A DNA stretch of 64,000 bases from Archangium violaceum (GTDB lineage Bacteria > Myxococcota > Myxococcia > Myxococcales > Myxococcaceae): contig NZ_CP069396.1 in NCBI RefSeq assembly GCF_016887565.1, positions 5,624,001 through 5,688,000 on the forward strand. The letters are read 5' to 3'. This document shows positions 1-64,000 of this stretch, piece after piece. The translations under genes were made by a program, and so were the position numbers. Below the pieces are notes generated by a model, which worked only from the letters and a program-made list of their open reading frames with translations, had not been told where the DNA came from and did not search any database. Numbering within the stretch: position 1 is the first letter of the stretch; each line of letters begins with the position of its first letter.

Positions 1-2
1 GC

Positions 3-152
3 AACGAGGAGCCCGACCTCGTGGCCCCCACGCACCCCCCATGCGAGGAGGCGAAGAACGAGGAGGAGCCCACGGTCGCCCTGGGAGTGGGGGACAAGGG
101 CGCGGTGGAGCCGCAAGGAAAGCTCGCCGGGCAGGGAGGCCGCGAGGAGTGA
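3..152 (+). CDS. C-terminal end of an unidentified protein (cut by window edge)
   Basis: An open frame enters from the left edge and stops with TGA at 150-152. The 49 visible residues are acidic and low in complexity (runs of Glu, with Pro and Gly), like a disordered tail. Codon third positions are mostly G or C, as in the surrounding genes, which supports this frame over the two others that are also open here. Nothing in it identifies a family. It converges on the minus-strand gene whose stop is at 180. Confidence 0.4.
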   Translation, partial: NEEPDLVAPTHPPCEEAKNEEEPTVALGVGDKGAVEPQGKLAGQGGREE

Positions 153-179
153 GGGCGGGCGAGGGCGGGGCCGATTCGC

Positions 180-2243
180 CTACTGCCGGATGAGCTTGAT
201 GTAATCGACGGCGATGTTGAAGCCGCTGCTGGCCGCGTTCTTGCCGCTCACCGTGAAGGTGAACGCCTTGGGGTTGAGATCCGAGAACGTCACCAGTCCC
301 AGGTCCTCTTCCACATAGACCGTCGAGCTCGAGTACTCGTCCTGGGTGGCTCCCTGGAGCGCCCCGTCGATGTCGAGCTGATACTGGCCGCGGGTGTTGT
401 TCTTCTTCGTCCTCACCTTCACCTGGAAGGTCCCGATCGTCCGGGGGTAGAGGGTGTAGGTGACCTTGCCGCCCACGGCGGTGGTGTTGTGGTAGCGCAA
501 GCTCCCCTTGTCGGCCTGTGCGTCGATGTTCGTCGAGGACGTGTCGTTCACCTGGCTGGGGAGGATGTTCTCCGCCTGGTAGATCAACTCGGTACCCGCG
601 TGCTCCTCCGTGCCGCCCAGGCGCCGCTGAATCTGATCGACGTAGAGCGACTGGGGGGAGAGCAGGTTGCCGGACGAGGCCGTTTCCGCGAAGTCGGCCG
701 GAGCGGTCTTCGTGGTGGTGGAGAGGTCCACGCCGGTGGCGCTTCCGCGCACGCCAATCACATAACCCTGGCCATACTGTTGCGAGCGGATGATGGAAGT
801 GGTCCCGGAGCGGTACTGCGACCCGTTCGTGTTCCAGAACACGCTCTGCGTGGTGGTGACCCCGTGGCTCGTCGTGCCGTAGGGCGAGCGGTCCGCGGCC
901 TCGAATTTCTCCTGATGCAGGGTGAGGTTGTCCATCAGGTTGGCGGCGCTCAGGTGCATGTGGAAGTCGGACACCAGATCGCCATTGGACGCCCGGTCAT
1001 TGAACAGCACGTTGCCGGTGGCCTGCATGGAGCGGAAGTTGAAGTTGTGCCGCCCTCCATAGGCCACGCTGTCCTTGATCAGGTTGTCACTGCCCCGGAT
1101 GGAATACAGGTAGCCGTTGCCGCCTTCGCCCTTGTACTGCGGCTTGTTCAGCTCGCAGGAGTCCACGGTGATGTTCCGGGTGAAGAGCAGATCGATGCCG
1201 TTGGACAGCACGTGGATGTCCCGCGTGTTGGACGGCGGCCGGTAGGATTTGACGTTGACGATCCATCCGTCGACCGTGTGGTTCATCACCACGGCGAAGG
1301 AGTCATGCATCTGATAGGCGCCCGTTCCGGGAGTGCCGAAGTCATCGCCCGCCGTCCCGGGCGTCGAGTTCTCCTGCATGCCAATGGCCAGGTTCTCGAT
1401 GCCGACCTCGGACAGGTGCGCGGCCACCTTGTAGACCCGCGCGTTGTCCCGGGTCTTCATCTCCAGACGCAACGGGATGTCGATCGTCAACGTCTTCGCG
1501 GTGGAATCGACGGCGGTGATCCGACGGTAGAACGACGCTCCGGGAAGCGAGGTCCAGTCGCTCCCCATGTTGAGCTCCTGGCTCAAGGACTCGGTGAGGT
1601 CCGTGCGGAGGACGATCCACTGGCCCACGCTGAAGCCACTCACGCTGGCGACGGGAATGCGCGTGGTGAGGATGGGCAGGTTCGCGGTGACCAGGGTGCT
1701 GGTCGCGGAGGACGGGGTCCAGGAGACCGACGAGGCCTGCGGCGAGACCCGGATGACGCTCCGGCCGCGCATGTCCGTCGCGGCGTTGTAGAGGAACGTC
1801 TCGGTGGGACCCTGTCCCCGGAGGACGACGTTGCTCTTGTTCAGCAGCAGGGCGTGGTTCTTGGCGGACTGGGGCGACACCTTGTAGGTGCCCGCCGGCA
1901 GGTACACCACGGCACCTCCGCTCTGGGCTCCCGCGTCATCGATTGCCCGTTGCAGCACCATCGTCACGTCCGAGATGCCCGTCTTGTCCGCGTAGTAGGG
2001 GGCCGCGGTCACGTCGATCACGCGATCCACGCGGATGGGCGGCTCCGCCTGCCGCGCGCGGTAGCCCGCGTAGGAGAAGTCGTGCAGGAACTGGGAGGGG
2101 TTGCTCGGGTTCGTGTAGCCGGGTGTCCACGTGGAGGGGTACAGCACGCTCCTCCATGCGGCGTCCGCCTCGCCGGGAGTCGTCATTCCCAGTGCGACAC
2201 CCATGAAGACGCACATCGAGCGCAATCCCAGTTTCGCGTTCAT
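180..2243 (-). CDS. Secreted pectate-lyase-like parallel beta-helix protein with C-terminal carbohydrate-binding module
   Basis: The chosen start (CAT at 2241-2243) gives 687 residues opening with a signal peptide (MNAKLGLRSMCVF..., cleavage near ADAAW). A longer frame runs upstream but its extra residues look non-coding. Residues about 45-110 match the start of a pectate-lyase-3 type beta-helix (VIDVTAAPYYADKTG, AIDDAG, VVYLPAGTYKV), followed by many short Asn/Ser/Gly-rich rungs. The last 130 or so residues (YTLYPRTIGTFQVKVRTKK, QYQLDIDG) look like a CBM6/35-type beta-sandwich. Family knowledge predicts an extracellular polysaccharide lyase or hydrolase; catalytic residues could not be assigned, so the substrate is unknown. 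It lies near another beta-helix/CBM protein at 4171-5991, suggesting a small polysaccharide-degrading locus. Confidence 0.8.
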   Translation of the reverse strand: MNAKLGLRSMCVFMGVALGMTTPGEADAAWRSVLYPSTWTPGYTNPSNPSQFLHDFSYAGYRARQAEPPIRVDRVIDVTAAPYYADKTGISDVTMVLQRAIDDAGAQSGGAVVYLPAGTYKVSPQSAKNHALLLNKSNVVLRGQGPTETFLYNAATDMRGRSVIRVSPQASSVSWTPSSATSTLVTANLPILTTRIPVASVSGFSVGQWIVLRTDLTESLSQELNMGSDWTSLPGASFYRRITAVDSTAKTLTIDIPLRLEMKTRDNARVYKVAAHLSEVGIENLAIGMQENSTPGTAGDDFGTPGTGAYQMHDSFAVVMNHTVDGWIVNVKSYRPPSNTRDIHVLSNGIDLLFTRNITVDSCELNKPQYKGEGGNGYLYSIRGSDNLIKDSVAYGGRHNFNFRSMQATGNVLFNDRASNGDLVSDFHMHLSAANLMDNLTLHQEKFEAADRSPYGTTSHGVTTTQSVFWNTNGSQYRSGTTSIIRSQQYGQGYVIGVRGSATGVDLSTTTKTAPADFAETASSGNLLSPQSLYVDQIQRRLGGTEEHAGTELIYQAENILPSQVNDTSSTNIDAQADKGSLRYHNTTAVGGKVTYTLYPRTIGTFQVKVRTKKNNTRGQYQLDIDGALQGATQDEYSSSTVYVEEDLGLVTFSDLNPKAFTFTVSGKNAASSGFNIAVDYIKLIRQ

Positions 2244-2329
2244 CTGAATTCCCCTGGCGATACGAGTCAGGCGCCCGCTTATGTCACGAAGAGAGAGAGT
2301 AGTAAAACGAGAATAGATAGTAATGAAGG

Positions 2330-2893
2330 TTACTTCCGCGGCTCCCACTCCGAGCGCGAGAGCCGGTAGAGCACGTGCCGGCGAAGGGGGTGCTGCGCGG
2401 GAAGGCGAGGGTGGTCGAAGTCCTCGGCCGGAGTGCGGTGCATGCCCAGCCGCTCCATCACCTGACGGGAGCGCAGGTTGGCGGGCACGGTGAAGGAGAC
2501 GATCTCCTCCAGGCCGCGCTGCTCGAAACCGAAGCGGAGGGCCTCGCGCGCGGCTTCGGTGGCATAGCCGTGGCCCCAGTGCGCACGCGCCAGACGCCAG
2601 CCCACCTCGACGCAGGGGGTGAAGGGCGCCTGGAAGGTGGGAATGGAGAGCCCGACGAAGCCGGCGAAGTCCGTCACGCCGGGCACCTCCAGGGCCCACA
2701 GTCCGAAGCCATTCCGGGCGAAGTGGTCGCGAATGCGCGTGGCCAGCGCATCACTCTCCTCGCGCGAGAGGAGGGACGGCATGTACTCCATCACGGTGGG
2801 GTCCGCGTTGAGCGCGGCGAAGGAGGCGAGGTCGGCGTCCCGCCACTCGCGCAGAAGCAGACGCCCGGTCCGGAGCTCCAGGGAGGAGGTCAT
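2330..2893 (-). CDS. GNAT family N-acetyltransferase (RimJ/RimL-like)
   Basis: The 187-residue protein shows the standard layout of the GNAT acetyltransferase_3 group: LRTGRLLLREWRDADL at the N-terminus, a central VEVGWRLARAHWGHGYA segment carrying the acetyl-CoA pyrophosphate-binding turn (HWGHGYATEA), and a C-terminal FTVPANLRSRQVMERLGM motif typical of RimJ-like enzymes. These transfer acetyl groups from acetyl-CoA to protein N-termini or small amines; the substrate cannot be told from sequence. It sits between two secreted-protein genes on the same strand with a 62-base gap after the lactonase gene, so it could be read through but need not share their function. Confidence 0.88.
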   Translation of the reverse strand: MTSSLELRTGRLLLREWRDADLASFAALNADPTVMEYMPSLLSREESDALATRIRDHFARNGFGLWALEVPGVTDFAGFVGLSIPTFQAPFTPCVEVGWRLARAHWGHGYATEAAREALRFGFEQRGLEEIVSFTVPANLRSRQVMERLGMHRTPAEDFDHPRLPAQHPLRRHVLYRLSRSEWEPRK

Positions 2894-2955
2894 CCATCCA
2901 TCCTACCTCCGAGCGGGCGTGGAGGGGGCCCGGCGGGTGGGTCCCCCCCAAGGGC

Positions 2956-4152
2956 TCAGGCGGAGGGCGGAACCACCAGCAGGCACGTCGGAGTGGGGAT
3001 CTCCAGGGGCTGGCCGACGGGCGTCAGCCTTCCGGTCTGTGCGTTCCTCTGGAAGGAAACGACGGTGTTTCCTTTTTGATTGGCCACCAGCAGGTACGTC
3101 CCGGTCGGATCGATGGCGAAGTTGCGCGGCCAGTTGATGTTCGTGGTCACGTGCTCCACGAAGGTCAGCCTCCCGGCCTCGTCGATGGCGAACACGGCGA
3201 TGCTGTCATGGCCGCGGTTGGAGCCATACAGGAACCGGCCGTCGGGACTGACGTGAATGTCCGCGCAGTAGCTGGGCGTGGTGAGCCCTTCGGGCAGGGT
3301 GGAGACGGTCTGCAACGCCGTCAGCGCACCTCGCGTCCCGTCATAGGAGAAGGCCGTGATCGTGGAGTCCAGCTCGTTGATGCTGAAGGCGAAGCGGCCA
3401 TTGGGGTGGAAGGCCAGATGGCGCGGTCCCGCTCCCGGCGCGCTGGAGACCGAGGCCGGCTCGCCGGGCGTGAGCGTTCCCAGTTTGTTGTCGAACCGGT
3501 AGGTCATGACCTTGTCCAATCCCAGGTCCGAGACCAGGACGTACTGGTTGGCGGCATCCAGCCGGGCCTGATGGGCGTGCGCGCTGTCCTGCTGGGGCTT
3601 GGGCCCCGAGCCCCGGTGCTGCTTCAACTCGACGGCGGCGCCCAGTCCGCCGCCCGCCTGGATGGGAAGGACGGCGACATTTCCGCCGACGTAGTTGGCC
3701 ACCAGCACGAAGGCGCCCGTCGCATCCACCTCCAGGTGGCAGGGTGCACCGCCCCGAGAGGGCTGTTGGTTGATGAAGGTCAGCTCACGGCTCCGGGAAG
3801 CGACGGCGAAGGCACTCACCGCGCCACTTGGCTGGCCCGCGAAAATCGTCAGTTCATTGACGGCATAGAGGTATCGACCTGTCGGATCCAGGGCGAGGAA
3901 GGACGGATCGGCCACGCCCCGGGTGACACCCACCCGCTCGAGAGTGCCCGTCTCCATGTCCAATCGGCAGAGGTAGATGCCCTCGCTGCCGGTGTCTCCC
4001 GAGGTGTAGGTGCCGACGTAGACCCAGAGCTCCTTGGGCTTCTGAGTGGGTTCCATGGGGGTCTCCTCGTCACGGCAGGACAGGCTCAGTGCCGCCGTGC
4101 CCAGACCCGCAAGATAGATGAAATCGCGGCGCGTCATGGCTTTATCGTTCAT
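2956..4152 (-). CDS. Lactonase-family seven-bladed beta-propeller lipoprotein (6-phosphogluconolactonase-like)
   Basis: 398 residues. The N-terminus has a twin-arginine stretch (MTRRDFIYLAG) followed by a lipobox-like LSLSC, so export by Tat and lipid anchoring are likely; translation may instead start at the second Met, five codons in. The body has repeated propeller blades with PTGRYLY, HLEVDATG, HAHQARLDAANQYVLVSDLG and HVSPDGRFLYGSNRG, the signature of the PgL/YbhE lactonase family. Cytosolic members hydrolyse 6-phosphogluconolactone. An exported copy more likely acts on a sugar lactone or has a binding role, which is inference. It starts 18 bases after the beta-helix/CBM gene, so the two are probably co-transcribed. 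Confidence 0.85.
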   Translation of the reverse strand: MNDKAMTRRDFIYLAGLGTAALSLSCRDEETPMEPTQKPKELWVYVGTYTSGDTGSEGIYLCRLDMETGTLERVGVTRGVADPSFLALDPTGRYLYAVNELTIFAGQPSGAVSAFAVASRSRELTFINQQPSRGGAPCHLEVDATGAFVLVANYVGGNVAVLPIQAGGGLGAAVELKQHRGSGPKPQQDSAHAHQARLDAANQYVLVSDLGLDKVMTYRFDNKLGTLTPGEPASVSSAPGAGPRHLAFHPNGRFAFSINELDSTITAFSYDGTRGALTALQTVSTLPEGLTTPSYCADIHVSPDGRFLYGSNRGHDSIAVFAIDEAGRLTFVEHVTTNINWPRNFAIDPTGTYLLVANQKGNTVVSFQRNAQTGRLTPVGQPLEIPTPTCLLVVPPSA

Positions 4153-4170
4153 GGTGCCTCCACTCGCGTC

Positions 4171-5991
4171 TCAGGGAACGGGCCGGTAGCCCTGGGTGAC
4201 CGCGGTGTTCACGGGGTTGAAGGCGTCCGCGGGCTGTCCCGTCCAGGTCGTGCTCGGCGCCCGGAGGGGAACCGGAGTCCCCGCCGCGCCGTCGCAGACC
4301 ACGCTGTCGACCACCTCCAGCGTGGTGCCGCCCTCCTTGGAGGCCACGGCGCCACACGGTCCCGCGTCCGAGAGGATGGAATGGACGAGCTTCACGCGCG
4401 CCGCGGGCGTGGTGTTGTTCTCGAGGACGATCTCACTGCCCTCGTTGGCGAAGAAGGTGGAGTCGTAGACCTCCACGTAGCCCTGGGACCACAGGCCCGC
4501 GGTACTGTACGTGTCACGCTTCTGGGCATACGCGCCCAGCACGTTGTGGAGGAGGGTGGGCTGCGCGTTGTCATTCCAGAGGCGGAAGTTGCGCTTGTTG
4601 CGCAGCGCCACGCAGTTCTCGTAGTAGGCCGCCTGGGACTTGTCGTCCCACCCACCATCCGTGTTGTCGAGCGCGGCCGAATTCAAGAAGGACACCTTGG
4701 AGGCGGAGCGCTCCAGGGAGAAGCCGTCCCCGTTCTGGTAGCCGGAGGTGGACGTGAACGTGTTGTTCTTCATGGTGACGCGGTTGAACACCAGGTCATG
4801 CGAGCCCGGCGTGGCGGCGTCGGCGGGGTTCTCCACGGAGACACCGAAGGGATAGGCCTCGGTCGGCCAGGAGGAATCACCCGTCGTGGCATCCGCGGTG
4901 AAGTCCTGCACGAGCAGCTCCGACACGGTCTCGCCCAGACGGATGCCCCGCTTGGTGTAGCGCGACACGTCCGACTGGAGCAGCTTCGCCTGGGACACGT
5001 TGCTCAACGAGAAGCCCTCCCGGACGCGGGTGAAGTGCAGCTGGCTGAGCTGGAAGTGGGAGGAGCCGTCGGCCCGCACGCCGTGGTAGTAGCCCTCGGC
5101 GCTCAGCCCCTGGATGTCCCAGTAGTGCGCGTTCGTGAAGCGGATGAGCGCGTAGCTCTTGTTGCTGCTGCCCGGATCCGTGGGCGTCCACAGGCCCTTG
5201 AAGACCGGTGGGCCCGAGCCCAGGTCCACGCCCACCACCTTCTTGGGCAGCGCCTCCGTCCCGCTCGTGGTGAGATTGAAGGCATACGGTGTCGAGCTCT
5301 CGTAGAGGCCGCCCGCGACGTAGAGCGTGTCCCCCGCCGCGAGCGTCTGGTTCAACGCGGTCGAGAGCTGCGCGGCGGAGAAGGCCTGGCTCCAGCTGGA
5401 GCCGTCCTTCACCCCCGCCCCGGAGCGGCTCAAGTAGAAGGAGCGCCCCGGAAGCAGGGCCGAGGACAGCCGCCGCAGGTAGACGTCCCCGCCGACGAAC
5501 GAGAACCGCAGGACGTGACGGCCCGGGGTGACCTCGAGGGGCGTGGTCACCTTGTAGGCCTGGAAGGTGCCGTGCCCGCCCGTGGCGGGAAGCGTCACGG
5601 GGAGGGGAGCCGCGCCATCGAGGCCGAGCGAGACCTGCGCGCTCCCGCTCGGCTGGGAGTAGGTGATGGAGACTTCGTAGCGGCCACCCGTGGGCACATC
5701 GATCGTGTATTCGAGCCACTCGCCCGGCGAGCCCCGGACCTCGTAGTCCCCCGAGCCCCGGACGCCGATGTCCACGGCCTCGCCGGGCCGGTAGTACTGA
5801 TAGGCATTGACCGCGTCCGAGTCGTGGTAGGCGACCCCTTCGCCCCCCTGGTCGAAATCATACGCCTTGATGGCGCCGGGAAAGGCATTGGCTCCGTAGG
5901 GCAACTGCTCCGCGGCGCTCACGACCCCGGGAGCGCTGACGCACAAGGCCAGGACGAAGGCCCCGCACCCACCACGCACCTGACTCGACAT
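4171..5991 (-). CDS. Secreted CBM6 plus right-handed parallel beta-helix protein, PL9-like
   Basis: 606 residues with a signal peptide ending near VVSAAEQ. Residues about 28-165 form a CBM6-like module (GVAYHDSDAVNAYQYYRPGE, GEWLEYTIDVPTGGRYEVSI, ending VYLRRL). From FYLSRSGAGVKDGSSWSQAF onward it is a parallel beta-helix with DTLYVAGGLYESS and a GDGFSLERSAS...DNTDGGWDDK stretch recalling family 9 pectate lyases (GDGF and DGWD elements). A secreted polysaccharide lyase or carbohydrate-binding protein is the best guess; activity is not proven. It is the first gene of a likely two-gene unit with the downstream lactonase-family protein. Confidence 0.8.
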   Translation of the reverse strand: MSSQVRGGCGAFVLALCVSAPGVVSAAEQLPYGANAFPGAIKAYDFDQGGEGVAYHDSDAVNAYQYYRPGEAVDIGVRGSGDYEVRGSPGEWLEYTIDVPTGGRYEVSITYSQPSGSAQVSLGLDGAAPLPVTLPATGGHGTFQAYKVTTPLEVTPGRHVLRFSFVGGDVYLRRLSSALLPGRSFYLSRSGAGVKDGSSWSQAFSAAQLSTALNQTLAAGDTLYVAGGLYESSTPYAFNLTTSGTEALPKKVVGVDLGSGPPVFKGLWTPTDPGSSNKSYALIRFTNAHYWDIQGLSAEGYYHGVRADGSSHFQLSQLHFTRVREGFSLSNVSQAKLLQSDVSRYTKRGIRLGETVSELLVQDFTADATTGDSSWPTEAYPFGVSVENPADAATPGSHDLVFNRVTMKNNTFTSTSGYQNGDGFSLERSASKVSFLNSAALDNTDGGWDDKSQAAYYENCVALRNKRNFRLWNDNAQPTLLHNVLGAYAQKRDTYSTAGLWSQGYVEVYDSTFFANEGSEIVLENNTTPAARVKLVHSILSDAGPCGAVASKEGGTTLEVVDSVVCDGAAGTPVPLRAPSTTWTGQPADAFNPVNTAVTQGYRPVP

Positions 5992-6114
5992 GTGAGAATT
6001 CCTGTATCCTGAGATTTACGTGGATTCCAGGGAAATATGTATCCGAATCAGGGGCGGAACGAAAGGGGGCAATCCTGGCTGGCGGGAAGCGTGTGGTCCG
6101 GCGAGGAGGGCGCA

Positions 6115-6828
6115 TCAGGCGCCGCAGATCCTCTTCCTGAACTCCGAGTACTCGAGGGTGTCGCGGGTCTTGCAGGACTGCTTGGAGAGGGTCTCGAGGG
6201 TCTTCAAGTCCAGACGTGGGTCGTTCTCCAGCATCCGGAGCATGCGCACCGTGGCCATGCCGCCCACGTCCTCGAGTCCGTCGTCGCAGTGACGGTTCTG
6301 GACGTACGTCTCATGGACCTGGTGGTACAGGTCATGGCAGTCGTCCTCGTCCGCGGCCTGCTTGCCCTTCGGGGCCACCTTGTGAAGGGTCTGCTTGCCG
6401 TCCTGGTAGATGAGGGTCGCGCGCTTGCCCTGGTCGTAGCCCAGGTCCACCTTGATCGTGTCCCTCTCCTGCATCGTCGAGACTTCGCCGGTCTGCGAAT
6501 AGAAGACCTGGGTGATGACGGGCGCGGCATCCTTGCGCAACTGAATGAAGAAGTGCGAGTCGATGGTGCCAGAGCCGCCAGGGTTCTCACTGAACAGCAC
6601 CACCTCGCCGTTGCTCGTGTGGAAGACCTTGACGATCGACAGGTGCATCCCCTCGCTTTGATAGATGCGCTTGCCATTCAAGACAGCCTCTTGTTCGGTG
6701 TCGCTCTCTCCTATCATCTTGATTTCGAGCTTGCCCAGACGGGTATCGGCCTCCAGGATGTAGGGGCTCTCTTCCTCCGCGAATGACACCGTGGACAGCA
6801 GGATCAGGCTCAACAGCAGGCGATGCAT
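6115..6828 (-). CDS. Exported hypothetical protein
   Basis: 237 residues starting with a clear Sec signal peptide (MHRLLLSLILLSTVSFAEEE). The mature part is mixed alpha/beta with alternating charged beta-strands (YILEADTRLGKLEIKMIGE, IYQSEGMHLSIVKVF) and a C-terminal helical part with four Cys (DDCHDLYH, NRHCDD, QSCKTRD, RKRICGA) that could form two disulfides. No family is recognised. Codon usage agrees with a real gene. It stands alone, ending 45 bases upstream (in plus coordinates) of nothing co-oriented that is close, and probably encodes a periplasmic or secreted protein. Confidence 0.7.
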   Translation of the reverse strand: MHRLLLSLILLSTVSFAEEESPYILEADTRLGKLEIKMIGESDTEQEAVLNGKRIYQSEGMHLSIVKVFHTSNGEVVLFSENPGGSGTIDSHFFIQLRKDAAPVITQVFYSQTGEVSTMQERDTIKVDLGYDQGKRATLIYQDGKQTLHKVAPKGKQAADEDDCHDLYHQVHETYVQNRHCDDGLEDVGGMATVRMLRMLENDPRLDLKTLETLSKQSCKTRDTLEYSEFRKRICGA

Positions 6829-6873
6829 CGTTCTCTCCAGGCCGGTTCTTCCGTGATGGGGACGGAGCCCACT

Positions 6874-7833
6874 CTACCGGGTATGAGGGGCCGCGGAATC
6901 TCCCTCCTCCGCGGGCGATGCGCGCGCGGCGGCGAGCACCTGCTCACGGAGCCAGCGGTGCGCGGGCTCCTGTTGTCGATGCGGGTGCCAGAGCTGCTGC
7001 ACGCGCAGCGGCTCGTGGGGGAGCTCCACCGGCACCACGGTGAGCGGGAAGGCCTCGGCGAAGCGGCGCGCCACCCGCTCCGGCAGCGCGGCGATGAGAT
7101 CGGTACTCGACAGCACCCAGGGCGCTACGAGGTAGTGAGGGGTGAAGAGCACCACGTTGCGGCGGACCTTCGTCTTGCGCTCGAAACCCCCCTCGGTGCC
7201 GCCGCGCGGTGAGACATGGAGCTGTGGCAGTGACAGATCGAAGCGCTGCGGCTTGCGCAGGGCGGGATGGCGCGCGCGGCCGACGAGCATGAAGCGCTCG
7301 CGCACCAGCACCTGCCGCTGCAGTCCTCGCGGCGCACGGTCCCCCGGGGCGAGATCGAAGACGCCAAGGACCAGGTCGAGCTCGCCGGACTCCAGCTCGG
7401 GGGTGGGGAAGTCGCGCGGCAGTGGCACCACGCGCAATTTCACGCCGGGGTAGTTCGTGAGTCGCGCCGCGAGCTGTGGGAGCACGAGGAGCTGTGCATG
7501 ATCGCTCGCGGCGAGCACGAAGGTGCGGCGCGCGGTCTCGGGCACGAAGTCCTCGGGCGGCACCAGGGCCTCCTGGAGCTGCCGCAGCGCGAGCGTGAGT
7601 GGCCCGCGCAGGGCCCGGGCCCGAGCGGTAGGCACCATGCCCTGACGGCCGCGCACGAAGAGCGGGTCTCCGAGTGCGTCGCGCAATCGCGCCAGTGCGT
7701 TGCTGGTGGCCGGTTGCGAGAGCCGCAAGCGCGCCGCCGCGCGCCCCACGCTCTGTTCGATGAAGAGCGCGTCGAGCACGCGGAGCAGGTTCAGGTCGAA
7801 GGTGGCGAGATTCACACCGTGAATATCGCTCAT
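6874..7833 (-). CDS. LysR-type transcriptional regulator
   Basis: 319 residues from the ATG at 7831-7833; a frame 13 codons longer exists, but MSDIHGVNLATFDLNLLRVLDAL is the usual LysR N-terminus. Residues about 10-70 are the winged helix-turn-helix (SVGRAAARLRLSQPATSNALARLRDALGDPLFVRG). Residues about 95-300 are the substrate-binding-like effector domain (TFVLAASDHAQLLVLPQLAARL, ELDLVLGVF). It resembles the NodD/NahR/PcpR-type group. It is divergent from the metallo-beta-lactamase-fold lipoprotein gene at 7904, the usual arrangement of a LysR regulator and its target; the short gap contains TTCT-N7-AGAA (7833-7847), which fits the T-N11-A LysR box but overlaps the start codon. The effector is unknown. 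Confidence 0.9.
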   Translation of the reverse strand: MSDIHGVNLATFDLNLLRVLDALFIEQSVGRAAARLRLSQPATSNALARLRDALGDPLFVRGRQGMVPTARARALRGPLTLALRQLQEALVPPEDFVPETARRTFVLAASDHAQLLVLPQLAARLTNYPGVKLRVVPLPRDFPTPELESGELDLVLGVFDLAPGDRAPRGLQRQVLVRERFMLVGRARHPALRKPQRFDLSLPQLHVSPRGGTEGGFERKTKVRRNVVLFTPHYLVAPWVLSSTDLIAALPERVARRFAEAFPLTVVPVELPHEPLRVQQLWHPHRQQEPAHRWLREQVLAAARASPAEEGDSAAPHTR

Positions 7834-7903
7834 TCTCACATCCAGAAGGCAAATGGGACGGCGGGAGGGCATCTTGCGGTCGAACTTTCAGGAGAGGTGC
7901 CCC

Positions 7904-8869
7904 ATGCGGAAGCTCATCGTGTTGTCGTTGCTGTTCACCGCGTGCGCGTCGTTGCCCCCGGCGGCGCCGCATGCCTTCGTGCCCTCGCCAGCCCCGGGCG
8001 CGCCGATCCAGGTGTGCTGGATCGACACGGGGGGCGTGACGGTGCCGGGAGGGTACGGCGCGGGCGGCTCCACCAAGGCCGCCACCTGGGAGGTCACCTC
8101 CGCGGCGCTCGTCATCCGCCACCCGAAGGGCGACCTCGTGCTCGACACCGGCATCTCCCCCCACGCGCAGGAGGAGCAGCGGGAACTGGGCGCCTGGGGA
8201 CGCTTCACCTTCTCGCAGACCGCGGGTCGCAACGCACCCCGGCGGAACTTGAAGGAGGCCCTCACCGCGCTCGGGGTGACCCGGCCGAAGGCGCTGCTGC
8301 TCTCTCACGTGCACGCCGATCATGCCGGCGGGGTGGCGTCGCTGCCGGACGTGCCGGTGTGGCTGGCCGCCGAGGAGGAGCAGCTCATCGAAGCGGAGCT
8401 GGAGCACCCGCGCGGGGTGGCGCTCCCCGCGCATGCTCGGGCCTTGAAGGGCCGCATGGTGCCCATCCCCTTCGCGGCGGAGCCGTACGCGAACTACGAG
8501 GCCCGCTTCGACGTCTTCGGCGACGGCTCCGTGGTGGTGGTGCCGACCTTCGGGCACACACCGGGCAGCGTGGCGACGTTCGTGAACGTGTCACCGGCCC
8601 AGCGCTTCGTGCACGTGGGGGATCTCATCAACCTGCGGGAATCCATCGAGCGGAACGTGGGGAAATCGTGGCTGATGCGGCGGCTCACCGACGAGGACTC
8701 CGCGCGCACCCAGGCGGAGGTGGCGAAGCTGGTGCAGCTCCACGCGCGGGATCCGGAATTGCTCATCCTGCCCGCGCACGATCGCAGGGCCTTCGTGGAG
8801 CTCTTCGGCGCGGACGAGGGTGGGGTGCCGCCGTGCATTGGCACACCGCCGCGGCCATCAGGGGGCTGA
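7904..8869 (+). CDS. Metallo-beta-lactamase-fold lipoprotein, N-acyl homoserine lactonase-like
   Basis: Start at ATG 7904, chosen because GGAGAGG (7891-7897) is well placed and the product then begins with a lipoprotein signal (MRKLIVLSLLFTAC). 321 residues. The zinc site is plain: H135-V-H137-A-D139-H140 (SHVHADHAGG), then GHTPGS with its His, HVGDLIN with the bridging Asp, and AHDRR near the end. VLDTGISPHA and the ILPAHD end are typical of the AHL lactonase (AiiA-like) branch of the fold. An outer-membrane or periplasmic lactonase or other ester/lactone hydrolase is likely. Its divergent LysR neighbour at 6874-7833 is a probable regulator. Confidence 0.85.
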   Translation: MRKLIVLSLLFTACASLPPAAPHAFVPSPAPGAPIQVCWIDTGGVTVPGGYGAGGSTKAATWEVTSAALVIRHPKGDLVLDTGISPHAQEEQRELGAWGRFTFSQTAGRNAPRRNLKEALTALGVTRPKALLLSHVHADHAGGVASLPDVPVWLAAEEEQLIEAELEHPRGVALPAHARALKGRMVPIPFAAEPYANYEARFDVFGDGSVVVVPTFGHTPGSVATFVNVSPAQRFVHVGDLINLRESIERNVGKSWLMRRLTDEDSARTQAEVAKLVQLHARDPELLILPAHDRRAFVELFGADEGGVPPCIGTPPRPSGG

Positions 8870-8929
8870 GCGCCCGCCAATCTCAGGGAAGCGCTCGGGG
8901 AGGGTCGGCTTCCGGGCGCGAGTTCAAGC

Positions 8930-8954
8930 AACTGGTCCGATGATCGGACCAGTT
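8930..8954. repeat. 25-nt perfect palindrome between convergent genes
   Basis: Arm AACTGGTCCGAT (8930-8941), one central G, and the exact reverse complement ATCGGACCAGTT (8943-8954). It lies 61 bases after the stop of the lactonase-like gene and 50 bases beyond the stop of the convergent gene at 9005. There is no hairpin loop or T-run, so it reads more like a protein-binding site (the TGGTC...GACCA core recalls GntR/FadR-type operators) than a terminator. No promoter is adjacent. Confidence 0.5.
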
Positions 8955-9004
8955 CGAGCTGAGTGCCGCCGGAAGGTGTCCCTCGCAACGTCGTGGGCAG
9001 TCGG

Positions 9005-10039
9005 CTAGTAATGAATACGAGCGCTGACGGCGCGGTGGCCGGAGTAGTTGAGGTCGTCCCGGTCGGCTCCGGTGAACTGCAGGTCGGCGGCATCCCCCTC
9101 GTTGTAGGTGATCGTCTTGCCATGCGACGAGGTCGCCGCCGCATTGAAGAAGAGGAAGTCGATGCGGCCGCCTCCGCCACCCGTCCAGTTGTCATCGAGG
9201 CAGCTCCGACTCTCCGAGCAGGCCTCGTAGACCGGATCGTTCCAGTTGTAGTCGATCGTGCTGGGAATCCAGGAGTTCGCCTGCTTGTACCAGTCCTTGT
9301 AGGCGCCGTTGGCGTAGTCACCCTCGTTGGAGTCGACGCCCCAGACAATCAGGTTGGCGTCGCTGATGCCTCGCATCTTCGTGTCCGTGAGCTGGATGTT
9401 CTTCTCGGCACACGCGCGGTCCGAGCTCGGGCCCTCCTGCGCGGTGGGCCAGTGCGACGAGCCGAGGACGACCTTCTTGTGGGTGATGACGTCCGTGAAG
9501 GCCATGCGCACGCCGATGGAGCGCGACTGATGGTTGGGCACGCACGAGCCACCCGCGCCCTTGTAGACTTGCCACGTCGCCTTGGTCCCGGAGATGGGCT
9601 GCAGGCGACCCGTGCGATAGATGATCGCATTGGTCTGATAGTCCTTCGCCGGGCCGCAGGGGCTGTTCATTGCCTCCGGATTCGCTTCGGCAACGACGTA
9701 GTCATACAACCCGGGAAGGTTGTCCTGCATGTACCGCGCGAGCTCGGCGGCCTGTGCGGCGCCGCTCATCTGGTGGACGATGAAGACATCCGGCGAGTAC
9801 TCCTGGGTCCTCATGTAGTAGATGAGATCCTGCCAGTCCCCCGCGCACAACTCGCTGGCGGTCGGCAGGTTCTCGTAGTTCACGTTGTAGACCACCAGGA
9901 AGCCCGCGTTGCCGTTCACCGAGACTGCCTGAGGAAGCGTGCTCAGTGCGTCGGGCTCCGCCGCGTCTTGAGCTTCGACGTTCCCGCATCCGAACAGGAA
10001 CAGGGAGGTCATCACCGAAACCGCGATTCTGGGATTCAT
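9005..10039 (-). CDS. Secreted endonuclease/exonuclease/phosphatase-fold lipoprotein
   Basis: 344 residues with a lipoprotein signal (SLFLFGCGN). The body follows the DNase I-like fold: an early FLVVYNVNYENLP strand, TNAIIYRTGRL, SIGVRMAFTDV...VLGSSHWP, the metal/phosphate motif VWGVDSNEGD, GGRIDFLFF, and a C-terminal YSGHRAVSARI in place of the usual SDHxPV. Family members cut phosphodiester bonds in nucleic acids or phospholipids; here the target is unknown. A secreted DNase would suit a predatory lifestyle, which is inference. Six Cys are consistent with extracytoplasmic disulfides. Confidence 0.75.
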   Translation of the reverse strand: MNPRIAVSVMTSLFLFGCGNVEAQDAAEPDALSTLPQAVSVNGNAGFLVVYNVNYENLPTASELCAGDWQDLIYYMRTQEYSPDVFIVHQMSGAAQAAELARYMQDNLPGLYDYVVAEANPEAMNSPCGPAKDYQTNAIIYRTGRLQPISGTKATWQVYKGAGGSCVPNHQSRSIGVRMAFTDVITHKKVVLGSSHWPTAQEGPSSDRACAEKNIQLTDTKMRGISDANLIVWGVDSNEGDYANGAYKDWYKQANSWIPSTIDYNWNDPVYEACSESRSCLDDNWTGGGGGRIDFLFFNAAATSSHGKTITYNEGDAADLQFTGADRDDLNYSGHRAVSARIHY

Positions 10040-10146
10040 GGGACCTTCGAGGCAATGGGCCCGAGGAATTCAGGCTTCACCCTGGAGGAGGGTCCGACCC
10101 GGCCGCCATCCCAAAAATCAGCACCGGAGGCCTCGCGCGGCTCAGT

Positions 10147-10184
10147 GTTGGATGAAATGACGTGGGTTGGATGAAATGACGTGG
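10147..10184. repeat. Tandem 19-bp direct repeat
   Basis: The unit gttggatgaaatgacgtgg occurs twice head to tail (10147-10165 and 10166-10184) with no mismatch. It marks the boundary between the upstream region of the 9005-10039 gene and a stretch of decayed sequence. A partly similar string (ggttggatgaatgg) appears near 12926, upstream of the ABM monooxygenase gene. Confidence 0.85.
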
Positions 10185-10680
10185 TGTGAGCACGTTGCCC
10201 GAGTCCGCGACGAGCCTGCCGTTGACCGCGTAGCTCACCTCCGGGGGATGCGGCCTACCAGCAGCCCCGGGCGACGCGGCTCTACGAGAGACGGCTGCCT
10301 ACATCCGCGACTTCGAGGCTTCGCTCGCGGCGGCCCACCACGTGGACGGCGTGAAGCGTGCGTCGAACGCACCGGCTGCAGCGCGGTGGCGGTGCGCCAC
10401 ACGTTCTTCACCGGGTCATGCAGGGAGCCCTGCCCGGAGTCGTTGAGCACCAGGACCTCTCCGGTGGAGAGCCGCGAAGCACTCGGGCACCCTGCGTCTC
10501 TCGCTCATGCTCTCCCAACAGCCTGCCTGGCGGACCTCTACCTGCACATGTTGGCGCGGAATTCCTGTGACTCGACTCGTGTCAGAGCGTCACAGTCGAC
10601 CTCGTTAGCCGTGCTTCGGCCCCTGCAGCCAGCGCCTGACCTGCATGCTTGCCGCCGAGAAGCCAGGTCGCTACGCCACC
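10185..10680. other. Gene-poor stretch with decayed coding fragments
   Basis: No intact gene is supported here. Two short strings look like remains of proteins. On the plus strand, near 10275-10340, GDAALRETAAYIRDFEASL resembles a helical end of a hydrolase. On the minus strand at 10340-10466 there is a kelch-like piece, annotated separately. A minus-strand string around 10195-10245 (SYAVNGRLVADSGNVL) is also protein-like but unassigned. All are interrupted by stops. Confidence 0.4.
10340..10466 (-). pseudogene. Fragment of a kelch-repeat protein
   Basis: Read on the minus strand, the frame gives GEVLVLNDSGQGSLHDPVK followed by NVWRTATALQPVRSTH. The order GEVLVL...YDP-like...W..T..L...R..H is that of one kelch blade as found in the large secreted kelch proteins of myxobacteria. 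Nothing on either side continues the repeat, and there is no start with a ribosome-binding site, so it is a relic. Recognition rests on motif resemblance only. Confidence 0.35.
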
Positions 10681-12846
10681 ATGCCGACATCCAACCGCCC
10701 CCGTGCCTCCCTGGCTCAGTCCACGCTCATCAAGATGGGCGTGCGCATCGCTGTCGTCATCGCGCTGAGCACCCTCTTCAGCTACCTCCACATGCTCCAC
10801 ACCCTGCGCGCCGAGGCCCTTGCGCAGCTGGAGCAGCATGTGGCGGAGCGCAGCCAGCGTGAGCAGTCCATCTTCCTGTTGGCCGAAGACAACCTCTCCG
10901 TCCTCGAGAAGGCCCTGGAGGAGAAGATCCGCGCCTACCAGCACGAGGACGTGAGTGCCCGATTCGACAGCCTGTTCGCGCTGATGCCCGATGGCGCGAT
11001 CCGCAACCGTCTCGAGGGCTTCGACGGAACGAGGATGCCGTGTCTCTTCGTCCCCCGGGGCGTGCCCGTCGACATGGACCAGCGTCGCCGGCTCCTGGCC
11101 GCGTACGACGTGCTCATCCAGTACGGGCCCGCCTTTCATACGCGCTTCACGGACTCCTTCATCACGCTGCCCGAGGGATCGCTCGCCATGTTCTGGCCGG
11201 AGCGCCCCAACTGGATCAAGGAGAGCGATCCCACCACCTCGATCATCACCCAGGACTTCTTTCCCGGCAGCCTGCCCGAGAACAACCCGAAGCGGCAGAC
11301 GACCTGGTCTCCCATCTACAAGGAGCCGGTCACGCAGCAAGCGATGTCCACGGCCACCACTCCCCTGGACATGGATGGCCGCCATGTCGCGTCGATCAGC
11401 CATGATGTCCTGATCGAGGAGTTGATGGCCCGCACCATCAACGACCACCTGCCCGACGCCTACAACATCGTCTTCCGGGATGACGGCAAGCTCATCGCCC
11501 ATCCTGAACTGAAGGGGGAAGGCGCCGTCGAGCAGCAGGCCCATCTGCGGAGCATCGTCGAGCGGGTGATGGCGAGCCCACCCGGCCAGGCCATCCTGAA
11601 GTTCCCGGAGCACGGTGAGTACCTCGCCGTGGCACGGCTGAGAGGCCCCGGTTGGTACTTCGTCACCGTTCTGCCCGAGAGCGCCGTGTCCCACCCCGCC
11701 TTCCAGGCGGCGCGCATCATCCTGCTGCTCGGCATGGTGTCGCTGTTGCTCGAGCTGGCCATCGTGTCCTGGGTGCTCAGGCAACAGATCACCCGTCCGC
11801 TGCTCGCCTTCACCCAGGCCACCGATCGCGTGGCGTCCGGGGAATTCAAGGTCGAGCTGGACACCACGCGCGATGACGAGCTGGGGCAGCTGGCTCGCGC
11901 CTTCCGGTTCATGGCCGACCAGGTCCAGCGCCGTGAGGAAGAGCTGCGCCAGGCCAATGACGGGCTGGAGTTGCGCGTCGAGGAGCGCACCCGAGAGCTC
12001 AAGGAAGTCCACCTGCAACTGGTGCAGACGGCCCGGCGCGCGGGCATGGCGGAGATCGCCACCAATGTGTTGCACAACGTCGGCAACGTGTTGAACAGCG
12101 TCTACACCTCGGCCCAGGTCGCCAAGGAGCGGTTGAGCGGGATGCGGCTCGAGCATGTGAGCCGGGTCGCCAACATGCTCGAGGAGCGCCAGCCCGACCT
12201 CGCGACCTTCCTCACCCAGGACGAGCGAGGGTGTCACCTCATGCCCTTCCTCAACAAGCTGGGGCAGAACCTGGTGGATGACCGGGAGGAGATCGTCACC
12301 CTGCTCGATGATGTGGGCCGGTACACCGAGCACATCGGTGACATCGTCAAGGTACAGCAGAACTACGCCCGGACGCCTCGCGTGCATGAGCCGGTCCTCC
12401 TGACGGAGCTGGTGGAGGATGCCCTGCGCATCAACTCGGCCGGGCTCGTTCGTCACCAGGTGAAGGTGGAGCGGCACCTGGCCTCCCTTCCGCCGCTGCT
12501 CACCGACAAGCACAAGACCCTGATGATCCTGGTCAACCTGGTCAGCAATGCCAAGTACGCCATGGACGTCCTGCCCGTGACCGAGCGGCGCCTCATCGTC
12601 AAACTGGAGCGCACTGCCGACGACCACGTCCGGATCGCAATCCACGACAACGGCATGGGCATCGCGCCGGAGATGCTCACGCGCATCTTCCAGTATGGCT
12701 TTACCACCCGTGAAGAGGGACACGGGTTTGGACTGCACTCCAGTGCCCTGGCGGCCCAGGAACTGGGGGGCTCGCTCACCGTCCACAGCGACGGCCCGGG
12801 TCACGGAGCCACCTTCACCCTGGAAATGCCCTACCTCTCCGCCTAG
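10681..12846 (+). CDS. Membrane sensor histidine kinase with HAMP domain
   Basis: 721 residues from the ATG at 10681 (an ATG at 10645 would add 12 residues; neither has a strong ribosome-binding site). A transmembrane helix at about 15-38, a roughly 300-residue extracytoplasmic sensor region, a second helix at about 345-370 (ILLLGMVSLLLELAIVSW), then HAMP (ITRPLLAFTQATDRVASGEF) and a coiled coil. The phospho-acceptor box is the variant MAEIATNVLHNVGNVLNS with His465, a type common in delta-proteobacterial kinases. The ATPase domain has NLVSNAKYAM (N box), DNGMGI and GHGFGLHSSALAA. There is no receiver domain and no adjacent response regulator. It precedes, by 120 bases, an ABM monooxygenase and an MpaB-type oxygenase gene on the same strand. 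Confidence 0.9.
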   Translation: MPTSNRPRASLAQSTLIKMGVRIAVVIALSTLFSYLHMLHTLRAEALAQLEQHVAERSQREQSIFLLAEDNLSVLEKALEEKIRAYQHEDVSARFDSLFALMPDGAIRNRLEGFDGTRMPCLFVPRGVPVDMDQRRRLLAAYDVLIQYGPAFHTRFTDSFITLPEGSLAMFWPERPNWIKESDPTTSIITQDFFPGSLPENNPKRQTTWSPIYKEPVTQQAMSTATTPLDMDGRHVASISHDVLIEELMARTINDHLPDAYNIVFRDDGKLIAHPELKGEGAVEQQAHLRSIVERVMASPPGQAILKFPEHGEYLAVARLRGPGWYFVTVLPESAVSHPAFQAARIILLLGMVSLLLELAIVSWVLRQQITRPLLAFTQATDRVASGEFKVELDTTRDDELGQLARAFRFMADQVQRREEELRQANDGLELRVEERTRELKEVHLQLVQTARRAGMAEIATNVLHNVGNVLNSVYTSAQVAKERLSGMRLEHVSRVANMLEERQPDLATFLTQDERGCHLMPFLNKLGQNLVDDREEIVTLLDDVGRYTEHIGDIVKVQQNYARTPRVHEPVLLTELVEDALRINSAGLVRHQVKVERHLASLPPLLTDKHKTLMILVNLVSNAKYAMDVLPVTERRLIVKLERTADDHVRIAIHDNGMGIAPEMLTRIFQYGFTTREEGHGFGLHSSALAAQELGGSLTVHSDGPGHGATFTLEMPYLSA

Positions 12847-12966
12847 AAGCTTGTCGGCGAATCGGCCAGGAGTACGAAGGCGCGTAGCAGGCACCATGTG
12901 GCGTGCCAGCAAAGAAGGCAGCGTAGGTTGGATGAATGGCGGGAGCCGTGTCCAGGAGGAAGTGTC

Positions 12967-13269
12967 ATGTACGGATTGATTGGAAGGATGATCGCCGCTC
13001 CGGGCAAGCGGGATGAGTTGCTCGCGGCGATGAGCGGAGGCACCAGCGGCATGCCTGGGTGCCTCAGCTATGTCATCGCGCTCGATCGCGAGAACCCGGA
13101 TGCCCTCTGGATCACCGAGGTCTGGGACAGCGCGGAGAGCCACAAGGCGTCCCTGTCGTTGCCCGCGGTGCGGGAGGCCATCGCCAAGGCTCGACCGATC
13201 ATCGCCGGGTTCGACAGCCGGGTGGAGACCGTCCCCGTCAGCGGGGTGGGTCTGCAGGGCGCGAAGTAA
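12967..13269 (+). CDS. Antibiotic biosynthesis monooxygenase (ABM) domain protein, quinol monooxygenase-like
   Basis: The start at ATG 12967 is preceded by AGGAGGA at 12953-12959. 100 residues make a single ABM dimeric ferredoxin-like domain: MYGLIGRMIAAPGKRDELL, GCLSYVIALDRENPDALWI, TEVWDSAESHKASL and a C-terminal helix (VREAIAKARPII). Relatives (YgiN, ActVA-Orf6) oxidise quinols or polyketide intermediates without cofactor, or simply bind small aromatic compounds. It is followed, 107 bases later on the same strand, by an MpaB-type oxygenase, which makes an oxidative role plausible. Confidence 0.85.
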   Translation: MYGLIGRMIAAPGKRDELLAAMSGGTSGMPGCLSYVIALDRENPDALWITEVWDSAESHKASLSLPAVREAIAKARPIIAGFDSRVETVPVSGVGLQGAK

Positions 13270-13376
13270 GGACCGCGCGTGCGCCTCGCTCCAAGAAAAC
13301 ACACGGAGCGAGAACAGGTCTGGGCCCCCCTGGTTGGCCTACCGGTTGCCAGGTACGCTGCACCCAAGGAGGAATC

Positions 13377-14528
13377 ATGTCTGTATCTCGTGGTCGTTGG
13401 ACGGATGATGTGCTCGAACCCTTTCGCTCCATGGGCGAGCCCGTGGCGGATGCGGCCATTCAGGCGGTGTTCGCCAACAACGAGGTGGCGGCCGTCAACC
13501 GCATTCTCCAGAGCATCCAGTCGAACGTGCACCTGGTTCCAGCGGAAATGCCGGACGCGGTGGAAGACTATTTGAACCAGACGGATGACTGGCCCGAGTG
13601 GGCCGATGCGGAGAAGGTCCGTCTGGGCCAGCGGCTCTTCCAGCGTTACGGCATGCAGATGACCCTGGCCTACTTCACCTGGTCCCTGCCCAACTGCTAC
13701 GCCTGGGCCAAGGCGGCCAAGGTGCTGACCTGGACGGGTGGCATCGACAAGCACGTGCACCGCCGGATCATCGAGACGGCGCAATTCGTGCTGGATGTGA
13801 TGGCGGAGGGCGGCCTGGAGCCGAAGGGATTCGGGGTGCGCACGGCGCAGAAGATCCGGCTGCTGCACGCCACCATCCGCTACCACGTCGGGAGGGATCC
13901 CAAGTGGCAGGCGTCCGAGTGGGGCACTCCGGCCAATCAGGAGGATCATGTCGCGACGCTGTTGACGCTCGCCCTGGTCCCCCAGGTGCTGACCAGACTC
14001 GGGCTCGACTTCACCCCAGAGGAGGAGGACGCCTACTTCCACTGCTGGAAGGTGATTGGACACTTCCTGGGCATCCACCCAGCGCTGTTGCCCCGAGATC
14101 TGGTAGATGCGCAGCAGCTCTGGGAGGCCATCCAGCAGCGCCAGGTGAGACATTCTGCGGATGGGGTCGCACTGACCAAGGCGCTCGTCGACTATTTGAA
14201 GATGCGCATCCCTGGCACGATGATGGACGGCATCGCGGTGACGACGATGCGCGAGCTGTGCAGCGAGGCGGTCGCCGACGCCGTGGGGCTCGAGAAAACG
14301 GACTGGACCCGTCATCTGCTGGGACCGATGCGGTTGATGTTCTCCCTGTCGGACGAGGCGCAGGATCAAGCGGGTTTCGCGGCGAAGATCTCCGCCTCCC
14401 TGTCGCGCAAGCTGCTGGAGGGGCTGCACTCCTCCGAGACGGGCGGCGGCCGTGTGACGTTCCGCATCCCTCAGTCACTCCAGGAGTCGTGGAACCTCGC
14501 GGGCCCCGGGGAAAAGAAGGCCGGCTAG
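13377..14528 (+). CDS. MpaB / latex-clearing-protein family oxygenase (DUF2236)
   Basis: The start at ATG 13377 has AAGGAGGA at 13366-13373; 383 residues. The all-helical protein has the family landmarks: RLGQRLFQRYGMQMTLAYF, RRIIETAQFVLDVM, GFGVRTAQKIRLLHATIRYH (conserved Arg and the candidate haem-ligand His), DHVATLLTLALVPQVLTRLGL, and CWKVIGHFLGIHPALLPRD. Members include fungal MpaB and the rubber-cleaving b-type haem oxygenase Lcp, which split isoprenoid double bonds with O2. Here the substrate could be an isoprenoid or lipid; that is inference. No signal peptide, so probably cytoplasmic. Its stop overlaps by two bases the end of a decayed minus-strand gene. Confidence 0.82.
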   Translation: MSVSRGRWTDDVLEPFRSMGEPVADAAIQAVFANNEVAAVNRILQSIQSNVHLVPAEMPDAVEDYLNQTDDWPEWADAEKVRLGQRLFQRYGMQMTLAYFTWSLPNCYAWAKAAKVLTWTGGIDKHVHRRIIETAQFVLDVMAEGGLEPKGFGVRTAQKIRLLHATIRYHVGRDPKWQASEWGTPANQEDHVATLLTLALVPQVLTRLGLDFTPEEEDAYFHCWKVIGHFLGIHPALLPRDLVDAQQLWEAIQQRQVRHSADGVALTKALVDYLKMRIPGTMMDGIAVTTMRELCSEAVADAVGLEKTDWTRHLLGPMRLMFSLSDEAQDQAGFAAKISASLSRKLLEGLHSSETGGGRVTFRIPQSLQESWNLAGPGEKKAG

Positions 14529-14912
14529 GCGCGAAGGCACTCGCGGCCTCCAAAGATGAGGAATGGCACCCACGCGCGGTTCCAGAATGCAAAATGCCAC
14601 TTCTCCTCGCGCGCCTCTTCGTCCATCGCCTCATACTCGGCCGCCAGGTCATCCCAATCGGACTTCTCACTCAGAATGCCGTCGATCGACAGGAGCCGAA
14701 GCGTCGAATCAGGGAACAGCGTCTCCTCTTCTCCTTCACATTTCAGCCCGTCGTCGTCCCAACGAGGCTCGGCATTGCCGTTGAAGTTGGACAAGAGCTC
14801 CAGCAGCTCCTTCGGGATTGCGAGCGCGAGAGCTTCGGAGAGAAGCCAGGGCCGGATTGTCGCTGACGACGCTGACGAACTGGGCGACCGCATGGGAAGA
14901 TTCAACTGCCAT
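14525..14912 (-). pseudogene. Frameshifted, truncated SMI1/KNR4-family gene
   Basis: A good ribosome-binding site (AGAGAGGTAGGA on the minus strand) lies just before an ATG at 14910-14912 that opens MAVESSHAVAQFVSVVSDNP. That frame soon runs to a stop. The convincing body is in another frame: SEALALAIPKELLELLSNFN, then LLSIDGILSEKSDWDDLAAE and EKWHFAFWNRAWVPFLIFGG, which is SMI1/KNR4-like (helix, LL..FNG, late W and PF..GG). The protein ends abruptly at 14525, earlier than the family normally does. One frameshift near 14840 and loss of the C-terminus make this a pseudogene. Intact relatives often serve as immunity proteins to polymorphic toxins. Confidence 0.6.
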
Positions 14913-14999
14913 ATTCCTACCTCTCTCTTACGACTCGATCGCCACTCCGGTTCTCCACCGAGAGAGCACGTATTCAACGGGTGCTCGACGAGGGCCCGT

Positions 15000-15235
15000 T
15001 CAAAGCGGGATCCGCTCGAGTCCGCGGGCGCTCGCAACGTAGAGGTGATCGTCGTCCATCGCGAGCGCCTATGTCGAGCCGATGCTACGATCGATGATCT
15101 CGAGGCGGCGGCTCGCGCTCTCGATGCGGAAGAGTCCCTTCTTTCCGGAGTCGCACCGAAGATGGCGTAGAGCACGCCGCCCCGCACCACCATCGCTGAG
15201 AGGGTGAGGGAGTCGAGCGACGCGATCATCGAGAC
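15000..15235 (-). pseudogene. Remnant of a beta-propeller-type protein
   Basis: Minus-strand pieces read in order: LTLSAMVVRGGVLYAIFG, then after a frameshift near 15150 DSGKKGLFRIESASRRLEII, then after an in-frame TAG at 15069-15071 ALAMDDDHLYVASARGLERI, ending TGA at 15000-15002. The strand-turn-strand pattern (VVRGGVLYAI, DDDHLYVASARGL) is that of propeller blades in secreted proteins. A frameshift plus a nonsense codon show decay. Confidence 0.5.
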
Positions 15236-15240
15236 TACAT

Positions 15241-15412
15241 GGGAGCAGACGCGGGCGAAGCGGGAGGTGCTTTGCTGGAGGACCCAGGCCGAGGCCGCCG
15301 ATGTGCCGCCCAGACCGGTCTCGAGGATGACGGTGCGTGGGCCCTCGCCGCTGCAGTGGATGTGCATGCCGGCGGGCCCCGCACCGACATCGCTTCGGGC
15401 CGCGCACCCGCC
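15241..15412 (-). pseudogene. N-terminal fragment of an alpha/beta hydrolase
   Basis: The minus strand encodes SDVGAGPAGMHIHCSGEG, TVILETGLGG and SAWVLQQSTSRFARVCS, matching the start of the alpha/beta hydrolase fold up to the oxyanion strand and first helix. The nucleophile elbow and the rest of the enzyme are absent; the sequence passes directly into propeller-like residues. It is a truncated relic with no start signal of its own. Confidence 0.5.
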
Positions 15413-15417
15413 AGCCT

Positions 15418-17925
15418 TCAGAGGGAAGAGCTGGTCTGCTCGGAGTCCAGGCAAGGGGTCCCGTGTGTTCGCGAGTCCCGGGCGGGCTCGAGCGGTAGCT
15501 CGACGGTGAAGACGGAGCCGGCTCCCGGCTGGCTCGCGACGTGGATGTCCCCGCCGAGCGCGCGGACGATGGCCAGCGAGATGTAGAGGCCCAGCCCCAA
15601 TCCGCCATACTGCCGGGTGGAGACCGCCCGCTCGAAGCGCTCGAAGATGCGCTCGAGGTCCTTGGCGGCGATTCCGATGCCGTGGTCCCGGATGCTCCAG
15701 AGCGCCCTCCCTCCGGACGAGGCGACGTGGATCTCCACCGGCCGGCCCGCGCCGTACTTCAGCGCGTTGGTGACGAGGTTGGTGAGGACCTGCTCCAGGC
15801 GCATCCGGTCCCAGTGTCCCACGGTGGGCCCCTCGGTGGTGACGAGGAGCTGGCAGCCGGCGGCGCTGGCCTGCTCGGAGAAACGCTCGGCCTGGTCCCG
15901 GGTCAGCTCCACCAGGTCCACCTCTTCCAATTGCAGGCGGATTCGGCCGGAGGTGAGGCGGGAGACGTCGAGCAGGTCATCGACGAGCCTGGACAGGCGC
16001 TTCACCTGCTCGAGCGCCTTGTCCACCTTCGGCATCAGGCGGCTGGCGCCCGCTCCGCCGACGCTGGCGGCCAGCGCGCGCTGGAGCGTCTGCAGGTGAA
16101 GGCGCAGGGGCGTGAGAGGCGTGTGCAACTCGTGGGAGGCCACGGAGAGGAAGTCCTCGCGCAGGCGCACCGCCTCCTGGGACTGCTGGTAGAGCCGGGC
16201 GTTGTCCATGGCGACCGAGGCGCGCCGGGCGAGCTCCTCGGCGAGTGCCAGCTCATGGGGGCCGTACTCGAAGCCCGGTGTGTCCGACACCAGCAGCATG
16301 GCCGCCAGCGTCTGCCCCCGTGCGGAGAGCGGGAGGGCAATGGCGGTCCTCGCTCCGAGCCGCCGCAGCATCTCCGGGTACTCCGCGTCGGCGTTGCCGG
16401 TGTGGAACAGGGCCTGGGTGGCCTCGCTCGCCAGGAGCGGCCTGCCGGTGCTCAGCACGCGCGCGGTGGGCTGGAGCGTGTTCCAGCTCGGAGGGTAGCG
16501 CTCCGTCAGCTCGCGCAGCAGCCTCTTCCGGGTCAGGTCCTGGTGCACCTCGGCCGCGCGGTGGATGCGCCCCGCGTCGTCCACCCTGTCGATGACGCAC
16601 CACTGGCCGAGCTGGGGCACGGCCAGCCGCGCCACACGCTCCAGGGTGCTCGTCTCGTCGAGCAGCTCCGCCAGCTGCGTGCTGGCCTCGATGAGGACGT
16701 GTTGGGTCTCCTCGGCGCGCTTGCGCTCGGTGATGTCGATGAACGTCGAGACGATGCCGACCTTCCTGCCCTCCTGGCGCATGGGGTGGGACCAGCGCTC
16801 CACCGGGAAGCTCGTGCCGTCCTTGCGCCAGAGGACATCCTCCTCGGTGTGGTACGGGGTGCCGGTCTTCATCGCCTGGATGATGGGGCACTCGCTCGGG
16901 GGGTAGGGCGTGCCGTCCGCGCGGGTGTGGTGCCATGTCGCGTGCGCATCGCGGCCCAGCAGCTCGCTCGTTTCCGAATAGCCGAGCATCCGGACGGCGG
17001 AGCGGTTGACGAAGGTGCTGCACCCGTCGGGGTCCACTCCGATGATGCCCTCCGCGGTCGAGTCGAGCAGCAGCCGGACGTGGGACTCGCTCTCCTCGAG
17101 CTGGGACTGGGTCGTGCGCAGACCTTCGGCCATGTCGTCGAAGGCCTGGCACACCTGGGCGAGCTCGTCGCTCCCGGTGAGCCCGCAGCGCGTCTCCCAG
17201 TCGCGCGCGGCGAAGCGCCGGGTGGCGGCGACCAGCCGGTCCACCCGCCGGGTGAGGGCGAAGTAGGAGAAGAGCCAGAGCAGGCCCGCGAGCAGTCCGA
17301 TCATCAGACTGCGCTTCATCACGCCCATCCGCACCTGCTGGAGCCCCTGCTGCTTGAGGGTGGTGAGGTCCCGCTCGACGACGAGCAGCCAGACCGTCGA
17401 GGGGGAGAGCATCCCCGGCTGTGGCGGCCCCAGGACGGGGTAGTAGCCCACCAGGGCTCCACCATCCCCGGTCACCCGGACGCTCGCGGCGAGGTGCCGG
17501 CGGGCCTTCTCCATCTGGTGCTCCGCCTCCCCGGTGTACAGCTCGGGGTGGAGAGCCCGGGCCGGCCGACCCAGCTCGATGCGCCGGGTCGAGGCGACCA
17601 CCGTGCCGGTCTCGTCGATGAGCAGGGCCGTCTGGATGTGCGGATCCGTCCCCAGGCGGGCGAGCTCACCCTGCGTCTGCTCCAGGTCCCGTATTCGCAG
17701 GAGCAACTCCAGGTGAGCCTGTTTCTCGCCCAGTCGCTGGGCGAGCTCCTGGAGGGTGTACTCCTCGATCCGCTGGATGGTGACGCGCGAGTTCTGTCGC
17801 AGGTCGTAGAGGCCCAGCGTCGCCGCGAAGATCAGCAGGACCAGCGGGAGGGTGATGCGCAGGGGGGGCAGGCCACGACCTCCCTTCGCACGGTCTCCGG
17901 GTTGGTTGTCCCGGGAGCGCCTCAT
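15418..17925 (-). CDS. Membrane sensor histidine kinase, HAMP-PAS-GAF
   Basis: The ATG at 17923-17925 overlaps the stop of the upstream substrate-binding-protein gene (ATGA), so the two are translationally coupled; a much longer open frame upstream is the shadow of that gene. 835 residues: helix at about 22-40 (ITLPLVLLIFAATLGLY), an extracytoplasmic region, a second helix near 200-220 (GLLAGLLWLFSYFALTRRVD), HAMP, PAS (about 275-400, LLLDSTAEGIIGVDPDG), GAF (about 420-580), HisKA with SVASHELHTPLTPL (His598) and HATPase (NLVTNALKYG, DHGIGI, GGLGLGLYIS). No receiver domain is fused. The coupled lipoprotein is the likely sensor partner. Confidence 0.92.
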   Translation of the reverse strand: MRRSRDNQPGDRAKGGRGLPPLRITLPLVLLIFAATLGLYDLRQNSRVTIQRIEEYTLQELAQRLGEKQAHLELLLRIRDLEQTQGELARLGTDPHIQTALLIDETGTVVASTRRIELGRPARALHPELYTGEAEHQMEKARRHLAASVRVTGDGGALVGYYPVLGPPQPGMLSPSTVWLLVVERDLTTLKQQGLQQVRMGVMKRSLMIGLLAGLLWLFSYFALTRRVDRLVAATRRFAARDWETRCGLTGSDELAQVCQAFDDMAEGLRTTQSQLEESESHVRLLLDSTAEGIIGVDPDGCSTFVNRSAVRMLGYSETSELLGRDAHATWHHTRADGTPYPPSECPIIQAMKTGTPYHTEEDVLWRKDGTSFPVERWSHPMRQEGRKVGIVSTFIDITERKRAEETQHVLIEASTQLAELLDETSTLERVARLAVPQLGQWCVIDRVDDAGRIHRAAEVHQDLTRKRLLRELTERYPPSWNTLQPTARVLSTGRPLLASEATQALFHTGNADAEYPEMLRRLGARTAIALPLSARGQTLAAMLLVSDTPGFEYGPHELALAEELARRASVAMDNARLYQQSQEAVRLREDFLSVASHELHTPLTPLRLHLQTLQRALAASVGGAGASRLMPKVDKALEQVKRLSRLVDDLLDVSRLTSGRIRLQLEEVDLVELTRDQAERFSEQASAAGCQLLVTTEGPTVGHWDRMRLEQVLTNLVTNALKYGAGRPVEIHVASSGGRALWSIRDHGIGIAAKDLERIFERFERAVSTRQYGGLGLGLYISLAIVRALGGDIHVASQPGAGSVFTVELPLEPARDSRTHGTPCLDSEQTSSSL

Positions 17926-18890
17926 CTCCCGTCCTCCCGAACCTCCTCGAGGAAGCGAGCGTCCAGCATCTCCTCGGACCGGATGGGCTCCTGCATCAGC
18001 CCCTGTGACAGCATGAAGCGTTGCAGGCGCCGCGCCGGTCCGACGAGCGCGGGAGAGGGTGCTCCCAGCAGGGCGCGGTTCTCGTCTAAGGACAGCAGCC
18101 GCAGGCTCCGCATGGCCGTGGTGAATTCCGAGGGGCTCATGTCGAGACGTGGGCTCATCCGGGCCGCCGCGCCGTCCGGGTCGCGCCGCAGATACTCCAG
18201 GCCCTGGAACCATCCCTGGAGCAGGTGTTCCACCTGACGGGAGTACCGCGCGAGGCGATCCTCGCGCACCACCAGCACGTCGATGATCTCCTCCGGCAGC
18301 GCGCTGCTGTCGAAGAGCTCGTGCGCTCCGGCTCGCCGCAGCCTGTCCACGAAGGGCTCGAAGGTGACCACGGCGTCCACTTCTCCCGCCTCGTAGGCGC
18401 GCACCTGCTGGTCCACCGGTATCCGGACAATCTGGACGTCCGAGGGCCGGAGTCCCGCCTGCTCCAACGCCCGGCCGAGCACGTACGGGCTCGTCGTCAG
18501 ATCCTCCACCGCCACCTTCCGCCCCCGGAGGTTCTCGAGCCGCCGCACCTCCGGCCGCGCCAGGAGGGCATCGCCTCCGTGCGAGTAGTCCAGGACGAGC
18601 ACCACTCGCGGCTCGAAGCCGTGTTGCTGGAGCACGAGCGCCATGTCGAGGGTCATGTGGGCCGCGTCGATGACCCCGTTGCGGAAGGCCCGGCCGACCT
18701 CGCCCAGGGAGGCGTATTCCACCAGACGGACGGAGCGGTCGTCCGTGAGGCCGAGCTCACGCGCGAGGAAGAGGGGCTCGCTCCCCGGCCAGAGGACGGT
18801 GCCGAGGCGCAGCGGTTCCGTCTCCTCTCGAGCACACGAGGGCACGATGAGGAGGAGCAGCAGACCGAACACTCGGACGAGGCTTCGCAC
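17922..18890 (-). CDS. Substrate-binding lipoprotein (NMT1/SsuA-like) paired with the sensor kinase
   Basis: 322 residues with a lipoprotein signal (LLLLIVPSCAREE). The fold is a type II periplasmic binding protein of the NMT1/ThiY/SsuA/TauA group: LRLGTVLWPGSEPLFLAREL, VRLVEYASLGEVGRAFRNG, DAAHMTLDMALVLQ, ENLRGRKVAVEDLTTSPYVL, AYEAGEVDAVVTFEPFVDRL. Such proteins normally deliver thiamine precursors, sulfonates or nitrate to ABC transporters, but no permease or ATPase gene is here. Instead the stop overlaps the start of a membrane histidine kinase. A ligand-presenting partner of that kinase is the natural inference. Confidence 0.85.
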   Translation of the reverse strand: MRSLVRVFGLLLLLIVPSCAREETEPLRLGTVLWPGSEPLFLARELGLTDDRSVRLVEYASLGEVGRAFRNGVIDAAHMTLDMALVLQQHGFEPRVVLVLDYSHGGDALLARPEVRRLENLRGRKVAVEDLTTSPYVLGRALEQAGLRPSDVQIVRIPVDQQVRAYEAGEVDAVVTFEPFVDRLRRAGAHELFDSSALPEEIIDVLVVREDRLARYSRQVEHLLQGWFQGLEYLRRDPDGAAARMSPRLDMSPSEFTTAMRSLRLLSLDENRALLGAPSPALVGPARRLQRFMLSQGLMQEPIRSEEMLDARFLEEVREDGR

Positions 18891-18915
18891 GGACTCTTTT
18901 CCTGGGGCGCCTCAC

Positions 18916-19281
18916 TCAAGGCTTGGGACGCGGCGGGGCCACCGCAAGGCGGCGCGGGCGAGCGCTTCGGGAAGCGATGCCCCGGACGATGGCTCTCGCC
19001 GGGGACGGAGGCCTCAGGAGGCTGACGTGGGCCTGACGCAGGCGGCGCCTTCGGCGTGCGGCGAGCGCAGCCGTAAGGCCGAGCAAGTAGGCAATCATGC
19101 CCGCCGGTTCCGTCGCGGACGGCAGCGTGCAGCCGCACGAGCCGCTCCCATGCGGATTGTTTCCGTGATCGCCCTTGCAGCCCTCATCGGTCTCTCCGTC
19201 GCAATCATTGTCAGCCTCGTCGCCGCAGACCTCCGGTCCTGGCGCGCCCGCTACGGCGCTGCAGGCCGTGCTGCCTCCCCG
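18916..19281 (-). pseudogene. C-terminal relic of a MopE-type, MYXO-CTERM-like surface protein
   Basis: The minus-strand frame between stops at 19282-19284 and 18916-18918 reads PGPEVCGDEADNDCDGETDE and GCKG, then GSGSCGCTLPS, then a hydrophobic AGMIAYLLGLTAALAA and RRRRR. The first part is the MopE-like Cys/Asp calcium-binding repeat; Cys, transmembrane helix and Arg cluster are the layout of the MYXO-CTERM sorting tail. There is no start codon before the motif, and the frame runs about 35 residues past the Arg cluster where genuine tails stop. It is therefore the truncated, degraded end of a cell-surface gene. Confidence 0.6.
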
Positions 19282-19339
19282 TCACAGAGGGGGAGGGGGC
19301 TTGTTCGCCGCGTGCTGTATCCCGTATTCAGCTGCTCGC

Positions 19340-20518
19340 ATGTCTCGCACTCTTCTCGTTGCCTTCGTCCTGCTGCTCTCCACAGTCCCCGGCTCCGTGC
19401 TCGCCGCCGAGGGCTCCACCTGGGGTACCACCTTCCCCGCGGATGCCCTGGCGACGCACCTCGGCGACACGCCGGCCCGCTACCTGCTGGTGCCCGCCGG
19501 GAGCGACGCGCCGGAGCTCTCCCAGGCGGAGCTGGCCCTGTCCTCGGCGCTGCGGGCCAGCGGCAAGGCCCTTCTGGTCATGAATGCCCAGGCACTCGGT
19601 CCGGTGGCGCAGTTGGATGACGCCTCCATCGTCCAGCGTGGCGCGGGCTTCCCCGTGGATCGCGTGATGGTGCTGCGGCTCTTCCCGGATGCCTCGGGCG
19701 CACTGACCCAGGCGGTGGTGACCCTCTATGACACGGCAGGCCAGTCGCGTGGCTCCTTCTCCGCGGTGGCGGGGACGGCGCTCGCCGCCAGGACCCAGGC
19801 GCCCCAGCAACAGGTGGCCGCCACGCCCGCGCCGATGGCCCCTGTCAGGCCCGCTCCGAAGGCGCCCGCTCCGCCGACCGTGCCGAATGCGAATCCGACG
19901 GAGCAGTACGAGCAACAGTACATCGGCTTCGACGAGCTCATCGCCGTGAGCTCGGGGACCGGCGCGGTGGTGTCCACGTGGACCGTGCCCTACGTCGGCA
20001 AATTCAAGAGGCCGCTCGAGGGTGACGCCCTCTACAGGCTGGTGGGCCGCAACGACCTGGTGCAGGCCTACCAGGACAAGATGAACACCAAGACGCTCGT
20101 GAGCGTCGTGGGTGGGGCGGCCCTCCTGGGCGGAGGCATCCTCTCCATCTCCGCCCTCGCCGCCAAGGATGAGGACTGTGATGTCTTCTCGTCTGACTTC
20201 AACGCGTGCTTCGATCGCAACCGGCAGCGCTTCAAGGAGAAGACGACGACGTCCCTGGTGGGCATGGGCATTTCGGCGGTGGGCATTGGCGTCCTGGCGT
20301 GGGGCATCGTGATGAGCCCCCACCCGATCACCCCCAGCGAGGCGCGCGAGCTGGCCGACGGCTACAACAAGCAGCTCAAGGCGAACCTGGGGCTCTCCGA
20401 AGAGGGGACGCCCGTCACGCCCGAGCCCACTCCCTCCACTCCCGCCTCCATCCAGGCCCGCCTCTCCCCGGTGCTGGGCCCCAACGGTGCCGGGCTCCTG
20501 CTGAGCGGGAGGTTCTGA
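19340..20518 (+). CDS. Exported hypothetical protein with two hydrophobic helices
   Basis: 392 residues starting at ATG 19340, which gives a good signal peptide (MSRTLLVAFVLLLSTVPGSVLA). The N-terminal half (RYLLVPAGSDAPELSQAELA, VMNAQALGPVAQLDDASIVQ, VDRVMVLRLFPDASGALTQA) resembles the TolB-N/FlgO-like modules used to compute activity of secreted proteins. A Pro/Ala-rich linker at about 150-185 leads to two glycine-rich hydrophobic helices (LVSVVGGAALLGGGILSISA; SLVGMGISAVGIGVLAWGIV) flanking a loop with CDVF...ACFDRN. This layout is common in myxobacterial proteins of unknown function. Probably membrane or periplasmic; no function assigned. Confidence 0.75.
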   Translation: MSRTLLVAFVLLLSTVPGSVLAAEGSTWGTTFPADALATHLGDTPARYLLVPAGSDAPELSQAELALSSALRASGKALLVMNAQALGPVAQLDDASIVQRGAGFPVDRVMVLRLFPDASGALTQAVVTLYDTAGQSRGSFSAVAGTALAARTQAPQQQVAATPAPMAPVRPAPKAPAPPTVPNANPTEQYEQQYIGFDELIAVSSGTGAVVSTWTVPYVGKFKRPLEGDALYRLVGRNDLVQAYQDKMNTKTLVSVVGGAALLGGGILSISALAAKDEDCDVFSSDFNACFDRNRQRFKEKTTTSLVGMGISAVGIGVLAWGIVMSPHPITPSEARELADGYNKQLKANLGLSEEGTPVTPEPTPSTPASIQARLSPVLGPNGAGLLLSGRF

Positions 20519-20555
20519 GACGAGTTGAAAGCGAGCGCTCGCGTCACATGTCCAG

Positions 20556-20662
20556 GCTACCATGGGTTTGCGGGGATTCGCTGCGAGGGTTGCAAGCCGG
20601 TAAGGGGTGTCGTCCTTGCCGGTGGGGAGGCGGTCGGAGTCGAGGAACTCAGCGTCAGCCAC
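20556..20662 (-). pseudogene. Possible N-terminal relic of a class I fumarase gene
   Basis: From a GTG at 20660-20662 the minus strand reads ADAEFLDSDRLPTGKDDTPY then RLAT. This resembles the N-terminus of iron-sulfur class I fumarases, where a short F-x-L-KDDTEYYLLT string opens the protein. After about 25 residues the similarity ends and the frame continues as the shadow of the 19340-20518 gene. Only a short stretch supports the call. Confidence 0.25.
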
Positions 20663-20687
20663 GGCTGACGAGGATATCCGGCGCGGA

Positions 20688-20714
20688 TGTCACACGCGCC
20701 GGGCGTCCGGTGTC
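20688..20714 (+). promoter_or_regulatory. Candidate ECF41 sigma-factor promoter
   Basis: TGTCACA (20688-20694) is followed after 16 bases by TGTC (20711-20714). ECF41-type sigma factors are known to use a TGTCACA -35 and a CGTC -10; the -35 is exact and the -10 has one mismatch. The downstream gene starts at 20757, leaving room for a leader with its AGGAGGAG ribosome-binding site. Since the second gene encodes an ECF41-like sigma factor, this is a candidate autoregulated promoter. Confidence 0.6.
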
Positions 20715-20756
20715 TCCATGTCGACGCAATCTCACACGGACACACCAGGAGGAGAC

Positions 20757-21353
20757 ATGACCACGACCAGGATTCCCCCGAAGGAGCTCACCGGGCTTTA
20801 CGGCGCGATGGTGAAGAAGTTCGCTGGCAGGATGTTCGGTCAGGTCCCCGAGTCGCTCGGCGTGATGTGGCACCACCTGCCAGTGCTCAAGGCCAGCATG
20901 GGCTTCGGGCAGAAGCTCCAGAAGTGGGACCAGTGCGACGAGAGCCTGAAGTCGTACGCGCACATGGCGGTGGCGTCGCTGGTGGGCTGCTCGTGGTGCC
21001 TCGACTTCAACTACTTCATGGCCCACAACCACGGGTTGGACGTGGAGAAGGCGCGGGAGATCCCGCGGTGGCGGGAGTCGGACGTATTCACCCCGCTGGA
21101 GCGGGAGGTGCTGGAGTACGCCGAGGCGATGAGCCAGACGCCCCCCACGGTGACCGACGAGATGGTCGCGAGCCTGCTGAAGCAGCTTGGTGCCGCAGCG
21201 GTCATCGAGCTGACCACCGTGATCGGGTTCGCCAACCTGACGACCCGCTCCAACACCGCGCTGGGCATCGAGTCGGAGGGCTTCGCCGCGTCCTGCGGAC
21301 TGAAGCCGCTGGCGCAGCCGAGCGCACGGCCGGGGGTAGCGTCCGCGTCATGA
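20757..21353 (+). CDS. Carboxymuconolactone decarboxylase / AhpD-like protein of an ECF41 module
   Basis: The start at ATG 20757 has AGGAGGAG just upstream; longer in-frame starts exist but lack this site. 198 residues, helical, with the redox motif VGCSWCLDFN (Cys78 and Cys81) that defines the AhpD/CMD family, preceded by SYAHMAVAS and followed by LTTVIGFANLTTRSNTALGI. AhpD-like members use the CxxC pair as a peroxidase or alkyl-hydroperoxide reductase partner. The last codon overlaps the start of the sigma-factor gene (ATGA). This gene order, CMD then ECF41 sigma factor, is the hallmark of ECF41 loci, mainly in Actinobacteria, so horizontal transfer is likely. Confidence 0.9.
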   Translation: MTTTRIPPKELTGLYGAMVKKFAGRMFGQVPESLGVMWHHLPVLKASMGFGQKLQKWDQCDESLKSYAHMAVASLVGCSWCLDFNYFMAHNHGLDVEKAREIPRWRESDVFTPLEREVLEYAEAMSQTPPTVTDEMVASLLKQLGAAAVIELTTVIGFANLTTRSNTALGIESEGFAASCGLKPLAQPSARPGVASAS

Positions 21354-22252
21354 ACACCCCACGAAACACCATGACCGAAGAGGACCCCTTCGTCACCCAC
21401 CGCAGCCTGCTCTTCACGGTCGCCTACGAGATGCTCGGCTCCGCGGTCGACGCCGAGGACGTCGTGCAGGAGACCTGGCTGCGGTGGGCGGACATCGGTG
21501 ACGCGGGTCGGGCAGAGGTGCGCGACCCGCGCGCCTACCTGGTGAGGATCGTCACCCGGCAGGCCCTCAACCGGCTGCGGACGCTGGCCCGCCGCAAGGA
21601 GGAGTACGTCGGCGAGTGGCTGCCCGAGCCGCTGCTCACCAGTCCCGACGTGGCCGAGGACGTCGGGCTCGCGGAGAGCGTCTCGATCGCGATGCTGACC
21701 GTGCTGGAGACCCTCACGCCGGCCGAGCGCGCCGTGTTCGTCCTGCGTGAGGTCTTCGACATGCCGTACGACGAGATCGCGTCGGCGCTCGACAAGACGC
21801 CGGCCGCGGTCCGGCAGATCGCCCACCGGGCGCGGGAGCACGTGGCCGCACGCCGGCCCCGGATGCAGGTCGACCGGACGCAGCAGCAGGCCGTCCTGGA
21901 GCGGTTCCTCGCCGCGGTCAACTCCGGCGACCTGCAGGGGCTGCTCCAGGTGCTCGCCCCCGACGTGGTGCTGGTCGCGGACGGCGGCGGTCTCGCGAGG
22001 GCGGCCCGGCGCCCGATCCTCGGCGCCGACACCGTGGCCACCTTCCTGTCCCGGTTCCCCACGCTCGCGCCCGGTGCGTCGATCGCGACCGTGTGGATCA
22101 ACGGGGCGCCCGCGCTCCGGGTCGACGCCGCCGGCAAGTTCGACACCGCGGTCAGCGTGGTGGTCGAGGACGGCCGGATCACCCGGATCTACGCGATGCG
22201 CAACCCGCACAAGATGGGCCGGCTCGACGAGGAGGCCGAGCTCACCCGGTGA
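21350..22252 (+). CDS. sigJ: ECF41 (SigJ-like) RNA polymerase sigma factor with SnoaL-type C-terminal domain
   Basis: 300 residues. Sigma region 2 is at about 13-80 (LLFTVAYEMLGSAVDAEDVV, QETWLRW), the linker holds the ECF41-typical WLPEP (90-94), and sigma region 4 is at about 112-166 (TLTPAERAVFVLREVF, AAVRQIAHRAREH). The C-terminal 120 residues form a SnoaL_2-like domain, with DGGG at 211-214 and a final NPHKM (from 285) close to the ECF41 NPDKL signature. This fused domain replaces an anti-sigma factor and tunes activity. The start overlaps the stop of the AhpD-like gene. The SigJ name follows actinobacterial relatives and is approximate. Codon choice and wording of the protein look actinobacterial. 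Confidence 0.92.
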   Translation: MNTPRNTMTEEDPFVTHRSLLFTVAYEMLGSAVDAEDVVQETWLRWADIGDAGRAEVRDPRAYLVRIVTRQALNRLRTLARRKEEYVGEWLPEPLLTSPDVAEDVGLAESVSIAMLTVLETLTPAERAVFVLREVFDMPYDEIASALDKTPAAVRQIAHRAREHVAARRPRMQVDRTQQQAVLERFLAAVNSGDLQGLLQVLAPDVVLVADGGGLARAARRPILGADTVATFLSRFPTLAPGASIATVWINGAPALRVDAAGKFDTAVSVVVEDGRITRIYAMRNPHKMGRLDEEAELTR

Positions 22253-22313
22253 CGTCCGCGACGGCCGGTCCGGGCATGGATCGGTCCGTCACGGCGTTGG
22301 TCCCGGTGTGCAC

Positions 22314-22484
22314 GTGTACGACGCGGTGGTGATTGGCGCCGGCCAGGCCGGCCTGTCGGCGTCGTAGTCCGCCGTCCAGTTCCTGGGGGAGCTGGCGCCG
22401 GTGACCGACACCGTCTGGGTGACCCGCCGGGAGCCGGTGTGGCGCGACCACTTCGACGAGCAGGCCGGGCGCGACGCGGGGGCT
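22314..22484 (+). pseudogene. Internally deleted FAD-dependent oxidoreductase
   Basis: From a GTG at 22314 the frame reads YDAVVIGAGQAGLSAS, the dinucleotide-binding N-terminus of a flavoprotein, then hits TAG at 22365-22367. The same frame continues with SAVQFLGELAPVTDTVWVTR and REPVWRDHFDEQAGRDA, which in intact relatives lies some 150 residues further in. So one deletion joined the first 17 codons to a middle piece, and the rest is lost after about 22484. Oxidoreductases are the third typical partner of ECF41 loci, and this one follows the sigma gene by 61 bases. Confidence 0.65.
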
Positions 22485-22636
22485 CACTGCTCGGGCGGCC
22501 CCTGCCAGCGGCCCTCCTCGGCCCCTCCGCTCCAGCCCTCACCCTCCACACGGCCTCTATTCCGCCTATGCGCCGGCGGCGCCATGGGGCAGGTCTTCAG
22601 CGCGGGGAAGCCCCGGGTGGGCTGCGCGGCACACGC

Positions 22637-22658
22637 TTGACTCTCCCCCAGGGGCAGA
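22637..22658 (+). promoter_or_regulatory. Candidate MerR-type promoter/operator
   Basis: A -35-like TTGACT (22637-22642) runs directly into an imperfect dyad, CTCTCCCCCAGGGGCAGA (22641-22658). MerR-family regulators bind such dyads in overlong promoter spacers. A good -10 is not visible. The first gene of the unit starts at 22708 and the second encodes a MerR-family protein, so autoregulation is plausible. A transcript starting here also argues against the upstream ATG at 22675. Confidence 0.35.
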
Positions 22659-22707
22659 CCGCCACCCTCCACGCATGTCACCCAGATACAGGTCGCAGAG
22701 GAACCTC

Positions 22708-23775
22708 ATGGCGGTAGCGCTTGGAGCACTCGTCTTGCTGGTGGGCGTGGCGGTGGGAGCGTGGTGGTGGATGGGGCGCGCGCTCTTCCAGCCGGGCACC
22801 GTGGAGCAGACGCTGGCCGCGCGCGGCGAGACACTGGAGGTGCCCCCCGGACAGCGGGCCGACGCTTCGGAATGGCAGGTGGCGCCGGGCGTGCGGCTTC
22901 ACCAAATGGCCGTGGGCGAAGGAAGGGATGTCGTCGTCGTGCACGGCGGCCCGGGCCTGCCTCCAGCAGCGCCGTGGCGCGCGGCCGTCCTCACCGGCGA
23001 CACCCTGCGCTGGCACTTCTACGACCAACGCGGCTGTGGTGCCTCCTCGCGGCCGCTCACCCACGCTCCAACGGGCGGAACGTGGCAGGCCATGCGGGAG
23101 GTGGAGGCACGACTGGGACTTGCCGCTCAACTGGCGGACCTCGAGCGCATCCGACGTCTGCTCGGACGTGAGCGCCTCACGCTGGTGGGGCACTCCTTCG
23201 GAGCCCTGGTGGCCGCGCTCTACGCGGCGGAGTGGCCAGAGCGGGTGGAGGCCCTCGTGCTGGTGGCGCCCGCGCCGCTGGTGACGATGCCCGCTGGCGA
23301 CGGCGACCTCTTCACGCAGGTGCGGGCCCGACTGGACGCGGAAGGACAGCGCGCGCTGGAGGTGTGGATGGAGCACACCTTCGACCTCCCCGCGCGCCTG
23401 AAGGACGACGAGGCCCGTCTCGCCGAGCACTTCGCGGGCTTTGGACCTCTCTACGCCCAGGCCATGCGGCGGGAGCGTCCCGGAGCACGGCCGCCCGGCT
23501 CCGGCGCTCCCGGAGGCTTTCTCTCCCTGGGGCTCTACCTGAGCCTGGGACGCCACCACGACTGGAGCGACTGGCTGCGCCGGGTGCGCGCGCCCACCCT
23601 CGTCATCCACGGAGCCGAGGACCTTCAGCCGCGTTCCGCCACCGCTCGCGTGGTACAAGCCCTGCCCCACGCGCGGCTGGTGGAACTGGCGGGCAGCGGG
23701 CACTTCCCCTTCGAGGAGCAGCCCGAGGCCTTCGCGGCCACGCTGCGCGCCTTCCTCGTGGAGGTGGAGCGGTGA
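22708..23775 (+). CDS. Membrane-anchored alpha/beta hydrolase (proline iminopeptidase-like)
   Basis: The ATG at 22708 is preceded by AGAGG at good spacing; an ATG at 22675 has none. 355 residues. An N-terminal helix (MAVALGALVLLVGVAVGAWW) suggests a membrane anchor. The catalytic part has VVVHGGPG (oxyanion), HFYDQRGCGASSRP, nucleophile elbow LVGHSFGALVA (Ser163), acid in VIHGAEDLQPRSA and base in GSGHFPFEEQPE. HGGPG and DQRGCG are typical of the S33 proline iminopeptidase/prolyl oligopeptidase-like branch, but general esterases also use them. It overlaps by four bases the MerR-family gene that follows, forming one operon. Confidence 0.87.
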   Translation: MAVALGALVLLVGVAVGAWWWMGRALFQPGTVEQTLAARGETLEVPPGQRADASEWQVAPGVRLHQMAVGEGRDVVVVHGGPGLPPAAPWRAAVLTGDTLRWHFYDQRGCGASSRPLTHAPTGGTWQAMREVEARLGLAAQLADLERIRRLLGRERLTLVGHSFGALVAALYAAEWPERVEALVLVAPAPLVTMPAGDGDLFTQVRARLDAEGQRALEVWMEHTFDLPARLKDDEARLAEHFAGFGPLYAQAMRRERPGARPPGSGAPGGFLSLGLYLSLGRHHDWSDWLRRVRAPTLVIHGAEDLQPRSATARVVQALPHARLVELAGSGHFPFEEQPEAFAATLRAFLVEVER

Positions 23776-24608
23776 GTGGATTGCTGTACGCCATCGGAGA
23801 GGTGTCGCGCATCACCGGCGTGAGCGTGAAGGCGCTGCGCCTCTACCAGGAGAAGGGTCTGCTCCAGCCCTCGCGCGTGGACCCCTCCTCCGGCTACCGC
23901 TACTACACCGAGCACGACATCGCCCAGGCCCACACCCTGCGCGCGCTGCGCGACCTGCGGCTCTCGCTGGAGGAGATTCGCGGGGTGCTCGCGGAGCTGG
24001 ACCAGGGCGCCTCGCTCGCCGAGCAACTGGGGCGGGTGCGCGCCCGGCTCGCCGAGGAAGCGGCCAGCGCGCAGCGGGCGGTGATGGCCCTGGACACGCT
24101 GCTGCGGCACCAGGCCCGGGCGGAGGCCTACCTGCGCGCGCCCCCGCCGCTCGTGGAGCGGTGGCTGCCATCGGTCCGCGTCGCCGTGCACCGCGCCCGG
24201 GGGCGCTACTCGGACGCGGCGGTGGTCTTCCCACGGCTGCTGGCCGCGTGCGGCCCCCACGTGGCCGGTGCTCCCTTCTGCCTCTTCCACGAGGCGGAGT
24301 ACCGCGAGGACGACGCGGACATCTCGTGGTGCGTGCCCCTGGCGCCCGGGGCACGCCCGGAGGGCGTCCACGTGGAGGAGCTGCCAGAGGTGCAGGCGGC
24401 CACGCTCGTTCATACCGGACCGCCCGACTCGGTGGGCCCCTCCTGGGCGCGCCTCTTCGCCCACCTCCATGCCCGGGAGCGAGCCCCGGCCGTTCCCCTG
24501 CGCGAGACGTACCTGCGCGTGGGCGCGACGGATGCGGCGCCCGCCTCCTCGTGGCTGACCGAGCTCGCGCTGTCCTGGGAGGAGAACGGGAGCCGGGGCA
24601 CTCCCTGA
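23772..24608 (+). CDS. MerR-family regulator with GyrI-like effector domain
   Basis: It starts at GTG 23772, overlapping the hydrolase stop (GTGA); 278 residues. Residues about 5-75 are the MerR winged helix (YAIGEVSRITGVSVKALRLY, SGYRYYTEHDIAQAHTLRAL), then a helical dimerisation arm (about 80-120), and the C-terminal half is GyrI-like (VERWLPSVRVAVHRARGRYS, CLFHEAEYREDDADISWCVP), as in BmrR and TipA relatives that sense hydrophobic drugs. It probably regulates its own operon through the dyad at 22641-22658. The inducer is unknown; the coupled hydrolase may act on it. Confidence 0.9.
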   Translation: MSGLLYAIGEVSRITGVSVKALRLYQEKGLLQPSRVDPSSGYRYYTEHDIAQAHTLRALRDLRLSLEEIRGVLAELDQGASLAEQLGRVRARLAEEAASAQRAVMALDTLLRHQARAEAYLRAPPPLVERWLPSVRVAVHRARGRYSDAAVVFPRLLAACGPHVAGAPFCLFHEAEYREDDADISWCVPLAPGARPEGVHVEELPEVQAATLVHTGPPDSVGPSWARLFAHLHARERAPAVPLRETYLRVGATDAAPASSWLTELALSWEENGSRGTP

Positions 24609-24700
24609 GGTGGGGCCACGCGGGGTCCGAATCCGATTTCGTTGACTTCACCTCGGAGCAACGCCGCCCTCCAGAAACCCCATCGGAGGGGGAAGCTCCA

Positions 24701-24805
24701 TCAGAACGCCTCGCTCACGTTCAGGTAGAAGCCCAGTTCCGAGCCGTAGGCCACGTCGAGCCGGATGTTCACGGGGGCGTCCTCGAGCGGAGCGAACCGC
24801 TCACC
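24701..24805 (-). pseudogene. C-terminal fragment of an outer-membrane beta-barrel protein
   Basis: The minus strand ends with [20 protein letters not shown] followed by GFYLNVSEAF and TGA at 24701-24703. Alternating hydrophobic residues and a terminal Phe are the outer-membrane barrel signature recognised by BamA; the string resembles the end of surface-antigen (D15/BamA-like) proteins. Upstream (higher coordinates) the frame turns into unrelated sequence and no start is found, so only the last strands of a barrel survive. Confidence 0.45.
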
Positions 24806-24949
24806 CCTCCTGCTCCCTTCACGTACGCCAAGCCCCGCCGCCGGCCTCCACACCTCACAACCAGGGGCGCACGGTGCTCCAGGGAGGTTCGTGGGAGCAT
24901 AACGGTAACGTGTGCCCTGGCGAGAGGTGTGGCTGGGGAGGGGAAGGTG

Positions 24950-25065
24950 GAGGAGCGCGGGTGGGAGTACCGGCGGAGGCGGCCGGAGGGGACGGTGCTG
25001 TACGAGGCGGTGAGGGACCACCTCGCCACGTTGCTGGTGGCGGTGAGCGAGGTAGGGCGCGGCCC
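24950..25065 (+). mobile_element. N-terminal relic of an IS91-family transposase
   Basis: The plus strand encodes [20 protein letters not shown] followed by [13 protein letters not shown]. This is the start pattern of IS91/ISCR transposases (Y.PR.PE.T.LY..V..HLE.FL), which precedes their zinc-binding domain. The similarity stops at about 25065; zinc finger and catalytic Tyr region are missing. It is therefore a truncated scar. The same gap holds an outer-membrane protein relic. Confidence 0.45.
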
Positions 25066-25197
25066 ACGGCCTGAGTGCGAGCAGCGCCGCCGCCCTGGAG
25101 GCGGAAGGGCCCGCGGACCCTGCCCCAATCCAAGCCGATTTCCCGCACAATCCACGCTCTGGTGACGGGCACCGTCGCTCTTTACCGTCTGGACATC

Positions 25198-26418
25198 ATG
25201 ACGGACTCAACGACACCTCGTCGCCGTGTTCTGGTGGTTGGACTCGGCATCAGCGGCATCGCCACGGCCATCCGGCTTCACAAGCTCGGCTGGGAGCCCG
25301 TGCTCATCGAGCGGGCACCCGAGCGCCGCAAGGGCGGCTACTTCATCGGCCTGTTCGGTACCGGCCAGGCGTCCGCCAGGCGGCTCGGGGTGCTGGACAC
25401 CCTGGTCGATCGCAATTCCCCGCTGATGACGACCTACGAGGTCGACCGGGCCAATCATCGGACCCGGGGCATGTCCTTCGTGGACGCGCCCGGCGCGCCA
25501 CTCCCGCTGCTGCGCGGCGACGTGGAAAACTCCTTGTTCTCCGCGTTGCCGAAGGACGTGGAGGTCCGCTTCGCGACGGTTCCCACCCGGATAGAGCAGG
25601 GCGCGCAGGGGGCCGACGTCACGCTGACCCACACGAAGAGCGGCACGAGCACGACCGAGCGCTTCGACCTCGTGGTGGGCGCTGATGGCATGCGCTCGAC
25701 CGTCCGTCAGCTCGTCTTTGGTCCGCACGAGAACTTCCTGCACCCGCTGAACTACATGATCGCCGCCTGCGTCCTGCGCAACCCCGTGCAGGGCTACGCC
25801 ACGCACGAAGGACTGGTCCTGGCCGAGGCGGGAAGGTCGGCATGGGTCTTTCCCTTCGCGAATCACAACCCCACCTTGCTCTTCTCCTACCGCGTCGATG
25901 ACGTGGCCGCGCAGTTCCGCGGCCGTCCCATCGAGTCGCTGCGCAAGGCGTACGGACCGGAAAAGGCGGGGTCGGTGCTGAGCCATCTGCTCAATGAGTT
26001 CGAGACCGCGGACGAATATCTGTTCGACTCGACCAACCATGTCCGCATGCCGAGCTGGCACAAGGGGCGGGTCGTGCTGGTGGGCGATTCCGCGTGGTGC
26101 TTGACCCTGTATTCAGGGATGGGCGTGTCGACCGGTCTGGCCGGGGGGGAGCTCCTGGGTGACATGCTGGAGAAGCATCCAGACGACATGGAACGCGCGC
26201 TGACCCGGTGGGAGGAGAAGCTGCGCCCGTTCATCGAGGACATGCAGCGCGACTCGCTGAAAGCGAGACAGCTCTTCACTCCGGCCAACGAGGCGCAGCG
26301 AGTCTTTCGCGCGGTGAGCATCCGCCTCATGAGCAATCGCCTGACGGGCCCGCTCGTCAAGAAAGTGATGCGCGACAAGGACTTCAAGGCGAAGATGATC
26401 GACATCGTCGCGCAGTAG
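25198..26418 (+). CDS. FAD-dependent monooxygenase (TetX/PHBH-like)
   Basis: 406 residues from ATG 25198. The three landmarks of class A flavoprotein monooxygenases are present: the N-terminal GxGxxG fold ([20 protein letters not shown], ending in acidic VLIERAP), the central DG motif [15 protein letters not shown], and the GD motif [18 protein letters not shown]. No signal peptide. Such enzymes hydroxylate aromatic compounds or antibiotics using NAD(P)H and O2; the substrate is not evident. It stands alone, downstream of an IS91-type relic and with no partner gene, so acquisition by transfer is possible but not shown. Confidence 0.88.
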
Positions 26419-26639
26419 TGCGGCCCGGGTCTCGAGCTCCTTGAAGGTGCGGACCTGGGGCAATGGGCGTCGGGACGTGAGAGGCATGTGGAGGGTCAAC
26501 CCTCGAGCATAGGACGACTCGTAGGGCCCGAGCGGTGAGGGGTGGGGTTATCGGAAAGTCGAGAAATGACGTCTCCACCCCTCGGGCCGGTTCACCCGGG
26601 CGTTGCCACGAGGGGCTCGCGGTCGTAAGACGGGACCCC

Positions 26640-27158
26640 GTGTCCGCCCCCGATCCCCGGAAAGACCCCCGTTTCCGCCCCTTCCGAGTCGCCGCCTACG
26701 GCCTCTACATCGCCGTGGTGAGCGTCTTCTGCCTGGCGATCATCATCAGCGTGACGCGCTCGGTGGCGGCCATGACGCCGGAGAAGAAGCCCCCGGCCGA
26801 CCAGGTGCTCTCCTACCGGGAGTGCCTCGACGCGGCGGACTCGCTCTGGAAGCAGCTCGAGTCCGAGCGCGAGGTGCTGGTGCGCACCTCGCCCGCTCGC
26901 AAGGTGGACCAGGAGTGGATGCGCTTCCGCACCTCCTGGTTGCAGCAGTTCCGCGACCGCGAGGCCCAGTGCGCCCTCCAGTCCAGGGACCGGGTGGGCC
27001 TCAAGGACGTGTTCCGCCGGCTCGAGGCCGTTCAGGACCTCTACAACATCCACGCCGTCCAGTACGCCGGCGAGGTGGGCGGCGAGGTGGACGCGCTCCA
27101 CGCCGCCTTCTCCGCCGCGCGCAAGAGCCCCTCGGCGGGCTGGCCGCAGCAGCAGTAG
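26640..27158 (+). CDS. Small single-pass membrane hypothetical protein
   Basis: A GTG at 26640 gives 172 residues (VSAPDPRKDPRFRPFRVAAY...); a longer ATG frame from 26535 has implausible N-terminal residues. One transmembrane helix at about 20-42 (YGLYIAVVSVFCLAIIISVT) is followed by a charged helical domain (CLDAADSLWKQLESEREVLV, MRFRTSWLQQFRDREAQCAL, VFRRLEAVQDLYNIHAVQYA), probably a coiled coil. Two Cys and many Arg/Glu. No family recognised. It converges on the FHA-domain gene, with only nine bases between the two stops. Confidence 0.7.
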   Translation: MSAPDPRKDPRFRPFRVAAYGLYIAVVSVFCLAIIISVTRSVAAMTPEKKPPADQVLSYRECLDAADSLWKQLESEREVLVRTSPARKVDQEWMRFRTSWLQQFRDREAQCALQSRDRVGLKDVFRRLEAVQDLYNIHAVQYAGEVGGEVDALHAAFSAARKSPSAGWPQQQ

Positions 27159-27167
27159 CGCCGAGCC

Positions 27168-27683
27168 TCAGCGCGGCGACGGCTTCCCGGCGCCCAGCCG
27201 GGTGTGCAGCGTGTCCGTCAGCAGGTACCAGAACTGAACATTTCCGAAGCTGAGGATGTCGCCGTCCTTCAGCGTCGCCTCGCGCGTGGAGAGGTTCTGC
27301 CCGTTGAGGAAGGTGCCGTTGGTGGAGCCCAGGTCGCGCACCGTGCAGCGGCCCTGGGCCTCGTTCCACCTGAGCACCGCGTGGCGCTTGGACACCGACC
27401 CGTCGTCGATGAACAGATCGCAGTCCGGCAGCCGGCCCACGCTCAGCTCCTCCTCCCGGTCGAGCGGGGGGAGGGTGGTGATGAGCAGGTTCTCGAACTC
27501 GAAGAGCAGCGTGAGCATGCCTCGCTCGATGGCCTCGGACGAGGCCACGCGCGTGGGCTCCAGCACGGCGTCGGACGGCAGGCCGGGCGGGCGTTGAATG
27601 AAGACGAAGGGGCCCAGCTGACGGCGGAAGGCCCCGATGGACAGTGACGCGCCGAGCGCGCGGAGTTCTTGGATGGACAGCAC
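27168..27683 (-). CDS. FHA-domain protein
   Basis: The GTG at 27681-27683 (VLSIQELRALGASLSIGAFR) is taken as start because relatives begin here; an ATG at 27734 would add 17 residues. 171 residues. The N-terminal 60 or so residues are a short helical region with RRQLGPFVFIQRP, and residues about 80-160 are a forkhead-associated domain: LSVGRLPDCDLFIDDGSVSK, RHAVLRW, DLGSTNGTFLNG and LKDGDILSFGNVQF. FHA domains bind phosphothreonine, so the protein likely connects to the Ser/Thr kinase networks rich in myxobacteria. The short N-terminal module has no known role. Confidence 0.85.
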   Translation of the reverse strand: MLSIQELRALGASLSIGAFRRQLGPFVFIQRPPGLPSDAVLEPTRVASSEAIERGMLTLLFEFENLLITTLPPLDREEELSVGRLPDCDLFIDDGSVSKRHAVLRWNEAQGRCTVRDLGSTNGTFLNGQNLSTREATLKDGDILSFGNVQFWYLLTDTLHTRLGAGKPSPR

Positions 27684-27876
27684 GGTCCGGCAGCATGCCA
27701 GAAGTCCGGCCGGCCGGTAGGGCGAGTGCCGCATCGTCGCTTGTGCGATGGGCGGGTTTCGTTGACCAGCCTGTCAAACTCCTCTTACAGTTTCCCTTTC
27801 GGCCCGGTCGCCGCCATCGTGAAGGAGGGTGGTGGGACCCGGCGTTCACCTATTGGCGTGGGAAGGAGTCGTATCA

Positions 27877-28386
27877 ATGAGTGGGAGCGGGAACATTCCG
27901 ATGACCCCCTCGGGTCTGCGGAAGCTGAAGGCGGAGCTGAAGCACCTTCAGACCGTCGAGCGCGGGAAGATCTCCAAGGAGATTGAGGTGGCGCGCGCGC
28001 ACGGGGACCTGCGCGAGAACGCCGAGTACCACGCGGCCAAGGAGAAGCAGTCGCACATCGAGGGCCGCATCCTGGACCTGAACGACTGGATTGCCCGGGC
28101 CGAGGTCATCGACCCCAGCAAGCTGGGCGGGGACAAGGTCGTCTTCGGCGCGACGGTGGACCTGTTGGACGTGGAGACGGACAAGACGGTCTCCTACCGC
28201 CTGGTGGGCGAGCTGGAGGCGGACCTGAAGAAGCGGTGGATCGCCGTCACCTCGCCGGTGGCGCGGGCGCTGATCGGCAAGAAGGTGGGCGACGTCGCCA
28301 CGGTGCAGAGCCCGGGCGGCGTGCGCGAGTACGAGGTCCAGGAGATCCGCTTCGACGATCCCCAGGACGAGTCCGCCGAGAGCTGA
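27877..28386 (+). CDS. greA: Transcription elongation factor GreA
   Basis: 169 residues from ATG 27877, with GGAAGGA upstream. The N-terminal coiled coil carries the basic/acidic pattern of Gre factors (MTPSGLRKLKAELKHLQTVE, KISKEIEVARAHGDLRENAE, YHAAKEKQ), and the acidic tip residues (D and E in GDLRENAEY) that reactivate backtracked RNA polymerase are present. The C-terminal domain has VVFGATVDLLDVETDK, YRLVGELEADL and ALIGKKVGDVATVQSPGG. Length is close to the usual 158. GreA stimulates cleavage of the nascent RNA. It precedes recG by 91 bases and may be co-expressed. Confidence 0.95.
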   Translation: MSGSGNIPMTPSGLRKLKAELKHLQTVERGKISKEIEVARAHGDLRENAEYHAAKEKQSHIEGRILDLNDWIARAEVIDPSKLGGDKVVFGATVDLLDVETDKTVSYRLVGELEADLKKRWIAVTSPVARALIGKKVGDVATVQSPGGVREYEVQEIRFDDPQDESAES

Positions 28387-28477
28387 CGCGCCGCCTTGAG
28401 GGCGAACAGCCGGGGGAGCGGGCACCAGCTCGCTCCCCTGTGTCGTTCTGGTGGCGGAGTGCAGTCCTCGCCTTAGG

Positions 28478-31153
28478 ATGAGACGTTCGGATCCGCCTGT
28501 GAACCACCCGCTCGCCAGCCTCGTCGGCCCCCTGAAATATGCCTGCCGGAGTGACTTCGCCCATCTGTCGACGGTGAAGGACCTGCGCGGTCTGTTGGAG
28601 CGCACGCTGGCGGGAGCCTCGGGGGTGGACGCGGAGGCGCTGAAGCACCTGAGAGCGGCGTTGCCGCACGTGGACCATCCGGCGCTGGACAGGCGCAAGG
28701 CGGCGCTGCGGAGGGTGGTCGCGGGCCTGAAGCTGAGCGGAGTCCCACTTCCGGACGAGCTGGTCCAGGTGGCCAACGCCCCCACCCCCATCACCCCTCT
28801 CCCCCCGGGAGAGGGACGGGGTGAGGGTCGTCCCGAGGTGGTCCCCGAGTGGAAATCGACGGCCCCCGTCCCTCCGCCCCCCGGGAGCAAATCCGCGTCC
28901 CCCGCGCGAACCCTCGCGAGACCCACCCCTCCGGCCGCGGAGCCAAAGAAGCCCGAGCCGGCGGAAAAACCCTCGGACAAGCGCAAGAAGCGGGTGGCCA
29001 AGGGCCAGGAGGAGTCTCGGGCGGAGGCGAAGCTGCTGTCGATCGCGCCACGCTCGGGGCCCCTGGCGATTCCGCTGAAGACGATGGGCAAGAGGCTGGG
29101 CCCGCGACTGCTGGCGGCGCTGAACAAGAAGGGGCTCAAGCGGGTGGGGGACATCCTCTTCCTGCTGCCGCGCTGCTACGAGGATCGGCGCAAGCTGCTG
29201 AGCATCGCGGAGCTGATGCCCGGAGAGCGGGGCGTGACGGTGGGCGAGGTGAAGCTGGCGGACTTCGTGCCGAGCCGCACGGGCAAGCGCTACTTCCGGG
29301 CCGTGGTGGCGGACCGCTCGGGGAGCATCGCCGCGACGTACTTCAACGCGGGCCCGTGGCTCAAGCAGCGCTTCCCGGTGGGCAAGCGGCTGGTGCTGTC
29401 CGGAGAGGTGCGGGCCTCGCTGTCGGGGCGCGAGATGGCGCACCCGGAGATAGAACCGGCGGAGGACCTCGAGGGGTCCTCGGTGCACTTCAACCGGATC
29501 GTCCCGGTGTACCCGGGCTTCGAGCGCGGAGACCAGCGGATGTTCCGGGAGCTGGCCTCGGTGGTGAGCGAGTCCTACTCGAACCACGTGGAGGAGCCGC
29601 TGCCGGAGGGCCTGCGCAAGAAGCTGGGCCTGATGACGCTGCCCGAGGCGCTGCGGGCCATCCACTTCCCGTCGGAGGACGCGGATCCGGAGATGCTGGA
29701 CCGGCACCTGAGCCCGGCGCACCGGAGGCTGGCCTTCGACGAGCTGTTCTTCCTGCAACTGGGCGTGGGGCTGAAGCGGCAGGGGGTGAAGCAGGAGAAG
29801 GGCATCACCTTCGACATCTCGGAGCCGAGGCTGGAGAAGGCGCGCGGGGCGCTGCCGTTCCAGCTCACGGGGGCGCAGAAGAAGGTGATTGGCGAGGTCG
29901 CCCAGGACATGGGCCGCCCCGAGCCGATGAACCGGCTGGTGCAGGGCGACGTGGGCTCGGGGAAGACGGCGGTGGCGGTGGTGGCGTCGCTGCTGGCGCT
30001 GCAGGACGGCTACCAGGTGGCGGTGATGGCGCCCACGGAGATCCTCGCCGAGCAGCACGAGCGGACGTTCCGCAAGCTGCTGGAGCCGCTGGGCTACAAG
30101 GTGGGGCTGGTGAGCGCGGCGGGGACGGCGAAGCGCAAGCGGGAGATCCGCGACGCGGTGGCGCGCGGGGAGATCCACCTGGCGGTGGGCACGCACGCGC
30201 TCGTCCAGGAGGACATGGGCTTCCAGAAGCTGGGCTTCGTGGTCATCGACGAGCAGCACCGCTTCGGCGTGCTGCAGCGGCACACGCTCATGAGCAAGGG
30301 CGTGCACCCGGACGTGCTGGTGATGACGGCGACGCCCATTCCGCGCACGCTGGCGATGACGCTGTACGGGGACCTGGACGTGTCCATCATCGACGAGCTG
30401 CCGCCAGGGCGCACGCCGGTGAAGACGCGCGTCTTCAACGACAAGCAGCGGGCGCGCGTGTACGAGGCCGTGGCCTCCGAGGTCCAGAAGGGCCACCAGG
30501 CCTACGTGGTGTATCCGCTGGTGGAGGAGTCGGAGAAGCTGGACCTGGAGGACGCCACTCGCGGCGCCGACAAGCTGCGGCAGGTGTTCCCCGGCGTGGA
30601 GGTGGGCCTGCTCCACGGGCGCATGAAGCCCGAGGAGAAGGACCTGGTGATGGACGCCTTCCGGTCCGGCACCATCCAGCTGCTCGTCTGCACCACCGTG
30701 GTGGAGGTGGGAGTGGACGTGCCGAACGCGTCGGTGATGGTGATCGAGTCCGCGGAGCGCTTCGGCCTGTCACAGCTGCACCAGCTGCGCGGACGCGTGG
30801 GCCGCGGCGCGGCGGTCAGCTACTGCTACCTCGTGGCCAACCTGGCGCGCTCGTCCATGGTGTCCTCCGAGCGGCTCGGCGTGATGGAGCACAGCACCGA
30901 TGGCTTCGTCATCGCGGAGAAGGACCTGGAGATCCGCGGACCGGGCGAGTTCCTCGGCACCCGGCAGAGCGGCATGCCAGAGCTGGCGGTGGCGAACCTC
31001 GCGCGGGACGGGGATCTGCTGTCGCTGGCGCAGCAGGAGGCTCGGAGCATCCTGGCGAGAGATCCCCTGCTGCAGGCCCCCGAACATCAGGGACTGGTGA
31101 AGGCGCTCGAGGAACGCTGGGAGGGCCGGTTGGCCCTCGCCAGGGTGGGGTAG
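28478..31153 (+). CDS. recG: ATP-dependent DNA helicase RecG with extended N-terminus
   Basis: 891 residues from ATG 28478 (a GTG at 28499 is possible). RecG motifs: wedge/OB domain (LLPRCYEDRR, GERGVTVGEVKLADF), Walker A VQGDVGSGKTAVAVV, Walker B variant FVVIDEQHRFGVLQR, motif III MTATPIPRTLAMTLYGDLD, and the C-terminal helicase motifs VCTTVVEVGVDVPNA and HQLRGRVGRG. RecG remodels stalled forks and Holliday junctions. The usual length is about 690; here about 200 extra residues precede it: a helical domain (15-95) and a Pro/Lys-rich linker (about 100-185). Part of the linker (residues about 106-117) is encoded by a dispersed 34-bp palindromic repeat. Confidence 0.95.
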   Translation: MRRSDPPVNHPLASLVGPLKYACRSDFAHLSTVKDLRGLLERTLAGASGVDAEALKHLRAALPHVDHPALDRRKAALRRVVAGLKLSGVPLPDELVQVANAPTPITPLPPGEGRGEGRPEVVPEWKSTAPVPPPPGSKSASPARTLARPTPPAAEPKKPEPAEKPSDKRKKRVAKGQEESRAEAKLLSIAPRSGPLAIPLKTMGKRLGPRLLAALNKKGLKRVGDILFLLPRCYEDRRKLLSIAELMPGERGVTVGEVKLADFVPSRTGKRYFRAVVADRSGSIAATYFNAGPWLKQRFPVGKRLVLSGEVRASLSGREMAHPEIEPAEDLEGSSVHFNRIVPVYPGFERGDQRMFRELASVVSESYSNHVEEPLPEGLRKKLGLMTLPEALRAIHFPSEDADPEMLDRHLSPAHRRLAFDELFFLQLGVGLKRQGVKQEKGITFDISEPRLEKARGALPFQLTGAQKKVIGEVAQDMGRPEPMNRLVQGDVGSGKTAVAVVASLLALQDGYQVAVMAPTEILAEQHERTFRKLLEPLGYKVGLVSAAGTAKRKREIRDAVARGEIHLAVGTHALVQEDMGFQKLGFVVIDEQHRFGVLQRHTLMSKGVHPDVLVMTATPIPRTLAMTLYGDLDVSIIDELPPGRTPVKTRVFNDKQRARVYEAVASEVQKGHQAYVVYPLVEESEKLDLEDATRGADKLRQVFPGVEVGLLHGRMKPEEKDLVMDAFRSGTIQLLVCTTVVEVGVDVPNASVMVIESAERFGLSQLHQLRGRVGRGAAVSYCYLVANLARSSMVSSERLGVMEHSTDGFVIAEKDLEIRGPGEFLGTRQSGMPELAVANLARDGDLLSLAQQEARSILARDPLLQAPEHQGLVKALEERWEGRLALARVG
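28795..28828 (+). repeat. Dispersed 34-bp palindromic repeat, copy 1 (inside recG)
   Basis: The copy starts CCCTCTCCCCCCGGGAGAGG and ends GGGTGAGGGT. The core CTCTCCC...GGGAGAG can form a hairpin. Copies in the same orientation lie at 45464-45497 and 55584-55617. This one is translated in frame into the linker of RecG. Confidence 0.8.
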
Positions 31154-31163
31154 GCCGGAGCGC

Positions 31164-31451
31164 TCAGCCGACGGCGAGCAGCGCCTGCTCGGCGGCGGGC
31201 TCCGACGCGGCCCAGAGCCACTCGGAGAGCTCGGCCGTGCGGCTGGTGTAGAGCTCGTTCGGATCCAACCCGAGCTCCCGGCACTTGCCGTGGAAGAGGG
31301 CCTCACCACCGCGGACGTGACAGTGGTTGATGAAGTCCTGCACCGTCTCGAGCGCTGGGTGCTCCTCCAGGAAACGCCGCAGCGCGAGGTTGGTGCCGGA
31401 CTCCTGGGAGTGCTGGACGACGGGGGTGAACATGTTTCTCTGGGTATTCAT
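31164..31451 (-). CDS. Small hypothetical cytosolic protein
   Basis: 95 residues, with a GGAGGGC ribosome-binding site just before the ATG at 31449-31451. Helical and acidic: VVQHSQESGTNLALRRFLEE, HPALETVQDFINHCHVRGGE, ALFHGKCRELGLDP. No signal or membrane helix. Family not recognised. The 170-base gap upstream is unusually AT-rich and contains a bulged inverted repeat (31522-31553). It converges on recG, the two stops being 10 bases apart. Confidence 0.65.
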   Translation of the reverse strand: MNTQRNMFTPVVQHSQESGTNLALRRFLEEHPALETVQDFINHCHVRGGEALFHGKCRELGLDPNELYTSRTAELSEWLWAASEPAAEQALLAVG

Positions 31452-31521
31452 GCGCCCTCCGGATTCGCGCGGAGTGTAGCTTTTCCGCGCTTCGTCACTC
31501 CAGCGTGACCTCCGTTTTTTC

Positions 31522-31553
31522 CGAAGTTTCGAGAGAAAGTTCTCTCAACTTCG
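31522..31553. promoter_or_regulatory. Bulged inverted repeat upstream of the small gene
   Basis: Outer arms CGAAGTT (31522-31528) and AACTTCG (31547-31553) enclose inner arms GAGAGAA (31531-31537) and TTCTCTC (31540-31546). It lies in an AT-rich island 70 bases upstream of the gene at 31164-31451, between that gene's start and the terminator at 31566-31597. It could be an operator or a second, weaker terminator. Confidence 0.45.
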
Positions 31554-31565
31554 TTGCAAATAAAA

Positions 31566-31597
31566 AACGGTGGCCCCACTGAAATGGGGCCACCGTT
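31566..31597 (-). terminator. Strong intrinsic terminator
   Basis: Arm AACGGTGGCCCCA (31566-31578), loop of six, and the exact complement (31585-31597). Read on the minus strand, the 13-bp stem is followed by TTTTTT, the classic Rho-independent form. It sits 27 bases after the stop of the Ig-repeat lipoprotein gene and ends the M4 peptidase operon. Confidence 0.92.
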
Positions 31598-31623
31598 CGT
31601 CCGGCGAACCGCGAGGGTTCAGC

Positions 31624-33657
31624 TCACTGGGCGGTGAGGGCGCCCACGGCCACGTCGATGGGGCCCAGGGTGCCACTCCCGGGCAGCGCATGGGCCTTGG
31701 TGACCCGGAGCTCGACCGGGCCCGAGGGCAGCGTGGGGCCCGTCTTCAGGTCCAGCGCCACCGAGAGCACGGGCCCGGTGAAGGACACCGCCGGAGCGGC
31801 CGTGCCCTTCTGGAACGCGCCCACGAGCAGGGTGCTGTCCTTGGCGTTGCTCCTGAAGAGCTGGGGGCCGCTGCCCAGATCGAAGGCGTGGTTGAGCGCG
31901 TACTCGGAGTCCCCGGAGGCCAGCTTCGCCCAGCTGGCGCGGGGCTGGTCCGCCGAGAGCGTCAGATCCACGCCCCGGCCCGCCGTCCCCGCGGGCGCCA
32001 GCAGGTCCAGCACGAGACGGTCGTCCGTGGACAGCGCGGCGTTCTTGACCAACCTCCAGCCGGTGCCCTGCGGGTCCTCGTAGGAGATGCCCGTGGCGGC
32101 CGGCACGGTGACGGTGGCGGAGGCCGTCTTCGTCGGGTCGGCCACGCTGGTGGCCACCACCGTGAACCGGCCAGCGGCGGCGGAGGGCGCGGTGTAGAGA
32201 CCGTCGTTGGAAATCGTTCCGCGGCTGGAACCGCCACCCACGGACCAGGTCACTCCCGTGCGCGTGGTGCCCTTCACGGTGGCCGTGAAGGAGGTCGACT
32301 CCCGGGCGGAGAGCGTCTTGGACGTGGGCGTGAGGGAGATCTCCACGTCGCGGACGGTGACGGCGATGGTGTCCCGCTTGGTCGTGTCCGTCACGCTGGT
32401 GGCGACGACGGTGTAGGTGCCCTTGCGGTTGGGAGCCGTGTAGACGCCCGTGTTGGTGATGGTGCCGTTGCTGGCACCACCCTCCACGGACCAGGTCACC
32501 GCCGTGCTGCCCGTGGTGCCGGTGACCTCCGAGGTGAAGGTCGCGGTGGCGCCCTGGTCGAGCGTCGCCGTGTCCGGGGTGGCCGTCACGTTCACCGCCA
32601 CTACCGTCACCTGGGCGGTGGCCTTCTTCGAGGGATCGGCCACGCTGGTGGCGACGACGGTGTACGTGCCACCGCGGGAGGGCGCCGTGTACACGCCCGA
32701 GCCGTCGATGGAGCCGTTGTTGGCACCGCCCTCGACGGACCAGGTCACCGCCGTGCTGCCCTTGGTGCCCGTCACCGAGGCGGAGAACGTCAGGCTGCCC
32801 GTGGAGTGGGTGCTCGGCTGGGCCGGGGTGAGGCTCACGGCGATGGGACGCACCGTCAGGGTGGCGCTGCCCTTCTTCGTGGGATCGGCCACGCTGGTGG
32901 CGAGGATGGTGTACGTGCCCGCGGTGTTGGGAGCCGTGTAGATGCCGGAGCTGGTGATGGAGCCGTTGTTGGCGCCGCCTTCCACGGACCAGGTCACCGC
33001 CGTGGTGGGGGTGCCCGTCACGCTCGCGGAGAACTCCACCACCGCGCCCTGATCCACCGTGTCCGTTCCAGGCGTGAGCGCGATCGTCACCGGCACCACG
33101 TTCACCCGGAGGGTGCCCTTGCGACGCGGGTCGGCCACGCTGGTGGCGACGAGGGTGTAGGTGCCCGGCGTGGTGGGCGCCGTGTACACGCCCTGCTCGG
33201 TGATGGAGCCACCGGCCGCGCCCTCCACGAGGGACCAGGTGACCGCGGTGTCATCGGCCCCCGTCACCCGGGCGGTGAAGGTGGCGCTGCCCGCGGTGGG
33301 GACGGTCGCGGCCGTGGGCTCGATGGCGACGACCACGGCCTCGAGGACCGTGATGGTGGCCGTGTCCTTCTTCGAGGTGTCCACCGCGTTGGTGGCCACG
33401 ACGGTGTACGTGCCCGCCGTGGTGGGCGCGGTGTAGACGCCCGAGCTGGTGATGGTGCCGTTGCCGTCACCCCCCTCCACGGACCAGATGACGCGCGGCT
33501 CCTTGGCCTCCTGGACGGTGGCGGAGAGCGAGGTGCTGTCACCCGCCAGTACCGAGGCGGTCTTCGGCGAGACGGTCACCGGGCCCGCGTCCGGGTCGCC
33601 GCAGGCGACGAGCGTTCCGAGCAGGAGCGGAACAATGAGTTTGATCAACGTTTTCAT
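31624..33657 (-). CDS. Lipoprotein with six Ig-like repeats and a beta-sandwich C-terminal domain
   Basis: 677 residues with a lipoprotein signal (LLLGTLVACGD). Six BIG2-like repeats of about 80-85 residues fill residues about 25-530, each with V(T/E)WSVEGG, G(V/I)YTAP, and GTYTVVATSVADPTKK. The last 145 residues differ: DDRLVLDLLAPAGTAGRGVD, STLLVGAFQKG, PVLSVALDLKTGPTL, PVELRVTKAHALPG; this beta-sandwich pattern is cohesin-like in outline, but the match is weak. It starts three bases after the stop of the dockerin-bearing M4 peptidase gene and ends before a strong terminator, so the two form one operon. A surface-anchored binding partner is plausible. Confidence 0.85.
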   Translation of the reverse strand: MKTLIKLIVPLLLGTLVACGDPDAGPVTVSPKTASVLAGDSTSLSATVQEAKEPRVIWSVEGGDGNGTITSSGVYTAPTTAGTYTVVATNAVDTSKKDTATITVLEAVVVAIEPTAATVPTAGSATFTARVTGADDTAVTWSLVEGAAGGSITEQGVYTAPTTPGTYTLVATSVADPRRKGTLRVNVVPVTIALTPGTDTVDQGAVVEFSASVTGTPTTAVTWSVEGGANNGSITSSGIYTAPNTAGTYTILATSVADPTKKGSATLTVRPIAVSLTPAQPSTHSTGSLTFSASVTGTKGSTAVTWSVEGGANNGSIDGSGVYTAPSRGGTYTVVATSVADPSKKATAQVTVVAVNVTATPDTATLDQGATATFTSEVTGTTGSTAVTWSVEGGASNGTITNTGVYTAPNRKGTYTVVATSVTDTTKRDTIAVTVRDVEISLTPTSKTLSARESTSFTATVKGTTRTGVTWSVGGGSSRGTISNDGLYTAPSAAAGRFTVVATSVADPTKTASATVTVPAATGISYEDPQGTGWRLVKNAALSTDDRLVLDLLAPAGTAGRGVDLTLSADQPRASWAKLASGDSEYALNHAFDLGSGPQLFRSNAKDSTLLVGAFQKGTAAPAVSFTGPVLSVALDLKTGPTLPSGPVELRVTKAHALPGSGTLGPIDVAVGALTAQ
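32095..33590. repeat. Tandem Ig-domain coding repeats
   Basis: Six imperfect units of about 250 bases lie head to tail within the lipoprotein gene. Strings such as gaccaggtcaccgccgt and gtgtaggtgcc recur in most units, showing expansion by internal duplication. Such DNA is prone to recombination and copy-number change. Confidence 0.8.
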
Positions 33658-33660
33658 GGC

Positions 33661-36600
33661 TTACCGTCCGAACTGGCTGACGAAGAGGGTGACGTCGTTG
33701 TCGCTCACGGAGCTGTCGGCATCGAGGTCCGCGGTCGTGTCGAAGGCCGGCTGGCTCGAATCATTGCCGTACGCCTGGGCCATCAGACCCATGTCCTCAC
33801 CGTCCACGATGCCGTCGCCATTGAGGTCGCCGGTGTAGACGATGACGGTGGCCGTGGCGCTCGTGGCCTTGTGCGCGTTGCTGGTGGCGCCGATGTGGCA
33901 GACGCCAGGGTTCGTGGCGGCCGAGTACGCACCGGCGGCGGTGATGGCGCCGCAGGTGTTTCCCTCCTTCACGGCCCAGCTCACCGACGTGTCGAACGCA
34001 TTCTCCACGCTCACGGAGAAGCTGGCCGTGCCGCCCACCGCCACCACCACCCGGGCGGGAGAGACGGTCAGGTAGGGCTGCGTGAACTCGAACGTGGTCG
34101 TCCCCTCGCCGGAGTGGCCATAGGCGTCGTACGCCAGCGCCTTCACCGTGTGCTGGCCCTCGGCCAACAGGGCGGCCTTGTAGACGAACTCGTAGGACGG
34201 AGCGTAGCCCCGGCCCACGGGGGCTCCGTCCACGTAGTACTCCACGTGGGCGATGCCCGTGTCATCGCTGGCGTCGACCTGGAACTTGAAGAGCTCGAAC
34301 CGGGCATCCACGCTGACGGCGTTGACGGTCGGCGCGTTCGTGTCGTCCGTCCTGGTGTTGGCGATGGTGAAGGCCACCTCCTCCTGGGACTCGTTGCCCA
34401 CCGAGTCCTTCGCCTTGACCACCAGCGTGTGAGGGCCATTGGACAGGCTGGTCGCATCGAACGGAAGCTGGTAGGTGCCGGCCGCCGGATCGACGCGCTC
34501 GGCCGCGGGGTTGCCGTCCACGAGGAACTCGAGCTTCGACGTCCAGACGTTGTCGCTCACGGTGGCGTTGAGCAGGATCGTCCCGTACGAGCCATCCACC
34601 GAGGCGGTGAGCGCCGGGGGCTGCACGTCCGTGGCGGACGAGACGTGGAGCTCGACGTCATCGAGGAAGAAGAGCGAGTAGCCGCCCGGGAGCTGCGCGG
34701 CGACGAACTCGGACTCGAAGTAGAGCTGGATCGTCTGTCCCTTGTAGGCGCTCAGGTCGAAGCGGTGCGGGACGTAGTCGTCGCTGGAATCCAGGTTCGA
34801 GTACGTCGCGAGCGTCTTCAGATCCGTGCCGGCGGAGTCGCGCACCTTGACCTTGAACGTGTCGTGCGCCTTGCCGTCGGAGAACGCGCTGCTGAGGGCC
34901 GACAGCCAGAAGCTGTAGATGGCCGACGTGGCGTTGGCCGGGATGGTGACGGTCTGGCGCAGGCTCGACTTGCCCGGTCCCCGGTCACCCCGGAAGAGGA
35001 TGTAGATCAGGCCCTCGTGCGAGAAGCCGCTGTAGAAGCCGATCGACCCGGTCCGGTTCGTGGCAAGGGACCAGATCGGGGTGGTGTAGTTCTCGAAGCT
35101 CGGGTTGCGGACGAGCTGGCTGCGGGTGGTGTCGAGGGCGAAGCGCACCGTGGACGAGTCCGTCGTGTTGCCGGCCGCGTCCGTGGCCCGGGCCACGAGG
35201 GTGTGAAGGCCGTTGGCCAGCGTGGAGAGCTTCACGAGCTTGGAGAACGACCCGGCCGACTGTCCCAGGGACTGCCCGTCCAGGATGAACTCGACGGCAT
35301 CGACGTGGCCGTTGTCCGAGACGTCCGCGGAGAGCTCCACCAGGCTGTCGGAGGTGGTGACATGGGCCACCACGGACGGGGGCGCGGCGTCGCGCGAGTC
35401 GATGACGCGCAGGGAGAAGTCGTCGACGTAGAAGCTGGTGGCGTTCTGCGCGTCCTCGTTGCCCTCCAGGTACACGCGGATGGTCTGGCCCGCGTACGCG
35501 CTGAGGTCGAAGCTGCGCTGCACGTACCCGAGCGTGGCGTCCAGGTTGGACCAGGTGGCGAGCGTCTCCAGCACCTCGCCCGAGGTGTCACGCACCTGCA
35601 GCACGAGCGTGTCCCTGGCCGCGGTGCCCGGCTCCTCGGTCTCCAGCTTCATCCAGAAGGTCAGCGAGGTGCGCGCGGCGTCCGCCGGGATGGTGACGTC
35701 CTGGTGCAGGTTGTCCATGTGCGCTTCGCCATAGCCGTTGAGCCAGGACAGGCCGTAGCCGGTGCGCGCGATGTCGACGGGGTAGTTGATGTTGCCGGGG
35801 GGACCCTCCTCCCAACCCTGGCTGTCGCTCTCGAAGCCGGGGTTCTGGAGGAGCTGGGAGAAGCGGTTGGCCACCGTGAAGGTGAAGGTCTCCGACTGGG
35901 TGTAGTTGCCCGCCGAGTCGTGGGCCACCACGTAGAGCTCGCGCTGCCCGTTGTCGAGCGTGGAGACATCGAGCGGGATGCTGAAGGGCAGCGAGGTGTC
36001 CGTGCCCAGCAGGATGCCATCGACGTAGAACTCCACCCGCTTCACGCCCACGTTGTCCGTGGCCGTCGCGTTCAGCTGGAGGAGGGGGGCGTTGCCCGAG
36101 ACGCTCGCGATGGCCGACGGAGGCGTCCGGTCGTCATAGGTGCCGCCGGTGTAGCCCACGTTGATGGCGGCGAAGGCGTTCTGCACCGCGCGGTACTCGT
36201 TGGACTGGGAGCCGAAGAGATCCGCCGCCGCCTCGAGGCTGGCCGTGCGGGCCATGTTGTAGTTGGCCGACGGGTACAGGTAGACGGTGATGGCCCGGTA
36301 CCAGATGGCCGCGGCCTTGTCGTTGCCGATGCCCGTCATGCCGGCAGGCAGGAAGTCGCTGGCGTAGTCGTCGGGCGTGTCCGTCTTCTTCTTGGCGCCC
36401 TGGGACAGGAAGTAGAAGGCCCGGTTCATCGGCCCGCTGCTGAAGTGGACGTCGATGCTGGCGAGGCCGGGATACCAGGCATCCACGCTCACGCCGTCCT
36501 TGCTCGGCTTGTACATGTAGCGCATGGGCGAATCGGAGAGATCCTCGCCCATGGTCCAGTTGGCGCCGGTGTCGCCGATGGTGTTGCCCCGACCATTGCG

Positions 36601-37890
36601 CACCCAGAACTCCGTCATGGTGCCGAAGATGTCGGAGTTGGCCTCGTTCAGACCGCCGGACTCGCCGGCGTAGATGAGCTGGGCCGTCTGGGACATGACG
36701 CCGTGGCTCAGCTCGTGGGCGGCCACGTCCAGCGAGTTCAGGGACTTGGCGCCGCCGGGCTCCGGGTAGGAGCCGTCGCCGTAGCTCATGCAGAAGCAGC
36801 CACCGCTCCAGAAGGCGTTGTCGTAGAGGTTGGCGACGTGCACCCGGTTGTAGGTGGGGGTGCCGCGGTCATCGATGCCGTTGCGGCCGTGGATCTTCTT
36901 GAAGTAGTCCCACGTCACCTGCAGGCCGAAGTGCGCGTCCACGGCGGCCGTCTGGCCGTTGGCGTTGCGCGTGGGCCCGCCATCCTCGTAGTTGTTCCCG
37001 TCGCCCCAGGCGTTGTCGGCGTCGATGTAGGGGTAAAGCGTGGCGGGCAGGCCGAGGTCCACCCGGGCGTGATTCACGTCATAGGTGCGGTTGCCCTCGC
37101 CGGAGCTGCGCGTCGTATCGCGCAGCTCGTAGGTGCCGTCGGGCAGCTGCCAGGTATCGAGCTGCACCTCGCCGCTGTACTGCGAGAGGCCCTTGCCGAC
37201 GGCCGCGGCCGTCTGCAGCGAGTTCCACCGCTTGAGCACCGTGCCGGTGCGCGCGTCGAGCAGGAAGTCCGTGTGGACGATGCCGTCCTGGGGGTTGTCC
37301 AGCTCGGTGTGCACGTGCCAGGCGAGCCGGTAGCCCGTCACCTCCTCGGAGAAGTCCGCCGCGTTCAGCTCCGCGTAGGGCTTGTCCGCCAGCTTCACCC
37401 GCCGCGTCTGGGGATAGATGACGAGCTCGGCCTTGGGCTCGGTGCCCAGGAGGCCGCGCGAGGCCAGCTCCAGGGTGGCCAGGGAGATGGCGCTCGCCGC
37501 GTCCACCGTCGGCCGCATGCCCACGCGGATGCCCGCGCGCAGGCCCTGCTTCGTCACCGGCAGGCTGAAGCCAGCCTGGCTCATGTGCGTGATGGCCATG
37601 GCACCCCACACCGGCACGCCCTGGTGGAGCTGCTGGAAGTGGGCATGGGTCTGACCGAAGCGATCCGTATGGGCGCCCGCCAGCTTGAAGTCATCCTCGG
37701 GCTTCAGTCCGAGGTCGCGGCGCTCGGCCTTGAGGAGCGCGAGGGATTCCGCCACGCGTGACGGCTCCCGGGCTCGCAACTGCAGCAGCGAGGACTGGGA
37801 GAGCGGGGTGAGTTTTTCACCCGCGAGGGAGGGGCCCGCCGTCAGGAGCGCGGCGAGAAGCAGGGGCCAGCGTGGCCACAGCATGGACAT
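33661..37890 (-). CDS. Large secreted M4 (thermolysin-type) metallopeptidase with Ig/jelly-roll modules and dockerin-like end
   Basis: The start at 37888-37890 gives 1409 residues with a signal peptide (MSMLWPRWPLLLAALLTAGP). Residues about 25-230 are the FTP/PepSY propeptide. The catalytic domain (about 270-590) has the zinc site AAHELSHGVMS (His392, Glu393, His396) and GGLNEANSD (Glu416), then DVHFSSGPMNRAFYFL with the late active-site His. Then follow repeated units of Ig-like (VEFYVDG, VEFILDG, LEFLVDG) and jelly-roll modules (DVTIPADAARTSLTFWMKLE; TIPANATSAIYSFWL). The last about 58 residues (DLNGDGIVDGEDMGLMAQAY; DLDADSSVSDNDVTLFVSQF) form two calcium-loop dockerin type I segments. Extracellular proteolysis is certain enough; the dockerin suggests attachment to a partner, possibly the adjacent lipoprotein. 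Confidence 0.92.
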   Translation of the reverse strand: MSMLWPRWPLLLAALLTAGPSLAGEKLTPLSQSSLLQLRAREPSRVAESLALLKAERRDLGLKPEDDFKLAGAHTDRFGQTHAHFQQLHQGVPVWGAMAITHMSQAGFSLPVTKQGLRAGIRVGMRPTVDAASAISLATLELASRGLLGTEPKAELVIYPQTRRVKLADKPYAELNAADFSEEVTGYRLAWHVHTELDNPQDGIVHTDFLLDARTGTVLKRWNSLQTAAAVGKGLSQYSGEVQLDTWQLPDGTYELRDTTRSSGEGNRTYDVNHARVDLGLPATLYPYIDADNAWGDGNNYEDGGPTRNANGQTAAVDAHFGLQVTWDYFKKIHGRNGIDDRGTPTYNRVHVANLYDNAFWSGGCFCMSYGDGSYPEPGGAKSLNSLDVAAHELSHGVMSQTAQLIYAGESGGLNEANSDIFGTMTEFWVRNGRGNTIGDTGANWTMGEDLSDSPMRYMYKPSKDGVSVDAWYPGLASIDVHFSSGPMNRAFYFLSQGAKKKTDTPDDYASDFLPAGMTGIGNDKAAAIWYRAITVYLYPSANYNMARTASLEAAADLFGSQSNEYRAVQNAFAAINVGYTGGTYDDRTPPSAIASVSGNAPLLQLNATATDNVGVKRVEFYVDGILLGTDTSLPFSIPLDVSTLDNGQRELYVVAHDSAGNYTQSETFTFTVANRFSQLLQNPGFESDSQGWEEGPPGNINYPVDIARTGYGLSWLNGYGEAHMDNLHQDVTIPADAARTSLTFWMKLETEEPGTAARDTLVLQVRDTSGEVLETLATWSNLDATLGYVQRSFDLSAYAGQTIRVYLEGNEDAQNATSFYVDDFSLRVIDSRDAAPPSVVAHVTTSDSLVELSADVSDNGHVDAVEFILDGQSLGQSAGSFSKLVKLSTLANGLHTLVARATDAAGNTTDSSTVRFALDTTRSQLVRNPSFENYTTPIWSLATNRTGSIGFYSGFSHEGLIYILFRGDRGPGKSSLRQTVTIPANATSAIYSFWLSALSSAFSDGKAHDTFKVKVRDSAGTDLKTLATYSNLDSSDDYVPHRFDLSAYKGQTIQLYFESEFVAAQLPGGYSLFFLDDVELHVSSATDVQPPALTASVDGSYGTILLNATVSDNVWTSKLEFLVDGNPAAERVDPAAGTYQLPFDATSLSNGPHTLVVKAKDSVGNESQEEVAFTIANTRTDDTNAPTVNAVSVDARFELFKFQVDASDDTGIAHVEYYVDGAPVGRGYAPSYEFVYKAALLAEGQHTVKALAYDAYGHSGEGTTTFEFTQPYLTVSPARVVVAVGGTASFSVSVENAFDTSVSWAVKEGNTCGAITAAGAYSAATNPGVCHIGATSNAHKATSATATVIVYTGDLNGDGIVDGEDMGLMAQAYGNDSSQPAFDTTADLDADSSVSDNDVTLFVSQFGR

Positions 37891-38033
37891 ATGGGGAACT
37901 CCACCGGACTGCATCAAGGGAGAGTCCCGGTCGGATGACACTTGCTGGGGGGAGCGTCAGCGGCCGGGGATGCTCGCGTCGCTGGAGTTGGAGGGGTCCA
38001 ACTGGCCAGCGCAGCGGGGGCGAGCATACCCAA

Positions 38034-38055
38034 ACGTTAATTAATTTAAAATCGC
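38034..38055 (-). promoter_or_regulatory. AT-rich island in the promoter region of the M4 peptidase operon
   Basis: The gap 37891-38184 is about 300 bases long and contains no gene. It holds a marked AT-rich stretch (gttaattaatttaaaat) about 150 bases upstream of the peptidase start, exceptional in this GC-rich window. It may be an UP-like element or a binding site; no clear -35/-10 pair was found. Confidence 0.3.
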
Positions 38056-38184
38056 ACCGGACCCCCGAGGCGGCCGATCGGCCACACACAAAATCAAGGG
38101 TGTCCTGAATTCCGGTTGGATTCTCAGCCGCCGGAATCCCGTGAGGTCTGGAATCCCGCCGAGCCGTGCGCGATCAGGCCGCGC

Positions 38185-41010
38185 TCAACGCCCCGCGAAG
38201 CGGTTGACGAGGTTGGCCAGCGACATCACCAGCTCCGTCGGATCGACGGGTTTGGGCACGTGCACCTGGAAGCCGGCGGCCAGGGCGCGCGTCCTGTCCT
38301 CCAGCCGGGTGAAGGCGGTGAGGGCGGCAGCGGGCACCTGACCTCCGCGCTCCGGGGGGAGGGCACGCACCCGGCGGATGAGCGCGTAGCCATCCTCGCC
38401 TGGCATGCCGATGTCCGAGACGAGCAGAGACGGCGGGGTGCGCACCAGGGACTCGAAGGCCTCGGCCACGCAGGTGGCGACCGTCACCTCCGCCTTGCGC
38501 TCCTCCAGCAGCGTCCGGAGCAGCTCGCGGGTGTCCAGCTCGTCGTCCACCACCAATACGCGCACGCCGGACAGCTCGGGCAGGTGCTGCTCGGGCACCA
38601 GCAGGCTCGAGGGCAGCGCCGTGGCGTGCGTGCCGGACAGCGGCAACCGCACGGTGAAGCGCGAGCCGCGGCCCGCGCCCTCACTGTGCACCTGGACGGT
38701 GCCGCCGTGCAGCTCCACCAGGTGGCGCACGATGGCCAGCCCCAGGCCGAGGCCCCCATGGCGGCGGGTGGTACTGCCGTCCGCCTGGCGGAAGCGCTCG
38801 AAGACGTGGGGGAGGAACTCGGGGGCGATGCCCTGGCCCGAGTCGGTCACCTCCAGCTCCGCGTGCATCCCCGCGCGCCGCAGCCGCGCCGTCACCCGGC
38901 CTCCCTCGGGTGTGAACTTGAGGGCGTTGGTGAAGAGGTTCCAGGCCACCTGCTGCAGCCGATGAGCGTCTCCCCGCACGGTGCCCACGCCGGCCTCCAG
39001 ATGGGACTCGAGCTGGATGTCCCGGGCCGCCGCCGTGGGGCGCACCGCGTCCAGCGCCGCCTCCACCACGCAGCCCAGCTCCACCGGCTGCGCCTCCAGG
39101 CGCATCCTCCCGGCGACGATGCGCGAGATGTCCAGCAGATCATCGACGATCTGCGCCTGGGCCCGGGCACTGCGCTCCACCGTCTCCAGGGCGCGCGCCT
39201 GCTTGTCGGGCGGGAGCGCGCTGCCGCGCAGGATGCTGGTCCACCCGAGGATGGCCGTGAGCGGGGTGCGCAGCTCGTGCGAGACGGTGGCCAGGAAGTC
39301 GTCCTTGGCGCGGTTGGCCTCCTCGGCCCGATCGCGCTCCTCGCGGGCCAGCTCGAAGAGGCGCGCGTGCTCCACGGTGATGGCGATCCGGTGGGCCAGC
39401 TCCTCGGCCATCCGGAGATCTTCGGCGTCATGGGGGCGGTACCCTTCGCCCGCCGCCACGACGAGCACGCCGAAGGCGCGCCCCTCCAGGGTCAGGGGCA
39501 CCCCGAGGCCCCTCAGGCCCATGAAGGCGCGCCGCAGCTCCCTCCGGGCCTCGTCCGGCTCCGAGGCGAGCGCCTCCTCGGTGAGGGCGGGGATGAGGTC
39601 GGGCCGGCCGCTCTCCAGCACCGCGTGGGGCCCATGGGGCACGTCCTCCAGGGACCGGCCCGCCTTGCGCAGCCGCAGGGCGCGGACGGGGTCCACGTCC
39701 GTGAAGGCCACCCGTGTGAGGGAGCCCTGGCCCTCGCGCAGGTAGATGCCGCACCACTCGCCGAAGCGCGGCACCAGGCTCCGGGTGAGGCGCTCCAGGG
39801 CCTGGCGCAGCTCCAGGGTGGAGGAGAGCGCGGCACTGGCCTCGGAGAGGAGCTCCAACGCCTGGCGCGCGCGCCGCTGCGCGGTGATGTCGGTGATGGT
39901 GCCCACCCACTCGCGCACGGAGCCGTCCAGCTCCATCACTGGAACGCCGCGCGACACCACCGGAGTGTACGTGCCGTCCTCACGGCGCAGGCGGTACTCC
40001 ACCTCATAGAGGCCGCGGGTGGAGAAGGCGCGCTTCCACGCCGCCGAGGCCCGGGCCCTGTCCTCGGGGTGGATGGCGTCCAGCCACCCGGTGCCGCTGC
40101 GCCACTTCTCGTAGGACTGGCCGGTGAAGCCGCACCAGGTGGGTGAGTCCTCCTGGAAGACGCCCGAGGCGTCCGTCGTCCAGAGGATGGTGGACGTGGC
40201 CACCACCAGCGAGCGGAAGCGGGCCTCGCTGCGGCTCAGGTCCTCCGCCAGCCGCTCCGCCCTCCAGCGCGCGCGCACCAGGTCCGTCACCTCGAAGGCG
40301 AACGCGGCCACGCCGTCCACCCGGCCCACCGCGTTGCGCAGCGGCTGGCAGGTGAGGTGGAAGAGGCGCTCCTCTTGCCGGCCCCTGGCGCCCTCCACCC
40401 TCAGGGGCACCTGCTCGAGGATGAAGGGCGTACCGGTGACATAGACGCGGTCCAGCACCTCCAGCAGCCCCTGGCCCTCCAGCTCCGGCAGGGCGTCGCG
40501 GGCGGGCTGGCCGGCCATCTCCCGCCCTCCATGGAGCTGCCGGTGGCGCGGATTGGACAGCTCGAAGACGTGCTGGGGCCCGCGGGTGACGAAGGCCACC
40601 GCCGGGGCGCTCATCACGAGCGCGTGCAGGCGCGCGTACTCGGTCTCCATCTGCTTGAGCGGCGTCACGTCCCGCAGGAAGACGAGCAGGCCTTCCTCGG
40701 AGGGGAACACCCGTGCCTCCAGCCAGGCTCCCAGGGGGACGATGTGCTCCTCCACCGTGGAGGGCACTCCCTGGCGGAGCGCGCTCTGGCATGCCCGGCC
40801 GAGCTCCGTCTCCTCCAAGTCCGGGAGCGCGTTCCACAAGCAGTGGCCCAGGAGCTCCTGCCGGGAGCGGCCCAGGATGCGTTCGGCGCTGACGTTGATG
40901 TAGGTGGGACGCTCCTGGACGTCGAGTACGAGCACGCCATCCGTGACGGCCTCGAGGAGCTGCTCGAGTCGTGGCGGCGCGGAGCGGTACGTGTCCGTCA
41001 GGGGAACCAT
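38185..41010 (-). CDS. Hybrid sensor histidine kinase: three PAS, GAF, HisKA, HATPase, receiver
   Basis: Start taken at ATG 41008-41010 (MVPLTDTYRSAPPRLEQLLE), 941 residues; upstream codons are open but lack support. No transmembrane helix, so cytosolic. PAS at about 15-125 (AVTDGVLVLDVQERPTYINV), PAS at about 130-245, PAS/PAC at about 255-380 (WVGTITDITAQRRA), GAF at about 405-555, HisKA with ATVSHELRTPLTAIL (His578), HATPase with NLFTNALKF, DSGQGIAPEFL and GGLGLGLAIVRH, and a C-terminal receiver (LVVDDELDTREL, LLVSDIGMPGEDG with phospho-acceptor Asp866, conserved Lys in VPKP). A multi-input phosphorelay protein; the output partner is not encoded nearby. Confidence 0.94.
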   Translation of the reverse strand: MVPLTDTYRSAPPRLEQLLEAVTDGVLVLDVQERPTYINVSAERILGRSRQELLGHCLWNALPDLEETELGRACQSALRQGVPSTVEEHIVPLGAWLEARVFPSEEGLLVFLRDVTPLKQMETEYARLHALVMSAPAVAFVTRGPQHVFELSNPRHRQLHGGREMAGQPARDALPELEGQGLLEVLDRVYVTGTPFILEQVPLRVEGARGRQEERLFHLTCQPLRNAVGRVDGVAAFAFEVTDLVRARWRAERLAEDLSRSEARFRSLVVATSTILWTTDASGVFQEDSPTWCGFTGQSYEKWRSGTGWLDAIHPEDRARASAAWKRAFSTRGLYEVEYRLRREDGTYTPVVSRGVPVMELDGSVREWVGTITDITAQRRARQALELLSEASAALSSTLELRQALERLTRSLVPRFGEWCGIYLREGQGSLTRVAFTDVDPVRALRLRKAGRSLEDVPHGPHAVLESGRPDLIPALTEEALASEPDEARRELRRAFMGLRGLGVPLTLEGRAFGVLVVAAGEGYRPHDAEDLRMAEELAHRIAITVEHARLFELAREERDRAEEANRAKDDFLATVSHELRTPLTAILGWTSILRGSALPPDKQARALETVERSARAQAQIVDDLLDISRIVAGRMRLEAQPVELGCVVEAALDAVRPTAAARDIQLESHLEAGVGTVRGDAHRLQQVAWNLFTNALKFTPEGGRVTARLRRAGMHAELEVTDSGQGIAPEFLPHVFERFRQADGSTTRRHGGLGLGLAIVRHLVELHGGTVQVHSEGAGRGSRFTVRLPLSGTHATALPSSLLVPEQHLPELSGVRVLVVDDELDTRELLRTLLEERKAEVTVATCVAEAFESLVRTPPSLLVSDIGMPGEDGYALIRRVRALPPERGGQVPAAALTAFTRLEDRTRALAAGFQVHVPKPVDPTELVMSLANLVNRFAGR

Positions 41011-41135
41011 GCGAGGGAGCGTGACAGGTTGACCACGCGACCGCCCGTCACCGCTCCGTTCCAGAGATCGACAGTGAACGTGCACCGTCGAGATTCTCAC
41101 GTCCCGACACGCCCAGCGTTGGATGCCCTACACGG

Positions 41136-42338
41136 TCAACCGAGCAGCGAGGCCACGAGGGCCGGCCAGTCAGTATTGGGCGGGAGGCGGCCCTCGGCAT
41201 GCTCGGGGCGGCCACCACCGCGTCCACCGGCGGCCTCGGCGGCGTGCTTGAGGAAGGCACCGCATCCGAAGCTGGAGCCACTGCCCCGGGTGATCAGCAC
41301 GGACACCCCCTCGGGCGAATGGCCCGCGAGCAGCACCACGGCCTCGGGATGGTTCGTGAGGCGCGCCGCGACGGAGCGCAGGTATTCGGGCGTGGCGCCC
41401 TCGAGCATCGCGACCACACGCCTGTCCGGGGAGCGCTCCAGTTGGGCGGCGAGCTCGGCGGCGGTGGACTCGGCGAGCTTCGCCCGGGCGGCGCCCAGGG
41501 CCTCGCGCACGTCGGTGAGATCCCTCCGCAGCTTGTCCACGGAGGCGGGCACGTCCAACGGTCCGCACGAGAAGGCCCGGCCGAGCGATCGCAACGTGCC
41601 GGCCTCGTTCCACAGCTCGCTCCGGGCGCGGCGGCCGGCGGAGAAGAGGACGCGGCCCTTGCCCTTGTAGCGCTCGACGCCCAGCACGCGCACCATGCCC
41701 ACCTGGGCCGAGCGCGTGCAGTGCGTACCGCCGCAGGGCGACACGTCGAAGTCGCCGACCTGCACCACGCGGATGTTCTCCGTCACCTTGGGCTTGCGGC
41801 GCAGCGGGAGCGTGGCCAGCTCCTCGGGCGTGGGGAAGAAGGCACGGATGGCGATGTCGTCGTCGATGATGGAGTTGACGAGCTCCTCCGCCTCGGCGAC
41901 GCGCCGCTCGTCGAGCACGTCCAGGTCCACGTCGATGGTGCACAGCGTCTCGCCCAGGCGCGAGGACACGGTCTGGGCGTTGGCCACGTCCACCAGCGCG
42001 CGAGACAGCATGTGCTGGCCGGTATGCAGCGCCATGTGCACGCGGCGGCGGATGCGGTCGATCTCTCCGGACAGCTCGGCGCCGACCTCGGGGAGCCGCG
42101 AGCCCTCGGGCGTCTCCAGCACGTGGTGCACCAGGCCCGCGTCATCCACCTGCACGTCGCGGATGGCGAGGCCGCCGAGCACGCCCCGGTCGGCCATCTG
42201 GCCACCGGCCTCGGGATAGAAGGCGGTGCGGTCGAGCACGACGGACGGCGCGCCATTCCACGTGCCATGCGCGAGGACGCGTCCGGTGAAGTGGAAGAGG
42301 AAGGGGTCGCTGAAGTAGAGGCGCTCGGTGGGAGTCAT
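41136..42338 (-). CDS. Alanyl-tRNA editing protein (AlaX-type) with DHHA1 domain
   Basis: 400 residues from the ATG at 42336-42338; a longer open frame upstream is a shadow. The protein is the editing half of alanyl-tRNA synthetase: an N-terminal beta-barrel (FYPEAGGQMADRGVLGG), the zinc-binding editing core with HTGQHMLSRAL (His105, His109) and SPCGGTHCTR (Cys202, His206), a coiled coil, and a C-terminal DHHA1 domain with a glycine-rich GGRGGGRPEHAEG. There is no aminoacylation domain. It clears Ser- or Gly-tRNA(Ala) in trans. It follows the small gene at 42395-42757 by 56 bases on the same strand. Confidence 0.92.
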   Translation of the reverse strand: MTPTERLYFSDPFLFHFTGRVLAHGTWNGAPSVVLDRTAFYPEAGGQMADRGVLGGLAIRDVQVDDAGLVHHVLETPEGSRLPEVGAELSGEIDRIRRRVHMALHTGQHMLSRALVDVANAQTVSSRLGETLCTIDVDLDVLDERRVAEAEELVNSIIDDDIAIRAFFPTPEELATLPLRRKPKVTENIRVVQVGDFDVSPCGGTHCTRSAQVGMVRVLGVERYKGKGRVLFSAGRRARSELWNEAGTLRSLGRAFSCGPLDVPASVDKLRRDLTDVREALGAARAKLAESTAAELAAQLERSPDRRVVAMLEGATPEYLRSVAARLTNHPEAVVLLAGHSPEGVSVLITRGSGSSFGCGAFLKHAAEAAGGRGGGRPEHAEGRLPPNTDWPALVASLLG

Positions 42339-42394
42339 GGCCGTGAAAGGGATAACACGCCGTGGAGGCGCGGGAGTCCGTGGAGGGGGCGGGG

Positions 42395-42757
42395 CTATTT
42401 GGGCCCGTAGCGCTGCTTGAGCTCGGCCATGGACAGGCCGCTCCACCGCGAGAGCAGCTCCACCACGTCGCGGGCGCGGATGAAGTGGAGGGTGTCCCCG
42501 GCGAACACGGAGAGGAACACGCCGCCGCACTGGGGCAGCTTCGCGCCGCTCGACTCGAGGTAGTCCACGAGGCGCGGCAGCGTGTAGTCGAGCAGCCAGG
42601 CGCGGACGTTCTCCTTCGGGAGGACGAGCTCGTAGCTGGTGGCTCCGGAGAGCTCGTCGCCCTCCTGGGCCCGGGTGCGTGAGATGGCCTGGTTGGCTTC
42701 GACGGCGGGGGCGCGATCGAAGGCGAGGCGGAGCAGTTCGTCGGTGGTGGCGTCCAT
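42395..42757 (-). CDS. Small hypothetical protein
   Basis: 120 residues from ATG 42755-42757, preceded by GGGAGAG on the minus strand; a longer in-frame start exists but lacks support. Mixed alpha/beta: TDELLRLAFDRAPAVEANQA, SYELVLPKENVRAWLLDYTL, PRLVDYLESSGAKL, GGVFLSVFAGDTLHFI. No signal or membrane helix. Family not recognised. It may share a transcript with the alanyl-tRNA editing gene downstream. Confidence 0.65.
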   Translation of the reverse strand: MDATTDELLRLAFDRAPAVEANQAISRTRAQEGDELSGATSYELVLPKENVRAWLLDYTLPRLVDYLESSGAKLPQCGGVFLSVFAGDTLHFIRARDVVELLSRWSGLSMAELKQRYGPK

Positions 42758-42966
42758 GAGCGGCTCTCCCGTGCCGATTCCCACCACGCGACTCGCGGAA
42801 GCGCAAGCGGTGAGTGGATTTCCAGCGCGCTCCCACCTCTTTGGGGCCCCCTCGGGGAAGCGACGGCCGTGCCCGCGCCAGCCCTCCTGACCGTCACTCC
42901 CTTTGTTCACATGGCACCAACGGGCAGGAGGCCACTTCCTGGATTCATTCCCATGGTCAACACACC

Positions 42967-44715
42967 ATGAGAACACTTCCTTACGTTCTAGGTGTGCTGG
43001 CGTTATTGGCTGGACTCCCCGCCTGGGCAGAAGACGTCCCGGCGGCCTGGGGAGCGAGCGCCATGGAGAAGGTGCGGCCCCAGACGCCACCGGAGTCCAA
43101 CACGGGCGTTCGGCTGGTCGCCGCCCGCAACGAGTTCGTCTCCTTCCAGGTGGGGCTGCACGGTGGGTCGTCCGGGTGGAGCGGGGTGCACGCGAGATTC
43201 CCCGTGCTGGATGGGCCCATGCTCATCGAGGGGGCCGACATCGTCCTCTACCGGGAGGCGTTGGTGCCCATCCACCGGGCGTCGACGGTGCACACGGCCA
43301 CGGGGTTGTGGCCGGACGGGCTGATCCCCGACGTCGACGAGACGGTGGGGGAGAAGCGCCTGGCCTTCCCCCTGGACGTTCCCGCGAACGAGTCTCGCGC
43401 CCTCTGGGTGGACGTGCACGTCCCGCTCTACGCGCCCCCTGGCGAGTACCACGGCACGTTGGAGGTCTGGGGTAACGGGTACAGCACCCAGGTGAGCGTG
43501 TCCCTCACGGTGTTGGACGTGGAGATGCCGAGCACGGCGTCGCTCCGGACGCACTACATCCTCTGGTCGCCCAGCGTGTGCAAGGCCTTCACCGGCGAGC
43601 GCGAGTGCTCTCGCGAGGTGTTGTATCCGCTGCTGTCGTCCTTCCAGCGGATGGGGCTCGAGCACCGCGTCTCGCTCTCCAGCCAGTTCGATCCCGATGA
43701 CATCCCCGACTGGGACACCTTCGATGCGTGGTGGAGTCCGTTCTTCTGGGGAACCGCGCCCCTGCGCCTGCCCGGCGCGCGGATGACGAGCCTGCAGTAC
43801 CTGGGGCCGCAAGAGCCCGAGCGCATCTCCAGATTCGCGACCGAGGCCGACGCGCGCGGCTGGCTGTCCCTCGCCTTCAACTTCGTGGCCGACGAGCCTC
43901 CCTATCACAGCAATTTCGATCAGGTGCGCACCCGCGCCAGCCAGTCCCGGCAGGTGGCTCCGAGACTGCGCACGCTGCTCACCTCCAATGAAAGGGACGT
44001 CGCGTACTTCGGGGCGACCGACCACATCGACATCCTCGTCGTGGCGGTCAACTTCATCGATGGGCTCCGGGCTCCGTTCGTGGGAGATCAGCGGTCCCGG
44101 TACGAGTCGTTCCTCTCGCTGCCGAACCGGGAGCTGTGGCTCTACCAGAGCTGCTTGAGCCACGGCTGTGGTGCCGTGCTCCCAGAGAACGCGCCCTCGC
44201 AGGGCTGGCCCTCGTACATGATTGATCGCCCGGCGGCGAAGGCTCGGGCCATGGAGTGGGTGTCCTTCCTGTCGGGCGCCGCGGGCGAGCACTACTACCA
44301 GGTGGCGGAGATGCTCTCCACGGCGTGGACGGATCAGTACACCTACGCGGGCAATGGAGACGGGACGCTCTTCTACCCGGGGACGGTCTCCGTCATCGGG
44401 GGCACCACCGACGTGCCGCTGCCGTCCATGCGCCTCAAGCTGATCCGCCTCGGACTGCAGGACTACGAGTGGCTGAAGATGGTGAGCGACGCGGGAGACC
44501 CGGCCTTCGCGCGGCGGGTGGCGCGCGAGCTCATCCCCGCGGCCTGGCGTGTGCCCGATGACGGCCGGGCCTTCGAGCGGGCCCGCCTGCGCCTCATCCG
44601 GCGCTACCTCGAGCTGGTGGAGACGGGGATCCCTCCCGTCGTGGCGGAAGGCATCCCCGAGCCGACTGTCTCGGCCCCCTCCAGCCCGGACGCGGCCTTC
44701 CGTCTCGCCCAGTGA
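42967..44715 (+). CDS. Secreted DUF4091 / GH123-like glycosidase-type protein
   Basis: 582 residues with a signal peptide (MRTLPYVLGVLALLAGLPAW). An N-terminal beta-sandwich (VRLVAARNEFVSFQVGLHGG, RALWVDVHVPLYAPPGEYHG) precedes a TIM-barrel-like domain ending with the DUF4091 pattern (QDYEWLKMV). The segment AFNFVADEPPYHSN has the Asp309-Glu310 pair that in glycoside hydrolase family 123 is catalytic. GH123 enzymes remove N-acetylgalactosamine by substrate-assisted catalysis; whether this protein does is inference. Probably a secreted or periplasmic glycan-processing enzyme. Confidence 0.82.
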   Translation: MRTLPYVLGVLALLAGLPAWAEDVPAAWGASAMEKVRPQTPPESNTGVRLVAARNEFVSFQVGLHGGSSGWSGVHARFPVLDGPMLIEGADIVLYREALVPIHRASTVHTATGLWPDGLIPDVDETVGEKRLAFPLDVPANESRALWVDVHVPLYAPPGEYHGTLEVWGNGYSTQVSVSLTVLDVEMPSTASLRTHYILWSPSVCKAFTGERECSREVLYPLLSSFQRMGLEHRVSLSSQFDPDDIPDWDTFDAWWSPFFWGTAPLRLPGARMTSLQYLGPQEPERISRFATEADARGWLSLAFNFVADEPPYHSNFDQVRTRASQSRQVAPRLRTLLTSNERDVAYFGATDHIDILVVAVNFIDGLRAPFVGDQRSRYESFLSLPNRELWLYQSCLSHGCGAVLPENAPSQGWPSYMIDRPAAKARAMEWVSFLSGAAGEHYYQVAEMLSTAWTDQYTYAGNGDGTLFYPGTVSVIGGTTDVPLPSMRLKLIRLGLQDYEWLKMVSDAGDPAFARRVARELIPAAWRVPDDGRAFERARLRLIRRYLELVETGIPPVVAEGIPEPTVSAPSSPDAAFRLAQ

Positions 44716-44734
44716 GGGAGGGGAGGCGGTGACT

Positions 44735-44759
44735 CCCGTCCGGACCCCATCCGGGCGGG
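44735..44759 (+). terminator. Candidate terminator hairpin after the DUF4091 gene
   Basis: Arm CCCGTCCGGA (44735-44744), loop of five, arm TCCGGGCGGG (44750-44759), one G-T pair. It lies 20 bases after the stop at 44715 and before pcm. There is no T-run, so it may only stabilise the RNA end or attenuate. Confidence 0.45.
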
Positions 44760-44801
44760 AAAGGGCCTGCATCACGTTCTTCTCATGGTTAGGGTTGCCA
44801 C

Positions 44802-45443
44802 ATGGGTGACGTGGAGCTCGCGGAAGCACTCCGGCGGCAGGGTATCTCCGACGAGCGTGTGCTCGAGGCGATCCGCCGCCTGGAGCGGGCGGAGTTCGTC
44901 CCGGAGGCGATGAGGAACGTGGCCGGTCAGGACTCGCCCCTGCCGATCGGCCATGGGCAGACCATCAGCCAGCCCTACATCGTGGCCTTCATGACGCAGG
45001 CGCTGGAGCTCAAACCCGGTGAGCGGGTGCTGGAGATCGGCACGGGCTCGGGCTACCAGACGGCGGTGCTCGCGCAGCTCTGCGGCGAGGTGTACTCGGT
45101 GGAGGTCTTGCCCGAGCTGGCGGGTCCTGCGCGGGAGCGACTGGAGCGGCTCGGCTTCGGCAACATCCACTTCCGGGTAGGCGATGGCACGGCCGGCTGG
45201 CCGGAGGCGGCGCCCTTCGACGCCATCCTGGGCACCGCCGCTCCGGAGCGTCTGCCGCCCGCGCTCTACCAGCAGCTGCGGCCGGGGGGTCGCCTGGTGC
45301 TGCCGGTGGGGCCGCTCCACGGAACGCAGGAGCTGATCCGGGTCACCCGGCCGCCAGCAGGGGAGGCGGCCCGGGTGGAGAACCTGCTGAGCGTGCGCTT
45401 CGTCCCGATGACGAGGGCTCCCCCGGCTGACCTCCTCCACTGA
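44802..45443 (+). CDS. pcm: Protein-L-isoaspartate O-methyltransferase
   Basis: 213 residues. Family landmarks: VLEAIRRLERAEFVPEAMRN, DSPLPIGHGQTISQPYIVAF (substrate-binding), SAM-binding VLEIGTGSGYQTAVLAQL, VYSVEVLPEL, and GRLVLPVGP near the end. It methylates isoaspartyl residues in damaged proteins using S-adenosylmethionine and starts their repair. No signal peptide, cytosolic. It is followed by a 130-base gap containing a copy of the 34-bp repeat, then the zinc-ribbon gene. Confidence 0.95.
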   Translation: MGDVELAEALRRQGISDERVLEAIRRLERAEFVPEAMRNVAGQDSPLPIGHGQTISQPYIVAFMTQALELKPGERVLEIGTGSGYQTAVLAQLCGEVYSVEVLPELAGPARERLERLGFGNIHFRVGDGTAGWPEAAPFDAILGTAAPERLPPALYQQLRPGGRLVLPVGPLHGTQELIRVTRPPAGEAARVENLLSVRFVPMTRAPPADLLH

Positions 45444-45463
45444 GCGTGCGGGCCGTGCATGCC

Positions 45464-45497
45464 CCCTCTCCCTCTGGGAGAGGGCTGGGGTGAGGGT
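45464..45497 (+). repeat. Dispersed 34-bp palindromic repeat, copy 2
   Basis: It starts CCCTCTCCCTCTGGGAGAGG and ends GGGTGAGGGT. It lies 20 bases after the pcm stop and can fold into a hairpin. It has the same orientation as the copies at 28795 and 55584. Confidence 0.85.
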
Positions 45498-45575
45498 CTT
45501 CCCACCCGCGTGACCGCGCAGCGGAGCCTCTGGGGCGCATTGCCCGGGTGGAGCGGGGCCGCTAACCTCCCGATC

Positions 45576-46139
45576 ATGATCATCTGCCCCATGTGCGAGC
45601 ACCAGCAGGCTCAGGGCACCGAGTGTGAAGTCTGTGGAAAGAAGCTGACGGCGGTGGCGCCGGTGGCGGTGGCCGTGGCGACGCTGCCGGAGCTGGAGCA
45701 GACGCAGCTGGCGGGGGGACGCGCGCCGGTGCAGACCGCGGCGATCCCGGACCTGGAGGTGACGCGCCAGCAGTCGGTGCAGAACGTCGCCGTGCAGCCG
45801 GTGCCCGAGCTGGACACGGGGCGCTCGGCGGCCGCGGGCAACGTCCTGGTGGCGCCCATGCAGGAGATGGACACGGGGCGGGCCGCCTCGGACGGACTGA
45901 AGACGGCGGCGCCCTCGGGCGCGGTCGTCTGCCGCTACTGCCGCAACGTGCAGGCCTCGGGGGCGGTGTGCGATCGCTGCGGCATGCGGCTGCCCAAGCT
46001 GCGCATGGAGCGACCAGCGGCCGCGTCCGCCAAGGCAGCCGCGTCCGGCGAGCGGGCGGGTTGCCCCCGGTGCCACACGCCCGGGTACGCGGGCCGGGCC
46101 TGCGTCACTTGCGGCACCCTCATCCCCGCAGCGGAGTGA
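45576..46139 (+). CDS. Zinc-ribbon protein with internal short repeats
   Basis: 187 residues from ATG 45576. Three double-Cys zinc ribbons are visible: CPMCEHQQAQGTECEVCG at the N-terminus, CRYCRNVQASGAVCDRCG at about 115-135, and CPRCHTPGYAGRACVTCG near the end. Between the first two lie four degenerate repeats of about 22 residues built on LPELEQT, IPDLEVT, VPELDTG and MQEMDTG. No enzyme domain. The ribbons suggest a structural or binding role, but no function is known. It is followed within seven bases by the threonine synthase gene, so the two are probably co-transcribed. Confidence 0.75.
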   Translation: MIICPMCEHQQAQGTECEVCGKKLTAVAPVAVAVATLPELEQTQLAGGRAPVQTAAIPDLEVTRQQSVQNVAVQPVPELDTGRSAAAGNVLVAPMQEMDTGRAASDGLKTAAPSGAVVCRYCRNVQASGAVCDRCGMRLPKLRMERPAAASAKAAASGERAGCPRCHTPGYAGRACVTCGTLIPAAE

Positions 46140-46145
46140 TACACA

Positions 46146-47474
<1,329 letters not shown>

Positions 47475-47505
47475 GACGTCGGCCGGTAACGGGGGCCGAG
47501 GATTT

Positions 47506-47527
47506 CACTTCTCACCGGTGAGAAGTG
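47506..47527. promoter_or_regulatory. Perfect 22-bp palindrome, site A
   Basis: Half-site CACTTCTCACC followed at once by its exact complement. Flanking GGGGGCCGA and TCGGCCCCC extend the inverted symmetry on both sides. It lies 31 bases after the thrC stop. No loop, so a dimeric protein site is likelier than a hairpin. Confidence 0.75.
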
Positions 47528-47546
47528 GATTCGGCCCCCTCGGTTT

Positions 47547-47568
47547 CACTTCTCACCGGTGAGAAGTG
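47547..47568. promoter_or_regulatory. Perfect 22-bp palindrome, site B, plus degenerate third half-site
   Basis: Identical to site A, 41 bases downstream start to start, about four helical turns. A further half-like string, CACTTTTCACC, follows at 47581-47591. Both sites lie upstream of the small membrane-protein gene at 47650 and may control it and the tmk operon. Confidence 0.75.
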
Positions 47569-47649
47569 CATTTGAAATACCACTTTTCACCCGGCACGGC
47601 CCCTCGCCGACTCGACGAGGCCCCCCTGTTCCGCTACCTTGCCGGCCCC

Positions 47650-47988
47650 GTGAACGCAGATACCCAGAATCTCCACGAACAGCTCGAGCGCCTCCAGGAG
47701 GCGCTGTCCACTCGTCAGAGCACGCTTCTCTTCGCCCATGCGGGCGTGTCCTGCATCGTCTCGCTCATCCTCGGAGGCGCGACGGCGAAGCTCTTCTGGG
47801 ACTCGGCGAGAGCGCCGCACGTGGCGTGGCTGGGCCTGACGGCGACGGTGGGGCTGATGGTCTACGCGCTGCTGCGCTACCGCCAGGGCCGCACGGTGTT
47901 GGCGGACGAGCTGGTGCGCTACGAGACGATGCTGGATCTGCGCCGCCAGCTGCGGCTGGACGATCCCACGGCGCTGCTGCCCCGGTGA
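47650..47988 (+). CDS. Small membrane protein with two transmembrane helices
   Basis: GTG at 47650 gives 112 residues (VNADTQNLHEQLERLQEALS); a longer frame begins inside the palindrome and is unlikely. An N-terminal amphipathic coiled coil is followed by two helices (LLFAHAGVSCIVSLILGGAT; VAWLGLTATVGLMVYALL) and a short charged tail (VLADELVRYETMLDLRRQLR). No family recognised. Its last codons overlap the start of tmk by four bases (GTGA), so the two are coupled. The palindromes at 47506-47568 are its likely regulatory region. Confidence 0.7.
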   Translation: MNADTQNLHEQLERLQEALSTRQSTLLFAHAGVSCIVSLILGGATAKLFWDSARAPHVAWLGLTATVGLMVYALLRYRQGRTVLADELVRYETMLDLRRQLRLDDPTALLPR

Positions 47989-48665
47989 GTCCCGCCCGGA
48001 AGCCCGCGCGGAGCGGGCGTCTCATCGTCCTGGAAGGATTGGATGGCGCTGGCACCACCACGCAGGTGGAGCGGCTGGCGGCGGCGTTGCGGGCCGAGGG
48101 GCAGTCCGTCCTCACCACGCGCGAGCCCTCGGACGGACCGGTGGGGGTGCTCATCCGCCAGGCGCTGACGGGGCGGCTGGTGTTGCCCGGAGTCGGAGGC
48201 CCCGAGCCGCTGGCTCAGGAGACGCTGGCGCTGCTGTACGCGGCGGACCGGACGGATCACCTGCGGGCCAGGGTGCTCCCGGCGCTGGAGGCGGGGCAGG
48301 TGGTGCTCAGTGACAGGTCGGTGCTGTCGTCCCTGGCGTACCAGGGGGCGGCACTTCCCATGGACTGGGTGGAGAGCCTCAACGCGTATGCGGTGCCGGC
48401 GGACCTGACGCTCTTCGTCGAGGTACCCATCGCGGTGGCGGCGCGGCGGAGGGCGGCGCGAGGCGGGCCGGAGGAGCTCTTCGACGCGGAGGAGAAGCAG
48501 CGGCGGATCTCCCGGCAGTACGAGGCGGCCATCCGCCTGCGCGGCAAGCGCGAGCACGTGGTGCGCATCGATGGGGACCAGCCGGTGGAGGCGGTGACGG
48601 CGGAGTGTCTGGCGCAGGTGCGCAAGTTGCTCGGACGCAAGCCCGGACGCGCGGCGGTGCGGTAG
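47985..48665 (+). CDS. tmk: Thymidylate kinase
   Basis: 226 residues from GTG 47985, overlapping the upstream stop. P-loop LEGLDGAGTTTQ at residues about 16-27, TREPSDGPVGVLIRQALTGR, the DR motif VLSDRSVLSSLAYQGA, and LTLFVEVPIAVAARRRAARG with the LID-like region. The GAGTTTQ P-loop and length fit dTMP kinases. It phosphorylates dTMP to dTDP for DNA synthesis. It is followed by the CinA-type gene after 13 bases. Confidence 0.9.
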   Translation: MSPARKPARSGRLIVLEGLDGAGTTTQVERLAAALRAEGQSVLTTREPSDGPVGVLIRQALTGRLVLPGVGGPEPLAQETLALLYAADRTDHLRARVLPALEAGQVVLSDRSVLSSLAYQGAALPMDWVESLNAYAVPADLTLFVEVPIAVAARRRAARGGPEELFDAEEKQRRISRQYEAAIRLRGKREHVVRIDGDQPVEAVTAECLAQVRKLLGRKPGRAAVR

Positions 48666-48678
48666 AGTCTCCGGCCGC

Positions 48679-49413
48679 ATGGATCCCACCGGCGCGGCGG
48701 CGGTCATCATCGGCAACGAGGTCCTCACGGCGAAGGTGGTGGACGCGAATGGTCCCCACCTCATCCGGCGCCTGCGCGAGGCGGGTATTCCCCTGCGCAC
48801 CCTGGAGGTCGTCCCCGACGAGGTGGACGTCATCGTGGAAGCGGTGGCGCGGGCGCGGATGCGGGCGAAGTACGTCTTCACCAGCGGTGGCATCGGCCCT
48901 ACTCACGACGACGTGACGGTGCGGGCGGTGGCGCTGGCGATGGGGCGCAGGGTGGTGCGGCTGCCGGAGATGGTGGAGCTCATCCGTGAGCGGGCGATGG
49001 ACAAGCTGACGGCCGAGGCGCTGCGGCTGGCGGATGCCCCCGAGGGCTCGGTGCTGATTCCCCAGCCGGGGAGCTGGTACCCGGTGCTGACGGTGGAGAA
49101 CGTCTTCATGCTGCCCGGGGTGCCGCAGCTCTTCCGCACGCAGCTGGACGCGGTGCTGGCGCGGCTGAGCGGCACGCCGGTGCACCTGCGGATGCTGTAC
49201 CTGAACCTGGGCGAGAGCGCGGTGGCGGCGGTGCTGGACCGCGTGGCGCTGGACATGCCGCACGTGGCCATCGGCTCGTACCCGACGTTCGACCGCTCGC
49301 TGGACTACGTGGTGAAGGTGACGGTGGAGAGCGTGGAGAAGGCCGCCGTGGAGGAGGCCCTGACCCGGCTCCAGGCGGGGCTGCCCGCGGGCTCGGTGGT
49401 CCGCACCGAGTAG
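48679..49413 (+). CDS. CinA/MoCF (molybdopterin-binding-like) domain protein
   Basis: 244 residues. AAVIIGNEVLTAKVVDANGP, the GD-like VFTSGGIGPTHDDVTVRAVA and VFMLPGVPQLFRTQLDAVL are those of the N-terminal COG1058/CinA domain. The C-terminal nicotinamide-nucleotide deamidase domain of full CinA is absent; instead a short alpha/beta tail (HVAIGSYPTFDRSLDYVVKV) ends the protein, as in the short stand-alone family. Members hydrolyse ADP-ribose or FAD-type nucleotides. Coupled to tmk in one operon. Confidence 0.88.
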   Translation: MDPTGAAAVIIGNEVLTAKVVDANGPHLIRRLREAGIPLRTLEVVPDEVDVIVEAVARARMRAKYVFTSGGIGPTHDDVTVRAVALAMGRRVVRLPEMVELIRERAMDKLTAEALRLADAPEGSVLIPQPGSWYPVLTVENVFMLPGVPQLFRTQLDAVLARLSGTPVHLRMLYLNLGESAVAAVLDRVALDMPHVAIGSYPTFDRSLDYVVKVTVESVEKAAVEEALTRLQAGLPAGSVVRTE

Positions 49414-49448
49414 GCCCCCGAGGGGTGTGAGACAAATCGTCCCTGGCG

Positions 49449-49464
49449 TGTGAACCGTTTCACA
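49449..49464 (+). promoter_or_regulatory. CRP/FNR-family-type binding site
   Basis: TGTGAACCGTTTCACA matches the TGTGA-N6-TCACA consensus of cAMP receptor protein exactly. It lies about 90 bases upstream of a gene encoding two cyclic-nucleotide-binding domains. Just downstream, CGTACAGC (49482-49489) and GCTGTACG (49522-49529) form another exact inverted repeat that may structure the leader. Confidence 0.65.
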
Positions 49465-49552
49465 GACGGAGCGGGTAGGAGCGTACAGCCTGTAGGGAGA
49501 ACAGGCCCCGGCGGCACGCTCGCTGTACGGGGTCCTGTCACAAGGGGGGACC

Positions 49553-50653
49553 ATGTCAGACACACGGGGTCCGAACGAAGACGTGGATGTCCAACTCTCC
49601 TCCAGCCAGGAGCCGGAAGCGGCGCTCTCGGACTACGAGGCGCTGGCGGAGTCCTGGGCCCGGCAGGGCTGGCTATTGCGTGCCGTGGCCCTGTGCAGGG
49701 TCATCCTCCGGCTCGAGCCGGGTCATGAGCCCACGCGGCGGCTGCTGGCGGAGCTCGATGCCCGGAGGATGGACGTGTCGGGGGGCGCGGTGGAGCCGGT
49801 GCCGGCCATCGAGGACGGGCCGGCGCGCGCCTCCCTGTTCTCGCGGCTCGGCGAGCGGGAGTTCCTCTCGGTGTTGGAGGCGCTGGAGCTGCGCGACTTC
49901 CAGCCGGGAGAGACGATCGTCGAGGAGGGTGAGCCGGGCAGCTCCCTGTTCGCCATCGTGGAAGGAAGCGTGGAGGTGGTGAGGAGCCCGCGGTCGGGAA
50001 GGCGGCGCACGGTGGCCTTCCTGGGCGAGGGCGACTTCTTCGGAGAGATGTCGCTGCTCTCCGACGTGCCGAGGCTCGCGAGTGTCAGGGCCTTCGAGCG
50101 CACGGCGGTGTTGGAGCTGACGCGCGAGCGGCTGGAGCGGATCATCCAGCGGCACCCCTCCGTGGAAGAGGTGTTGCGCTCCTTCCACCGCGAGCGCCTG
50201 TTGGACGACGTGCTGCGCTCCAATCCAATCTTCCGGCTCCTCACGCCCTCGGCGAGGGAGGCCCTGGCCCGTGATTTCCAGCTCTGCTCCAGGCCCGCGG
50301 GGACGCGCCTGCTCGAGCAGGGGCAGGCGGTGGATGGCCTGTACGTGCTGCTGCGGGGACGGTGCCAGGTGCGGCACCGTCACCCGGACGGGAGCGAGAG
50401 CCACCTGCGCACCCTGGGCGAGGGCGACGTGTTCGGGGAGATCTCCCTGATGCTCGGCCTGCCGGCCACCGCGACCGTGCTCGCGGACACGTCCAGCCTG
50501 TTGCTGCGGCTGGACTGGGGGAGCTGCGAGCGGAACCTCTTCGACCAGCCCGGGGTGTGCGAGGCGCTCTCGCGAATGGGCAACGAGCGCCTCCTGAGCT
50601 CGGCCGGACTGCTCTTCGAGTCCTCGTCGCGCGGAGAGACCCCGCGCACCTGA
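49553..50653 (+). CDS. Protein with two cyclic-nucleotide-binding domains
   Basis: 366 residues. Residues about 25-70 are a TPR-like helical pair (ALAESWARQGWLLRAVALCR, VILRLEPGHEPTRRLLAEL). The first cNMP domain spans about 95-215 (LRDFQPGETIVEEGEPGSSL, FLGEGDFFGEMSLLSDVPRL), the second about 225-345 (RPAGTRLLEQGQAVDGLYVL, LGEGDVFGEISLMLGLPATA). Both keep the GE(M/I)SL phosphate-binding cassette. There is no helix-turn-helix, so it is not a CRP-like activator but a nucleotide-responsive regulator or scaffold. A perfect CRP-like site lies upstream. Confidence 0.9.
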   Translation: MSDTRGPNEDVDVQLSSSQEPEAALSDYEALAESWARQGWLLRAVALCRVILRLEPGHEPTRRLLAELDARRMDVSGGAVEPVPAIEDGPARASLFSRLGEREFLSVLEALELRDFQPGETIVEEGEPGSSLFAIVEGSVEVVRSPRSGRRRTVAFLGEGDFFGEMSLLSDVPRLASVRAFERTAVLELTRERLERIIQRHPSVEEVLRSFHRERLLDDVLRSNPIFRLLTPSAREALARDFQLCSRPAGTRLLEQGQAVDGLYVLLRGRCQVRHRHPDGSESHLRTLGEGDVFGEISLMLGLPATATVLADTSSLLLRLDWGSCERNLFDQPGVCEALSRMGNERLLSSAGLLFESSSRGETPRT

Positions 50654-50677
50654 GGCGTCCCCGGGCCCCGGGCCGGT

Positions 50678-52312
50678 TCAGGGAATCGGCCGGGCGGTGG
50701 GAGCGGGCGCCTCGGCCCGCTCGAAGCGCCGGAAGAAGCTGTCCTCGTTCCAGCTCGGACGCTCGGGGGCGTCGGCCACGCGCCTCGTGAGGTCGGCCAG
50801 CAGTTGCACGAAGCGGACGGCGCCCTCGCGATCCACCGGCTGCGCCAGGTCATCGGACGGGCCGTGGTAGCGCTTCATGAACCACTCCTCGTGCAGGCGC
50901 TCCTCTTTCGACCCCTTGCGGTAGCCGAACTTGAAGGACAGCGCCGGCACACCCTCGCGGATGAAGCTGTACTGATCGCTGCGCACGAAGACGTTGGCTT
51001 CGGGATTGGGGTCGCGCATCACCTCGACACCCAGTCGCCTGGCGCTCGCCTTCAGGGGCGCGGCCAGCGAGGACTCCTCCACGCCATAGGCCACCAGCTG
51101 CTTCAGCGGCGTCAGCGGCATGAACATGTCCAGGTTCAGGTTGGCCACCATCCGGCCGCTGCCCTCGGTCGGATGGGCGGCGAACGCGCGCGAGCCCAGC
51201 AGCCCCTTCTCCTCGCCCGTCACGGCCACGAAGAGCACCGAGCGGCGCGGGCGCACCTTCTTCTCCTGGAAGGTGCGGGCCACCTCCAGCAGGGCGGCCA
51301 CGCCGGAGGCGTTGTCCATGGCGCCGTTGTAGATGCGGTCCCCGTCTCCGTTCACCGGCTCGCCCAGGCCCACGTGGTCCAGGTGCGCCGAGAGGACCAC
51401 GGACTCGCCGGCCAGCTTCGGGTCGCTGCCCGGAAGGCGGCCCACCACGTTGACGGAGGTGAGCTGGGAGCTCTCCAGGGCCACCTCGCCGCGCACCGAG
51501 ACGGGCAGGGCGAAGCGCGGCATCGGCTTGCCCGCCTTCGCCTGGGCGGCCACCTCCTCGAAGGTGTGGCCTTCGCCCGCGACCAGCTTGCTCGCGAGCG
51601 TGGGGCTGGCGAGGGAGAACAGCGGAATGTCACCCAGGTCCCGCAGCGCGGGGTCGGCCAGCATCATCACCGGGTGGTCCTGCCCCACCTTCGCGCGCTC
51701 CCAGGGGACCTCCATGGCGTGCGGGTTCATCACCCCCAGCACGCCCGCCACGCCCGCGCGGGTGTACGCCTTCACGCGCTCGGCGAGGGTGCCGTAGTGG
51801 GCGGCCAGGTTGCCGGGCACGCCCGGCGGAATGCCGCCGAACAGGACGACGATGACCTTGCCCTTCAGCTCCAGCCCGGCCAGGTCGTCATGTCCGGCCT
51901 CGGGGATGCTCAGGCCGTACCCGACGAAGACGAGCCCCGCGTCCACGGGACCGGCGCGGCCGGAGAGCGAGCTGAGGATCAGATCCTCATCGAGGGAGAG
52001 CGGCTCCTCCTGGCCCTCGCGGACCAGGGCCATCCGGCTCCGCTCCTTCACCAGGCGGCGGGACAGCAGGGGGACATCCTGGAGATAGCCCTGACCCGCG
52101 CCGGGCTGGACGCCCAGCTCCGCCAGCTTCTCCGCGACGTATCCGGCGGCGCGGCGGTGTCCCTCGCTGCCCGTGTCACGCCCCTCCATGCCGTCGCTGG
52201 CGAGCACCTCCACGTGGGACCACCAGCGCCGCGCGGCGGGGGAGGGCTCCCTGGCGAGCGCGAGGGAGGGAACCAGCAGGAGCAGCGAGGTGCAGGTGCG
52301 GAGGAGGGACAT
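50678..52312 (-). CDS. Secreted M28-family metallopeptidase
   Basis: Start at 52310-52312 gives 544 residues with a signal peptide (MSLLRTCTSLLLLVPSLALA). PA-type insertion at about 110-260 (GLVFVGYGLSIPEAG, VIVVLFGGIPPGVPGNL). The two-zinc site of M28 follows: SAHLDHVG, NGAMDNASGVAALLE, VAVTGEEKGLLGS, NLNLDMFMPLT, and RYHGPSDDL. These enzymes are aminopeptidases or carboxypeptidases. An extracellular or periplasmic peptidase is likely. It converges on the cNMP gene at 50653. Confidence 0.92.
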   Translation of the reverse strand: MSLLRTCTSLLLLVPSLALAREPSPAARRWWSHVEVLASDGMEGRDTGSEGHRRAAGYVAEKLAELGVQPGAGQGYLQDVPLLSRRLVKERSRMALVREGQEEPLSLDEDLILSSLSGRAGPVDAGLVFVGYGLSIPEAGHDDLAGLELKGKVIVVLFGGIPPGVPGNLAAHYGTLAERVKAYTRAGVAGVLGVMNPHAMEVPWERAKVGQDHPVMMLADPALRDLGDIPLFSLASPTLASKLVAGEGHTFEEVAAQAKAGKPMPRFALPVSVRGEVALESSQLTSVNVVGRLPGSDPKLAGESVVLSAHLDHVGLGEPVNGDGDRIYNGAMDNASGVAALLEVARTFQEKKVRPRRSVLFVAVTGEEKGLLGSRAFAAHPTEGSGRMVANLNLDMFMPLTPLKQLVAYGVEESSLAAPLKASARRLGVEVMRDPNPEANVFVRSDQYSFIREGVPALSFKFGYRKGSKEERLHEEWFMKRYHGPSDDLAQPVDREGAVRFVQLLADLTRRVADAPERPSWNEDSFFRRFERAEAPAPTARPIP

Positions 52313-52390
52313 GGGGCGCGCGCGGGTTGGTACGGGTGGTGTCTTCGTGCCAGGGCTACGCCCGGAGGCGGAGGGCATTGCCTCCAGGAG

Positions 52391-53926
52391 TCACTTCCCC
52401 TGGCCGATGTCGGGACTGACCTGGGCCTCCAGGTCCACCGGAGCCACGCCCCGCCGCAGCACGGAGTTGCGGTAGCCGTAGGCGAAGTAGAGGACGAGGC
52501 CGATCGCCAGCCAGATGCCGAAGCGCTCCCAGGCGTGTACGGGCAGGCCCTTCATGACGAAGAGACAGGCGGCCGCGCCGGCCAGGGACACCGGCCAGAC
52601 GAAGGGCACCTTGAAGGGCCGGGGGCGGTTCGGATCCTTCAGCCGCAGCACCGGCACGCCCAGACACACCAGCATGAAGGCTGACAGGGTGCCGATGTTG
52701 GTCAGGTCGTAGGTGGCGGCGTCATCGGCCACCAGCGCGCCGAGCGCCACCAGCACGCCGGTGACGAGCGTGGTGACGTGGGGCGTGCGGTACTTGGGGT
52801 GGATCTTCGCCGCCCAGGGGGGCAGCAGACCATCGCGCGCCATGGCGTAGAAGATGCGTGGCTGGCCGTACTGGAAGACGAGCAGCACCGCCGCCATGGA
52901 GACGACCGCGCCCAGGGAGATGATCCAGCTGAAGTGCGTGAGTCCCGCCACCTCGAAGGCGTGGGCCAGCGGGTCCGAGGACTTGAGCTGCTGGTAGGGG
53001 ATGAGGCCCGTGGCCACCGCGCCGACGATGACGTAGATGACGGTGCACACGCCCAGTCCCAGGAGGATGCCCTTGGGCAGGGTGCGCTGGGGATCCTTCG
53101 TCTCCTCGGCCGCGGTGGAGATGGCGTCGAAGCCGATGTAGGCGAAGAAGACGATGGCCGCCGCCTGATGCACGCCGGTGAAGCCGTTGGGGGCGAAGGG
53201 CGTGTAGTTGGCCGGGTTGATGTGCATCGCGCCGACGCCGATGAAGAGGGCGAGCACCAGCAGCTTCACCACCACCATGGCGTTGTTGACCCGGGTGCTC
53301 TCCTTGACCCCGATGACCAGCAGCCAGGTGATGAGCATCACGATGAGGAAGGCCGGCAGGTTCACCAGCACGGGGATGCCGAAGAGGCGCGGGGCGGTCT
53401 CCAGCAGGCCGTGGATGGCGGGATCCGTGCTCGCCTGCACGTTGTAGTAGCCGTGCGTCAGCCAGCCCGGGATGTGCACCCAGGGGGAGATGAGCGAGTT
53501 GAAGTACCCGGCCCAGGCGATGGCCACCGCCACGTTGCCCACCGCGTACTCGAGGATGAGATCCCACCCGATGATCCACGCGATGATCTCCCCCAGCGTC
53601 GCGTAGGAGTACGCGTAGGCGCTGCCGGACTGGGGGATCATCGAGGCCAGCTCGGCGTAGCAGAGCGCCGCCAGGGCGCACACCCCGCCGAGCAGCAGGA
53701 ACGACATCACCAGGGCGGGGCCGGCACCGTGGCGCACCACCTCACCCGAGGGGAGCACCTCGCCGGCGGCCGCGGTCCCGAGCGTGGAGAAGATACCGGC
53801 GCCGATGACCGCGCCGATGGAGAGCATGATGAGGTCGCCGGTGCCCAGCGCACGCTTCAGACCACCGGACGACTCCCCCTCGGGGAGCAGGTCGGCGATC
53901 TGCTTGCGTTGGAAGAGTGAACGCAT
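52391..53926 (-). CDS. APC-family amino acid permease (cationic amino acid transporter type)
   Basis: 511 residues with about 12-14 transmembrane helices. The APC family signature opens it (GTGDLIMLSIGAVIGAGIFS), then ALCYAELASMIPQSGSAYAY, IAWIIGWDLILEYAVGNVAV, IVFFAYIGFDAISTAAEETK and FYAMARDGLLPPWAAKIHPK. This CAT-like branch imports arginine, lysine or other amino acids by proton symport or exchange. The gene stands alone on the minus strand, divergent from asnS. Confidence 0.92.
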   Translation of the reverse strand: MRSLFQRKQIADLLPEGESSGGLKRALGTGDLIMLSIGAVIGAGIFSTLGTAAAGEVLPSGEVVRHGAGPALVMSFLLLGGVCALAALCYAELASMIPQSGSAYAYSYATLGEIIAWIIGWDLILEYAVGNVAVAIAWAGYFNSLISPWVHIPGWLTHGYYNVQASTDPAIHGLLETAPRLFGIPVLVNLPAFLIVMLITWLLVIGVKESTRVNNAMVVVKLLVLALFIGVGAMHINPANYTPFAPNGFTGVHQAAAIVFFAYIGFDAISTAAEETKDPQRTLPKGILLGLGVCTVIYVIVGAVATGLIPYQQLKSSDPLAHAFEVAGLTHFSWIISLGAVVSMAAVLLVFQYGQPRIFYAMARDGLLPPWAAKIHPKYRTPHVTTLVTGVLVALGALVADDAATYDLTNIGTLSAFMLVCLGVPVLRLKDPNRPRPFKVPFVWPVSLAGAAACLFVMKGLPVHAWERFGIWLAIGLVLYFAYGYRNSVLRRGVAPVDLEAQVSPDIGQGK

Positions 53927-54140
53927 GGGGCGCGATTATCACGTTCCCACCCGTCTGGTCTCCCTCCCCGTCCGTGCCGCGCCGCGTTGGCTCCCCGGTC
54001 CGGGCGGGCGGACCCCCCCTCCGGACGTGTCAAGCAGCGGCTGACCGCCCGGTCGGTGTACAGGGGGTGTTCATGGTGCTTGTCCTCGGGCCAGAGGGCG
54101 GCTAACTCCGCGTCCCCGACTTGGAGGAAGGAAGGGTTTC

Positions 54141-55541
<1,401 letters not shown>

Positions 55542-55546
55542 TTCAA

Positions 55547-55572
55547 GAGGGGAACCCAATCCAATTCCCCTC
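55547..55572 (+). terminator. Candidate hairpin after asnS
   Basis: Arm GAGGGGAA (55547-55554), loop of ten, arm TTCCCCTC (55565-55572), six bases after the asnS stop. No T-run follows; instead a copy of the 34-bp repeat begins 12 bases later, giving a second hairpin. Confidence 0.45.
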
Positions 55573-55583
55573 CCAACCCCCCT

Positions 55584-55617
55584 CCCTCTCCCTCCGGGAG
55601 AGGGTCGGGGTGAGGGT
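55584..55617 (+). repeat. Dispersed 34-bp palindromic repeat, copy 3
   Basis: It starts CCCTCTCCCTCCGGGAGAGG and ends GGGTGAGGGT. It lies between the convergent ends of asnS and menB. Same orientation and length as the copies at 28795 and 45464. Confidence 0.85.
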
Positions 55618-55667
55618 ATGCGCCTCCGTGTTCCACGATGCCGCGCTCCACGGATGGAGCTCGGCCC

Positions 55668-56567
<900 letters not shown>

Positions 56568-56691
56568 ATCGGGTCGCTCCTGGGAGGCGGCGCGACCCTA
56601 GTGACGTCACCCGCGAGCGTCAACGAACGCTTGCGCGGCCCTCCTCGCCGGTATCGTTGCGCAGCAGGAGAAACCTGCTGCCACGAGCGGC

Positions 56692-59600
56692 CTACACCGT
56701 GAAGCCGAGGCGCTGGCGCAGACGCATGAAGTCGTCGGACAGCGCGTAGGCGAGGAGCTGCTGGAGGTCGGTGCGCTCGCGCAGGGCCTGGAGCAGGGGC
56801 TCGGCGTGGTCCACGCGGACGTTGGCGAAGTTCGGATCCTCGCGCAGCGCCAGGGTGAGGCCCACCGACACGTCTCCGCACATCAGCAGGCCGGCGCGGT
56901 CCGCGGAGTAGCCGAAGCCCTCCACCACGGGCTCCAGCTCCACCTTCGACTGGGGTCCGAGCTCCAGGGCGGCCGGCTCCAGGGCCTTGAGCGCCTTGCG
57001 CGAGTAGGCGCGGCGGTACTGCCGCACCATCTCCTCGTTGTTGCGTCCCAGCGCCGTGAACTGCGGGGCGAAGATGCGCACCGAGTTGCCGAACAGGTCC
57101 GCCGTCTCTCCCCGGGACAGCTTGGAGAGCACCGCCGTCTTGTTCAGCAGGCCCAGCACCGCGCGGCCGATGAGGAACTTCTGCTCGCGGACGTTGAAGC
57201 GGCGCACCACGTCCTGGCCGACGCACACGGCCAGCGGCTCGGTCGTCTCCAGGGCGATGAGGCCGCGGCGGGCCTGGTAGACCTCGAACTCCTCCACGCC
57301 GAACACCTGCGCCACGGAGCGCACGGCCTTGAACACCGCGTGGTCCGGCTTGAGCTTGTCCGTCTTCCGGTCCACCCCGAGCAGCTCGAACTGCGGCGGG
57401 TACATCTTGCCGAGCTGGTCTCCCACGGCCCGGAGTACCTCGAGCAGCGGCCCGCGCGAGGCGGGGTGCGTCAGGCCCGTGTCCACGTCGGCGATGGCCA
57501 GCTTCTCCTGGGTCTCCTGGGGCAGCTTGCTGCGCGCCTCGGTGTAGAAGGCCGCCTCCACCTCGTTGGCCGAGCGCAGGAAGTGCAGCACCGCGGCCGC
57601 GCAGAAGGCCTTGTCGGTCTGCTTGAGGCCCTCCCACAGGCGGAAGAGCGAGTGCAGGCTGTCCACCCGCGAGGGATCCAACCGGAGGATGTGCCGGTGC
57701 TCCTCGATGGCGAGCTGCGCCGAGGCCGCGTCGCGCATGTACAGGCCCGCGAGGGAGGCGCGCGCCTGGACGTTCATCGTGTCCAGGTCGACGATCTGCC
57801 GGTACAGCGTCACCGCCTTCCCGGGCTCCTCCAGGGGGCCGGCGAACAGGTCCGCCACCTTCAGCCGCAGCGAGGCCGCGCGCTTCAGGTCTCCACTGCC
57901 CTGCGCCTGGGCGGCCTGGGCCTCCAGCATCTGCGCCAGCTCCGGCAGGTTGCCGGCGCGCTCGTACAGGGCCACGAGCCGATCCACGAGGGTGGCGTCG
58001 CCCGGGGTGAGCTCCAGGGCCTGACGGTACAGCGTGGACGCGGAGGCGCCGTCACCGAGCCCCTGCTCGTGGAGCTGCGCCAGCGTCACGGTGTGGCGCG
58101 CGCGCTCGGCCACCGGGAGCTCCTGCTCCAGCAGCCGGTGCAGGCAGTCCACCGCGCCGGCCCAGTTGCGCACCTGCTGGAAGAGGGTGGCCATGCGCTC
58201 CAGGGCCTCGGTGTTCTGGGGCATGGCCTCGCGCGCGGCGTGCAGGTGGACGGCGGCGCGGCTGGGCTCGGACAGGTGGTCCTGGTACAGCGAGCCCAGC
58301 GTGAGGTGCATCTGTGCCAGGGCGGAGGGCTCGCCGCCGAGCTGGATGCGCTGGGCGAGCGTCGAGGCCGCCTCGGCGTACTGGCGCTCCTCGAGCAGCA
58401 GCTGGGCGCGCAGCTCCAGGATCTCCGGGTTGGCCGGCTGGAGGGACAGGGCGCGGGCCAGCAGCTCCAGGGCGCGGGAGCGGTTGCCCAGCGCGGACAG
58501 GTGCGTCTTCGCCGCGCCGAGGAAGGCCGTCGCGGCCGCCGCCGTGTCACCCTGGGCCTGACGGGCCTCGCCACGCCGCTCCTGCAGCGCCGCCAGGTCC
58601 ACCGCGCCTCCGCGCGAGGCCAGGAGCTCCTCCAGGCCCGCGGTCGCCGTGGCGTCCAGCGGATCGCGCTCCAGCGCCTGGCGGTACAGGGCGATGGCGC
58701 CCTCCGCGTCCTGCAGCGGGCCCGCGGCCAGCCGCGCCGCGGCGATGAAGGCCTCGATGGCGCCGCGCGGATCCCTGCTCGTGCGGGCCTCGGTCTCCAG
58801 CAGCAGCCGGGCGGAGTGGGAATCCCCGCGGCGGGCCAGCACGCGGCGCAGGCCCTGCATGGCGGGCAGGCACTGGGGCTGCACCTGCAGCACGGCGCGG
58901 TAGGCCTGCTCGGCGCGGGTGGAGTTGTTCAGCCGCGTCTCGTCCAGCTCCGCGCAGCGCAGCATCAGCTCCACGCGCTCCATCTCGTCGGACACCACGG
59001 AGAGGCGGCGGATGTAGAGCTCGGACAGTCCGGCCGCGTCACCCGCCTGGCGCAGGGCGCGCTCGAGGGCGAAGGCGAGCCGCACGTCCCGGGGGTTCTC
59101 CAGCACGGAGCGCTTGAGGGCCTCCAGGTCGGTGCCCTTGTCCAGGTCGGTGGCGGCGTTCACGCGCAGCGCGGTGCCCAGGCGCGCGTCCGAGACGATC
59201 TCGGACAGGCGCAGGCGCAGCTCGCCCCGGCGCGCCTTGTCCGCGGCGCGGATGCGCTCCAGCGTCTTGAGGGCGGACAGGTGGCCGGGCTCCACCGCCA
59301 GCACCGACTCGCAGCACTGGGCCGCGCGGTTGGGCTCCTGGAAGTGGTCCAGGTACAGCCGCGCCAGCTTCATGTACGCGGCCACCTTGGCGCCCGCCGT
59401 GTGGCCCACCTGCGTCTCGCGATCCAGCAGGCCCACCAGCTCCTTCACGTCCTCGTCGGCCAGGTACAGCCGCTCCAGGGCGCGCAGGGTGGCGGTGTGG
59501 CCCGGCGCCAGCCGCAGCACCTCCTGGAAGACGCCGATGGCCATGTCCGGCCGCTTGAGCTGGTCCTCCCAGATGGTGGCCGCCTGGTAGAGGGCGTTGG

Positions 59601-61767
59601 CGCGCTCCATGGGGTCCGTCCGGTTGGCGGCCTCGGCGCGCAGCACCTCGATGAGGCTCTCCCAGGCGCCCTGGGACTTGTAGAGCCGCGCCAGCGCGCG
59701 CAGCGCTGGGAAGTGGCTGGGCGCCAGCGTGAGCACCTCCTGGTACGAGGCCACGGCCTGGTGCACGTCCTTGAGCCGGTGCTCGCACAGCTCGCCGATC
59801 TTGTAGATGAGGGCGGCGGCGGCCTCGGGGGTGGGGGCGAACTCCGCCTCCGCGCGGTACATGCGCATGAGCTGCTCCCACTTGCTCTCCTGCGCGTACA
59901 GCCGGCCCAGGGCCTTGAGCGCGGGCAGGTACGAGGGCGAGAGCGTCAGCACGCGCTCGTAGGCGCCGATGGCGCCGGCGCGGTCCTTCAGGTGCTCGTC
60001 GAGGATTTCGGCGTTGCGGTGGTAGAGCGAGAGCACCTGCTTGGTGTCACCCACCAGCGAGGCCTCCAGCTCCTGGTGGCGGATGAGCTCCTGGAAGCGC
60101 CCGGCGCGCTCGAGCAGGCGCGACATGTTGCGGATGGTGGGCAGGTGGTCCGACGCCAGGTCGAGGATGCGCTGCATGCACTCGATGGCGTGGTCCAGGT
60201 CGTTCAGGCGCTCCTCGTGGATGAGGGCCACCTTGTTGAGCGTGGTGATGATCTGATCGCGGTCCTGCGTCTGGAGCAGGTCCTGCTCGTACATGGCGAC
60301 GAGCTCGGCGAAGCGGTTCTGGCGCTCGTAGAGGCGGGTGAGGGCCTTCTGCGAGGGGAGGTAGCCGGGCTGGAGCTGGAGGCAGGCGTTGTAGCGCTGG
60401 ATGGCCTCCTCCTGGCGGCCGAGCCGCTCCTCGAGGACCTCGGCCGCCTTGAACATGCGGGCGGCCTTCTCCTTGGGATCCTGCGCGGCGGCGCTCTCGG
60501 CGTCGAAGACGGAGACGAGGCCTTCCCAGTTCTGGGTGCGGTAGTAGAGCTTGCCCAGGCCGGCGAGCGCGGCGGCGTGGCCGGGGATGCGGGAGATGAT
60601 GGCCTGGTAGCGGGCGATGGCGTCCGAGTCGCGCTTGAGCTCCTCCTCGTAGAGGGCGGCCAGGCGCAGGTTGATGGCGACCAGCTCGCCCTCGTCGTTG
60701 ATGCTGCCGACCCAGGCGAGCAGCACGTCGGCCAGTTCCTCGAAGCGCTGGCGCGTCTCGTAGATGTTGGCGAGCGCGGAGAGGACGAGCGGCTCGTGGG
60801 AGCTCACGCGGCGGGCGTCGAGCAGGGCGGCGAGGGCCTCCTCCTTGCGCCCGAGCCGCTCGTACATCTTGCACAGCTGGAGCCAGGCCGGGGCGCCCTG
60901 GGGCCCGAGCACCTCGGCCTCGGCGGTGAGGATCTCGAGCAGCTCCTCGGCGCGGCCCTCGCGCACGGCGACGCGCTTGAGGGCGTTGAGCAGGAGCAGG
61001 TCCTCGCGGTCCATCGCGAAGGCCTCGCGGAAGCAGGTGGCGGCGAGGTCGGCGCGCTTGATGCGCTCCTCGAGCACGAGGCCCGCGGCGGTGAGGTAGT
61101 GGGCGCGCAGGGCGGGCTTCTCCAGGGTCCGGGCCAGCAGCCGGTACACCTGGACGAGCGAGGGGTAGTCATTGCGCGCGGCGAAGATGGCCTCGAGCTG
61201 GGAGAGGAGCGCCACGTCCTGGGGCTCGAGCTCCAGACACATCCGGAAGGCGGAGGTGGCGTCGGCCTCGCGGGACAGCCGCTCCTCCAGGAGGGTGCCC
61301 TTCTCGAAGAGGAGGGCGGCGCGATCGCCGGGAACCTCGGTGGCGTTGAGCTCGGCGTCGAGCAGCTGCACGGCCATCTGCCAGTTGCCGACGTCGGCGA
61401 AGAGGCGGCGCGCGGCGCGGATGTTGGAGAGGAAGCGGGGCGCGAGCCGGTAGGCCTGGTTGTAGGCCATGGCGGCGTTGCGCGGGTTCTTGAGGGGATC
61501 CTCGTAGAGGCGGCCGATCTCGTGGAAGAGGAGGGCGGCCTGGGGATCCGCGCCGAGCGCGCGCGCCTCGCGCTCCAGGGAGGCGATGCGCTCGCGGGCC
61601 TCCTGCTCGGGGCTGGAGGCGGCGGGGAAGGTGGAGAGGTTGGAAGCGAGTGAATCGGTGGCGCCGCCGCCCGGACGGGTGGGGGCTCCTCCCTGCGTGA
61701 CGGAGGGCACGGGTACACCGGGAGAGGACCAGGACTGGATCCTGGGCAGATCGTTGCGCTCGCTCAT
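56692..61767 (-). CDS. Very large TPR-repeat protein
   Basis: 1691 residues. A Ser/Pro-rich N-terminus (about 1-50) leads into roughly 1350 residues of helical TPR-type pairs with A-x-x-x-x-A/L patterns (ALLFHEIGRLYEDPLKNPRN, AIARYQAIISRIPGHAAALA, AIGAYERVLTLSPSYLPALK, AIALYRQALERDPLDATATA). The final 300 or so residues are a non-repetitive conserved-looking domain (LIGRAVLGLLNKTAVLSKLS, FTALGRNNEEMVRQYRRAYS, CGDVSVGLTLALREDPNFAN). No signal peptide or membrane helix. TPR arrays act as protein-binding scaffolds; in myxobacteria such giants often stand alone with no known role. It is upstream of menB on the same strand with 124 bases between. Confidence 0.88.
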   Translation of the reverse strand: MSERNDLPRIQSWSSPGVPVPSVTQGGAPTRPGGGATDSLASNLSTFPAASSPEQEARERIASLEREARALGADPQAALLFHEIGRLYEDPLKNPRNAAMAYNQAYRLAPRFLSNIRAARRLFADVGNWQMAVQLLDAELNATEVPGDRAALLFEKGTLLEERLSREADATSAFRMCLELEPQDVALLSQLEAIFAARNDYPSLVQVYRLLARTLEKPALRAHYLTAAGLVLEERIKRADLAATCFREAFAMDREDLLLLNALKRVAVREGRAEELLEILTAEAEVLGPQGAPAWLQLCKMYERLGRKEEALAALLDARRVSSHEPLVLSALANIYETRQRFEELADVLLAWVGSINDEGELVAINLRLAALYEEELKRDSDAIARYQAIISRIPGHAAALAGLGKLYYRTQNWEGLVSVFDAESAAAQDPKEKAARMFKAAEVLEERLGRQEEAIQRYNACLQLQPGYLPSQKALTRLYERQNRFAELVAMYEQDLLQTQDRDQIITTLNKVALIHEERLNDLDHAIECMQRILDLASDHLPTIRNMSRLLERAGRFQELIRHQELEASLVGDTKQVLSLYHRNAEILDEHLKDRAGAIGAYERVLTLSPSYLPALKALGRLYAQESKWEQLMRMYRAEAEFAPTPEAAAALIYKIGELCEHRLKDVHQAVASYQEVLTLAPSHFPALRALARLYKSQGAWESLIEVLRAEAANRTDPMERANALYQAATIWEDQLKRPDMAIGVFQEVLRLAPGHTATLRALERLYLADEDVKELVGLLDRETQVGHTAGAKVAAYMKLARLYLDHFQEPNRAAQCCESVLAVEPGHLSALKTLERIRAADKARRGELRLRLSEIVSDARLGTALRVNAATDLDKGTDLEALKRSVLENPRDVRLAFALERALRQAGDAAGLSELYIRRLSVVSDEMERVELMLRCAELDETRLNNSTRAEQAYRAVLQVQPQCLPAMQGLRRVLARRGDSHSARLLLETEARTSRDPRGAIEAFIAAARLAAGPLQDAEGAIALYRQALERDPLDATATAGLEELLASRGGAVDLAALQERRGEARQAQGDTAAAATAFLGAAKTHLSALGNRSRALELLARALSLQPANPEILELRAQLLLEERQYAEAASTLAQRIQLGGEPSALAQMHLTLGSLYQDHLSEPSRAAVHLHAAREAMPQNTEALERMATLFQQVRNWAGAVDCLHRLLEQELPVAERARHTVTLAQLHEQGLGDGASASTLYRQALELTPGDATLVDRLVALYERAGNLPELAQMLEAQAAQAQGSGDLKRAASLRLKVADLFAGPLEEPGKAVTLYRQIVDLDTMNVQARASLAGLYMRDAASAQLAIEEHRHILRLDPSRVDSLHSLFRLWEGLKQTDKAFCAAAVLHFLRSANEVEAAFYTEARSKLPQETQEKLAIADVDTGLTHPASRGPLLEVLRAVGDQLGKMYPPQFELLGVDRKTDKLKPDHAVFKAVRSVAQVFGVEEFEVYQARRGLIALETTEPLAVCVGQDVVRRFNVREQKFLIGRAVLGLLNKTAVLSKLSRGETADLFGNSVRIFAPQFTALGRNNEEMVRQYRRAYSRKALKALEPAALELGPQSKVELEPVVEGFGYSADRAGLLMCGDVSVGLTLALREDPNFANVRVDHAEPLLQALRERTDLQQLLAYALSDDFMRLRQRLGFTV

Positions 61768-61995
61768 GGGAAGACCGGCTCCGTGAGTTGAATCGTGCCG
61801 AAATGATTCAGGCCTGCCGGGGGTCGTACCATGTGCCCGGCAGGTCGCTCAAGTTCCTGACTTCCTTGGAATTTTGCCCGCGGATGGCCGCTCGCTGGGT
61901 GAGGGCGGAGCCGCGTGTCCACCCCTGGGCAAAGGCAGCTGACATGGCTGCCTGCTCGCTCCCCGAGCGGGCCGGGCGCGCTAGAACCGGGCGCC

Positions 61996-63009
61996 ATGAA
62001 AGCCTACGAGATTCGCGGCGGATTCGGATTGGACAAGCTGGTGCCTGTTGAGCGGCCGGACCCGGAGCCGGGCCCTTTCCAGGTGCGGGTGCGGGTGAAG
62101 GCCACGAGCCTCAACTACCGCGACCTGATGATGGTGGAGGGGCGCTACAACTCGAAGCAGAAGCTGCCCCTGGTCCCCAACTCGGACGGGGCGGGCGTGG
62201 TGGAGGCGGTGGGGCAGGGCGTCACCCGGGTGAAGCCGGGGGATCGGGTGATGGGCATCTTCGCGCAGGCGTGGCTCGCGGGAGAGCCCTCGCGCGCGGC
62301 GCAGGGCAGCACGCTGGGAGGACCGCTGGATGGCGCGCTCGCGGACACGATGATCCTCCACGAGGAGGGGGTGGTGCCCACGCCCGCTCACCTGTCGGAC
62401 GAGGATGCCGCCACGCTGCCGTGCGCGGCCGTCACCGCGTGGAGCGCGCTCGTCACGCACGGAGGGCTCAAGGCGGGTGACACCGTGCTGCTGCAGGGGA
62501 CGGGTGGCGTCTCCATCTTCGCGCTGCAGATCGCCCGGATGATGGGGGCGCGCGTCATCCTCACCTCCAGCCGTGACGACAAGCTGGAGCGGGCCCGCGC
62601 GCTGGGCGCACACGAGGGCATCAACTACGTGACGACCCCGGATTGGGACAAGGCGGCGCGGGCGCTCACCGGCGGCACGGGCGTGGACCACGTGGTGGAG
62701 GTGGGTGGCGCCGGCACCCTGGAGAAGTCGCTGCGCGCCGTGCGGGTTGGAGGCACGGTGTCCGTGATCGGCGTGCTCAGCGGTGGCGTGGGCGCGGTGC
62801 CCGTCACGCCCATCCTCATGGGGAACCTGCGCGTGCAGGGCATCCTGGTGGGCCACCGCCAGTCCTTCGAGGCGCTCAACCGGGCGCTGACGCTGCACGG
62901 CGTGCGCCCGGTGGTGGACCGCGTCTTCCCGTTCACCGAGGCGCGCGCCGCCTTCGAGTACCTCAAGAGCGGAGCGCACTTCGGCAAGGTCGTCATCCGG
63001 GTGGAGTGA
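61996..63009 (+). CDS. Medium-chain dehydrogenase/reductase (alcohol dehydrogenase-like)
   Basis: 337 residues from ATG 61996; an upstream frame is implausible. GroES-like part: VRVRVKATSLNYRDLMMVEG, LPLVPNSDGAGVVEAVGQGV, VKPGDRVMGIFAQAWLAGEP. Rossmann part: LPCAAVTAWSALVTHGGLKA, GDTVLLQGTGGVSIFALQIA, GVDHVVEVGGAGTLEKSLRA and FGKVVIRV at the end. The catalytic and structural zinc Cys ligands of classical ADHs are missing, so a zinc-free NADPH-dependent reductase of the quinone-oxidoreductase-like type is likely. Substrate unknown. Confidence 0.9.
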   Translation: MKAYEIRGGFGLDKLVPVERPDPEPGPFQVRVRVKATSLNYRDLMMVEGRYNSKQKLPLVPNSDGAGVVEAVGQGVTRVKPGDRVMGIFAQAWLAGEPSRAAQGSTLGGPLDGALADTMILHEEGVVPTPAHLSDEDAATLPCAAVTAWSALVTHGGLKAGDTVLLQGTGGVSIFALQIARMMGARVILTSSRDDKLERARALGAHEGINYVTTPDWDKAARALTGGTGVDHVVEVGGAGTLEKSLRAVRVGGTVSVIGVLSGGVGAVPVTPILMGNLRVQGILVGHRQSFEALNRALTLHGVRPVVDRVFPFTEARAAFEYLKSGAHFGKVVIRVE

Positions 63010-63023
63010 CGCGCCCCTGGGGT

Positions 63024-64000
63024 CTACGGCTTGTCCGAGACGACGATGGAGAAGGGATACCGGGTCTCGTCGCGGAGATCCGGATCATACGGACCCGTCG
63101 GCAGGGCGGTCACGATGATCGTCCGGCGCTGATCGGCCGCGAACCTCAGCTGCTTCGGGCCCGACGAGAGGTCCAGGATCTCCCCGTCGGAATCAGGCGT
63201 CAGCCCGGGCACGGCCTGGACGACGAAGCGGCGCTGCGCGGCGTCCGGGGCCTCGAGGGACACGTAGACGGTCTGCGGGGTGCCCGCGCCGGCCGACAGC
63301 TCGATGTAGCTGGTGCCCAGCATCATCGGGGCGTTCTCCTCGGGGATGCTGATCCTGCCCGGCGTGGCCTCCTGCTGGGCGGCCAGCGAGAGCTTCGCGG
63401 CCTTGAGGTTGTCCAGCCCGTCCTTGAAGTGACGGAAGTGGCGGTCGTCGACGTGGTCTCCCGTGTACCAGCGCCAGCGCGAGAACTCGGGGACGGTCTC
63501 GACGTAGCTGGAGCTCTTCTCCGCGAGCATCCCATCGAGCGCATCGGCGAAGTCGGGCTCGTTGAGTGTCTGATCATTCTCCGCGCCGGGCGGGTTGCGC
63601 GACGCGAGCCACATGCGCGAGAGGAATTGCGGCTGGCCCCCGAAGAAGCGGTCCTTCAGGTAGAGCAGGTACATGGAGGAGCCATACATGTACCAGGTCT
63701 CGTACTTGTCATCGCGGTCGATGGCCCAATCGGGGTGGGCCTGGAAGTCTTCGAAGTAGGTCTTGATGTAACGGTTCGCGTACACCTGATCCGCGAAGAC
63801 GGCGGACATCTCGAAGGTGTGCGGAGCCTCGTACCAGTCATCCGCGGCCTGGGAGGCGTGCGCCATCTCATGGACGACGGTCTCCTCGAGCTCGGGGCCG
63901 CCGTAGGGGCCCCAGGCATCGACGACCATGAAGCCGCGCCGGTCATCCCACGCGGTGGAGGGCTCGCCCGAGAGGACGTTGACGAGGCAGCTGCGGTGCC
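63024..64000 (-). CDS. Partial HExxH-containing putative metallopeptidase (5' end outside window)
   Basis: The frame is open through the right edge (HRSCLVNVLSGEPSTAWDDR near 63930-64000), so only the C-terminal part, about 325 residues, is visible. VVHEMAHASQAADDW holds a HExxH zinc motif, followed by an acidic and aromatic stretch (YGSSMYLLYLKDRFFGGQPQ) and a C-terminal beta-rich part (YIELSAGAGTPQTVYVSLEA, RRTIIVTALPTGPYDPDLRD). That fits gluzincin-like or DUF-type secreted peptidases, but the family is not certain. The N-terminus and signal are missing. Confidence 0.7.
   Translation of the reverse strand, partial: HRSCLVNVLSGEPSTAWDDRRGFMVVDAWGPYGGPELEETVVHEMAHASQAADDWYEAPHTFEMSAVFADQVYANRYIKTYFEDFQAHPDWAIDRDDKYETWYMYGSSMYLLYLKDRFFGGQPQFLSRMWLASRNPPGAENDQTLNEPDFADALDGMLAEKSSSYVETVPEFSRWRWYTGDHVDDRHFRHFKDGLDNLKAAKLSLAAQQEATPGRISIPEENAPMMLGTSYIELSAGAGTPQTVYVSLEAPDAAQRRFVVQAVPGLTPDSDGEILDLSSGPKQLRFAADQRRTIIVTALPTGPYDPDLRDETRYPFSIVVSDKP

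Follow-up and report, generated by a model that had tools for sequence, protein, structure and literature searches.

An ECF41 CMD-sigma factor unit in Archangium violaceum, probably acquired from a Nocardioides-type actinobacterium, that has kept its promoter and lost its flavoprotein gene

Is the ECF41 sigma factor locus of Archangium violaceum a working regulatory unit or the remains of one, and from which lineage did it come? A sequence-only reading of the window (the whole stretch of 64,000 nt analysed, G000:C1:5624001-5688000, in a 13.2-Mb genome on a single contig) had described a foreign-looking redox-response unit, comprising an AhpD-like gene, an ECF41 sigma factor gene and a decayed flavoprotein gene, whose enzymatic output was held to be lost. 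The CMD gene, the sigma gene and the flavoprotein remnant are all present on the + strand where that reading had placed them. The coordinate at which it begins, 20688, coincides with the opening base of a promoter motif; the promoter, as well as a fumarase relic and an IS91-type end, were absent from it. The features, with locus L006 (Nocardioides Iso805N) as the reference, are as follows:

20588..20662, - strand: class I fumarase relic, its first 25 codons (VADAEFLDSDRLPTGKDDTPYRLAT), divergent; by similarity to the L006 fumarase
20688..20714, + strand: ECF41-type promoter, TGTCACA-N16-TGTC, starting 69 nt 5' of the CMD start codon
20757..21353, + strand: CMD/AhpD-like gene, 198 aa, with CSWC as its CxxC (PF02627)
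21350..22252, + strand: ECF41/SigJ-type sigma factor with a C-terminal SnoaL_2-like domain, 300 aa (NCBIfam SigX4, SigJ)
22308..22364, + strand: flavoprotein relic, N-terminal 19 codons (VHVYDAVVIGAGQAGLSAS), 19 of 19 residues as in the L006 flavoprotein
22365..22367, + strand: TAG stop at the deletion junction of the flavoprotein relic, from the sequence
22368..22485, + strand: flavoprotein relic, codons 172 to ~210, right of a 453-nt deletion; by similarity to L006
22481..22574, + strand: putative 3' terminus of an IS91-type (Y2 transposase) element, a repeat shared with Y2_Tnp loci

The CMD protein matches PF02627 (Pfam) at 36.8 bits against a cut-off of 23, and is predicted to act as a redox enzyme of the CxxC type within the AhpD/CMD superfamily. 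The sigma protein contains Sigma70_r2 and Sigma70_r4_2 above the Pfam cut-offs, and SnoaL_2 just above it (28 bits versus 27), the latter corresponding to the C-terminal extension of ~100 aa; it is also recognized by the NCBIfam models SigX4 (350.4 bits, cut-off 323.25) and SigJ (311.4 bits, cut-off 271). In an alignment of nine sigma rows with the window entered twice (A1), the WLPEP motif (W90-P94), a named ECF41 linker motif (PMC3426412), is invariant, as are the N, P, and K of the NPHK segment and all but the second position of the DGGG segment. The CMD and sigma genes overlap by ATGA, an overlap common to 14 of 14 myxobacterial copies. The family matches and the overlap confirm the AhpD-like gene and the ECF41 sigma factor with its SnoaL-type domain, on one strand, as described from the sequence alone. 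No anti-sigma gene lies beside the sigma gene: downstream are the flavoprotein relic and genes for an alpha/beta hydrolase and a MerR regulator, and upstream the CMD gene followed by an ORF (19340-20515) that matches no Pfam family. In passages of PMC8999054, the SnoaL-type extension is said to inhibit by contacting the linker, and activation to follow from a conformational change.

The published ECF41 target motif is TGTCACA-n16-CGTC (PMC3426412), from which the window promoter departs by one base in its -10 element (TGTC for the consensus CGTC); TGTC and TGTT are also found among the putative ECF41 targets tabulated in that paper. The motif occurs 5' of the CMD gene in 59 of 59 copies compared, at -58 to -84, ending in TGTC in 54 and in CGTC in five. 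An extended form of it has a single hit with zero mismatches in the 13.2-Mb genome, namely the window promoter, and the eight further hits at one mismatch, as against seven for a reversed control pattern, indicate no wider regulon. Passages of PMC3426412 bear out CMD proteins, oxidoreductases, and epimerases as partners of ECF41 sigma factors, and give the CMD gene as the only detectable ECF41 target in both organisms tested. The loss of an enzymatic output gene was hence an overstatement, the published target gene itself being intact here with its CxxC and its promoter. Compared with L001 (Pyxidicoccus caerfyrddinensis), dN/dS is 0.23 for the CMD gene (198 codons) and 0.24 for the sigma gene (290 codons), which, with the ECF41 motif before the CMD gene, suggests that the locus is likely a live, self-amplifying two-gene unit that has lost a dispensable third gene. 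That the window unit is itself dying, its regulator and CMD gene being out of use, is an unlikely alternative: its third gene is dead, and in G047 of the same genus (L058, G047:C1:5808000-5819000) the CMD gene breaks off after 121 codons, with transposase-like fragments behind it (one IS5-like by eye) and no sigma gene beside it, but in the window both frames are open over their full length, the CxxC, WLPEP, and DGGG are kept, the promoter is perfect and dN/dS against L001 is 0.23-0.24.

The history of the locus is recorded at its two edges. The intact reference for the third gene is the L006 flavoprotein (6902-8017, 372 aa; Pyr_redox_3 and Pyr_redox_2, Pfam), with which the first 19 codons of the window relic agree throughout; codons 172-205 show 73.5% identity over 34 residues (E 6e-9), and similarity at the DNA level reaches ~22485 (blastn, 75% to L006 7415-7534). 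Where L006 has 456 nt at the junction the window has three, such that 453 nt are missing with the frame kept; these three nucleotides are TAG, and no fused flavoprotein product is therefore read. The second piece runs on into unrelated DNA, and the 3' part of the gene is replaced by the IS91-type end (22481-22574). Thus, the two pieces and the in-frame deletion of the sequence-only reading stand, and the joined product does not, given the stop at the junction; comparison with L006 and the intact CMD and sigma frames also uphold its view of a dead third gene beside a retained regulator and AhpD-like gene. The partner that it proposed to look for elsewhere has no close substitute: at E<=1e-5, the best-scoring match in the 145 genomes of the order shows 36% identity, and the own genome, the relic aside, matches only at 27% and 38%. 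Beside the other myxobacterial copies compared, no remnant of a flavoprotein gene was detected, leaving the relic to the window alone. Across 41 actinobacterial loci (L005-L017 and L102-L129, some of which extend just ~750-1500 bases beyond the unit, and two of which, L007 and L129, encode the same proteins and may come from one genome), an intact flavoprotein gene lies directly 3' of the sigma gene in only four (L005, L006, L108, L113); the flavoprotein is therefore an optional extra of the ECF41 unit.

On the left, the stub at 20662-20588 (- strand) is 72% identical (E 2e-7) to the N-terminal part of the L006 protein encoded divergently beside the CMD gene, a fumarase by Pfam (PF05681, PF05683). 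This fumarase gene is of full length and divergent beside the CMD gene in three of the 41 actinobacterial loci (L006, L108, L110), two of which (L006, L108) have both the fumarase and the flavoprotein neighbour. The same stub is found in L001/G094 (one and the same assembly, from the window's family) and G109, its length being 25-28 codons across these and the window; the match in G047 is weak (E 0.17), and at the protein level none is seen in the other seven of the ten distinct myxobacterial copies. A gene of full length in L006, L108, and L110 that is a stub in the window, L001/G094, and G109 points to transfer from the actinobacteria. The dN/dS values of the relics against L006 (0.49 over 25 codons and 0.46 over 33) are not clearly above those of the live genes in the same comparison (CMD 0.28, sigma 0.39), and the relics are too short to prove relaxed selection.

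Phylogenetic analysis was performed on the sigma factors (63 rows, 58 different) and the CMD proteins (57 rows, 52 different, midpoint root), the actinobacterial rows being taken from the family of L006 (the best 30 of 146 matching genomes) together with the nearest sigma relatives. The closest named relatives of the window sigma gene are from Pyxidicoccus, Myxococcus, and Citreicoccus. The 14 myxobacterial sigma rows, which reduce to ten distinct sequences as four pairs are identical, form one clade (100/97), in which the window is sister to the other 13 (100/98). Both nodes hold in a second tree, with a partial copy (L150) added and four distant rows removed, at 100/98 each. In that tree the clade sits on a polytomy of actinobacterial rows where the bootstrap is not settled, leaving its exact sister group open; the forks that nest it in the first tree have bootstrap values of 81-85. 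In the CMD tree, a starred 30-row clade (100/98), itself nested inside two larger starred clades, takes in all 15 myxobacterial rows, and its other 15 rows are from Nocardioidaceae. Here the window, the actinobacterial L112 and the other 14 myxobacterial rows meet in an open fork (94/72), so that the myxobacterial rows are no clade of their own. The window CMD protein shares 71-94% identity with the remaining myxobacterial members of the clade and at most 82% with actinobacterial copies, except for L112 with 89%. L112 (G353, Nocardioidaceae) is a mosaic ECF41 unit, its CMD protein being 89% but its sigma factor only 73% identical to those of the window, which suggests that the donor may have been mosaic. 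In codon usage, the sigma gene lies within the Nocardioides range and outside that of 25 window genes, and the CMD gene lies between the two ranges (the models were scored on their own training genes, chosen by an ORF heuristic). The placement of the CMD rows among Nocardioidaceae, the fumarase stub, and the codon usage of the sigma gene agree with the actinobacterial origin suspected from the protein texture, and the donor appears to have been a soil actinobacterium of the Nocardioides type.

Sigma matches at E<=1e-60 are found in 18 of the 145 genomes of the window's order, viz. ten with this clade, G143 with another copy, and seven at 43-47% identity, the loci of which served as the outgroup. 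At >=70% identity 11 of the 145 genomes match, with the ten carrying this clade spanning four genera; in the window's own genus the gene is present only in G000 among six genomes. In the L006 family, by comparison, matches at E<=1e-90 occur in 146 of 294 genomes. G143, from a different family of the order, has two CMD-ECF41 copies ~4.6 kb apart (L028, L036; G143:C1:3576626, 3581186), which group apart from the other myxobacterial copies and represent a second, separate import that was then doubled.

Such a separate entry raises the alternative of at least two imports from related actinobacteria, with the window being one and the Pyxidicoccus/Corallococcus/Citreicoccus-type copies another. This would suit the restriction of the flavoprotein relic to the window, the place of L112 in the open fork of the CMD tree, and the N-terminus of the window sigma factor, which is short as in the actinobacterial copies, whereas the other 13 myxobacterial rows (L001-L004, L019-L027) have 14-37 codons between the sigma ATG and the aligned start. 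We consider it quite improbable, with the starred clade of all 14 sigma rows, the fumarase stub common to the window, L001/G094, and G109, and the ATGA overlap of all 14 copies standing against it. The window, which has none of the extra N-terminal codons, has the least altered form besides being the earliest branch.

The flanks were compared across 12 loci of ~11-18 kb each (a repeat run covered the plus strand only). Those of the window match none of the 11 other myxobacterial loci. Neighbourhoods are shared by L001 with G094 and, on the left, with G109; by L004 with G055; and by G058 with G069, whose downstream block recurs in L002 and, inverted, in L003. Between the window and G109, which belongs to another genus, the DNA of the unit shows 91-92% identity, as against 64-82% among the matches listed between window positions 28001-48000 and G109, a baseline that is one 20-kb stretch and may favour conserved genes; the contrast fails within the genus, where pieces of G047 are 65-92% and its CMD fragment 89% identical. 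The cross-genome DNA search, in which two candidates per genome were scored, was used for presences and not for absences. The sequence-only reading had named all-myxobacterial relatives in vertical descent as the outcome that would speak against transfer: the closest relatives are indeed myxobacterial, but the descent is not simply vertical because the CMD rows lie among Nocardioidaceae, the window flanks are unmatched in the 11 loci, and the unit stands at 91-92% against 64-82% in G109. An ancient myxobacterial gene pair that was passed down vertically and disappeared from most lineages, its similarity to actinobacteria being deep, is hardly tenable: the single sigma clade, the myxobacterial closest sequences, and the shared neighbourhoods are on its side, but the presence of the clade in just ten of 145 genomes and four genera, the G109 identities, the unmatched window flanks, and the donor fumarase stub, which by itself already disfavours it, tell against it.

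The limits of similarity between copies are themselves informative. Over 61 myxobacterial locus pairs (those with a shared adjacent flank excluded), similarity starts 17-186 bp before the CMD start, and in 36 of the 61 at 65-90 bp, i.e. at the promoter; it ends 1469-1611 bp after the CMD start, near the sigma stop, in 50 pairs with the cut G047 copy excluded. We tentatively raise the possibility, which we rate at somewhat under even odds, that the promoter, the CMD gene, and the sigma gene constitute a portable regulatory unit of ~1.55 kb that passed from one phylum to another and afterwards continued to move among myxobacteria. As the sigma factor would need no anti-sigma partner and would read its own promoter, such a unit would work wherever it landed, with accessory genes like that of the flavoprotein being lost.

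The 94-bp repeat at 22481-22574 has at least 40 matches in its own genome, the window's included and some of them partial (40 of 149 candidates scored), and is present in many genomes of the order. It occurs on the same locus as four of the six Y2_Tnp (PF04986) matches of the genome, the other two being without it, and at three of those four it lies 414-455 bp beyond the Y2_Tnp match on the same strand; we take it for the 3' end of IS91-type elements. Members of the IS91 family transpose by a rolling-circle mechanism and have defined ori and ter ends. An Rfam search of window positions 19000-26000 at gathering thresholds returned no matches, the repeat included. The repeat had also been considered as part of a toxin cassette, as one copy lies by an ORF of G045 that is of polymorphic-toxin type by eye, and this was dropped given the Y2_Tnp domains beside other copies. 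The hydrolase and MerR DNA to its right recurs at 99% identity in G047, where the matching stretch starts at the last base of the repeat, 22574, with different sequence in front of it; since the similarity starts exactly at that base, the junction is the end of the element and not a chance edge. This stretch (22574-24619), coding for the alpha/beta hydrolase and a MerR-GyrI-like regulator, shows 80-89% identity to various other genomes of the family, and may be a second pair of movable genes. Beyond the MerR gene to the right, 24794-25064 contains pieces resembling other stretches beside such repeats. Elsewhere in the genome, IS91-type fragments are clustered, with at least eight matches between 3.325 and 3.408 Mb, and window positions 32103-33534 show strong direct self-similarity (68-72%) at repeated offsets of ~250 bp.

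Taking these observations together, we propose, with a probability of roughly 0.85, that a Nocardioides-type chromosome segment, reaching from inside the fumarase start through the CMD, ECF41 sigma, and flavoprotein genes, entered the myxobacterial gene pool, in which the core of promoter, CMD gene, and sigma gene was kept while the flavoprotein gene was dispensable and died. The sigma factor might be freed by a signal that its SnoaL-type C-terminal domain senses, and would then drive RNA polymerase to TGTCACA-N16-TGTC, the promoter of its own unit, for the production of more CMD protein and more sigma factor. The flavoprotein gene of the window would have been killed by the 453-nt deletion and by the loss of its 3' part at the IS91-type terminus; from the sequence we infer the autoregulation in this host, the redox function, the order in which things happened, and the part played by the IS91-type element. 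Counting against this proposal are the open sister group, L112 in the CMD fork, the absence of the stub from seven of ten copies, and the dN/dS of the relics.

According to passages of PMC3426412 and PMC8999054, ECF41 sigma factors are widespread and their natural signals are not settled. We did not find this unit reported in the parts of the literature on ECF41, IS91, and myxobacterial horizontal transfer that were covered, which is no proof of its absence from print. The locus is a well-resolved case of the known ECF41 CMD-sigma kind and no new kind of system. It offers a readable history of an ECF41 copy, in which the gene order of the donor, the cut at either end, and the kept and dropped parts can be made out, and it delineates a minimal functional unit of promoter, CMD gene, and sigma gene, with the flavoprotein optional, that can be tested in a culturable myxobacterium carrying it.

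Among known systems, the window shares the CMD partner, the TGTCACA-n16 motif, WLPEP, and the C-terminal extension with the ydfG-ecf41 unit of Bacillus licheniformis and the RSP_0606-ecf41 unit of Rhodobacter sphaeroides (as described in PMC3426412), and its upstream, codirectional CMD gene corresponds to the commonest ECF41 operon layout in the survey of that paper (107 of 373). It differs from both units in the donor relics on its flanks and in the TGTC of its -10 element versus the consensus CGTC. The best solved relative of the window sigma factor is Mycobacterium tuberculosis SigJ (PDB 5xe7), which shares its domain plan at E 6e-45 over residues 12-289, a distant relationship (157 bits); the CMD structures 2gmy, 6ohi, and 6k40 show weak similarity (best 34 bits) across the CMD core, the CxxC region included. 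In gene order the window resembles the Nocardioides three-gene operon (L005, L006, L108, L113), with CMD, ECF41, and flavoprotein genes in the same succession behind the same promoter and, as in L006 and L108, a divergent fumarase gene beside the CMD gene; the flavoprotein gene is intact in those four loci and the fumarase gene in L006 and L108, whereas in the window both are stubs.
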